36,820 nucleotides of DNA from Rhodospirillales bacterium (GCA_028869595.1 JAGWRU010000119.1:1-36820); one strand, 5' to 3'. Positions 1-36,820 are shown, counted from the stretch's first letter. Numbers and translations are program-made. The notes: generated by a model not told the origin, from the letters alone.

Positions 1-1
1 T

Positions 2-274
2 ATCTCCAACATCTCGGTCATCGCCTATGATCCGGGCGATTATGCGTTTCTGGCCGAGCATGTGACCGCGGCCGCCGTCGCCGCGCATTTCCGCGATCTG
101 GTGAAGGGCGAAGTGCAGCGCTTCGAGCTACCCGGTCTGGGCGCGCTCAACTTCGTGCTGCACGGGACGCTGGGCGGCGGCGTGACGCGCTCTCTGGCGC
201 TTGATGCGCATGGCAAGAGCTTGAGTTCTTGTCTGCTGGAAATGGCGCTGCCCGATCCCCAGCGCGGGGCATAG
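2..274 (+). CDS. AtuA-like C-terminal ferredoxin-fold domain protein (partial, 5' end outside window)
   Basis: The open frame enters from the left edge and ends at a TAG. The 90 visible residues read ISNISVIAYDPGDY and later LGALNFVLHGTLGGGVTRSL, ending in a hydrophobic strand (SSCLLEMALP). This pattern matches the roughly 100-residue domain found at the C-terminus of AtuA-type proteins (acyclic terpene / short branched acyl-CoA utilisation) or encoded as a separate small gene beside AtuA. The ATG at 62 given by the ORF track is internal to the domain, so it is not the real start. Its 3' end overlaps the convergent cueR gene by about 128 bases. The family is recognised with good confidence, but the substrate is unknown. 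Whether this is the end of a full AtuA protein or a stand-alone domain cannot be seen here. Confidence 0.75.
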   Translation: MSNISVIAYDPGDYAFLAEHVTAAAVAAHFRDLVKGEVQRFELPGLGALNFVLHGTLGGGVTRSLALDAHGKSLSSCLLEMALPDPQRGA

Positions 275-653
275 CCAGGTCCTCCAGGATCGGACATTCG
301 GCGCGCGCATCGCCGTGGCAGGAAGCGGCCAGGCGGGCCAGCGCCGCTTCCATCATCTGCAGCTCGCCGATGCGCCGGCGCAATTCGGCCACCTGCGCCA
401 GCGCCAGTTCCTTGACATCGTGGCTTTCCCGCCCCGGGTCCTGCCATAGCCCGACCAGCTGGCGGATAACCGGCATGGCAAAGCCGAAATCCCGCGCCCG
501 GCGGATGAAGCGCAGCGTGTGCACGCCCGCCGCATCATAGACGCGATAGCCGCCCTCGCTGCGCGGCGGCGCGCGCAGCAGCCCGGTTGCCTCGTAATAG
601 CGGATCATCTTGGCCGACACGCCGGATGCGGCCGCTGCCTCGCCGATGTTCAT
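147..653 (-). CDS. cueR: Cu(I)-responsive MerR-family regulator (CueR-like)
   Basis: MerR-family activator predicted to sense cytoplasmic Cu(I) and activate copA. The N-terminus (MNIGEAAAASGVSAKMIRYYEATGLL) is the MerR winged helix-turn-helix, followed by a dimerisation helix. The metal loop CHGDARAECPIL has the C-x7-C spacing of CueR (two-coordinate Cu(I) site). I start at 653, where ATGA overlaps the copA stop, rather than at the track start 689, because the family begins with MNIGE. The protein is 168 residues against about 135 for E. coli CueR. The extra C-terminal part (about 35-40 residues, rich in Ala, Ser, His and Arg) lies antisense to the end of the AtuA-like gene and has no recognisable domain. 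It is co-transcribed downstream of copA, so autoregulation through the copA promoter is likely. Confidence 0.88.
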   Translation of the reverse strand: MNIGEAAAASGVSAKMIRYYEATGLLRAPPRSEGGYRVYDAAGVHTLRFIRRARDFGFAMPVIRQLVGLWQDPGRESHDVKELALAQVAELRRRIGELQMMEAALARLAASCHGDARAECPILEDLAMPRAGDRAAPFPADKNSSSCHAHQAPESASRRRPASRAARS

Positions 654-2791
654 CGGTGTTCCTCCGTCGGTTTCCAGCGTCCCAGCCACAAGGCGTTCAA
701 CACGACACTGACCGAGGAGGCGGCCATGGCGGCACCTGCCAGCATCGGGTTCAGCACGCCCAGCGCCGCCATCGGAATGCCGAGCGCATTATAGGCGAAG
801 GCCCAGAACAGGCCCTGACGGATGGTGCGCAGCGTGCGCCGCGACAGGACCAGGGCGGCACCGATCAGCGCCGGATCGTCGCGCAGCAGCACGATGCCGG
901 CGACTTCGCGCGCCAGATCGGTGCCCGCGCCCATGGCAATGCCGAGATCGGCCGCCGCCAGCGCCGGCCCGTCATTGATACCGTCACCGGCCATCGCCAC
1001 CACCCGCCCGGCGCGGCGCATGGCGGCAATGGCGGCGAGCTTGTCTTCCGGGCGCAACCCGGCCCGCATATCGGCGATGCCCAGCCTGGCCGCCACGCCG
1101 GAGGCAGCCCCTTCGCCATCGCCGGTCAGCATCACCACGTGCAGCCCGGCCCGGCGCAACGCCGCGATGGCCGCCGCCGCGCCCGGCTTCACCCGATCGG
1201 CAAAGGCGAGCAGCGCCAGGATGCGCGGGGCCGGCGCGATCTCGGCCAGGAATGACAGGGTTTCCCCCTGCGCCGCGCGCGCTTTTGCGGCGGCGGCGAA
1301 TGCGCCGGTATCGATCCCCTGGGCTGCCATCAATCGCGCATTGCCCAGCGCGAGGGTGCGCCCGGCCACGCTGGCGGTGACGCCCTGGCCGGCGATCACC
1401 CGCAGCCCCTGCGCCGCCGGCAGGGCGATGCCGTCCGCCGCGCGCAGCACCGCGTGCGAGAGGACATGGCCACTGCCCTGCGACAGGGAAGCAGCCAGCG
1501 CCAGCGCATCGGGTTCGGCGCTTTCCAGCGTGGCGAGCACCGGCTTGCCCTCGGTCAGCGTGCCGGTCTTGTCGAAGGCCACCGTGTCGATGCGCCGCGC
1601 TTGTTCCAGCGCGGCGGCATCGCGGATCAGGATACCGGCCCGTGCCGCCGCCCCGGTGCCGGCCATGATCGCGGCCGGCGTTGCCAGCCCCAGCGCGCAG
1701 GGGCAGGCGATCACCAGCACGGCGATGGCATGCAGAGTGGCGGCCGCCGCGCCGGCGCCGGCCAGAAGCCAACCGAGCCCGGTCAGCACGGCAAGGGCGA
1801 CCACCACCGGCACGAACACTGCGGCGATCCGATCGGCCAGGCGCTGGATCGGCGCCTTGGAGGCCTGCGCGCCTTCGACCAGGCGGACGATGCGCGCCAG
1901 CGTGGTCTCTGCCCCCACCGCCGTGGCCCGCAGCGCCAGTACCCCGTCCAGGGCGATGGCGCCGGCCGCCACCGCGGTGCCGGGCGCGGCTGCAATGGGT
2001 CGCGATTCCCCGGTAATCGCGGCGGTATCCAGGCTTGCTTCGCCGTCGGTTACGACGGCGTCGACCGGCACTCTTTCGCCGGGATGGACCACGACGATGT
2101 CGCCGGGGGCGAGGCTGGCGGCCGGCACCATCGCCTCCGCCCCGCCAATGCGGCGCCGCGCCGTCGCCGGCACCAGATCGGCCAAGGCGGCAAGTGCGGC
2201 GCCCGTCGCGCCGATCGCCCGCGCCTCCAGGAATTTGCCGAGCAGGACGAAACCGATCAGCAGCGCGCCGGTTTCGAAATAGAGCGGTCCGCCCGTGGCC
2301 AGCCCGGCCAGCGACAAGGCGTAGGCGGCGCCCGTGCCGATTGCCACCAGCACATCCATGGTCGCCGTGCCGTTGCGCAATTCCTTGAACGCGGCGCGGT
2401 AGAAGCGCGCGCCGAGGCCGAATTGCACGATCGCGCCGAGCGCTGCCTGCGCCCAGCCGGGCAAAGCGAGGGCGGGGACGGCCATACCGGCCAGCAGCGG
2501 CGCGGCAAGCGCGAGGGCGGCTGCGGCGGCGATGCCAAGGCGGCGGATTTCCCCGGCCCGGGCGGCCCGTGCATCGGCGGCCGGTGGCGCGGCGTGATAG
2601 CCGGCCCGATCGACGGCTGCGATCAGCGCGGCGAGTGGGGCGGCGGCGGGGTCGCGCACGATCCGGGCAGTGGCGGCGGCGAGGTTGACGGCAGCGCCCG
2701 TGACGCCGGGCACAGCGGTCAGCGCGCGTTCGACCCGGCGCACGCAGGCCGCGCAGGTCATGCCGGAGATGGCGAGGTCGGTCTGTTCCAT
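650..2791 (-). CDS. copA: Cu(+)-exporting P1B-type ATPase
   Basis: Inner-membrane ATPase that pumps Cu(I) out of the cytoplasm. In order along 713 residues: one HMA copper-binding domain with GMTCAAC (Cys13, Cys16), the actuator motif TGES, the ion-path motif CPC (Cys363-Cys365), the phosphorylation site DKTGTLTEG (Asp407), the hinge GDGIND, and C-terminal Asn and MxxSS motifs (YNALGIP; AMAASSVSVV) typical of the Cu(I) subgroup P1B-1. One HMA domain and about 710-830 residues is normal. The usual SEHPL nucleotide-binding motif reads SGHVL (His442, Val443), so the family's invariant Pro is replaced. It lies first in an operon with cueR (4-nt overlap). A candidate CueR-type promoter lies directly upstream. 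Specificity for Cu(I) over Ag(I) cannot be separated by sequence. Confidence 0.95.
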   Translation of the reverse strand: MEQTDLAISGMTCAACVRRVERALTAVPGVTGAAVNLAAATARIVRDPAAAPLAALIAAVDRAGYHAAPPAADARAARAGEIRRLGIAAAAALALAAPLLAGMAVPALALPGWAQAALGAIVQFGLGARFYRAAFKELRNGTATMDVLVAIGTGAAYALSLAGLATGGPLYFETGALLIGFVLLGKFLEARAIGATGAALAALADLVPATARRRIGGAEAMVPAASLAPGDIVVVHPGERVPVDAVVTDGEASLDTAAITGESRPIAAAPGTAVAAGAIALDGVLALRATAVGAETTLARIVRLVEGAQASKAPIQRLADRIAAVFVPVVVALAVLTGLGWLLAGAGAAAATLHAIAVLVIACPCALGLATPAAIMAGTGAAARAGILIRDAAALEQARRIDTVAFDKTGTLTEGKPVLATLESAEPDALALAASLSQGSGHVLSHAVLRAADGIALPAAQGLRVIAGQGVTASVAGRTLALGNARLMAAQGIDTGAFAAAAKARAAQGETLSFLAEIAPAPRILALLAFADRVKPGAAAAIAALRRAGLHVVMLTGDGEGAASGVAARLGIADMRAGLRPEDKLAAIAAMRRAGRVVAMAGDGINDGPALAAADLGIAMGAGTDLAREVAGIVLLRDDPALIGAALVLSRRTLRTIRQGLFWAFAYNALGIPMAALGVLNPMLAGAAMAASSVSVVLNALWLGRWKPTEEHR

Positions 2792-2797
2792 GGACCG

Positions 2798-2828
2798 GAA
2801 CGTGGGGTTGCCATCATGGGAAGGTCAA
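2798..2828 (-). promoter_or_regulatory. Candidate CueR-controlled copA promoter with over-long spacer
   Basis: On the minus strand TTGACC (2823-2828) is followed by a 19-nt spacer and a poor -10 (ACGTTC). The imperfect dyad TTCCCAT-g-ATGGCAA lies in the spacer. MerR-family copper promoters typically have a 19-20 nt spacer with such a dyad, and the -35/spacer start TTGACCTTCCC closely resembles enterobacterial copA promoters. The predicted transcript would begin within a few bases of the copA ATG, implying a leaderless or nearly leaderless mRNA. The -10 match is weak, so this is a candidate only. Confidence 0.5.
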
Positions 2829-2927
2829 GGGCAAGGCGTGGCGGGCCGGCTGACGCCGCGGTCGATATGCCTGTCGTCGCCGCCATCGATGCGCCAGGAT
2901 ACCCATCGCCGAGGAAGGAATGAGGCC

Positions 2928-3317
2928 ATGCGCGATGCGGAATTGCACGAAACCCTGTCGGCGTATGATTTCGAGGAGACGCTGGCCCGCCTGACGGCGG
3001 CGATCGCCCAGGCCGGACTGATGCTGTTCGCCCGCTTCGACCATCAGGCCGGCGCGCGTACGGCCGGCTTGGACATGCCGCCGACCACCGTGCTCGTTTA
3101 TGGCCATGCGAAGGGCGGCACGCCGATCATGCAGGCCGTGCCGCAAGTGGCGCTCGACCTGCCGTTGCGCGTGCTGGTGCGCCAGCGCGAGGATGGCCGG
3201 ACGGTGATCGCCTTCCATCCGATCGGCGCGATGCTGCGCCGTGCCGGCGTGGCGGAGGCACTCGCCGGGCGGCTCGACCCGGCGCAGCAGATGCTGGTGA
3301 AGGCGTTGGCGGGCTGA
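2928..3317 (+). CDS. DUF302 domain protein
   Basis: A 129-residue soluble protein of the DUF302 family, divergent from copA. The start at 2928 has a strong ribosome site (GAGGAAGGA) about 8 bases upstream. The longer track ORF upstream of it is not needed. Visible family features are the N-terminal strand-helix (YDFEETLARLTAAIAQAGLMLFARFDHQAGAR), the central PPTTVLVYGHAKGGTPIMQ segment and LDLPLRVLVRQREDGRTVIAF. DUF302 proteins often sit beside metal-resistance or sulfur genes. No biochemical activity is assigned. The position next to copA/cueR suggests a role in copper stress, which is inference only. No signal peptide is visible. Confidence 0.85.
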   Translation: MRDAELHETLSAYDFEETLARLTAAIAQAGLMLFARFDHQAGARTAGLDMPPTTVLVYGHAKGGTPIMQAVPQVALDLPLRVLVRQREDGRTVIAFHPIGAMLRRAGVAEALAGRLDPAQQMLVKALAG

Positions 3318-3425
3318 GGGGCGCGCCGGCAATCCTGCCGAAGCGGCCATGCAAGACCGTCCTACTCTCTGGTATCTCCCTCAACCTCCTCCTATGATCC
3401 GCCGGCACGAAACCGGGGGAGACGC

Positions 3426-4622
3426 ATGGACCTCAATTTCACGCCCGAGGAGCTGGCCTTCCGCGACGAGGCGCGGCATTTTTTCCGCACCGCCATTCCC
3501 GAAGCCCTGCGTGCCAAGGTGCGCGAGGGGCGTAGCCTTACTAAGGAGGAGATCGTCGCCTCTCAGCGCATTCTCAATGCGCGCGGCTGGGCGACGCCGA
3601 ATTGGCCACGCGCCTGGGGCGGGCAGGATTGGTCGCCGGTGCAGGTCTATCTCTATCAGGACGAGATGCAGCGCGCCTTCGTGCCGCCGACGATCAGCTT
3701 CAACACCACCATGGTCGGCCCGGTGATCGCCGAATTCGGCTCCGACGCGCAGAAGACCCGCTTTCTGCCGCGCGCCGCCAATGCCGATGATTTCTGGTGC
3801 CAGGGGTTTTCCGAACCGGGTTCGGGCTCCGACCTCGCCAGCCTGCGCACGCGCGCGGAACGGCGCGGCGATACTTATGTGGTGAACGGGCAGAAAATCT
3901 GGACCACACTCGCCCAGTATGCCGACTGGATCTTCTGCCTGGTGCGCACCAATCCGACGGCCAAGAAGCAGGAGGGGATTTCCTTCCTGCTGATCGATAT
4001 GAAAACCCCCGGCATCACCGTGCGCCCCATCGTCACCATCGATGGCGGGCGCGAAGTCAACGAAGTGTTCTTCGACGAGGTGGTGGTACCCGCCGAAAAT
4101 CTCGTCGGCCAGGAAAACAAGGGCTGGGATTACGCGAAATTCCTGCTCGGCAATGAACGCACCGGCATCGCCAGGGTGGGCATGTCGAAGGCCCGCATCG
4201 CCCGCATCCGCGCGCTGGCCGCGCAGGAAATCGTCGGCGACCGCCCGCTGATCGAGGATCGGCGCTTTCGCGAAAAACTCGCCGCGGTGGAGATCGAGCT
4301 GAAGGCGCTGGAAATGACGCAGCTCCGCGTGGTGGCCGAGGAACGCAACCGGGTGCGCGGCAAGCCTAACCCGGCCTCCTCCATCCTCAAGCTGAAAGGC
4401 TCCTGGATTCAGCAGCAGATCACCGAATTGCTGCTGGAGGTTGCCGGCCCCTACGCGATCCCCGCCCAGGGCAACGAGGATGGCAGCAACGAACCCGCCA
4501 TCGGCCCCGATTTCGCGGCGATGGCAGCCCCCGGCTATTTCAATTTCCGCAAGGTCTCGATCTACGGCGGCTCCAACGAGATTCAGCGCAACATCATCGC
4601 CAAAGCGATTCTGGGTCTGTGA
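3426..4622 (+). CDS. Acyl-CoA dehydrogenase, first of a pair
   Basis: FAD-dependent acyl-CoA dehydrogenase of 398 residues, oxidising an acyl-CoA thioester to the 2,3-enoyl-CoA and passing electrons to ETF. The N-terminal helical domain (FTPEELAFRDEARHFF), the middle FAD/substrate strand segment (WCQGFSEPGSGSDLASLRTRAERRGDTYVVNGQKIWTT) and the C-terminal helical domain with YGGSNEIQRNIIAKAILGL are all present. The ATG is preceded by GGGGGA. It is followed after 7 bases by a second, shorter acyl-CoA dehydrogenase. Such pairs can form heteromeric enzymes (for example the FadE pairs of steroid side-chain degradation), but this cannot be shown here. The substrate is unknown. Confidence 0.93.
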   Translation: MDLNFTPEELAFRDEARHFFRTAIPEALRAKVREGRSLTKEEIVASQRILNARGWATPNWPRAWGGQDWSPVQVYLYQDEMQRAFVPPTISFNTTMVGPVIAEFGSDAQKTRFLPRAANADDFWCQGFSEPGSGSDLASLRTRAERRGDTYVVNGQKIWTTLAQYADWIFCLVRTNPTAKKQEGISFLLIDMKTPGITVRPIVTIDGGREVNEVFFDEVVVPAENLVGQENKGWDYAKFLLGNERTGIARVGMSKARIARIRALAAQEIVGDRPLIEDRRFREKLAAVEIELKALEMTQLRVVAEERNRVRGKPNPASSILKLKGSWIQQQITELLLEVAGPYAIPAQGNEDGSNEPAIGPDFAAMAAPGYFNFRKVSIYGGSNEIQRNIIAKAILGL

Positions 4623-4629
4623 GGCAGCT

Positions 4630-5784
4630 ATGGATTTCGATCTGACCGACGAACAGCGCCTGCTGAAAGACAGCGTGGAACGCATGGTCGCCGACCGCTA
4701 CGGTTTCGAGCAGCGGCGCGCCTATCTGGCTCTGCCGGGCGGGCGCGATCCGGCGCTATGGGCGCAATGCGCCGAACTCGGCCTGCTCGGCCTGCCGCTG
4801 GCGGAGGAATATGGCGGCTTCGGCGGCGGGCCGGTGGAAACCATGCTGGTGATGGAAGCCTTCGGGCGCGGCCTGGTGCTGGAACCCTATCTGCCCAGCG
4901 TCATTCTGGGCGGCGGGCTGGTCGCCGCGGCCGGCGATGCGGCGCAGAAACGGGCGATCCTGCCGGCGCTGGCCGCAGGGCGGATGCAGCTGGCTTTCGC
5001 CCATCTGGAACGCCGCTCGCGCTATGATCTCGCTGATATCACCACCATTGCGCGCGCCGACGGCGCCGGCTTCGTGCTGGATGGCGCCAAGGGCGTCGTG
5101 CTGGGCGGCGATACGGCCGATACGCTGATCGTTTCGGCGCGCATCGGCGGGGCGCGCTGCGATGCCGATGGGATCGGGCTGTTCCTGGTGGCCGCCGATG
5201 CGCCCGGGCTGACGCGGCGCGGCTATGCGACGCAGGACGGGTTGCGTGCGGCGGAACTCACCCTGGCCGGCACCCCGGCCACCGCGCTGGGGGCACCGGG
5301 CGGCGCGCTGGGCGTAATGCGGCGCATCGTCGATCGCGCGATGGCCGCCCTATGCGCCGAAGCGGTCGGCGTGATGGCGGCGATGCACGAGACGACGCTG
5401 GAGTATCTGAAAACCCGCAAGCAGTTCGGCCGCGCCATCGGCGAATTCCAAGCCTTGCAGCACCGCGCGGTGGATATGCTGGTGGCGCTGGAACAGGCGC
5501 GCAGCATGGCGCTGTTCGCCACCGTAATGGCCGAAAGCGATGATCCGGCGGAACGCGGGCGCGCCATGGCGGCGGCCAAGGCGCAGATCGGGCGCAGCGG
5601 CCGCCATATCGGCCAGGAGGCGATCCAGCTGCATGGCGGCATCGGCATGACGATGGAATACAAGGTCGGCCATTACTTCAAGCGCATGACCATGATCGAT
5701 CAGTGCTTCGGTGATGCCGACACCCATCTCGCGCAGCTGGCCGATGCCGGCAGCCTGTTCGAAGCGGCGGAGGCGACCGGCTAA
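4630..5784 (+). CDS. Acyl-CoA dehydrogenase, second of a pair
   Basis: Second acyl-CoA dehydrogenase, 384 residues, beginning MDFDLTDEQRLLKDSVERMVADRYGFEQRRAY. The start at 4630 is chosen because the family N-terminal helix begins there, 7 bases after the stop of the upstream paralogue. The region upstream in the same frame is a shadow of that gene. The C-terminal flavin-binding part is present (EYLKTRKQFGRAIGEFQALQHRAVDM and AIQLHGGIGMTMEYKVGHYFKR). The middle domain is less conserved than in its partner: where the partner has WCQGFSEPGSGSD this one has LAFAHLERRSRYDL, so a non-equivalent role in a heteromer is plausible. It ends with a 4-base overlap with the convergent GntR regulator. Confidence 0.93.
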   Translation: MDFDLTDEQRLLKDSVERMVADRYGFEQRRAYLALPGGRDPALWAQCAELGLLGLPLAEEYGGFGGGPVETMLVMEAFGRGLVLEPYLPSVILGGGLVAAAGDAAQKRAILPALAAGRMQLAFAHLERRSRYDLADITTIARADGAGFVLDGAKGVVLGGDTADTLIVSARIGGARCDADGIGLFLVAADAPGLTRRGYATQDGLRAAELTLAGTPATALGAPGGALGVMRRIVDRAMAALCAEAVGVMAAMHETTLEYLKTRKQFGRAIGEFQALQHRAVDMLVALEQARSMALFATVMAESDDPAERGRAMAAAKAQIGRSGRHIGQEAIQLHGGIGMTMEYKVGHYFKRMTMIDQCFGDADTHLAQLADAGSLFEAAEATG

Positions 5785-6425
5785 TCCACGCGCGCCTTGG
5801 AGCCTGCGAACAGATAGGCCATCAGCGCCTGCGCCTTGGCCGAGGCGGCATCGGCGTCGCCGTCGATGATCGCCTCGCATACCGCGACATGGCCGTCCGC
5901 GGCTTCCACCAGCCCGTCCGTGCCGTGGTACTGGAACCAGAACCGGCGCGAATGGATCTGCAGCGGCGCCAGGATGCGCGGCAGAAAAGGATTGGCGGCG
6001 GCATTGCTGATCGCCTCGTCCAGCGCCTTGTCCTGGCGCAGATAGAGGCGCACATCGCCACGCTTGGCCGCCACGCGCATATCGTGCATGCAGCGGCCGA
6101 TCACCTCGCGGTCATTGGGGCCGGCGAATCGCGCGGCGGAACGCGCCAGCAGCGGCTCCAGCGTCAGGCGCGGCTCGATCGCGCGGGGATAATCCTCGGG
6201 ACGGATATCGGCGATCTTCACGCCCAGCCGCGGATGCACCTCGGTCAGGCCTTCCAGGGTAAGGCGCTGGATCGCTTCGCGCACCGGGGTGCGGCCGAAG
6301 CCGACCGAGGCGATGATGAATTTCTCGGTCAGCATGCTGCCCGGCACGAATTCCAGCGTGACGATCCGATCCTCGATCGCCAGATAGGCTTCGTGCAGCA
6401 AGGATTTGGCCGTCGGCTTTTTCAT
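5781..6425 (-). CDS. GntR-family regulator with FCD ligand-binding domain
   Basis: Transcription factor, probably a repressor released by a small carboxylate or amino-acid effector. Residues 1-70 form the GntR winged helix (LHEAYLAIEDRIVTLEFVPGSML, then GRTPVREAIQRLTLEGL) and the rest is an all-helical FCD domain. In the FCD metal site the usual D-x3-H reads DKALDEAI, so one His ligand position is Asp. A later His (DGHVAV) is kept. I use ATG 6425 (214 residues). The track start 6467 lies only 8 bases from the palindrome and would leave almost no leader if the -10 lies inside it. The gene is divergent from the ABC importer/hydroxyproline genes and is the most likely regulator of them. Effector and regulon are inferred from position. 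Confidence 0.85.
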   Translation of the reverse strand: MKKPTAKSLLHEAYLAIEDRIVTLEFVPGSMLTEKFIIASVGFGRTPVREAIQRLTLEGLTEVHPRLGVKIADIRPEDYPRAIEPRLTLEPLLARSAARFAGPNDREVIGRCMHDMRVAAKRGDVRLYLRQDKALDEAISNAAANPFLPRILAPLQIHSRRFWFQYHGTDGLVEAADGHVAVCEAIIDGDADAASAKAQALMAYLFAGSKARVD

Positions 6426-6475
6426 CGGTCCATGCAATGCGGGGCCGAAGCTGGGCGCCGCGGCCATGTCTGGAT

Positions 6476-6487
6476 TTGATATATCAA
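6476..6487. promoter_or_regulatory. Palindromic operator candidate 1 (TTGATATATCAA)
   Basis: A perfect 12-base palindrome, TTGATATATCAA, sits just upstream of the GntR/FCD gene. A second copy of its core lies 86 bases away, centre to centre, in the same divergent intergenic region. GntR/FCD proteins bind short A/T-centred palindromes. On the minus strand the palindrome contains TATATC, usable as a -10 for the regulator gene, which fits autorepression. The AT-rich composition stands out in this GC-rich window. Confidence 0.6.
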
Positions 6488-6561
6488 TCCGTCCGACGAT
6501 GCCAGAACTCGGTGAATTCGCGTCTATATCTGGAAATATGCGTCGCGCCGGCCCGGCATCA

Positions 6562-6573
6562 TTGATATATCAG
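6562..6573. promoter_or_regulatory. Palindromic operator candidate 2 (TTGATATATCAG)
   Basis: This copy repeats operator candidate 1 with one base changed (TTGATATATCAG) and keeps the 10-base perfect core TGATATATCA. It lies 8 bases upstream of the -35 of the candidate promoter for the ABC importer. The two sites flank the divergent region and could be bridged or bound separately by the FCD regulator. Confidence 0.6.
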
Positions 6574-6580
6574 AAATAGC

Positions 6581-6609
6581 TTGCGGCCTTGATCGGTGCT
6601 CGCTAATTT
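6581..6609 (+). promoter_or_regulatory. Candidate sigma-70 promoter for the ABC importer operon
   Basis: TTGCGG at 6581-6586, a 17-base spacer and TAATTT at 6604-6609 match the sigma-70 consensus reasonably well. Transcription would begin near 6616 and leave a leader of about 110 bases before the binding-protein ATG. The match is by eye, and no other comparable promoter was seen in the gap. Confidence 0.45.
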
Positions 6610-6725
6610 TTGTGCCGGCATCTCCGGCGGGCGATTTCCCCCGGATGCGACGCTGGGAACGCAGGCGATCGCCGGGCCGGGCAGCGATGTCCGTCCGTGC
6701 GGAAAACCGGACAGGAGGGACACGC

Positions 6726-7838
6726 ATGAAGCATTTCACCAGAGTGCTGGCAGCCGGTGCGCTGCTGGCAATGGCCGGCGGCGCGAGCGCGCAAGCCCAG
6801 GGCACGCTGAAAGTCGGCGTCGAAGTGCCGACGACCGGGTCGGAAGCGACCTATGGCCAGGATATGTACAACGCCGCCGCCATCGCCCGTGACGAGATCA
6901 ACGCCCATGGCGGCGTGCTGGGCAAGAAGATCCAGCTGATCGTCGGCGACGATGCCTGCGATCCGCAGCAGGCGGTGAATGCGGCCTCGAAGCTGGTGTC
7001 GCAGAAAGTGGTCGCGGTGGTTGGCGGCTATTGCTCCGGCGCCACCGTGCCGGTGCTGAAGATCTATGGCGATGCGCATATCCCCTTCGTGATCACGGCG
7101 GCCAATTCCACCGCGTTGATCCCGGCCAATCCCGGCAATGCCTTCCTGATCAACTCGACCGGCGATCAGCAGGCGATCACCGCCGTGAAGTTCTTCCAGC
7201 ACAAGAAGATCAAGACCCTCGCCATCGTCAATGAAGGCGATGCCTATTCGCAGAACCTCGCTGATCTGATGCGCACCGCCTGGCAGAAGGCGGGCGGCAA
7301 GGTCGTCGATTTCGAGACGGTGAACAAGGGCGAGCAGGACTACTCCTCGGTCGTTACCGCCATCGATGCCAAGCATCCCGATGCGGTGTTCTGGACCGCC
7401 TATTACGCCGATGGCGGCCTGCTGATCCGCCAGCTTCGCCAGTCCGGCTATCAGGGCATGATTGCGGTTGGCGACGGCTCGAACTCGGTCAAGCTGTTCG
7501 ATATCGCGGGCAAGGCGGCCGAAGGGGTCTACGCCTTCTCCAACCCGATCGCGCAATTCCTGCCGGCGGCGAAATCCTTCATCGCCACCTACAAGAAGGA
7601 ATACAAGGCCGAACCCGGCCCCTATGCGCCGCTGACCTATGACGGCATGCAGCTTCTCGTCTGGGCGATGAAGAAGGCCGGCACGACCAATGCGGCTGCG
7701 GTGGAAAAGGCGCTTGCCTCCGCCAATGGCGTGCATTGGCTGACCGGGCCGATCGCCTTCACCAAGAAGAATACGCTGGCCCGTTCGAACTTCGTGGTTC
7801 TCGAAGGCAAGAACGGCGCCTGGATCGCCGCGAAGTAA
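6726..7838 (+). CDS. Branched-chain-amino-acid-type ABC transporter substrate-binding protein
   Basis: Periplasmic binding protein of the HAAT/LivJ class (371 residues). The start at 6726 is supported by AGGAGGGA 6 bases upstream and by a Sec signal peptide, MKHFTRVLAAGALLAMAGGASAQAQG, with cleavage probably after ASAQA. The longer track ORF would bury the signal peptide. The mature part begins GTLKVGVEVPTTGSEATYGQDMYNAAAIARDEINAHGGVLGKKIQLIVGDD, the typical first lobe of type I periplasmic binding proteins. It opens an operon with livH, livM, livG and livF and then hydroxyproline-type enzymes, so its ligand may be a hydroxyproline isomer or related imino acid rather than leucine. The ligand is inferred from context. 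Confidence 0.93.
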   Translation: MKHFTRVLAAGALLAMAGGASAQAQGTLKVGVEVPTTGSEATYGQDMYNAAAIARDEINAHGGVLGKKIQLIVGDDACDPQQAVNAASKLVSQKVVAVVGGYCSGATVPVLKIYGDAHIPFVITAANSTALIPANPGNAFLINSTGDQQAITAVKFFQHKKIKTLAIVNEGDAYSQNLADLMRTAWQKAGGKVVDFETVNKGEQDYSSVVTAIDAKHPDAVFWTAYYADGGLLIRQLRQSGYQGMIAVGDGSNSVKLFDIAGKAAEGVYAFSNPIAQFLPAAKSFIATYKKEYKAEPGPYAPLTYDGMQLLVWAMKKAGTTNAAAVEKALASANGVHWLTGPIAFTKKNTLARSNFVVLEGKNGAWIAAK

Positions 7839-7856
7839 TCGCAGCCTCCGGATAAG

Positions 7857-7889
7857 GGTGGGCCGGCGCATGCCGTCGGCCCGCCTTTT
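7857..7889 (+). terminator. Terminator-like hairpin between binding protein and permease genes
   Basis: GGTGGGCCG (7857-7865) pairs with CGGCCCGCC (7877-7885), one pair being G-U, around an 11-base loop. TTTT follows immediately. It sits between the binding-protein stop and the livH start. Partial termination or 3' end protection here would raise the level of the binding protein over the membrane parts, a common arrangement for ABC importers. Confidence 0.6.
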
Positions 7890-7918
7890 CCTTGCATGAT
7901 CCAGGGAAGGATGCGGGT

Positions 7919-8833
7919 GTGAGCCTGTCCGTCATCATCGCCCACCAGCTTGTCAACGGCCTGGTGCTGGGCTCCTTCTATGCCCTGGTGGCGCTGGGCT
8001 ACACGATGATTTTCGGCGTCATCAAGCTGCTGAACTTTGCCCATGGCGATCTGTATATGGTCGGCGGCTTCGTCGGTTTTCTGGCGTTGTCGGCCATTTC
8101 CGGCGTGGTGGGCAGCGGCTGGGGCGGCATTTTCCTGGCCATGCTGCTGTCGATGATCGGGGTTGGCTGCCTCGGCGTGCTGATCGAGCGCATCGCCTAT
8201 CACCCGATGCTGCACGCCCCGCGTTTGTCGATCCTGATCACCGCCCTGGCCGTTTCTCTGGTGCTGCAGAATGCGGTGCTGGCGCTGACTGGCGGGCAAT
8301 ACACGGCCTTCCATACCGATCTGGGTTTCGGCGGCATCCATCTCGGGCCGATCTTCATCTCCTATAACCAGATGGTGCTGGTGGCGACCGCCGCCGGGCT
8401 GATGGTGGCGCTGGAATTCTTTGTTACCCACACGCAATATGGTCGGGCGATGCGGGCCGTGGCGATCGACCACGATATGTGCCGCCTGATGGGCATCGAT
8501 GTTTCCGCCATCATCGGCGTGACCTTCTTCGTCGGCACCGCGCTGGCCGCGGCGGCCGGCACTATGGCCGGGGCCTATTACGGCTCGCTGTGGTATTTCA
8601 TGGGCTTCCTGATCGGCCTGAAAGCCTTCACCGCGGCGGTGATCGGCGGCATCGGCTCGATCCCCGGGGCGATGCTGGGCGGGCTGATTCTGGGATTGCT
8701 CGAATCCTTCGGCACCCAGATCCCCGGCATCGGTAGTGCCTGGAAGGACGTCTTTGCGTTCGCCGTGCTGATCCTGGTGCTGGTGCTGAAACCCACCGGT
8801 CTGCTGGGCAAGTCCGAGCAGGAGCGGATGTGA
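7919..8833 (+). CDS. livH: ABC transporter permease, LivH family
   Basis: Inner-membrane permease of a HAAT-class importer, 304 residues with about eight hydrophobic segments. The family opening VIIAHQLVNGLVLGSFYALVALGYTMIFGVIKLLNFAHGDLYMVGGF is textbook LivH. I choose GTG 7919 because AGGGAAGG lies 8 bases upstream and the N-terminus then fits the family. The track uses TTG 7892 and adds nine residues. The C-terminal GLLESFGTQIPGIGSAWKDVFAFAVLILVLVLKPTGLLG is intact. The stop TGA shares its A with the ATG of livM, so the two are translationally coupled. Confidence 0.93.
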   Translation: MSLSVIIAHQLVNGLVLGSFYALVALGYTMIFGVIKLLNFAHGDLYMVGGFVGFLALSAISGVVGSGWGGIFLAMLLSMIGVGCLGVLIERIAYHPMLHAPRLSILITALAVSLVLQNAVLALTGGQYTAFHTDLGFGGIHLGPIFISYNQMVLVATAAGLMVALEFFVTHTQYGRAMRAVAIDHDMCRLMGIDVSAIIGVTFFVGTALAAAAGTMAGAYYGSLWYFMGFLIGLKAFTAAVIGGIGSIPGAMLGGLILGLLESFGTQIPGIGSAWKDVFAFAVLILVLVLKPTGLLGKSEQERM

Positions 8834-9810
8834 TGGCGGGCCGCAACATCCAGGCCGCGCGCCTGCTGGGACCGCTTGCGGCGGTTGCGGAAAATCCCCG
8901 CCTGCGCGGCCCGGCGCTGGGCATTCTGCTGGCCGTCCTGCTGATCGCCCCGCCGGCACTGGGTAGCTATGCCACCGTCATTCTGACCAATGCGTTCCTG
9001 TATGTGGTGCTGGCACTCGGGCTGAACATCGTGGTCGGCTATGCCGGGCTGCTCGATCTCGGCTATGCCGCCTTCTTCGCGGTCGGCGCCTATACGGTCG
9101 GCATTCTGACCGAACGGTTCGGGGTGAATTTCTGGGTCACCCTGCCGATCGCGCTGGCGGTTGCCGGGCTCGCGGGCGTGATCATCGGCGGGCCGACCTT
9201 GCGCCTGCGCTCGGATTACCTTGCCATCGTCACGCTGGGCTTTGGCGAGATCGTACGCATTAGTGCCCGCAACATGAAGATCACCGGCAGCGCCAGCGGC
9301 CTGACCGGGATCGAGCAGCCCTGGCTGTTCGGCTGGCATATCGCAACGCCGCGCGATTTCTACTACGTGTTTCTGCTTCTCGCCGTGCTGGCGGTGTTCA
9401 TCTCCGTCCGCCTCGCCGGCTCTCGGCTGGGCCGGGCATGGCTCTATGTCCGCTACGACGAGGATGCGGCGGAGGCGATGGGTATCGATCGGGTGCGGGT
9501 GAAGCTTGCCGCCTATATCATCGGGGCGATGTTCGGCGCGACGGCGGGGGCGTTCTTTGCCGTCAATCTCGGCGCCATCTCGCCGGAAAGTTTCTCCTTC
9601 AACCAGTCCGTGCTGATCCTGATGGCGGTGGTGCTGGGCGGCATGGGCAAGATCCCTGGCGTGATCCTGGGCGCCTTCGTCGTCATCATCGGCCCCGAAT
9701 TGCTGCGCGCGGCGGGCGATCTGCGCCTGCTGATCTTCGCCATCTTCCTGCTGCTGATCATGCTGTTCCGCCCGAGCGGCATCTGGCCGGGCCGGAGGGC
9801 GGGACGATGA
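8833..9810 (+). CDS. livM: ABC transporter permease, LivM family
   Basis: Second permease subunit (325 residues), forming the translocation channel with LivH. Family motifs visible are LGLNIVVGYAGLLDLGYAAFFAVGAYTVGIL, then RLRSDYLAIVTLGFGEIVRI and the coupling-region EAMGIDRVRVKLAAYIIGAMFGATAGAFFA. It ends in RPSGIWPGRRAGR. The ATG at 8833 overlaps the livH stop by one base. A GTG at 8830 is the track's alternative. The livG start overlaps its stop by ATGA. Nothing is missing for a functional permease. Confidence 0.93.
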   Translation: MAGRNIQAARLLGPLAAVAENPRLRGPALGILLAVLLIAPPALGSYATVILTNAFLYVVLALGLNIVVGYAGLLDLGYAAFFAVGAYTVGILTERFGVNFWVTLPIALAVAGLAGVIIGGPTLRLRSDYLAIVTLGFGEIVRISARNMKITGSASGLTGIEQPWLFGWHIATPRDFYYVFLLLAVLAVFISVRLAGSRLGRAWLYVRYDEDAAEAMGIDRVRVKLAAYIIGAMFGATAGAFFAVNLGAISPESFSFNQSVLILMAVVLGGMGKIPGVILGAFVVIIGPELLRAAGDLRLLIFAIFLLLIMLFRPSGIWPGRRAGR

Positions 9811-10601
9811 GCGAAAACCTGCTGCAATTGCGCGGCATCGGCCTTGCGTTCGCCGGGCACACGGTACTGCAGAATGTCGATTTCCATGTCGCGCCGAAAG
9901 CGATCGTCAGCCTGATCGGGCCGAACGGGGCGGGAAAAACCTCGCTGTTCAACTGCATCACCGGCTTCTACCGCCCCCAGCGCGGCAGCATCGTGCTGGA
10001 CGGGGCGGCGATGCATGCCTTGAAGCCGCATGCGGTGACTGCGGCCGGCATTGCCCGCACGTTTCAGAACCTGCGTTTGTTCCGGGAAATGACGGTGCTG
10101 GAAAATGTCATGTCCGGCATGCATTGCCGCACCCGGTCCGGCGCGATCGGCGCCATTCTGGGCCTTCCCTCGCAACGCGCCGAGGAGCGGGAGATTGCGG
10201 CACGCGCCGAGGAATGTCTCCGCTTCGTTGGTCTGGAGGAGGCGCTTTGGCAGCGCGACGCCACGACGCTGGCCTATGGCCATCAGCGGCGGCTGGAAAT
10301 CGCCCGCGCGCTGGCCACCCGCCCCAAGCTGCTGCTGCTGGACGAACCCGCGGCCGGCCTCAATGCCGGAGAAAAGCAGGATCTGATCGTTCTGATCCGG
10401 CGCATCCGCGACGAAGCCGGGATCGGTGTTCTGCTGATCGAGCATGATACCGGACTGGTGATGCAGATTTCCGAACGGATCAGCGTGCTCGACCACGGCG
10501 TCATGATCGCCGAGGGCAGTGTGGCCGAGATTCAGAGCAATCCCCGGGTGATCGAGGCCTATCTCGGGCAGGATGACGGGGAGGCGGACTTTGACCTCTG
10601 A
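9807..10601 (+). CDS. livG: ABC transporter ATP-binding protein, LivG family
   Basis: Cytoplasmic ATPase subunit (264 residues) of the same importer. Walker A is GPNGAGKTS, the signature region is YGHQRRLEIARALATRPKLLLLDEPAAGLN (Walker B included), and the H-loop is in LLIEHDTGLVMQI. The LivG-type insert after Walker A (ITGFYRPQRGSIVLDGA, then GIARTFQNLRLFREMTVLENVMSGMHCRTRS) is present. The start ATG 9807 overlaps the livM stop by four bases, and the upstream part of the track ORF is a shadow of livM. The signature reads YGHQRR where LivG proteins usually have YGxQRRLEIARAL, so it is normal for the family. Confidence 0.93.
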   Translation: MSENLLQLRGIGLAFAGHTVLQNVDFHVAPKAIVSLIGPNGAGKTSLFNCITGFYRPQRGSIVLDGAAMHALKPHAVTAAGIARTFQNLRLFREMTVLENVMSGMHCRTRSGAIGAILGLPSQRAEEREIAARAEECLRFVGLEEALWQRDATTLAYGHQRRLEIARALATRPKLLLLDEPAAGLNAGEKQDLIVLIRRIRDEAGIGVLLIEHDTGLVMQISERISVLDHGVMIAEGSVAEIQSNPRVIEAYLGQDDGEADFDL

Positions 10602-11331
10602 TCCGGCGCGCGATGATGTGGTGCTGAAACTGACCGGGGTGGCGGCCGGCTATGGTCGTATCCAGGCGCTCGGCGGCATCGACCTGGAAGTGCGGCGCGG
10701 CCAGATCGTCACCCTGCTGGGCGCCAATGGCGCGGGCAAGACGACGACGCTGAAAACCATTTCCGGTCTGGTGCGCGCGACCGCCGGCACGATCGTCCTG
10801 GAAGGGCGCGACATCGCGACGATGAAGCCGCACGAGATCGCGCGGCTCGGCGTGGTGCATGTGCCGGAGGGGCGGCGCATCCTGCGTGGATTGACGGTGC
10901 GGGAAAATCTCGAAGTTGCCGCTTTTGCGGTGCGCGACGGTGCGCTGCGCCGCTCCCGGCTGGAACAGGTTTTTGCCCAGTTCCCCATTCTGCATGCCCG
11001 CCAGGGCCAGGATGGCTCGCTTCTTTCGGGCGGGGAGCAACAGATGCTGGCCATCGGTCGTGCCTTGATGCAGGGACCGAAATTGCTGCTGCTGGACGAA
11101 CCGTCAATGGGGCTGGCGCCGAAGCTGGTGCTGGAGACGATGAAGATCGTCAAACGCCTTAATCGCGACGAAGGCACCACGATTCTGCTGGTAGAGCAGA
11201 ATGCGCGCCTTGCGCTGCGCCTGGCTGATTACGGCTATGTGCTGGAAGGCGGCATGATCCGCATGCGGAATGCGGCCGCGCAGCTACGCGAAGATCGCTC
11301 GATCGTGCAGGCCTATCTGGGCGGCGGCTGA
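10591..11331 (+). CDS. livF: ABC transporter ATP-binding protein, LivF family
   Basis: Second ATPase subunit (246 residues from this start). Walker A is GANGAGKTT, the signature LLSGGEQQMLAIGRALMQGPKLLLLDEPSMGL, followed by the H-loop ILLVEQNARLAL. LivF differs from LivG by the short Walker A-signature distance and the QNARLAL ending, both seen here. I prefer TTG 10591 because GGGGAGG lies about five bases upstream. ATG 10573 (track) has a weaker ribosome site and adds six residues. The gene overlaps the end of livG, and its own stop overlaps the ATG of the next gene (TGATG), so transport and catabolic genes are coupled. Confidence 0.92.
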   Translation: MTSDPARDDVVLKLTGVAAGYGRIQALGGIDLEVRRGQIVTLLGANGAGKTTTLKTISGLVRATAGTIVLEGRDIATMKPHEIARLGVVHVPEGRRILRGLTVRENLEVAAFAVRDGALRRSRLEQVFAQFPILHARQGQDGSLLSGGEQQMLAIGRALMQGPKLLLLDEPSMGLAPKLVLETMKIVKRLNRDEGTTILLVEQNARLALRLADYGYVLEGGMIRMRNAAAQLREDRSIVQAYLGGG

Positions 11332-12611
11332 TGACGGTGCAGCCGGGCAGGGCAGCGGGCGATCCCGCGCTGGCCAGCGCCGATGTCGCGGTGATCGGCG
11401 CCGGCATCATTGGCCTGGCCTGTGCGCAGAAATTGCAGCAGGCCGGCCGCTCGGTGGCGCTGCTCGATCCCGCCGGCATGGCCAACCGCACCAGCGCGGG
11501 CAATGCCGCAGCCTTCGCCTTTTCCGATATTCTGCCGCTGGCCGGACGCGGCCTGATCTTCAAGGTACCGGGCTGGCTGCTCGACCCGCTCGGTCCGTTA
11601 TCGATCCGCCCGGCCTACCTGCCGCGCCTGCTGCCATGGTTCTGGCGCTTCCTGCGTGCCGGTCAGGCCGGGCGCATTGCCGGTGCCATCGCCGCGCAGG
11701 CCGCACTGATGCGCCTGTCGGAGGGTGAAATGGCGGCGCTGGTCGAAGCCTGCGGGCTGGCCGCGATGGTGCGCCATGACGGTTCGCTGGAGCTGTACGA
11801 GAGCGAGGCGGAACTGACCGCATCCGAGGAAGGCTGGCGCCATCGCCGCGCCGCGGGCATCGGGTTTGAGCATGTGCGCGGCGCCAGGCTGGCGGAATTG
11901 CAGCCCGGCCTGGCGCCCCGCTTTGTGGCAGGTACTTTCGTGCCGTCCTGGCAGACCGTGTCGGAACCGCAGCATTTCGCCTGTGCCATCGGCGAGCATG
12001 TGCTGGCCCAAGGCGGTACGCTGCGTATGGCGGAGGTGGTGGGCATCGCCCCGGCCGAGCACGGCGTCACGCTGCGTCTGCGGGATGGGCAAATACTGCA
12101 AGCGCGCCAGGCGGTGTTGGCGGCCGGGGCCTGGTCGAAGCATCTTGCCGCCCAGCTTGGCGATCGCATCCCCCTCGATACCGAGCGGGGTTATAATACC
12201 ACCTTGCCGGCCGATGCATTTCCGCTGCGCCGGCAATTGATCTTCGGCGCGCATGGCTTCGTCATCACCCCGCTAGCCACCGGCATCCGGGTCGGCGGCG
12301 CGGTGGAACTCGCGGGCCTCGACCATCCGCCGAATTTCGCCCGGGCGCGGGCGATGCTCGCCAAGGCCAAGCGGTTTCTGCCCGATCTTGCCACCGATGG
12401 CGGGCGCGAATGGATGGGCCATCGTCCGTCCCTGCCGGACAGCCTGCCGGTGATCGGCGCCTCACGCGCCAGCCCGCATATCGTGCATGCGTTCGGACAT
12501 GGCCATCTCGGCCTGACGCAATCGGCCGCAACCGGGCGCCTGGTTGCCGATCTGCTCTGCGCGCGCCGCAGCGCGTTCGATCTTTCCCCTTTCAGTCCGC
12601 AAAGGTTCTAG
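11331..12611 (+). CDS. FAD-dependent D-amino-acid-type oxidoreductase (candidate D-hydroxyproline dehydrogenase)
   Basis: DAO/DadA-fold flavoprotein of 426 residues. Near the N-terminus ADVAVIGAGIIGLACAQKLQQAGRSVALLD is the dinucleotide-binding GxGxxG. HDGSLELYESEAEL and the C-terminal GREWMGHRPSLPDSLPVIGASRASPHIVHAFGHGHLGLTQSAATGRLVADLL are typical of DadA and of the single-subunit hydroxyproline oxidases. It is translationally coupled to livF and followed after 6 bases by a 4-hydroxyproline epimerase. In known pathways the epimerase product cis-4-hydroxy-D-proline is oxidised by exactly this kind of enzyme to pyrroline-4-hydroxy-2-carboxylate. The substrate assignment is inference from this neighbourhood, and other D-amino acids are possible. 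Confidence 0.85.
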   Translation: MTVQPGRAAGDPALASADVAVIGAGIIGLACAQKLQQAGRSVALLDPAGMANRTSAGNAAAFAFSDILPLAGRGLIFKVPGWLLDPLGPLSIRPAYLPRLLPWFWRFLRAGQAGRIAGAIAAQAALMRLSEGEMAALVEACGLAAMVRHDGSLELYESEAELTASEEGWRHRRAAGIGFEHVRGARLAELQPGLAPRFVAGTFVPSWQTVSEPQHFACAIGEHVLAQGGTLRMAEVVGIAPAEHGVTLRLRDGQILQARQAVLAAGAWSKHLAAQLGDRIPLDTERGYNTTLPADAFPLRRQLIFGAHGFVITPLATGIRVGGAVELAGLDHPPNFARARAMLAKAKRFLPDLATDGGREWMGHRPSLPDSLPVIGASRASPHIVHAFGHGHLGLTQSAATGRLVADLLCARRSAFDLSPFSPQRF

Positions 12612-12617
12612 ACGGCG

Positions 12618-13619
12618 ATGGCACGCTTCACCTTCTCCTGCATCGACGGGCATACATGCGGCAATCCGGTGCGCCTGGTAACCGGCGGTGCGCCGCTGCT
12701 GCACGGCAAGACCATGCTGGAGCGGCGTGCGCATTTCCTGGCAGAATTCGACTGGATCCGTACCGGGCTGATGTTCGAGCCGCGCGGCCACGACATGATG
12801 TCCGGCTCCATCCTGTTCCCGCCGACGCGGGAGGATTGCGATATCGGCATCCTGTTCATTGAAACTTCCGGCTGCCTGTATATGTGCGGCCACGGCACGA
12901 TCGGTACCGTAACGATGGCGATCGAAAACGGCCTGATCCGCCCGAAAACCCCGGGCATCGTGCGCCTCGATACGCCGGCCGGGCTGGTAGTGGCGGAATA
13001 TCGCCAGGAAGGCCCCTTCGTGACGGAGGTGCGGATCACCAACGTGCCCTCCTATCGGCATGCGACGGGGCTGGAGGCGACGATCGAGCCTTTGGGGCGG
13101 CTGCGCTTCGATGTCGCCTATGGCGGGAATTTCTACGCCATCATCGACCCGCAGGAGCATTTCCACGATATCGCCGATGTCACCGCCGCCGATCTGATCC
13201 GCTGGAGTCCGCTGCTGCGCAGCGCGATCAACGATGCCTACAGTTTCGTGCATCCGGAAAATCCGGCGATCAATCGCCTGACCCATATTCTCTGGACCGG
13301 CAAGCCGACCCGGGCGGGTGCCACGGCGCGCAATGCCGTGTTCTATGGCGACAAGGCGATCGACCGCTCGCCCTGCGGCACCGGCACGTCGGCGCGGATG
13401 GCGCAATGGGCGGCACAGGGCAAGCTTTCGGTCGGCGATGAATTCATCCACGAGAGCATCATCGGCTCGTTGTTCAAAGGCCGGGTGGAGAAGGCGGTAC
13501 GCATTGGCGAGTACGAGGCCATCGTGCCTTCCATCGGCGGCTGGGCGTGCCAGACCGGCATCAACACGATCTTCATCGACGACCGCGATCCGTTTGCGCG
13601 CGGATTTTCGGTGATCTGA
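12618..13619 (+). CDS. lhpA: 4-hydroxyproline 2-epimerase (proline racemase family, Cys/Cys type)
   Basis: Proline-racemase-fold enzyme of 333 residues. Both catalytic cysteines are present: Cys90 in [13 protein letters not shown] and Cys253 in [14 protein letters not shown]. Two cysteines mean racemase/epimerase chemistry rather than dehydration, and the CGHGTIG form together with the neighbourhood favours trans-4-hydroxy-L-proline to cis-4-hydroxy-D-proline over proline racemisation. The opening [23 protein letters not shown] is typical of this subgroup. It lies between the candidate D-hydroxyproline dehydrogenase and two 3-hydroxyproline dehydratase-like genes. Proline or 3-hydroxyproline epimerase activity remains possible. 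Confidence 0.88.
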
Positions 13620-13638
13620 GACAGGCGGGAACAGGGCA

Positions 13639-14742
13639 ATGAAAATCACCGGCATCAAGGCCTGGCAGATCGATCTGCCGCTGCGCGAAGGCCGCTATAA
13701 CTGGTCGAACGGCAATTTCGTGGAAGTGTTCGACAGCACCGTGGTCGCCGTCGAAACCGATGGCGGGATCACCGGCTATGCCGAATGCTGCCCGCTGGGC
13801 TCGGCCTATCTGCCCTCCTACGCCAAGGGCGTGCGCGCCGGGCTGCAGGAAATCGGCGCGAAGCTGATCGGCCTGGATCCCACCAATCTCGGTGCCGTCA
13901 ATCGCGCCATGGACGCTGCCTTGCGCGGGCATCCCTATGTGAAGGCACCGATCGATATCGCCTGCTGGGACATCCTTGGCAAAGTGGCGGGGCTGCCGCT
14001 GTATCAGCTTCTCGGCGGCAAGGCGCAGGACAAGCTGGCGCTGTACCGCGCGATCTCCCAGGAGGCGCCGGAGGCGATGGCTGCCAAGATCAAGGGATAT
14101 CGGGCGGAGGGCTACGGCAAATTCCAGCTCAAGGTCGGCGGTGATGCCGATGAGGATATCGCCCGCATCCGGGCCTGCCGCGCCGCTCTGGCCGATCGCG
14201 ATATTCTGGTCGCTGATGCCAATACCGGCTGGACCCGGGCGGAGGCAGCGCGCGTGGTGGCGGCGACCGGCGATCTCGACGTCTATTTCGAGCAGCCCTG
14301 CCCGACCTATGAGGAATGCGTCTCCGTCCGCCGCCGCACGGCGCGGCCCTTCGTGCTGGATGAGGTGATCACCGACCCCGCCATGCTGATGCGCGGCCTG
14401 GCCGAGGATGCGATGGATCTGATCAATCTCAAGATCTCCAAAGTCGGCGGGCTGACCAAGGCGAAGCTGATGCGCGACATCGCGGTCGGTAGCGGCACGC
14501 CGATGATCATCGAGGATACCTGGGGCGGCGATATCGTCACTGCGGCGATCGCCCATCTGGCGCTGTCCACGCCGGCGGAATTCTGTTTCGCGGCGACCGA
14601 CTTCAACAGCTACGGCACGCGCGACATCGCCGATGGCGCGCCGCGCCGGGTCGATGGCTGTATGACCGCCTCCGACGCGCCGGGGCTCGGCATCACGCCG
14701 CGGATCGCCGAATTCGGCGCACCGGCCGTGGCGATCGGCTAG
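13639..14742 (+). CDS. lhpI: Enolase-superfamily (MLE subgroup) enzyme, candidate cis-3-hydroxy-L-proline dehydratase
   Basis: Mandelate racemase/muconate-lactonising-type enzyme of 367 residues. The capping domain is [23 protein letters not shown]. The barrel carries a Lys165 base (FQLKVGG), metal ligands Asp193 (VADANTGW), Glu218 (YFEQPCPT) and Asp241 (VLDEVITD), and a second Lys265 (LKISKVGG). The Lys pair and spacing match proline-betaine epimerase HpbD and cis-3-hydroxy-L-proline dehydratase LhpI. The next gene matches LhpH, which is adjacent to LhpI in Roseibium (Labrenzia) aggregatum, so the dehydratase assignment is favoured. The product would be delta-1-pyrroline-2-carboxylate. Epimerase activity on a hydroxyproline betaine is the alternative. 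Confidence 0.8.
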
Positions 14743-14753
14743 GGGCGGCGGCG

Positions 14754-15788
14754 ATGCGCAGCACAAGGGCGATCCAGATCGTCGGTTGCCATGCCGAGGG
14801 CGAGGTCGGCGATGTCATCATCGGCGGTGTTGCGCCGCCGCCGGGGGAGACGCTGTGGGAGCAGTCCCGCTTCATCGCAGCCGATGAGACACTCCGTCGC
14901 TTCGTCCTGAACGAGCCGCGCGGCGGTGTGTTCCGCCACGTCAATCTGCTGGTACCGCCGAAGGATCCGCGCGCGGCGATGGGCTTCATCATCATGGAGC
15001 CGTCGGACACGCCGCCAATGTCGGGTTCCAACTCCATCTGCGTCGCGACCGTGCTGCTCGATACCGGCATCGTGGCGATGCGGGAGCCGGAGACGACGCT
15101 GATCCTGGAAGCGCCGGGTGGGCTGGTGGAGGTGACGGCCCTGTGCCGCAACGGCAAGGCCGAACGCATCACGGTGCGCAACGTGCCGAGCTTCGCCGAT
15201 CGGCTGGACGCGCCCCTCGAAATTCCCGGGCTGGGTACCATCCGCGTCGATACCGCCTATGGCGGCGACAGCTTCGTGATTGCCGATGCAGCCGCGCTGG
15301 GCTTTGCCCTGGTGGCGGAGGAGGCGCGCGACCTGGCCGAGATGGGTGTGCGCATTACCCAGGCCGCCAATGAACAGCTCGGCTTTCGCCATCCGGTCAA
15401 TGGCGGATGGGACCATATTTCCTTCTGCCAGATCGCCGAACCGCTACAGCGCGAGGCCGATGGCTGGAGCGGACGGAATGCCGTGGTCATCCGCCCCGGC
15501 AAGATCGATCGCTGCCCCACGGGCACCGGATGTTCGGCCCGCATGGCGGTGCTGCACGCGCGCGGCGCCCTGGCCATCGGCGAGCGCTACCGCGCGATTT
15601 CCCTGCTCGGTTCGGAATTTCACTGCCGCATTGCCGAGGCGACGACGCTCGCCGGGCGGGCGGCGATCGTGCCGGAGATTTCCGGCCGCGCCTGGATCAC
15701 CGGCACGCGGACGGAAATGCTCGATCCCGACGATCCCTGGCCGGAAGGGTATCGGCTGTCGGATACCTGGCCGCATCTGCTGGCCTGA
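14754..15788 (+). CDS. lhpH: trans-3-hydroxy-L-proline dehydratase (proline racemase family, Ser/Thr type)
   Basis: Proline-racemase-fold enzyme of 344 residues, but with the two catalytic cysteine positions changed: Ser90 ([19 protein letters not shown]) and Thr256 ([14 protein letters not shown]). Loss of the second cysteine is the known mark of trans-3-hydroxy-L-proline dehydratases (Thr in the human L3HYPDH), and Ser at the first position matches, from memory, the Roseibium aggregatum enzyme LhpH, which this protein resembles over its whole length. The reaction is dehydration to delta-1-pyrroline-2-carboxylate. That product needs a reductase to become proline, and no such gene is in this window. 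It ends seven bases from the convergent inositol phosphatase gene, inside a small hairpin. Confidence 0.88.
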
Positions 15789-15801
15789 CGCAGGGTCAGG
15801 C
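15783..15801. terminator. Small palindrome spanning two convergent stop codons
   Basis: GCCTGAC (15783-15789) and GTCAGGC (15795-15801) form a perfect 7-bp stem with a 5-base loop. The left arm contains the TGA of the lhpH-like gene and the right arm contains the TGA of the opposite-strand inositol phosphatase. It may act as a weak bidirectional end structure. No T-tract follows, so termination is not certain. Confidence 0.4.
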
Positions 15802-16569
15802 GCAGGCGCGGACATCGGCATAAAGGCGGTCGTAGATTTCCGGCGTTGCCGCGACCAGCCGGTTGCCCTGCGTCAATCCGTTGTCGGCGAGGAAATCGTT
15901 GCAGCGCCCGCCGGCTTCCTCGACCAGCAGAATTCCGGCCAGCGCATCCCAGGCATTGATGTGCAATTCGGCATAGCCGTCATTCAGCCCGCAGGCGACT
16001 TCGGCCAGCCCCAGCGCGCCGGAGCCGTGGCGACGGAATTCGATCTCCGCCGCCGTCAGGCGATGCAGCAGGTCGCAATAGGCCGAAAGCGGCCGGCGCG
16101 CCGACCAGCCGAGTTCCACGATCGGCGCTGCCCCATGGCCGAGATGGCTGACGCCGATCGGCCGCCCGTTCAGGAAGGCGCCACCGCCGCGCCGGGCGGT
16201 GAACAGACGATCGTCGCGCGGCGCATAGATCGCGCCGCATTCGACGATGCCTGCGCGCATCACCGCGATGGAAACGCACCAGCGCGTCGTGCCATGGATA
16301 TAGCCGGCGGTGCCGTCGATCGGATCGACCACCCAGACGTGATCGGTATCGGCGCTGCCGCCGCCTTCCTCGCCGATCATCGCATCGGCGAAGGTGGCGG
16401 TGACGCGCGTGCGGATGTGACTTTCGACGGCCAGATCGGCTGCCGTGCAGAAATCGATGGCCGTCTTCGCGGTGATGCGACCGAGATCGGCGTACATGCG
16501 CGCGGCCAGCGCGCCGCCTTCGCGGGCCAGCGCGACAGCCAGGGCGAATCGAGGATCGCTATCGGTCAT
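15796..16569 (-). CDS. Inositol-monophosphatase-family phosphatase
   Basis: Mg2+-dependent phosphatase of the IMPase/FBPase fold, 257 residues. Metal ligands appear in order: GEEGGG (Glu), VVDPIDGTAGYIHG (Asp, Asp) and the C-terminal INAWDALAGILLVEEAGG (Asp). This is the complete family set. It is divergent from iolD with a 139-base shared gap, so its likely role is to free myo-inositol from inositol phosphate ahead of the IolG/IolE/IolD steps. Members of the family also act on histidinol phosphate, PAP or fructose bisphosphate, and the sequence alone cannot exclude these. The opposite end is convergent with the hydroxyproline operon. Confidence 0.88.
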   Translation of the reverse strand: MTDSDPRFALAVALAREGGALAARMYADLGRITAKTAIDFCTAADLAVESHIRTRVTATFADAMIGEEGGGSADTDHVWVVDPIDGTAGYIHGTTRWCVSIAVMRAGIVECGAIYAPRDDRLFTARRGGGAFLNGRPIGVSHLGHGAAPIVELGWSARRPLSAYCDLLHRLTAAEIEFRRHGSGALGLAEVACGLNDGYAELHINAWDALAGILLVEEAGGRCNDFLADNGLTQGNRLVAATPEIYDRLYADVRACA

Positions 16570-16708
16570 CGCGCGTCTTTCTCGGGGATAAGGGGAATTC
16601 TATGATACCGCCGCAGAACCGCGCCTGCCGAGGGGGATTGTGCCGGATCGCAGGGGGAAGCATGCGCGCTAGTGACGATGGGACGGCGGATATGCAGATG
16701 CTCGCACC

Positions 16709-18547
16709 ATGACCACCATCCGACTGACCGCCGCCCAGGCGCTGGTGCGCGCGATGGCCGCCCAGCGCACCGTGCTGGACGGCAAGGAAGTGCCGATCTT
16801 TGCCGGTGTCTGGGCGATTTTCGGCCACGGCAACGTCGCCGGCATGGGCGAGGCGCTGCATGGCGTGCGCGACGTGCTGCCGACATGGCGCGCCCATAAC
16901 GAGCAGGCGATGGCGCATGCCGCGATCGCCTATGCCAAGACGCTGGCGCGGCGGCGCATGATGGCCTGCACCACCTCGATCGGTCCGGGGGCGACCAATC
17001 TGGTCACCGCCGCCGCCGTCGCGCATGTCAATCGCCTGCCGCTGCTGCTGATCCCGGGCGATGTCTTCGCCTCCCGCCGGCCCGATCCGGTGTTGCAGCA
17101 GATCGAGGATTTCGCCGACGCCACGGTCAGTGCCAATGACTGCCTGCGTCCCGTCTCCCGCTGGTTCGACCGGATCACCCGGCCCGAGCAGATCATCCCC
17201 GCCTTTGCCCGCGCCATGGCGGTGCTGACCGATCCCGCCGTCTGCGGGCCGGTGACGCTCGCTTTCTGCCAGGATGTGCAGACCGAGGCGTATGACTATC
17301 CCGACCATTTCTTCGCCCCGCGCCTGTGGACGCCGCGCCGGCCGCAGCCGGATAGGACGGAACTGGCCGATGCGGCGGCGGCGCTGCGCCAGGCCGCACG
17401 GCCTTTCGTGGTGGTCGGCGGCGGCGTGCGCTATGCCGAGGCGGAGCGGGAAGTGGCCGATTTCTGCGCTGCCCGAAACCTGCCGATGGGGGAAACCCAG
17501 GCGGGCAAATCCGCCGTGCCGGAGGATGCGCCGCTTCATCTCGGTGCGCTCGGCGTGACCGGCACGGCGGCTGCGAATGCGCTGGCCGGGGAGGCCGATC
17601 TGGTACTGGCGATCGGCACGCGGCTGGCCGATTTCACCACCGCCTCGCGCAGCCTGTTCGGCGGTGCGCGGCTGATCGCGCTCAATGTGCAAAGCTTCGA
17701 TGCCGCCAAGCACGGCGCCTTGCCGCTGGTTGCCGATGCCCGCGCGGGCATCGCCGCATTGGATCAGGCGCTCGGCGACTGGCGGGCACCGCAGGCCTGG
17801 GCGGCGCAGGCGCAGCAGGAAAAGCGGCAATGGCGCGAAGCAGCGGCGCAGTACACGGCGCCCGGCGATGGCGCCTTGCCCGCCGATGCGCAGGTGATCG
17901 GCGCGGTGCAGCGCCAGGCCCGGCCATCGGATATCGTGGTCTGTGCCGCAGGCGGTCTGCCCGGGGAATTGCACAAGCATTGGCAGGCCGCGCAATCGGG
18001 CGGGTATCATCTGGAATACGGCTATTCCTGCATGGGCTACGAGATCGCCGGCGGCCTGGGCGTGAAACTCGCCGCGCCGGCGCGCGAGGTTTTCGTGCTG
18101 GTCGGCGACGGTTCCTACCTGATGATGAATTCGGAAATCGCGACTTCGGTGATGCTCGGCCTCAAGCTGGTGATCGTGGTGCTGGATAATCGCGGCTTCG
18201 GCTGCATCGACCGGTTGCAGCGCGCCACCGGCGGGGCGGGGTTCAATAATCTGCTGGCCGATGCCGCGCATGTCGTGCTGCCGGCGATCGATTTTGCCGC
18301 CCATGCCGCAAGCCTGGGGGCGACGGCCGAGCATGTGAACGCCATTGCCGCGCTGGATGCGGCACTGGTTCGCGCCCGGGCGGCACGCGGCACCTATGTC
18401 GTGACGATCGATACCGATCCGCGCGTCGCAACCGATGCCGGCGGGTATTGGTGGGATGTCGCGGTGCCGGAAATCTCGACGCGGCCGGGCATGGAAGCGG
18501 TGCGCACCCGGTACGAGGCGGCAAGGCGCGATCAGGCGATCGGCTAA
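16709..18547 (+). CDS. iolD: 3D-(3,5/4)-trihydroxycyclohexane-1,2-dione hydrolase
   Basis: ThDP-dependent ring-opening hydrolase of myo-inositol catabolism, 612 residues, normal for IolD. The N-terminal IRLTAAQALVRAMAAQ with GVWAIFGHGNVAGMGEAL and the cofactor-activating Glu in WRAHNEQAMAHAAIAYAK are family features. The C-terminal ThDP/Mg site is VGDGSYLMMNSEIATSVMLGLKLVIVVLDNRGFGCIDRLQ. It converts the diketone made by IolE into 5-deoxyglucuronate. It leads a run with iolE (26 bases downstream) and iolG. The later genes iolB, iolC, iolJ and iolA are not in the window, so the pathway must be completed elsewhere. Confidence 0.94.
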   Translation: MTTIRLTAAQALVRAMAAQRTVLDGKEVPIFAGVWAIFGHGNVAGMGEALHGVRDVLPTWRAHNEQAMAHAAIAYAKTLARRRMMACTTSIGPGATNLVTAAAVAHVNRLPLLLIPGDVFASRRPDPVLQQIEDFADATVSANDCLRPVSRWFDRITRPEQIIPAFARAMAVLTDPAVCGPVTLAFCQDVQTEAYDYPDHFFAPRLWTPRRPQPDRTELADAAAALRQAARPFVVVGGGVRYAEAEREVADFCAARNLPMGETQAGKSAVPEDAPLHLGALGVTGTAAANALAGEADLVLAIGTRLADFTTASRSLFGGARLIALNVQSFDAAKHGALPLVADARAGIAALDQALGDWRAPQAWAAQAQQEKRQWREAAAQYTAPGDGALPADAQVIGAVQRQARPSDIVVCAAGGLPGELHKHWQAAQSGGYHLEYGYSCMGYEIAGGLGVKLAAPAREVFVLVGDGSYLMMNSEIATSVMLGLKLVIVVLDNRGFGCIDRLQRATGGAGFNNLLADAAHVVLPAIDFAAHAASLGATAEHVNAIAALDAALVRARAARGTYVVTIDTDPRVATDAGGYWWDVAVPEISTRPGMEAVRTRYEAARRDQAIG

Positions 18548-18573
18548 CGCGGGTTGGCATGGAGGAGAAGGCG

Positions 18574-19467
18574 ATGGCGATCCGGCTCGGGGTCAATCCA
18601 ATCGGCTGGTCGAATGACGATATGCGCGAACTGGGCGGCGATACGCCGCTGGAAACCTGTCTTGCCGAGGCCCGGCAGGCAGGATTTTCCGGCGTCGAAC
18701 TCGGCCATAAATTTCCGCGCGAGGCGGGCGCGCTGAAGGCGGCACTGGCACCCTTCGGGCTCGCCTGCGTGTCGGGCTGGCATTCGGCGGCGCTGCTGGA
18801 ACGCGATGCGGCGGCGGAACTGGCGGCATTGCGCCCGCATCTCGATCTGCTCCGCGCGATGGGCAGCAGCGTGCTGGTCTTTGCCGAAACCTCCCATGCC
18901 ATCCATGGCGATCTCGCCCGCCCGCTTTCCGCCCGCCCGGTGCTGGCGGCGGATCGCTGGGCTGCATTCGGCGCGCGCATGACGGCGCTGGCCGAGGCAA
19001 CCCTGCGCGAAGGCGTGCGCCTGGTCTATCACCATCACATGGGTACGGTGGTGCAGAGCGAAGCCGATATCGACGCGCTGATGGCCCATACCGGCGCGGC
19101 GGTGCATCTGCTGCTCGATACCGGGCATGCCACCTGGGGCGGCGCCGATCCGGCAGTGCTGGCGGCCCGCTATCGCGCGCGGATCAGCCACGTCCATGCC
19201 AAGGATGTCCGCCCGGCGGTGATGGCGCGCGCCAAGGCCGAGGATTGGAGCTTCCTGCGCAGCGTCCTCGCCGGTGTTTATACCGTGCCGGGCGACGGCA
19301 TGATCGAGTACCCGGCAGTGTTCCGCGCGCTGCCCGGTTATGCCGGCTGGGTGGTGATCGAGGCGGAGCAGGACCCCGCCAAGGCGCATCCGCTGACTTA
19401 TGCGACGATGGGCCGGGCCAACCTCGCGCGCTTCCTGCACGAGGCCGGCATGACGGTGGCGGCGTGA
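18574..19467 (+). CDS. iolE: Inosose (2-keto-myo-inositol) dehydratase
   Basis: Xylose-isomerase-like TIM-barrel enzyme, 297 residues, that dehydrates 2-keto-myo-inositol. The start MAIRLGVNPIGWSNDDMRELGGDTPLETCLAEARQAGFSGVELGHKFP is classic IolE. ATG 18574 is chosen because GGAGGAG lies 6 bases upstream. An in-frame ATG at 18559 lies before that site and is probably not used. Metal-site motifs include LVYHHHMGTVV, LLLDTGHATWGG, ISHVHAKDVR and the C-terminal VVIEAEQDPAKAHPLTYA. It sits between iolD and iolG with short gaps, consistent with one transcript. Confidence 0.94.
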   Translation: MAIRLGVNPIGWSNDDMRELGGDTPLETCLAEARQAGFSGVELGHKFPREAGALKAALAPFGLACVSGWHSAALLERDAAAELAALRPHLDLLRAMGSSVLVFAETSHAIHGDLARPLSARPVLAADRWAAFGARMTALAEATLREGVRLVYHHHMGTVVQSEADIDALMAHTGAAVHLLLDTGHATWGGADPAVLAARYRARISHVHAKDVRPAVMARAKAEDWSFLRSVLAGVYTVPGDGMIEYPAVFRALPGYAGWVVIEAEQDPAKAHPLTYATMGRANLARFLHEAGMTVAA

Positions 19468-19487
19468 ACGAAGCAGGAAAAACGATC

Positions 19488-20486
19488 ATGGAAAAAGTCG
19501 CAATCGCGGTGCTCGGCTGCGGACGGATCGGGCGCATGCATGCCAGGGTGCTGGCCCGCCACCCCCGGACCCGGCTGATCGCCGTCTATGATGTGATGGC
19601 GGATGCGGCGGCCGAAACCGCCCGCGAACTCGGCGTGCAGGCCGCCGCCAGTGTCGCGGCGGTGCTGGCCGATCCCGCCTTGCGCGCGGTGCTGATCGCC
19701 ACCCCGACGCCCACCCATGTCGATCTGATCATCGCCGCCGCCCAGGCCGGCAAGGCGATCCTGTGCGAAAAGCCGATCGATCTCGACATGGCCAGGGTGC
19801 GCGCCTGCCAGCAGGCGATCGCGCCGCTTGCACCGATCGTGATGATCGGTTTCAACCGCCGCTTCGATCCATCCTTCCAGGCGCTGCGCCGCCGTGCCGA
19901 GGCCGGCGAGATCGGGGCGATCGAGCAGGTGGTGATCACGAGCCGCGATCCCGCCCCGCCGCCCGCGCATTTCGTGCGCGATTCGGGCGGGCTGTTTCGC
20001 GATATGACGATCCATGATTTCGACATGGCCCGTTCCCTGGTTGGCGATATCGTGGAAGTGCAGGCGATGGGGGCCTGCCTGATCGATCCGGCGATCGGGG
20101 CTGCGGGCGATATCGACAGCGCCATGGTGCAATTGCGGGCGCGGTCCGGGGCGATGGTGCACATCAATAACAGCCGCCGCTCCGCCTATGGCTACGACCA
20201 GCGTCTGGAAGTATTCGGCGCCAAGGGCATGCTGATCGCGGAAAACCGCCGCGCGACCACCGTACGTGCCTCCCTCGGCGCCGCGACCGAGGCAGCCGAT
20301 CCGGTGCTGCCTTTCTTTATCGAGCGCTATGCCGAAGCCTATGCCGCCGAAATCGGTCATTTCATCGACTGCCTGGCGAACGGGACCACGCCCGCGACCA
20401 GCTTCGCCGATGGGGTGGCCGCGCTTGCTATTGCGGATGCCGCGCTCGAAAGCATGCGGCGTGGGGCGTCGGTACGGCTGGATTGA
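19488..20486 (+). CDS. iolG: myo-Inositol 2-dehydrogenase
   Basis: NAD-dependent dehydrogenase of the GFO/IDH/MocA family, 332 residues, that oxidises myo-inositol to 2-keto-myo-inositol. The Rossmann motif is VAIAVLGCGRIGRMHARVLARHP, the family Lys is in ILCEKPIDLD, and VMIGFNRRFDPSFQALRRRAEAGEIG and GGLFRDMTIHDFDMARSLVG (His in the active-site segment) follow. The start at ATG 19488 gives the normal N-terminus. A GTG at 19464 overlapping the iolE stop would add eight residues. Last of the three iol genes; nothing on the same strand follows directly. The exact polyol substrate (myo- versus scyllo-inositol) is not resolvable by eye. Confidence 0.92.
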   Translation: MEKVAIAVLGCGRIGRMHARVLARHPRTRLIAVYDVMADAAAETARELGVQAAASVAAVLADPALRAVLIATPTPTHVDLIIAAAQAGKAILCEKPIDLDMARVRACQQAIAPLAPIVMIGFNRRFDPSFQALRRRAEAGEIGAIEQVVITSRDPAPPPAHFVRDSGGLFRDMTIHDFDMARSLVGDIVEVQAMGACLIDPAIGAAGDIDSAMVQLRARSGAMVHINNSRRSAYGYDQRLEVFGAKGMLIAENRRATTVRASLGAATEAADPVLPFFIERYAEAYAAEIGHFIDCLANGTTPATSFADGVAALAIADAALESMRRGASVRLD

Positions 20487-20728
20487 TCGGCGCGACGCGG
20501 CGCCCGCCGCGTCGGCGCGCGGCGGCGCGTTGCCGATCCGAATAGAGATCGCCGGGCAATTTCTCCCGCGTGAAGGCGAAATCCCTGGCGCCCATGCCCG
20601 GCGATGTGGCGCGGTCCGGATTGGCCTCGTTTCACCATGTCGCCGCCGCTTCGGATATGCGAAGCACGGCGCCGTCGAAATCGACTTCCAGCCCGATGCG
20701 CCGCGATCCGCCGATCCCTCGTCCAGGG
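20487..20728. other. Intergenic region between iolG and the TRAP permease, no confident gene
   Basis: This 242-base gap separates convergent genes. On the minus strand one frame reads RRIGLEVDFDGAVLRISEAAATW followed by a stop, then DRATSPGMGARDFAFTREKLPGDLYS, which looks more protein-like than random and might be a decayed reading frame. No family was recognised and no start or complete ORF supports it. No clear intrinsic terminator was seen. Confidence 0.3.
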
Positions 20729-22600
20729 TTACAGAAACCCGGTGCTGAACCAGGGCACCAGCGCGACCACGATCAGCCCGACCAGCACGGCGGCCAGATA
20801 GGGCCAGATGCGCTTCATCGCCTCATCCGGCGACAGCCGGCCGATCGCGCAGGCCGAGTAATAGCCGACGCCGAAAGGCGGGGCGAACAGGCCGATGCCC
20901 ATCGCCAGGATTACCACCATGGCGTAGTGGATCTCGTTGATGCCGATCGCCTTGGCCGCCGGGAACAACAGCGGGCCGAACAGCACCATGGCGGGGATCC
21001 CCTCCAGCACGCTGCCCAGCACGATGAAGGCCAGGATCGACACGCCGAGGAAACCGAGCTTGCCGCCCGGCATCGCCGCCATCGCGGTGGCCAATTGGTG
21101 CGAGAAGCCCGATTGCGTCAGCGCCCAGGCCATGCCGGTGGCGCTGCCGATGATCAGCAGGATGGCGCCCGACAGGCTCGCGGTTTCGACCAGCATGGGG
21201 TACAGGCGCGACCAGTCGAACTGGCGGTAGAACAGCAGCCCGACCACCACGGCATAGACCACGCCGATGGTCGAAACCTCCGTCGCGGTGGCGATCCCCT
21301 CGATCACCGCGCTGCGGATGACGAAGGGCAGCACCAGCGCCGGCAGGGCGATCAGAAAAGTCTTGCCGATCACCGCGAAAGGCGCGCGCTTGACCCCGGT
21401 CATGTCCTCGTGGCGGCTGCGATAGCGCGCGATCAATGCGAGTGCGATGGCCAGCACCGCCGCCGGCAGCAGGCCGCCGGTGAACAACGCGGCGATCGAA
21501 ACCCCGGTCACCGAGCCGATGGTGATCAGCACCAGCGAAGGCGGAATGGTCTCGCTCATCGCCCCCGAGGCGGCGAGCAGGGAGACCAGCTCGCCACGAT
21601 TGGCGCCGCGCCGCTCCATCTCCGGGAACAGCACCGGCGCGACGGCGGCCATGTCGGCGGCTTTCGAGCCTGAAATGCCCGAAACCAGGTAGATCGCACC
21701 CAGCAGCACGTAGTTCAGCCCGCCCCGCACATGGCCCAGCAGCGCGGCCAGGAAGGTCACCATGGCGCGCGCCATGCCGGTCATTTCGATCAGCATGCCG
21801 AGAAAGACAAAAAGCGGCACGGCCAGCAGGATCAGGCTGCTCATGCCCTCATCCATGCGCGATACCACGACGGTCAGCGGCGTGTAGCTGGTGGTGGCGA
21901 GATAGGCGAAAGTGGCGAGCCCGAAGGAAAAGGCGATCGGCACCGACAGCAGCACGCCTGCGCCCAGCAGCAGCACGAAGAAGAATACCAGATTCCAGTT
22001 GCCCATATTGGTCAGCATGCCGCTGCCGAGATGCAGCAACCCGGCCATGATGGCGATCACCGCGATGCCGAATCCGGCATCCTTCCAGCCCAGGCGCAGC
22101 AGCCGCACCAGGGCGGTGAACAGCATCATCAGCGCACCGACCACCAGGGCCGCGGTGCGGAACGTGTCGTGCATCGAAAGCGCCGGGGTGACGATGAACC
22201 ATTGATCGGCGGAGTAGCTCCATGCCGAAGGCGCCATCAGCAGCAGGAAGATCGACACCGCCGCGGCGACCAGCGCCTCCGCTCGGGCGCGGGCATGGCC
22301 GCCGAGCTTTCCGACAATGGCGGTAAGTCGCATATGCTCGCTGCGCTGCAACGCGATGACGCTGCCCAGCATCGCCAGCCAGAGGAACAGGATCGAGGCC
22401 AGCTCGTCCGTCCAGACCAGCGGGTTGTTCAGCGCGTAGCGGAACACGACGCCGACGAACAGCACGATGATCTCGGTCAGCACGAGAAGTGCTGAGGGGA
22501 TTTCCGCCATGTAGCGCAGCACGACCTCGATCCGCGCGGCCAGGGCATCGGCGCGGCCGCGCGGCGGCGCGGCGCTGGGGGTGGAAGCGAGCGCGGTCAT
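20729..22600 (-). CDS. TRAP transporter fused small/large permease (DctQM)
   Basis: Sodium-dependent TRAP permease, 623 residues. The first ~190 residues form a DctQ-type small subunit (EVVLRYMAEIPSALLVLTEIIVLFVGVVFRYAL, then WTDELASILFLWLAMLGSVIAL), fused to a DctM large subunit (about 13 more hydrophobic segments). Large-subunit signatures include FLGMLIEMTGMARAMV, GISGSKAADMAAVAPVLFPEMERRG, ETIPPSLVLITIGSVTGVS and GIGLFAPPFGVGYYSAC. I choose ATG 22600, since the track start TTG 22651 abuts the only ribosome-like GGGGAGGGA. A 14-codon frame (22641 to 22597) overlaps the ATG as ATGA. It is downstream of the binding-protein gene, on the same strand. The substrate is unknown; a sugar acid or polyol would fit the neighbouring iol genes. 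Confidence 0.92.
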   Translation of the reverse strand: MTALASTPSAAPPRGRADALAARIEVVLRYMAEIPSALLVLTEIIVLFVGVVFRYALNNPLVWTDELASILFLWLAMLGSVIALQRSEHMRLTAIVGKLGGHARARAEALVAAAVSIFLLLMAPSAWSYSADQWFIVTPALSMHDTFRTAALVVGALMMLFTALVRLLRLGWKDAGFGIAVIAIMAGLLHLGSGMLTNMGNWNLVFFFVLLLGAGVLLSVPIAFSFGLATFAYLATTSYTPLTVVVSRMDEGMSSLILLAVPLFVFLGMLIEMTGMARAMVTFLAALLGHVRGGLNYVLLGAIYLVSGISGSKAADMAAVAPVLFPEMERRGANRGELVSLLAASGAMSETIPPSLVLITIGSVTGVSIAALFTGGLLPAAVLAIALALIARYRSRHEDMTGVKRAPFAVIGKTFLIALPALVLPFVIRSAVIEGIATATEVSTIGVVYAVVVGLLFYRQFDWSRLYPMLVETASLSGAILLIIGSATGMAWALTQSGFSHQLATAMAAMPGGKLGFLGVSILAFIVLGSVLEGIPAMVLFGPLLFPAAKAIGINEIHYAMVVILAMGIGLFAPPFGVGYYSACAIGRLSPDEAMKRIWPYLAAVLVGLIVVALVPWFSTGFL

Positions 22601-22641
22601 GCGCCGAAAACCATGTCGAGGCGGACAGGCTGGTGGGTCAT
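22597..22641 (-). CDS. Putative 14-codon leader ORF coupled to the TRAP permease
   Basis: On the minus strand an ATG at 22641 has GGGGAGGG about ten bases upstream and opens MTHQPVRLDMVFGA, stopping at a TGA that overlaps the permease ATG (ATGA). The permease ATG itself has no ribosome site. Ribosomes ending here could re-start on the permease. It is too short for homology evidence, and it may instead be the start of a misjudged N-terminus. Confidence 0.35.
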   Translation of the reverse strand: MTHQPVRLDMVFGA

Positions 22642-22744
22642 GGCGCGTCAATCCCTCCCCGGGATCGGATGGTGGGCTTGTGCTTTTCTGATTGGCCTGT
22701 CCTGGTGCCGGTCATGGCGACCGGGCGGGGCAGGCGGGCTGCCC

Positions 22745-22768
22745 CCCCGCCGGGCGGTGCCGGCGGGG
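22745..22768. repeat. Strong GC hairpin between TRAP binding protein and permease genes
   Basis: CCCCGCCGG (22745-22753) and CCGGCGGGG (22760-22768) form a perfect 9-bp stem with a 6-base loop. It begins 11 bases after the stop of the binding-protein gene on the minus strand. No T-tract follows, so the more likely role is blocking 3' decay of the binding-protein mRNA, giving more binding protein than permease. Confidence 0.55.
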
Positions 22769-22778
22769 AGACGCGCGT

Positions 22779-23786
22779 TCAGGTCAGAGTGCCGACTTCG
22801 GATTCCAGCAGACCCCAGGCGTGATCGCCGTATTTCTTCTTCCACTCGGCGTAGAAACCCGCGCTTTTCAGCTTGGCGCGGAAGGCGGGCTTATCGACCT
22901 CGATGAATTGCAGGCCCTTGGACTTCAGATCGGCCTCCACCGAGGCGTTCAGCTTGGCGATGTCATCACGCTCTTCCAGCGCGGCGCGGTTCAGCTCGTC
23001 GGCGACGATCTTCTGCGCTGCGGGGGGCAGGCGCTTGAAGCTGGCCGGATTGGCCAGCATCCAGAACCCGTCCCACATATGGCTGGTCAGCGAGCAGTAT
23101 TTCTGCACCTCGTACAGCTTGGCGATCTGGATCAGCGATAGCGGGTTTTCCTGGCCTTCGGCGATCTTGGTCTGCAGCGCCGAATAGACCTCGCTGAAGT
23201 TGATGCTGATCGGCGAGGCGCCGAACGCCTCGAACATCGAGGTCCAGAGCGGCGAGATCGGCACCCGGATCTTGAAGCCCTTGAGATCGGCCGGCGTCTT
23301 GATCGGCCGGGTGGAGCTGGTGATCTGGCGGAAGCCGTTATCCCACATCTTGTCCATCGCCAGCAGCCCGTGCTGGCTGATCTGGTCGCGCACATAGGCG
23401 CCCAGCTTGCCGTCCATAGTCTTCCAGACGGTCGGATAATCCTTGAAGGCGAAGCCGACGCCGTTGATCGAGGCGGCCGGCACCAGCGTCGCCAGGATCA
23501 GCCCGGACAGGGTGAAATAATCGATCGCCCCGGTGCGCAGCTGCGACAGCATGTCGGTGTCGGAGCCCAGCTGGTTATTGGGGAAAAGCTGGATATCGAC
23601 CTCCCCGTTGGTCGCCTTGCGGATGCGCTCGGCGGCTTCTTTCTGGCGCACGCTCTGCGGATGGGTGACGGGGGAGTTATTGGCCATCTTCAGCTTGAAG
23701 GTGGCGGCGTGGGCGCCACGTGTGATGGCGAAAAGCGGCAGGGCGGCGGTGCCTGCCAGAATGGCGCGGCGGCGTATGGCGGTCAT
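22779..23786 (-). CDS. TRAP transporter substrate-binding protein (DctP family)
   Basis: Periplasmic solute receptor, 335 residues. The N-terminus MTAIRRRAILAGTAALPLFAITRGAHA is a signal peptide with a twin-arginine-like RRR, cleaved probably after AHA. The mature part starts ATFKLKMANNSPVTHPQSVRQKEAAERI. The conserved carboxylate-binding Arg lies in the DLKGFKIRVPISPLWTSMFEAFGASPI segment, followed by NFSEVYSALQTKIAEGQENPL, both hallmarks of DctP. It is the first gene of the minus-strand TRAP unit, with CGAGGAT upstream of the ATG. The ligand is an organic acid by family rule, and its identity is not visible. Confidence 0.93.
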   Translation of the reverse strand: MTAIRRRAILAGTAALPLFAITRGAHAATFKLKMANNSPVTHPQSVRQKEAAERIRKATNGEVDIQLFPNNQLGSDTDMLSQLRTGAIDYFTLSGLILATLVPAASINGVGFAFKDYPTVWKTMDGKLGAYVRDQISQHGLLAMDKMWDNGFRQITSSTRPIKTPADLKGFKIRVPISPLWTSMFEAFGASPISINFSEVYSALQTKIAEGQENPLSLIQIAKLYEVQKYCSLTSHMWDGFWMLANPASFKRLPPAAQKIVADELNRAALEERDDIAKLNASVEADLKSKGLQFIEVDKPAFRAKLKSAGFYAEWKKKYGDHAWGLLESEVGTLT

Positions 23787-23893
23787 GGACGATCCTCGGG
23801 CTTGTCGGGCGGGGTTCGCTCCCCGCGCCGGATCAGAATAGCGGCCTACCCCCTCAAGACAAGCCCGCGTGCTGAGTGGATTTGAGGGGCCCC

Positions 23894-24142
23894 CTAGGCG
23901 CCGGTGAAGGCGTTGAAGGTGATCATCGTATAGGTTTCGCGCACGCCGGGCAGCGTCTGCACCTTCTCGGTCACGAAACGCCCGGTATCCTGATCGGATT
24001 CGAGGTAGAATTTACCAAGCAGGTCATATTGCCCGGAGATCGAGAACATCTCCGACAATTCGGCGATGGTATCGGCCGCCTCCTGCGCGACACGGTAGGC
24101 GGTGCCCATCTCGCAGCGTATCATCACGAAGATCGCCCGCAT
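23894..24142 (-). CDS. Stand-alone Lrp/AsnC effector (RAM) domain protein
   Basis: A small protein of 82 residues that is a single Lrp/AsnC ligand-binding domain without the helix-turn-helix. It reads MRAIFVMIRCEMGTAYRVAQEAADTIAELSEMFSISGQYDLLGKFYLESDQDTGRFVTEKVQTLPGVRETYTMITFNAF, the beta-alpha-beta-beta-alpha-beta pattern with the DLLGKFY and LPGVRETYTMI strands. Such proteins oligomerise and may bind amino acids or modulate full-length Lrp proteins. It is divergent from an acetolactate-synthase-like gene, so a link to branched-chain or 2-oxoacid metabolism is possible but unproven. Confidence 0.88.
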   Translation of the reverse strand: MRAIFVMIRCEMGTAYRVAQEAADTIAELSEMFSISGQYDLLGKFYLESDQDTGRFVTEKVQTLPGVRETYTMITFNAFTGA

Positions 24143-24356
24143 CCGCGCCTCCTGTCTGTCCTGCCCCTATGCCATGGCCGGCACTGGCGGGGCAATCGCG
24201 CCGGATCATCGCGCCGGAATGGGGCCGGTGCCCGCCGATCTTGGCAGAATGCGGCGCGCGTGGTTCCTTCGCCGCGTATCGGGCGCCGCCGGTCGGGCCG
24301 ATCGGCAGCGGCCGGGCAGGGAGTGCCCTATCGGGATCGGCTGGACATTGGGGGAT

Positions 24357-26135
24357 ATGGCCTTGGCGAAATCGGGGAAGGTACCGCTCGGCCCGCGCAG
24401 CGGCGGGCGGGCGCTGGCGGATGCGCTGGTGGCGCAGGGGATCGATCACGTCTTTTCCGTGCCGGGGGAAAGCTTCCTCGACGTGCTGGACGGCATGTAC
24501 GCGGTGCGCCAGAAGCTGCGCCTGGTCACCTGCCGCTTCGAAGGCGGGGCGGTGAACATGGCGGAAGCCTATGGCAAGCTGACCGGCCGGCCGGCGGCAG
24601 CGATGGTGACGCGCGGCCCTGGGGCCTGCCATGGCGCCATCGGGGTGCATGTGGCGATGCAGGACAGCACGCCGATGCTGCTGTTCGTCGGCCAGATCCC
24701 GCATGAGGATACGGGTCGCGACGCCTTCCAGGAGGTCGATTACCGCCAGATGTTCGCCCCGCTGGCGAAATGGGTGACGCAGATCGATCACGCCAGGCGC
24801 ATTCCGGAAATCGTCGCCCATGCCGTCGATGTCGCCACCTCCGGCCGGCCCGGCCCGGTGGTGATCGCGCTGTCGGAGGAGATGCAGAAGGACCTGATCG
24901 AAACCCAGGATCGCCCGCGCGTGCCGGTTTCGGTGGCCTTCCCCGATCCCGCCGCGCTGGCCGAGATGCGGCGCATGCTGGCGGCGGCGAAGAAGCCGCT
25001 CGCGGTGATCGGCGGCTCCTGCTGGTCGGCGGAAGGGCGGGCGGCGCTGCACGCCTTTCTGCGTGCCAATGACGTGCCGGTGACCACCGGCTTCCGCCGC
25101 CAGGGCACCTATGACGGTACCCAGGCGAATTTCGCCGGCGATGTCGGCATCGGCTCCGACCCGTCGCTGCTCGCCAAGGTGCGTGAGGCCGATCTGATCC
25201 TGGCCATCGGCTCGCGCCTGGGCGATGCGGTGACGCAGGGCTACACGCTGCTGGAGATGACGGGCGGCACCCCGATCGTGCAGGTGCTGCCCGACGGGGC
25301 GGAGATCGGGCGGGTATTCCGCCCGGCCCTTGGCATCGTCGCCGACCTCAATGCCTTCGCCATCGCCGCCGCGGCGCTCGATCCGGTGCGGGTGGCCTGG
25401 GCCGGCTGGACGCGCGAATTGCGCTCGCTGCACGAAGCGGCGATGGCGGTGCCGAATTACGAGGGCACGCTCAATCTCGCGCAGGTGATACGCGAGTTGC
25501 AGGGCATGATGGCCGAGGATGCCATCGTCACCACCGATGCCGGCAATTTCTCCGGCTGGTCCAGCCGCTTCCTGGAATTCGGCGAAAACCAGCGTTATCT
25601 CGGCCCGACCAACGGGGCGATGGGCTATGCCGTGCCGGCGGCGATCGGGGTGAAGATCGCCTTCCCCGAGCGCATGGTGATCGCCATGGTCGGCGATGGC
25701 GGCTTCATGATGACCGGCCAGGAAATCGCCACCGCTTTTCATCACGGCGTGGCGCCGATCGTGCTGGTGTTCAACAACCAGATGTACGGCACCATCCGCA
25801 TGCATCAGGAAAAAGCCTATCCCACCCGGGTTTCCGGCACGGCGCTGACCAATCCCGATTTTGCCCGGCTGATCGAAGCCTATGGCGGGCATGGCGAGGT
25901 GGTGGGCAGGACCGAGGAATTCGTCCCCGCCTTCCGCCGCGCGCTGGCCAGCGGCAAGCCGGCGTTGATCGAGTTGCGCATGAACCCCGATCAGATCACG
26001 ACGCGCGCCACCATCGCCGATCTGCGTCGCGGCTCGGCGCGGCCGCGCCCCGCGGCCAAGCCCAAGCGTGCCGCCACCGCCACCCATCCGCGCCCGGGCG
26101 GCAAGACCGCCAAGGGCACGAAGAAGCGCGGCTGA
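24357..26135 (+). CDS. Thiamine-diphosphate-dependent acetolactate-synthase-like enzyme
   Basis: ThDP enzyme of 592 residues. The Glu that activates the cofactor is in TCRFEGGAVNMAEAYGKLTGRPA, and the C-terminal ThDP/Mg motif is VGDGGFMMTGQEIATAFHHGVAPIVLVFNNQMYGTIRMHQEKAYP. The N-terminal domain (SGGRALADALVAQGIDHVFSVPGESFLDVLDGM) is of the acetolactate synthase/decarboxylase group. ATG 24357 follows GGGGGAT. The longer track start would need residues with no family counterpart. The last ~35 residues (SARPRPAAKPKRAATATHPRPGGKTAKGTKKRG) are a basic Pro/Ala/Lys tail outside the fold. No small regulatory subunit is adjacent, so it is probably catabolic rather than IlvB. The substrate is unknown. 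Confidence 0.88.
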   Translation: MALAKSGKVPLGPRSGGRALADALVAQGIDHVFSVPGESFLDVLDGMYAVRQKLRLVTCRFEGGAVNMAEAYGKLTGRPAAAMVTRGPGACHGAIGVHVAMQDSTPMLLFVGQIPHEDTGRDAFQEVDYRQMFAPLAKWVTQIDHARRIPEIVAHAVDVATSGRPGPVVIALSEEMQKDLIETQDRPRVPVSVAFPDPAALAEMRRMLAAAKKPLAVIGGSCWSAEGRAALHAFLRANDVPVTTGFRRQGTYDGTQANFAGDVGIGSDPSLLAKVREADLILAIGSRLGDAVTQGYTLLEMTGGTPIVQVLPDGAEIGRVFRPALGIVADLNAFAIAAAALDPVRVAWAGWTRELRSLHEAAMAVPNYEGTLNLAQVIRELQGMMAEDAIVTTDAGNFSGWSSRFLEFGENQRYLGPTNGAMGYAVPAAIGVKIAFPERMVIAMVGDGGFMMTGQEIATAFHHGVAPIVLVFNNQMYGTIRMHQEKAYPTRVSGTALTNPDFARLIEAYGGHGEVVGRTEEFVPAFRRALASGKPALIELRMNPDQITTRATIADLRRGSARPRPAAKPKRAATATHPRPGGKTAKGTKKRG

Positions 26136-27691
26136 GCGGCCAGGCACCCCGGCTTGCGGATGCGGCGGCGCTGTTTCACGCCGGCGCATTCGCCGCCGCC
26201 GCCGCGCTGTGCGAGGCGCTGCTGGGCGAGGCGCTGCTGGAAAACGCCCCTGCCGATGGACAGACGCTGCATCTTCTCGGCGTGTGCCACAGCGCGCTGA
26301 ATCGGCATGATCTGGCCGAGTCGGTGCTGGAACGCGCCGTCGCGGCCTGCCCGGATCAGGCCGATATCGCCTATCATCTGGGCAATGCCCGGCTGGCGCG
26401 CGGCGCGCCCGGTGCGGCGCTGGCCGCCTACGACCTGGCCTTGTCTTGGGCCCCCGATCATGTTTCCGCCTGGCATAATCGCGGCGTGGCGCTGGCGGCG
26501 ATGGGCGCGCCGGGGCCGGCGGCGGAAAGTTTCCGTGCCGTGCTGGCCCGCGCGCCGGCGCATGCATCGGCGGCCTTTCATCTGGGCCGCGCTCTGATCG
26601 CGCTCGATCAGCCGGAGGCGGCGCTGGAAGTGCTCGCCCAGGCGGCGCGCCTGCCGCACGGGCCTGCCCGCGCCGTGGCGCTGGCCGATCATCGGGCGAT
26701 CGCCTGGATGGCGCTGGGCGATGCGCGGGCGGCGCTGGCGGAAAGCGAAGCGGCGCGGCAATTGCAGCCGGATCAGCCTTTGCTCGCCTGGAATGCGGCG
26801 CTGGCGCATCTGACGCTGGGGGATTTCGCCGCCGGCTGGCCGCTGTACGAAAGCCGCATGGCGCTTGCCGATCCGGCGGCACCGCCGCCGCCAATGCCGG
26901 CGCTGGCGGATCTGATCGGCCGGCATGTGCTGCTGCGGGCCGAACAGGGGCGCGGCGACATGATCCAGTTCGCCCGCTACGCGCCGCTGCTGGCGGCACG
27001 CAGGGTGCGCGTCACGCTTGCCGTCTACCCCGATCTGCTGCGCCTGATGCGGCACCTGCCCGGCACCGCCGTGATCAGCACCGAGGCGGAGGAGCCCGCT
27101 CATGACCGGTCCCTGCCGCTTCTGAGCCTGCCGCTGCTGCTGGCGACCCGCCTGGCCACGATCCCGCTGCCGATCCCCTATCGCCCCGCCCCCGCGTCGG
27201 TGGAATTTACGCCCGGGCTGCGCCATGCCGCGATCGCGGTATCCGGGGCGCCCGGCAATGCCGCGGACGGCGCGCGCAGTATCGCCGCATCCGCCTTCGC
27301 GCCGATCCTGGCAGTGCCGGGCTGGCAGTTCCATGTGTTGCAGACCGCGCTGCGGCCGGCCGATGCGGCGTTTCTGCGCGCCCGCCCGACGGTGGTGGAT
27401 CACAGCGCGACCCTGGCTGATTTCGCCGATACCGCCGCCCTGCTGGCGCGGATGGATGCGGTGATCGGCGTCGATACCGCGCTGATCCATCTGGCCGGCA
27501 CGCTGGGGCTGGCGGTGGGCGTGCTGCTGGCGGTCAATGCCGATTGGCGCTGGCTGCGCGGGCGCGATGACAGCCCCTGGTATCCCGGCATGCGCCTGTT
27601 TCGTCAAAATCGCCGCGGCATCTGGGCAGAGCCGATCACCGCGGCGGCGGCATGGCTCAGTCGATTGCCTCCAGCGCCATCTCGGCGGTGA
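26132..27691 (+). CDS. TPR-repeat protein with glycosyltransferase-like C-terminal domain (unusual start)
   Basis: TPR solenoid followed by a GT-B-like C-terminal half. The track starts at GTG 26282, but the frame reads as TPR sequence well before that (LADAAALFHAGAFAAAAALCEALLG and DGQTLHLLGVC), so GTG 26282 would cut the first repeats. There is no in-frame ATG, GTG or TTG between 26042 and 26282. A CTG at 26132 overlaps the upstream stop as CTGA, mimicking the usual ATGA coupling, and gives 519 residues. At least five repeats follow (AAYDLALSWAPDHVSAWHNRGVALAAMG). The end VIGVDTALIHLAGTLGLAVGVLL and DWRWLRGRDDSPWYPGMRLFRQ is the typical TPR-linked glycosyltransferase signature. The role is unknown. 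Confidence 0.75.
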   Translation: MSGQAPRLADAAALFHAGAFAAAAALCEALLGEALLENAPADGQTLHLLGVCHSALNRHDLAESVLERAVAACPDQADIAYHLGNARLARGAPGAALAAYDLALSWAPDHVSAWHNRGVALAAMGAPGPAAESFRAVLARAPAHASAAFHLGRALIALDQPEAALEVLAQAARLPHGPARAVALADHRAIAWMALGDARAALAESEAARQLQPDQPLLAWNAALAHLTLGDFAAGWPLYESRMALADPAAPPPPMPALADLIGRHVLLRAEQGRGDMIQFARYAPLLAARRVRVTLAVYPDLLRLMRHLPGTAVISTEAEEPAHDRSLPLLSLPLLLATRLATIPLPIPYRPAPASVEFTPGLRHAAIAVSGAPGNAADGARSIAASAFAPILAVPGWQFHVLQTALRPADAAFLRARPTVVDHSATLADFADTAALLARMDAVIGVDTALIHLAGTLGLAVGVLLAVNADWRWLRGRDDSPWYPGMRLFRQNRRGIWAEPITAAAAWLSRLPPAPSRR

Positions 27692-28499
27692 TGCAGACGG
27701 CGTTTTCGCCGCGCACCAGCACCCCGGTATGGGCGTTGCCGGCAATGTCGACCACGCTCATGTCCAGCGTGCAGCGCCCGTCGCGGATGCTGCCATGGCG
27801 CACCAGCACCTCGGTCGCGTAATCCTCCACCACCCGCCCATCGGTGAAGCGCGCGCCGACCAGGCTGCCGATCGAGCCGCGCAGGATGGCGTTGCGGATG
27901 CCGCGCGCGGCACAGAGTTCCTCCATCGCCAAAGTGATGTCCTGGTTGGGATGCAGCCGCGCCAGGATCAGCCGTCCCGGCGCGCCGGGGCCGTGCGGCT
28001 GGAACAGGGTGAAATTGGTTTCCGCATCGGGCGTGGCGATGATGGTGGCATCCGCCGTGGCATAGGCGCGTACCCGCGCCGGGGCGGCCAGGAATGTCTG
28101 ATCGGGCAGGATATGCCCGCCCATCGGCGCGCTGTCGGGGGTGGCGTCCTGCATGCGCCAGACCGCATGGCAATGCAGGAAGGGCGCGTCGTCGCGCCAG
28201 CCGAACGTGGCATTGGCGGCGATGATATGCGCCCCGCTCAACGGCGGTTCCGGCACGCTGTACCAGGCCGCATGGCCCGCACCGTCCGCCGGGCCGGGCC
28301 GCCAGTAGCGGAACGGATCGAGGCGGACACCGCCAAAAAGGACGCTGCCCGCCCGCATGCCGGCGGCGAGCAGCGGCGTGGTGATCGCCGCCAGCAGCGT
28401 CTGACCAGGGGCAAGATCATAGTCCAGCACGCGCAGCGCCCCGCTTGCCTCGCTGCGCCGTTGCGCCGCGACCGGGCCTGGCTGCTGGAGAATGCGCAT
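27657..28499 (-). CDS. Tandem PPC (DUF296) domain protein
   Basis: 280 residues with two copies of the plant-and-prokaryote-conserved (DUF296) fold. The second copy is clear: RLHPNQDITLAMEELCAARGIRNAILRGSIGSLVGARFTDG, then GNAHTGVLVRGENAVCITAEMALE. The first copy retains LHCHAVWRMQD and MGGHILPDQTFLAA, the His-x-His and GGH(I/L) elements of the family. I start at ATG 28499 (MRILQQPGPVAAQ), because the longer track start at 28580 runs into the phnN promoter side. It is divergent from phnN and its 3' end overlaps the TPR gene by 35 bases. Bacterial PPC proteins are mostly uncharacterised. A phosphonate link rests on position only. Confidence 0.8.
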   Translation of the reverse strand: MRILQQPGPVAAQRRSEASGALRVLDYDLAPGQTLLAAITTPLLAAGMRAGSVLFGGVRLDPFRYWRPGPADGAGHAAWYSVPEPPLSGAHIIAANATFGWRDDAPFLHCHAVWRMQDATPDSAPMGGHILPDQTFLAAPARVRAYATADATIIATPDAETNFTLFQPHGPGAPGRLILARLHPNQDITLAMEELCAARGIRNAILRGSIGSLVGARFTDGRVVEDYATEVLVRHGSIRDGRCTLDMSVVDIAGNAHTGVLVRGENAVCITAEMALEAID

Positions 28500-28591
28500 C
28501 GTTTCATCCCATGGTGGTGATTGCGCCCAGCTTACCGCGTTGCGCGCTGCGCCGACAAACCCGAGACTGCCGCGCGACATGGGGGCAGGCG

Positions 28592-29134
28592 ATGCTGGTG
28601 CTGGTGGTCGGGCCGAGCGGGGCGGGCAAGGATACGCTGCTGGACGGCGCGCGCGCCGCTTTTGCCCAGGAGGACGGGATCGTCTTCGTCCGCCGCGCCA
28701 TCACCCGCGCCGCCGATGCCGGGGGCGAGGCGCATCAGCCGCTGAGCGAGGCGGAATTCGCCGAGGCCGTGGCCGCCGGGGCATTCGCGCTGCATTGGCG
28801 CGCGCATGGGCTGGGCTATGGGATTCCCGCGACGATCGCGCGCGACCTGGCGGCCGGGCGGATCGTCATCGCCAATGTCTCGCGCACCGTGATCGTCGAG
28901 GCGGCCCGACGCTACCCGGTGCACGGGATCGAAATCACCGCCCCGCCCGCCATTCTGGCCGCGCGCCTGGCCGCGCGCGGGCGCGAGGATGCCGCCGACC
29001 GCGCCGCGCGCCTGGCCCGCGATGTGGCGTTTCCCGCCGGCATTGCCCATAGCGTCGTGCAGAACGATGCGACGCCTGCGATCGGCATTGCGCGGTTCTG
29101 CGCCGTGATCGCGGCGCTGCGGATCAGCCGCTGA
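28592..29134 (+). CDS. phnN: Ribose 1,5-bisphosphate phosphokinase
   Basis: Guanylate-kinase-like enzyme, 180 residues, that phosphorylates ribose 1,5-bisphosphate to PRPP, the last step of the C-P lyase pathway. MLVLVVGPSGAGKDTLLDGAR is the P-loop. FVRRAITRAADAGGEAHQPLSEAEFAEAVAAGAFALHWRAHGLGYGIP and RIVIANVSRTVIVEAARRYPV match PhnN throughout. ATG 28592 follows GGGGGCAGG. Unlike in E. coli, it is on the strand opposite the phn operon: divergent from the PPC gene, and convergent with the DUF1045 gene with an 11-base overlap. E. coli PhnN is about 185 residues, so this one is full length. Confidence 0.94.
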   Translation: MLVLVVGPSGAGKDTLLDGARAAFAQEDGIVFVRRAITRAADAGGEAHQPLSEAEFAEAVAAGAFALHWRAHGLGYGIPATIARDLAAGRIVIANVSRTVIVEAARRYPVHGIEITAPPAILAARLAARGREDAADRAARLARDVAFPAGIAHSVVQNDATPAIGIARFCAVIAALRISR

Positions 29135-29810
29135 GCGCCACCCGGGCGGCGATGCGGAAGGGCGCGCCGGCCTCGTCCTGCACGAACAGGGAAATCGCCT
29201 CCACCCTTCTGGGCTGTGCCAGGGCAGCGGCGAAATGCGCGCGCGCCGCGTCGATCCAGGCCGCGCGTGCCGCCTCCTCCAGCCGGCAGGTCAGTGTCAT
29301 GTGGAAGAACCAGGTCTGGAACACGTACGGATAGCCCCAGCGTTGCAGCATCGCATCCTGCAACGGCGACAGCGCGCTGCGCCGCCGGCGGGCCAGCTCC
29401 GCCGCATCGGGCGGTGCGCGCAGCGGATCGAGCCCGCCGACACAGGCATCGGCCAGATCCTGCAAGGCCTGGCACGGCGTCTGCTCGCGCAGCGCAACGA
29501 AGCCGTGCACCGCCTGCACCGAGAGCGCGGGCAGGGTAAAGGCGGCAATGCCGGCGGCGATGCGCCGGGTCGCGGCCAGAATATCGGCAAAGCCTGCTCC
29601 GGGGATCAGCCGCATCGGCGGCTTCAGCGTGGCATGAAACCCGTAGCGTCGGGCATCGGCGGTGATCGCGGCGATATCGGGCAGATCCGGCTGGGTGCGC
29701 ATCGCACCGCTGGCCGCATCGCGCCCCAGCCAGGATGCGGCGGCCTCGGCCAGCCTATCCTCGGCCGCCGGGGCGTAATAGGCGGCGATGCGCAGCGGCT
29801 CAGGCGACAC
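29124..29810 (-). CDS. DUF1045 phosphonate-locus protein, 2H phosphoesterase-like
   Basis: 228 residues from GTG 29810, which lies inside the end of phnM (11-base overlap). The track's ATG 29915 lies deeper in phnM, adds 35 residues of phnM shadow, and is not preferred. The N-terminus is SPEPLRIAAYYAPAAEDRLAEAAASWLGRDA. Two HxT motifs typical of 2H phosphoesterases are seen, YGFHATLKPPMRLIPG and FFHMTLTCRLEE. This family (DUF1045, known as a phosphonate-operon protein) is common in C-P lyase operons of alphaproteobacteria that lack PhnP. It is a reasonable candidate for opening 5-phosphoribosyl 1,2-cyclic phosphate, the PhnP step, but that is inference. Confidence 0.85.
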   Translation of the reverse strand: MSPEPLRIAAYYAPAAEDRLAEAAASWLGRDAASGAMRTQPDLPDIAAITADARRYGFHATLKPPMRLIPGAGFADILAATRRIAAGIAAFTLPALSVQAVHGFVALREQTPCQALQDLADACVGGLDPLRAPPDAAELARRRRSALSPLQDAMLQRWGYPYVFQTWFFHMTLTCRLEEAARAAWIDAARAHFAAALAQPRRVEAISLFVQDEAGAPFRIAARVALSG

Positions 29811-30939
29811 GGGCACCGCCGCGCCACGTCGCACGCACCACCGCAAGCCCCGCGTGATCGGCGACGCGTACCAGATCGGCGCGCAGTCCGGTGGCGATGC
29901 GGCCGCGATCGGCAAGCCCGGCCATGCGCGCCGGCAGATCGGTGATCATGCCGATGGCGCCGGGCAGATCGCGCATCCCGCGTGCGGCGCACAGGAACGC
30001 CGCCTCCACCAGGCTGGCCGGCACGTAATCGGAGGCGAGCGCGTCCACCGCCTCGGCCGCGATCAGGTCGGCGACCTTGACATTGCCGGAATGGGAGCCG
30101 CCGCGCACGATGTTCGGCGCGCCGGCGATCACATGCATGCCGGCCGCGCGGGCTGCCTTGGCGGCGATCAGGGTGACCGGAAATTCGCTGATGGCGATGC
30201 CGTCGGCGCGGTTGGCGGCGATCTCCGCCTCGGTCTCGTCATCATGGCTGGCCAGCACGATCGGGCGGCCGACGAGCAGGTCCAGCAGGGTGCGCCGATT
30301 GGGTTCGCGCAGTCGCGCGCGCTGGTCCTGCAGATGGGCGATCTTGCGATCCAGCTCCGCCTCGTTCAACCCGTCGCGGGCGCGCAGGCGGCGCCAATAG
30401 CCGATATCGGCGTACTGCCCGACGCCGGGGGAATGATCCATCATGCTCAGCATGCGCACGCGCGGATCGTCGATCGCGCCGCGCACCAGATCGAGCATGT
30501 CGGGTGCCGGTAATTCGCAGCGCAGATGCAGGTAATGCGTCGATCGCAGCAAGCCGGTGCCGTCCAGCGCCGCCAGATCGGCCATGCCTTCGTGGAAGGT
30601 GCGTACCCGTTCGCGATCGAAACCGAGATCGCCGAGGCAGAGCGCGTCGAACACCGTGGTCACGCCGGCCACCGCACATTGCGCATCATGGGCCACCAGG
30701 GCCGAGCGCGAGGGCCAGCGGGCCGAGGCGCGTGGCTGGACCTGGCGTTCCAGATTATCGGTATGCAGATCGACGATGCCGGGGATCAGCGTATCGCCCT
30801 CGCAATCGATGGCGCCGGGCGCCGCGCTGGGACCGGTATCGATCGCCGCGATCCGCCCGTCGCGCAGCAGCAGCGTGCCGTGCAGCACACGCTCCGGCAG
30901 AACCAGCCGGGCATTGGTCAGAATCGTCTCGTGGGTCAT
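29800..30939 (-). CDS. phnM: Alpha-D-ribose 1-methylphosphonate 5-triphosphate diphosphatase
   Basis: Amidohydrolase-superfamily enzyme, 379 residues, that removes pyrophosphate from the ribose 5-triphosphate made by PhnGHIL. Metal-site sequence LIPGIVDLHTDNLERQVQPRASARWPSRSALVAHDAQCAVAGVTTVFDALCLGDLG aligns with E. coli PhnM, and later VLASHDDETEAEIAANRADGIAISEFPVTLIAAKAARAAGM and GAPNIVRGGSHSGNVKVADLIA are also family-specific. The length matches E. coli PhnM (378). It is ATGA-coupled to phnL and overlaps the DUF1045 gene. A second PhnM-like gene begins at 36297. Confidence 0.95.
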   Translation of the reverse strand: MTHETILTNARLVLPERVLHGTLLLRDGRIAAIDTGPSAAPGAIDCEGDTLIPGIVDLHTDNLERQVQPRASARWPSRSALVAHDAQCAVAGVTTVFDALCLGDLGFDRERVRTFHEGMADLAALDGTGLLRSTHYLHLRCELPAPDMLDLVRGAIDDPRVRMLSMMDHSPGVGQYADIGYWRRLRARDGLNEAELDRKIAHLQDQRARLREPNRRTLLDLLVGRPIVLASHDDETEAEIAANRADGIAISEFPVTLIAAKAARAAGMHVIAGAPNIVRGGSHSGNVKVADLIAAEAVDALASDYVPASLVEAAFLCAARGMRDLPGAIGMITDLPARMAGLADRGRIATGLRADLVRVADHAGLAVVRATWRGGARVA

Positions 30940-31643
30940 GCGGCTTCCTGCATGGCGGGGACGGCGAAACAGCGATCGGCGATGGCGTCGCGCACCGCGA
31001 TATCGTGGCAGATACAGACGATGGCAACGCCGCGCGCCTTGGCTTCGTGGACCATCGCCACCACGCCCGCGGCATTGGCGGCATCGAGCGAGGCGGTCGG
31101 CTCGTCCAGCAGCAGGATCGGATGGCCGCCGATGAAGCCGCGCGCCAGGTTGACGCGCTGTTGCTCCCCGCCGGAGAAGGTGGCCGGCGGCAATGCCTGC
31201 AGGCGCGGTGGTATTGCCAGGCGGGCCAGCAGGGCAGCGGCTTCGGTGGCCGCCCTTGCCGCATCCATGCCGGTTTCCATGGCGGCCTGGGCGACGATGG
31301 CGCCGGCCGGCACGCGCGGCACCACGCGCAGGAACTGGCTGACATAGCCCAGCGTCTGGCGGCGGATTGCGATCACCTGGCGCGGCGAGGCTGCCGCGAG
31401 ATCGACCGTCGCCCCGTCATGGCGCACCAGAATGCGCCCGGCGGCGGCGCGGTAATTGCCGTAGAGGCAGCGCAACAGCGTCGATTTTCCCGCCCCCGAC
31501 GGCCCGGTCAGCGCGACGCATTCGCCGGCGGCAACCGTCAGCCCGATATCGGCGAGCACACCGATGCGCACGCCGCCCTGCAGATGCAGGGTGAAATCCT
31601 TCGCCAGATGCTCCACGCGCAGCATGGGGGAAGATGGGGTCAT
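30936..31643 (-). CDS. phnL: C-P lyase ABC-type subunit PhnL
   Basis: ABC-type ATPase, 235 residues, needed with PhnGHI for attaching phosphonate to the ribose of ATP. Walker A is GPSGAGKSTLLRCLYGNY, signature FSGGEQQRVNLARGFIGGHPILLLDEPTASLD. The opening MLRVEHLAKDFTLHLQGGVRIGVLADIGLTVAAGECVALTGPSGAGK and the phrase AIRRQTLGYVSQFLRVVPRVPA are PhnL-specific. It overlaps phnK by ATGA and phnM likewise. Not a transporter component despite the ABC fold. Confidence 0.95.
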   Translation of the reverse strand: MTPSSPMLRVEHLAKDFTLHLQGGVRIGVLADIGLTVAAGECVALTGPSGAGKSTLLRCLYGNYRAAAGRILVRHDGATVDLAAASPRQVIAIRRQTLGYVSQFLRVVPRVPAGAIVAQAAMETGMDAARAATEAAALLARLAIPPRLQALPPATFSGGEQQRVNLARGFIGGHPILLLDEPTASLDAANAAGVVAMVHEAKARGVAIVCICHDIAVRDAIADRCFAVPAMQEAA

Positions 31644-32416
31644 GCCTGCAACACCGAACTGACCAGCAATTGCGTATAAGGATGAGCCGGATCGTCCAGC
31701 ACCTGATCGGTCAGCCCGGCTTCCACCACCCGGCCGCGCTGCATCACCATGATGCGCTGGGCGAGCAGGCGGGCCACTGCGATATCATGGGTGACCAGCA
31801 CCACGGCGAGGCCGAGCTGGCCGACCAGCCGGCGGATCAGATCGAGCAGACGCGCCTGCACCGAGACGTCGAGTCCGCCGGTCGGCTCGTCCATGAAGAC
31901 CAGCCGCGGATGCGTCACCAGGGTCGCGGCGATCTGCAGGCGCTGCAGCATGCCGCCCGAGAAGATGCGCGGCAGATCGTCGATGCGGCCGGGATCGATC
32001 TCCACCATCTCCAGCCAGCGCGCCGCCTCGGCGCGGATCTCGCCGTAATGGCGGGCCCCTTTGGCCATCAGCCTTTCGCCGACATTGCCGCCCGCCGAGA
32101 CGCCCATGCGCAGTGCGGCGCGCGCATCCTGCTGCACGAAGCCCCAGTCGGACCGGTGCAGCGCCCGCAGCGCCGGGGCGGACATGGCGTGCAGATCGGC
32201 CAGATGCCCGTCCGGATCGCGGTAGAAGACATGGCCCTGATCGGGCGTCAGCCTGCCGGCCAGCACGTTGAGCAGGGTCGATTTACCGGAGCCCGATTCG
32301 CCGACGATCGCCAGCACTTCGCCGGGCCAGAGATCGACATCGACGCCGTCGAGTGCCCGCAACGTCCCGAATGACAGCGAGAGGTCGCGCGCCGAAAGCA
32401 GCGTATCGTCGCTCAT
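31640..32416 (-). CDS. phnK: C-P lyase ABC-type subunit PhnK
   Basis: ABC-type protein, 258 residues, that docks on the PhnJ dimer of the C-P lyase core complex. Walker A is GESGSGKSTLLNVLAGRL, the signature FSGGMLQRLQIAATLVTHPRLVFMDEPTGGLD with SVQARLLDLIRRLV after it. The first strand reads LSARDLSLSFGTLRALDGVDVDLWPGEVLAI. The insert DGHLADLHAMSAPALRALHRSDWGFVQQDARAALRMGVSAGGNVGERLM is PhnK-typical. Coupled by ATGA on both sides to phnJ and phnL. Confidence 0.95.
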   Translation of the reverse strand: MSDDTLLSARDLSLSFGTLRALDGVDVDLWPGEVLAIVGESGSGKSTLLNVLAGRLTPDQGHVFYRDPDGHLADLHAMSAPALRALHRSDWGFVQQDARAALRMGVSAGGNVGERLMAKGARHYGEIRAEAARWLEMVEIDPGRIDDLPRIFSGGMLQRLQIAATLVTHPRLVFMDEPTGGLDVSVQARLLDLIRRLVGQLGLAVVLVTHDIAVARLLAQRIMVMQRGRVVEAGLTDQVLDDPAHPYTQLLVSSVLQA

Positions 32417-33252
32417 GCCGCGTCCTTTCGCTGGCGTGTGGCGCAGTAATCGGTGTCGGAGCAGACGAAGATGCGTCCGCCGCGATCATCGGTCAGCACC
32501 TCATCCAGATAGGAGTCGCGCGATCCGCATAGTGTGCAGGCATGCGGCGCGCGATGCGGGCGGAACGGGTGATCGGCGAAATCGAGCGAGCGCACGCTGG
32601 TATAGGGCGGAATGGCGTAGATGCGCTTTTCCCGCCCGGCGCCGAATAATTGCAACGCCGGCATCCGGTCCATCTTGGGATTATCGAAGGCCGGGATCGG
32701 GCTGGGCGCCATCAGATGGCGGTCATTGACCATCACCGGATAATCATAGCTGATCGCCACCTGGCCGTAGCGGGCGATATCCTCGTAGAGCTTGACATGC
32801 ATCAGCCCGTATTCGGCAAGCGCGTGCATCGTCCTGCAGGCCGCGCGCGAGGGCTCCAGCCGCCATAGCGGCTCCGGCTGCGGCACCTGATAGACGATGA
32901 TCTGATCGGCGCGCAGCGTCGTTTCGGGAATCCGGTGGCGGGTCTGGATGACGCTGGCGCGGGCGGTTTCGGTGGTCGTCGCAACGCCCGCGGTGCGCGC
33001 GAAGAAGCGGCGGATGGAAACCGCATTGGTGGTGTCGTCGGCCCCCTGATCGATCACTTTCAGCGTGTCGGACTGGCCGAGAATGGCCGCCGTCACCTGG
33101 ATGCCGCCCGTGCCCCAGCCATAGGGCAGCGGCATCTCGCGCGCGCCGAACGGGATCTGATGGCCGGGCACGGCGACCGCCTTGAGCAAGGCGCGGCGGA
33201 TCATCCGTTTGGTCTGCTCGTCCAGATAGGCGAAATTATACCCCTCGCTCAT
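32413..33252 (-). CDS. phnJ: Carbon-phosphorus lyase catalytic subunit PhnJ
   Basis: Radical-SAM enzyme (279 residues) that cleaves the C-P bond. The unusual iron-sulfur cysteines are present with exact family spacing: Cys239-x2-Cys242-x21-Cys264-x5-Cys270 (CTLCGSRDSYLDEV, FVCSDTDYCATRQ). Gly30 in AVAVPGHQIPFGAREMPLPYGWGTGG corresponds by alignment to the glycyl-radical Gly32 of E. coli. The N-terminus SEGYNFAYLDEQTKRMIRRALLKAV and QTRHRIPETTL are almost identical to E. coli PhnJ. It overlaps phnI and phnK by ATGA. All known catalytic features are intact, so phosphonate cleavage capability is expected. Confidence 0.97.
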   Translation of the reverse strand: MSEGYNFAYLDEQTKRMIRRALLKAVAVPGHQIPFGAREMPLPYGWGTGGIQVTAAILGQSDTLKVIDQGADDTTNAVSIRRFFARTAGVATTTETARASVIQTRHRIPETTLRADQIIVYQVPQPEPLWRLEPSRAACRTMHALAEYGLMHVKLYEDIARYGQVAISYDYPVMVNDRHLMAPSPIPAFDNPKMDRMPALQLFGAGREKRIYAIPPYTSVRSLDFADHPFRPHRAPHACTLCGSRDSYLDEVLTDDRGGRIFVCSDTDYCATRQRKDAA

Positions 33253-34346
33253 GCCACGACCTCCTCGGCCGATGCGGCGGCGGCGGTCGCGCGCAACCGG
33301 CGGATCGCCTCCAGCTCGCTTTGAAAATCGACGTAATGCGGCAGCTTGAGATGCTCGACGAAGCCGGTCGCCTCGACATTGTCGCAGTGGTAGAGAACGA
33401 ATTCCGCATTTTGCGCGGGCGCCGTCACTTCCTCGCCCAGCTCCTCTGCACGAAGGGCGCGATCGACCAGGGCCATCGCCATCGCCTTGCGTTCGTTATG
33501 GCCGAATACCAGCCCATAGCCGCGGGTGAATTGCGCCGGCACGGTTTTCGAGCCCTTGAACTGGTTCACCATCTGGCATTCGGTAACGGTGATCTCGCCG
33601 ATATCGATGGCAAATCCCAGCTCCGGCGGCGCGATCTCGACGGCAACTTCGCCCAGGCGGATTTCGCCGGCGAACGGATGCGTGCCGCCATAGCCGCGCT
33701 GCGTCGAATAGCCCATGGCGAGCAGGAAGCCTTCATCGCCGCGCGCCAATGCTTGCAGGCGCAGATCGCGCGATGCGGGAAAGGAAACCGGCTGGCGGGT
33801 GAGATCGGCGGGCTCGTCGCCGGTCGGCGGGCCGTCGCCCTCGATCAACCCATCCTGGCCCAGCATGTCGTGCACGCGCGGCATCCGCGCGGCATCGGGC
33901 ACCGCCTCGGGCGGCGCGGGCGGCAGCGCGGCGGCGGGATCGGCCAGGGCGAAGTCGAGCAGGCGGTGGGTATAATCCGTGGTCGGTCCCAGCATCTGCC
34001 CGCCGGGCAGATCCTTGAACACCGCAGAGACGCGCCGACGGATCGCCATGGCCGAGGTTTCCAGCGGCAGGCTGGCGAGAAAGCGCGGCAGGGTGGTGCG
34101 GAAGGCGCGCAGCAGAAAGGCGGCCTCGACCAGATCGCCCTGGGCCTGACGGATGGCCAGCGCCGCCAGGCGGCGATCATAGAGCGCGCCTTCCGCCATC
34201 ACCCGATCGACGGCGCGACCGAGCTGCGCCTCGATCTGGGCGAGATCGAGGGCGGGCAGGGCGGGATCGCCCCGCCGCTCGACGGCAAGCCAGGCATGCG
34301 CCGCATCGATCGCCTTTTCCCCGCCTTTCACCGCGACATAGGCCAT
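33249..34346 (-). CDS. phnI: C-P lyase core subunit PhnI
   Basis: Purine-nucleoside-type core subunit, 365 residues. With PhnG, H and L it makes alpha-D-ribose 1-methylphosphonate 5-triphosphate. MAYVAVKGGEKAIDAAHAWLA is the fixed PhnI start, so ATG 34346 is used rather than the track start 34406, which runs into phnH. It is preceded by a good ribosome site (GGAGGAGAT) inside the end of phnH. LGPTTDYTHRLLDFALADP, ARGDEGFLLAMGYSTQRGYGGTHPFAGEIRLG and ECQMVNQFKGSKTVPAQFTRGYGLVFGHNERKAMAMALVDRAL are conserved segments. E. coli PhnI is 354 residues. Confidence 0.96.
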   Translation of the reverse strand: MAYVAVKGGEKAIDAAHAWLAVERRGDPALPALDLAQIEAQLGRAVDRVMAEGALYDRRLAALAIRQAQGDLVEAAFLLRAFRTTLPRFLASLPLETSAMAIRRRVSAVFKDLPGGQMLGPTTDYTHRLLDFALADPAAALPPAPPEAVPDAARMPRVHDMLGQDGLIEGDGPPTGDEPADLTRQPVSFPASRDLRLQALARGDEGFLLAMGYSTQRGYGGTHPFAGEIRLGEVAVEIAPPELGFAIDIGEITVTECQMVNQFKGSKTVPAQFTRGYGLVFGHNERKAMAMALVDRALRAEELGEEVTAPAQNAEFVLYHCDNVEATGFVEHLKLPHYVDFQSELEAIRRLRATAAAASAEEVVA

Positions 34347-34348
34347 GG

Positions 34349-34942
34349 CTAGATCTCCTCCACCGAGACGGAGCGGGGCAGGGCGGCGATCTGCGTGCCG
34401 GCGCACAGGATCAGATCGATGCCGCGCGGGTAGAGCTGGCGGTTGCGCGCCCAGGCCGCGACGAACCCGTCAGGCAGGCCGGTCGCCGCGAAGGGCGTGG
34501 GCGCCGCGAGCCCTGGCCCGTGCAGGCGATAGCGCGTGCCGCTGCCAAGGGCCGCAAGCTGCACGATGAGCGTGGCCGACTCCTCCGGCGCTTCGTCGCT
34601 GCCCAGGGCGAGATCGGCCGGCCAGACCGCCTGCCGGGTCAGGGCGAAGCGCGCGGCGCCGGCGGAATCGACAAGGGGGGCGGCGCAGTGAAAGGCGATC
34701 CAGCTGCGTGCGCCGGCGAAATCCCCGTCGAGGAAGACCGGGGTTTCGGCATCGGCGAGCGTCAGCAGCATCGCGGCGCTGGCCTGGACCAACGGCGCCG
34801 GCGCGGTAAGGCCGGCGCCGACATGATGCAGCGAGCCGGGGCTGGCCATGGCCGCCAGCACGGCGCGAAAGCTGTGCTGCGCATCGGCCACGGGATCGGC
34901 GAATCCCGGCATGGCAACGGGATCGGAGAGCAGATCGGTCAT
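34349..34942 (-). CDS. phnH: C-P lyase core subunit PhnH
   Basis: PLP-transferase-like fold subunit of the C-P lyase core, 197 residues (E. coli 194). It starts MTDLLSDPVAMPGFADPVADAQHSFRAVLAAMASPG, the family opening, at ATG 34942, overlapping the phnG stop as ATGA. The much longer track ORF (552 aa) is this gene plus upstream shadow. RYRLHGPGLAAPTPFAATGLPDGFVAAWARNRQLYPRGIDLILCAG and ALPRSV near the end are PhnH signatures. The stop is two bases before the phnI ATG. Confidence 0.94.
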   Translation of the reverse strand: MTDLLSDPVAMPGFADPVADAQHSFRAVLAAMASPGSLHHVGAGLTAPAPLVQASAAMLLTLADAETPVFLDGDFAGARSWIAFHCAAPLVDSAGAARFALTRQAVWPADLALGSDEAPEESATLIVQLAALGSGTRYRLHGPGLAAPTPFAATGLPDGFVAAWARNRQLYPRGIDLILCAGTQIAALPRSVSVEEI

Positions 34943-35448
34943 GTGCGCATCGAGGCCATGGTGAAGAATTCCACGCGGGTTGCCGCGGCGCGGCGGGCGG
35001 TGGCGGCGCGTTGCGCGGCCTGGGCGGCGGCAAGCGGGGCGATCACCGCCGCCTGCAGCGGCGCGGCATGGTCCGCCTCCTGCAGCAGCGCGTCGAACAC
35101 GGCGGCCAGTTCCGCATGCGCGCCATCGCGGCCCAGCACATAGGCATGGCCCAGCCTGCCGGTGGCGAGGCGGATGGTGCAGCGGCAGATCGCCGCCTCG
35201 CCCAGGTTGAAGGGGCTGCCGCCGCCGCCCTGGCGGGCACGCAGCATGGTCATGCCCGATTCGGGACCGCGCAGGCGCGTCCAGGCCGGCACGCCCGCAT
35301 GTGCATCCAACGCCGCGCGCAGGCTGGCGGCATCGGCGCGGGCCAGCACCGCCATCCAGTGCCGGCGCGCGGCCTGTTCCGGCGTCAGGGCCGGATCGGC
35401 CGGGCCGGAATTGGCGGATGCGGAGGAGGCAGGGCTGGGCTCGGGCAT
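34939..35448 (-). CDS. phnG: C-P lyase core subunit PhnG
   Basis: First gene of the phn operon, 169 residues (E. coli 150). The core RRHWMAVLARADAASLRAAL, then ESGMTMLRARQGGGGSPFNLGEAAICRCTIRLATGRLGHAYVLGRDGAHAELAAVFDALLQ is clear PhnG. The first ~22 residues (PEPSPASSASANSGPADPALTPE) are a low-complexity extension, so a later start is possible, though none stands out. The promoter region between this gene and phnF holds an inverted repeat overlapping a candidate promoter, implying repression by PhnF. The stop overlaps phnH as ATGA. Confidence 0.93.
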   Translation of the reverse strand: MPEPSPASSASANSGPADPALTPEQAARRHWMAVLARADAASLRAALDAHAGVPAWTRLRGPESGMTMLRARQGGGGSPFNLGEAAICRCTIRLATGRLGHAYVLGRDGAHAELAAVFDALLQEADHAAPLQAAVIAPLAAAQAAQRAATARRAAATRVEFFTMASMRT

Positions 35449-35473
35449 GCGGCGATCCGATAACGGAGTAGAT

Positions 35474-35489
35474 GTCTAGACAGCTAGAC
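35474..35489. promoter_or_regulatory. PhnF operator candidate GTCTAG-N4-CTAGAC
   Basis: A perfect inverted repeat GTCTAG-ACAG-CTAGAC. A second, 10-base perfect palindrome TGTCTAGACA (35473-35482) overlaps it. It lies between divergent phnG and phnF, 26 bases upstream of the phnG start. HutC/UTRA-subfamily GntR proteins, including PhnF, bind short palindromes of the form (T)GTxTAxAC(A). The site overlaps the predicted -10 of the phn operon promoter, consistent with repression. Confidence 0.7.
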
Positions 35490-35509
35490 CTATCCCGGTT
35501 TATCGTCAA
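35481..35509 (-). promoter_or_regulatory. Candidate promoter of the phnGHIJKLM operon
   Basis: On the minus strand TTGACG (35504-35509) is followed after 17 bases by TAGCTG (35481-35486), an acceptable -35 and a fair -10. The -10 lies inside the inverted repeat. On the plus strand TAGACA (35477-35482) with TATCGT 18 bases later could serve phnF. Both are by-eye matches. Confidence 0.4.
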
Positions 35510-35536
35510 GCCGACCTCGCACGGATTGCCGCCCGG

Positions 35537-36286
35537 ATGGATGAAGAAACCAAGACAGCGTCTTCTCGCGCCTTGCAACGTCACGATGGCGTGGCGCTGT
35601 GGCGCCAGATCGCCCAGGCGTTGCGCGGCGCCATCACCGCCGGGCGCTATCCGCCGGGCGGGCGCCTGCCGACCGAGGCGGCGCTGGCCCAGGATTTCGC
35701 CGTCAACCGCCATACCGTGCGCCGCGCGCTGGAGGATCTCAGCCGCGCCGGGCTGGTGCGGGTGGAGCAGGGGCGCGGCGCCTTCGTGGCCGAGGATGTG
35801 CTGGACTACACCGTCGCTTCCCGCACCCGGTTTTCGGAATGGATCCGCCGCCACAACAAGGAACCTTCCGGCCAGGTGCTGCGTCTGGTCGAGGTCGCGG
35901 CGGAGGCGGTGGTGGCCGGTGCACTCGGCCTGCGGGCCGGGGCGCGGGTGGTGATGCTGGAACGGCTCGGCCTGGCCGATGGCCGTCCGGTCAGCCTGGC
36001 CAATCACTATTTTCCGGCCCGCCTGCGCGGCCTGCGAGAGGCGCTGGAGGCATCCCCCACCATCACCGCCGCCTTATCGGCGGTCGGCGTCACCGATTAT
36101 CGCCGCCAGGTGACGCGCGTCACCGCCCGCATCCCGACGGCGGAGGAGGCGGCGCTGCTCGCCATGCCGCGCAACCGCCCGCTGCTGATCACCGAGAACG
36201 TCAATGTCGACGGGGCCGGCGCGGTGGTGGAATTCGGCATCGCGCGCTATCCGACGCCGCGCGTGCAGATCGTGTTCGAACCTTAG
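35537..36286 (+). CDS. phnF: GntR/HutC-family regulator of phosphonate metabolism (UTRA domain)
   Basis: 249-residue transcription factor. The winged helix (ALWRQIAQALRGAITAGRYPPGGRLPTEAALAQDFAVNRHTVRRALEDLSRAGLVRVEQGRGAFVAEDVLDYTVASRTRFSEWIRR) is followed by a UTRA effector domain ending GIARYPTPRVQIVFEP. This is the PhnF subfamily, including the Y(T/V)...RTRFSE signature. It is divergent from the C-P lyase operon and probably represses it through the adjacent inverted repeat. The start ATG 35537 is the first good start after the operator. No typical ribosome site precedes it. A second PhnM-like gene follows after 10 bases and may be co-transcribed. Confidence 0.92.
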   Translation: MDEETKTASSRALQRHDGVALWRQIAQALRGAITAGRYPPGGRLPTEAALAQDFAVNRHTVRRALEDLSRAGLVRVEQGRGAFVAEDVLDYTVASRTRFSEWIRRHNKEPSGQVLRLVEVAAEAVVAGALGLRAGARVVMLERLGLADGRPVSLANHYFPARLRGLREALEASPTITAALSAVGVTDYRRQVTRVTARIPTAEEAALLAMPRNRPLLITENVNVDGAGAVVEFGIARYPTPRVQIVFEP

Positions 36287-36296
36287 GAAATTCAGC

Positions 36297-36820
36297 ATGG
36301 ATGGCATGACGATCAGCGGCGGGCAGGTGCTCGACACGGCGGGCTGGCAGGATGCGGCGCTGGTGATCGAAGACGGGCGGATCGCGGCCCTCGGCGCGAC
36401 GTCCGGCGGCCGGCGCTTCGACGCCAGCGGCCTGCTGGTGCTGCCCGGGCTGATCGATCTGCATGGCGATGCCTTCGAACGCCAGCTTCAGCCGCGCCCC
36501 GGCGTCGATTTCCCGACCGGCCTCGCCCTTGCCGATACCGAGGCGCAACTCCTCGCCAACGGTATCACCACCGCCTATCACGGCATCACCTTGTCCTGGG
36601 AACCGGGGCTGCGCAGCCTGGATGCGTGGCGCGCCATGCTCGATGCCCTGGCCGCCGGCCCGCCCGGCGGTGGCGGCTGGACCTGCGACATGCGCGTGCA
36701 TCTGCGCTGGGAGGCGTTCAATCTTCCCGCTTTGGATCAGGCCCTGGCCGATATCGCCGCCGGGCGGGTGCATCTGCTCGCCTTCAACGATCATACCCCG
36801 GCCATCATGCGCCGGCTGGA
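36297..36820 (+). CDS. PhnM-like amidohydrolase, second copy (partial, 3' end outside window)
   Basis: The frame opens at ATG 36297 (MDGMTISGGQVLDTAGWQDAALVIEDGRIAAL) and is still open at the right edge, giving 174 residues. An internal ATG at 36306 is the alternative start. The metal-site region reads LVLPGLIDLHGDAFERQLQPRPGVDFPTGLALADTEAQLLANGITTAYHGITLSWEPGLRS. It parallels PhnM's LHTDNLE / SHD / GITT region, but with HGDAFE and ADTEAQ instead, so it belongs to a separate PhnM-like branch. It follows phnF directly. The role could be a paralogous diphosphatase or hydrolysis of a different phosphonate intermediate. It is not listed in the ORF track. Confidence 0.82.
   Translation, partial: MDGMTISGGQVLDTAGWQDAALVIEDGRIAALGATSGGRRFDASGLLVLPGLIDLHGDAFERQLQPRPGVDFPTGLALADTEAQLLANGITTAYHGITLSWEPGLRSLDAWRAMLDALAAGPPGGGGWTCDMRVHLRWEAFNLPALDQALADIAAGRVHLLAFNDHTPAIMRRL

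Follow-up and report, generated by a model that had tools for sequence, protein, structure and literature searches.

The window analysed here, the whole of a 36,820-nucleotide contig (C71) from a Rhodospirillales bacterium, carries a run of genes that we read as an operon for the uptake and catabolism of hydroxyproline isomers, with its own ABC importer of the HAAT type and an FCD switch. We give this overall explanation a probability of roughly 0.8, and within it we infer the ligand of the importer, the substrate of the FAD enzyme, repression, and flux. The importer tracks hydroxyproline genes in other genomes, which upholds a first-pass annotation of the region as a hydroxyproline-isomer catabolic operon with a HAAT importer of its own. 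Hydroxyproline is a constituent of both collagen and the plant cell wall. Annotation normally presents HAAT binding proteins as receptors for branched-chain amino acids. A HAAT clade tightly linked to hydroxyproline genes supplies a substrate that can be tested in this large family, whose assignments are poor, and would correct the annotation in several alphaproteobacterial genera.

Gene organization and genomic setting

The assembly comprises 3.44 Mb in 256 contigs and is 86.7% complete. Positions 6726 to 15788 on the plus strand encode, in order, a binding protein, two permeases, two ATPases, an FAD enzyme, an epimerase, an enolase-superfamily protein, and a proline-racemase-superfamily dehydratase, and a GntR/FCD regulator diverges from this run. 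The features are as follows.

5781 to 6467, minus strand: GntR/FCD transcriptional regulator (Pfam FCD 73 bits, GntR 50 bits)
6476 to 6487, FCD/importer intergenic region: putative FCD operator 1, the perfect 12-bp palindrome TTGATATATCAA
6562 to 6573, 86 bp from operator 1: putative FCD operator 2, TTGATATATCAG, with one mismatch
6726 to 7838, plus strand: HAAT periplasmic binding protein (Peripla_BP_6, Pfam 217 bits), proposed hydroxyproline receptor
7919 to 8833, plus strand: LivH-like permease (BPD_transp_2, 139 bits)
8830 to 9810, plus strand: LivM-like permease (BPD_transp_2, 156 bits)
9807 to 10601, plus strand: LivG-like ATPase (ABC_tran 117 bits, plus BCA_ABC_TP_C; ATGA start)
10573 to 11331, plus strand: LivF-like ATPase (ABC_tran, 112 bits)
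11331 to 12611, plus strand: DadA-like FAD oxidoreductase (Pfam DAO, 197 bits), proposed cis-4-hydroxy-D-proline dehydrogenase/oxidase
12618 to 13619, plus strand: 4-hydroxyproline 2-epimerase (NF010578, 581 bits against a cut-off of 376; Cys90/Cys253)
13639 to 14742, plus strand: enolase-type cis-3-hydroxyproline dehydratase, LhpJ type (NF043002, 706 bits against a cut-off of 500)
14754 to 15788, plus strand: trans-3-hydroxyproline dehydratase, LhpG (NF047722, 627 bits against a cut-off of 550; Ser90/Thr256)

The first-pass annotation had named these genes, and Pfam and NCBIfam recovered every one of them at its coordinates; all lie on the plus strand except the FCD regulator, which diverges from them. 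It had also described them as coupled through ATGA junctions. The coupling is real, but the junctions are mixed: ATGA occurs only between LivM and LivG, while LivH and LivM meet in GTGA, LivG and LivF overlap by 29 bases, LivF and the FAD enzyme overlap in TGATG, and the enzyme genes are spaced by 6 to 19 bases. The binding protein and LivH are separated by 80 bases, counted to a likely GTG start at 7919, a choice that is partly inferred, the LivH-like frame being open from a TTG at 7892. The regulator may likewise have an internal start, near 6425 (MKKPTAKS).

Just past the regulator lie two adjacent acyl-CoA dehydrogenase genes (3426 to 5784, plus strand). A heavy-metal P-type ATPase with an HMA domain is encoded at 650 to 2791 on the minus strand. 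A gene read from its sequence as inositol-monophosphatase-like (15796 to 16569, minus strand) converges on the operon end. Two thiamine-diphosphate enzymes (16709 to 18547, and 24102 to 26135 on the plus strand), a DctP-type TRAP binding protein (22779 to 23786, minus strand), and PhnH, PhnI, and PhnJ of the C-P lyase phosphonate pathway (32413 to 36007, minus strand) are also present; the PhnH frame is 552 residues long, and about 365 extra residues precede its PhnH domain.

The HAAT importer and its receptor

By Pfam, the importer has the five subunits of the HAAT family (3.A.1.4): one Peripla_BP_6 receptor, two BPD_transp_2 permeases, and two ABC ATPases. None of the five proteins passes the NCBIfam cut-offs for Liv proteins of the E. 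coli type. The binding protein scores 209 bits against LivJ/K, where the cut-off is 477, and the scores and cut-offs for LivH, LivM, LivG, and LivF are 222/379, 275/366, 296/362, and 238/441 bits, respectively.

An AlphaFold model of the receptor, built with 18 aligned sequences, has a mean pLDDT of 86.6. By fold it lies closest to receptors for leucine, LIV, and alanine/GABA, including the GABA receptor Atu2422, and its best PDB sequence matches are likewise leucine/LIV and Atu2422 receptors; since the nearest receptors bind different amino acids, the fold search cannot give the ligand. Alignment with LivK places what we take to be the ligand-contact positions of that protein at Y43, S104, A125, N127, Y174, Y226, D250, and Y300. 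Seven of these are invariant in 19 of 19 binding-protein sequences, and A125 varies. All 19 sequences carry Asn at the position of LivK Thr102 and Asp at that of Glu226; Atu2422, whose ligands include proline (PMC5924552), also has Asp at the latter position in a sequence alignment. These features are compatible with an amino- or imino-acid ligand, whose identity sequence does not prove. The same genome holds 12 further matches to the binding protein, at 24 to 30% identity, which could serve general amino acids.

Catabolic enzymes

The epimerase and the cis-3 and trans-3 dehydratases each pass curated cut-offs, which places them in their respective families. Catalytic residues read from the sequence agree with the assignments of all three. 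In the LhpJ-type dehydratase, Lys165 and Lys265 are the catalytic residues and Asp193, Glu218, and Asp241 the metal ligands; its best PDB match, 4mgg (614 bits), has the same catalytic motifs. LhpG matches PDB entries 4k8l, 1tm0, and 4k7g, and its Ser90/Thr256 pair is that of the solved trans-3 dehydratase B9K4G4 (PMC4113996). The two dehydratases had initially been called LhpI-like and LhpH-like. The activities so proposed stand, but the names do not, as LhpI is aconitase X and LhpH is pyrroline-2-carboxylate reductase, while the enolase-type cis-3-hydroxyproline dehydratase is LhpJ and the trans-3-hydroxyproline dehydratase is LhpG (PMC5144071). An aconitase X (LhpI) identity for the cis-3 enzyme was ruled out, Pfam giving only MR_MLE N and C domains.

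The FAD enzyme is assigned by its DAO fold. It scores above no NCBIfam equivalog cut-off, and the DadA subfamily model gives 184 bits against a cut-off of 383. Its homologs, at 42 to 70% identity, occur in most HAAT-hydroxyproline loci, and its substrate would be cis-4-hydroxy-D-proline.

Linkage of importer and hydroxyproline genes across genomes

Linkage was tested in two ways, from the dehydratase (80 loci fetched) and from the binding protein alone (Devosia genomes). Starting from the dehydratase, this HAAT importer was found contiguous with the dehydratase in 10 of the 80 loci, belonging to Devosia species and to one genome each from the Acetobacteraceae, the Rhodospirillales, and the Rhizobiales, the last of them unplaced. 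In these loci the binding protein, where it could be read, is 60 to 75% identical, and the other subunits are about 69 to 84% identical. A PAAT importer was present instead in 32 loci, no locus had both types, and the rest were short contigs or loci with unclassified neighbours. On the dehydratase tree the importer type shifts at least four times, and both types are found inside the Devosiaceae.

When 385 genomes were sampled evenly across the class, no other binding protein emerged at E 1e-90; the protein is therefore rare, and its context was tested in Devosia. A search of 75 genomes of that genus with the binding protein alone gave 10 matches (64 to 70% identity, one copy each). Nine of the 10 have the epimerase (HypE) and LhpG within about 10 kb of the binding protein; at the tenth, the contig stops inside LivF, and a DapA-like gene lies on the binding protein's other side. 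Among 27 dehydratase-bearing genomes, 16 lacked the binding protein (E 1e-60) and the other 11 had one copy each. Genome G404 has a dehydratase locus (L048) without HAAT genes, and its binding protein, on another contig, adjoins genes for DapA-like, FAD-enzyme, epimerase, LhpG, and Ldh_2 proteins. The pairing of this HAAT importer with hydroxyproline genes is not due to chance.

Not all of the enzymes are equally constant companions. Four loci (L117, L118, L119, and L123) have the epimerase and LhpG, with LhpJ absent from the fetched stretch, so the HAAT importer is usually partnered by the epimerase and LhpG; L073 is the exception in having only LhpJ. This partnership suggests that trans-4- and trans-3-hydroxyproline are the core substrates, to which cis-3-hydroxyproline would have been added. 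Dehydratase homologs at 62 to 65% identity also turned up in records of Planctomycetota, Verrucomicrobia, Acidobacteria, and Trueperaceae (L075 to L090). In most of these the neighbourhood shows no recognisable relative of the other hydroxyproline genes, and the role of the homologs may differ there.

Alternative explanations

The importer might be a general system for neutral and hydrophobic amino acids (leucine, alanine, proline, and GABA) that is co-expressed with the hydroxyproline genes and takes hydroxyproline as a minor ligand at most. The leucine/LIV and Atu2422 receptors that are its best PDB matches by sequence and fold agree with this, the fold being a promiscuous one, and so does the behaviour of related HAAT systems: Anabaena N-I has a wide range of amino-acid substrates, among them hydrophobic ones and above all proline (PMC4500139), and Atu2422 helps to take up GABA, proline, alanine, and valine (PMC5924552). 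We nevertheless consider it unlikely. When the search began with the binding protein, hydroxyproline genes lay beside it in all nine readable cases, unrelated PAAT importers replace the HAAT type in other hydroxyproline loci, the 12 other binding-protein matches could cover general amino acids, and the Asn and Asp exchanges relative to LivK are uniform across the 19 sequences.

Two further readings carry much less weight. A chance meeting of two unrelated, adjacent operons, one for the importer and one for the enzymes, is conceivable in a genome where housekeeping HAAT-type binding proteins are common, but the overlap of LivF with the FAD enzyme argues against it, and conservation of the linkage across several families and several dehydratase-tree branches already contradicts it, leaving it a negligible probability. 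It is somewhat less far-fetched, though still highly improbable, that the importer takes a derivative, hydroxyproline betaine or proline betaine, in place of the free amino acid. The enolase-superfamily structures 2pmq and 4h2h, which we take to be hydroxyproline betaine 2-epimerases, do match the dehydratase at 182 bits. However, the enzyme is far closer to cis-3-hydroxyproline dehydratase by both the NF043002 and the 4mgg scores given above, and Pfam and NCBIfam assign no gene of the run to betaine demethylation.

The FCD regulator and its putative operators

The start given for the region by the first-pass annotation, 6476, is the first base of the palindrome TTGATATATCAA. This is the only exact site in the 3.44-Mb assembly, and no site besides TTGATATATCAG comes within one mismatch of it; a reversed-pattern control over the same assembly gave no sites, and shuffles of the window led us to expect 0.17 sites at up to two mismatches. 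Relatives of the regulator occur in L020 (73% identity), L118 (69%), L073 (66%), and L119 (43%). The core GATATATC lies between the FCD gene and the binding protein in L020 and L118, and in L119 it occurs twice upstream of the binding protein, the FCD relative being at the run's other end. L073 has no palindrome site at up to two mismatches, and none was found in loci with a more distant FCD regulator or where no regulator was seen. These patterns support the palindrome pair as a specific operator, with autoregulation by the FCD protein probable.

As a GntR-family protein with an FCD domain beside hyp genes, the regulator has the arrangement of HypR-type regulators, of which HypR of S. coelicolor is an FCD repressor (PMC6608401). 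By analogy with that protein and with HypR of S. meliloti (PMC5343134), the regulator of the window would act as a repressor that responds to an inducer. A dedicated FCD regulator is supported, and the palindrome pair is unique in the assembly, but the proposal that one FCD protein controls the whole system can reach no further than this operon, because candidate deaminase and reductase genes lie on other contigs, in stretches without the palindrome.

Proposed pathway

In the pathway that we propose, the epimerase would convert trans-4-hydroxy-L-proline to cis-4-hydroxy-D-proline, which the FAD enzyme would oxidise to Pyr4H2C, and a deaminase encoded elsewhere would yield alpha-ketoglutarate semialdehyde. 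The two dehydratases would convert trans-3- and cis-3-hydroxy-L-proline to pyrroline-2-carboxylate, and a reductase, also encoded elsewhere, would reduce this to proline. The FCD protein would bind the palindrome pair in the divergent promoter region and probably repress its own gene and the operon until an inducer appears.

The run from 6726 to 15788 contains no deaminase, semialdehyde dehydrogenase, or pyrroline-2-carboxylate reductase gene. Many relatives carry two additional genes, a DapA-like one that separates LivF from the FAD enzyme and an Ldh_2 one that follows LhpG. In this assembly, a candidate deaminase at C218:8659-9597 matches the DapA-like protein of the Maritalea hydroxyproline locus (L037) at 72%, and a candidate reductase at C67:12927-13913 is an Ldh_2 protein 57% identical to the L033 version; the fetched stretches of C218 and C67 that hold them lack the palindrome. 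With this deaminase ortholog and candidate reductase on C218 and C67, the pathway, though split over contigs, could plausibly be completed from genes elsewhere in the genome. Other queries of the 86.7% complete assembly gave less: there is no ortholog of the DapA-like protein from Devosia locus L038 (best match, 33%), the L012 version gave 32% matches only, the aldehyde dehydrogenase of L037 had a best match of 36%, and no OCD-family reductase was found. The DapA-like proteins are themselves divergent among hydroxyproline loci (L038:6798-7700, L120:8128-9000, L037:5209-6183, and L012:6496-7482); those of L038 and L120 are 47% alike, and only the L037 version has a close match in this genome.

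Relationship to known systems

Because the pairing recurs in other bacteria, the HAAT family probably has a hydroxyproline-dedicated branch, one undescribed in searchable papers. A fuller proposition is that receptors dedicated to hydroxyproline form the subfamily marked by Asn at LivK Thr102 and Asp at Glu226, that this subfamily and PAAT importers have replaced each other several times in operons that are otherwise equivalent, and that one branch has its own FCD/GATATATC switch; we consider the odds of this about even.

The first-pass annotation had called the pairing new or little described. Our search of open-licence papers found none linking HAAT or LivJ with hydroxyproline catabolism. 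The hydroxyproline importers known or predicted in PMC5343134 are the ABC system HypMNPQ, the MFS protein HypT, and the TRAP system HypABC, with no HAAT among them, and PMC4113996 mentions several transport types without using the term HAAT. The pairing is nonetheless nearer to known systems than had been implied, because proline import by HAAT systems is already known (PMC4500139, PMC5924552).

Like the Labrenzia aggregata cluster, the operon has an enolase-type LhpJ inside an L-hydroxyproline gene cluster (PMC5144071); compared by description, the importers of the clusters in that paper are only "putative ABC-type," whereas a five-gene HAAT system is present here. The S. meliloti hyp cluster similarly combines a GntR-family regulator (HypR), an epimerase, an FAD enzyme, and a dedicated ABC importer (PMC5343134), but HypMNPQ comprises four genes by name and the HAAT system five, again compared by description. 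Anabaena N-I (PMC4500139) and Atu2422/Bra (PMC5924552) share the HAAT architecture and an imino-acid ligand, the latter presumed here; both are broad amino-acid importers, unlinked to hydroxyproline catabolism in those papers. In Ancylobacter, Maritalea, Shimia, and some Devosia, dehydratase loci with a PAAT importer (L012, L037, L059, and L043) have the same neighbourhood and share catabolic genes, but their importers consist of SBP_bac_3 and BPD_transp_1 proteins, families other than those of HAAT. Two importer types thus trade places in one kind of catabolic operon.
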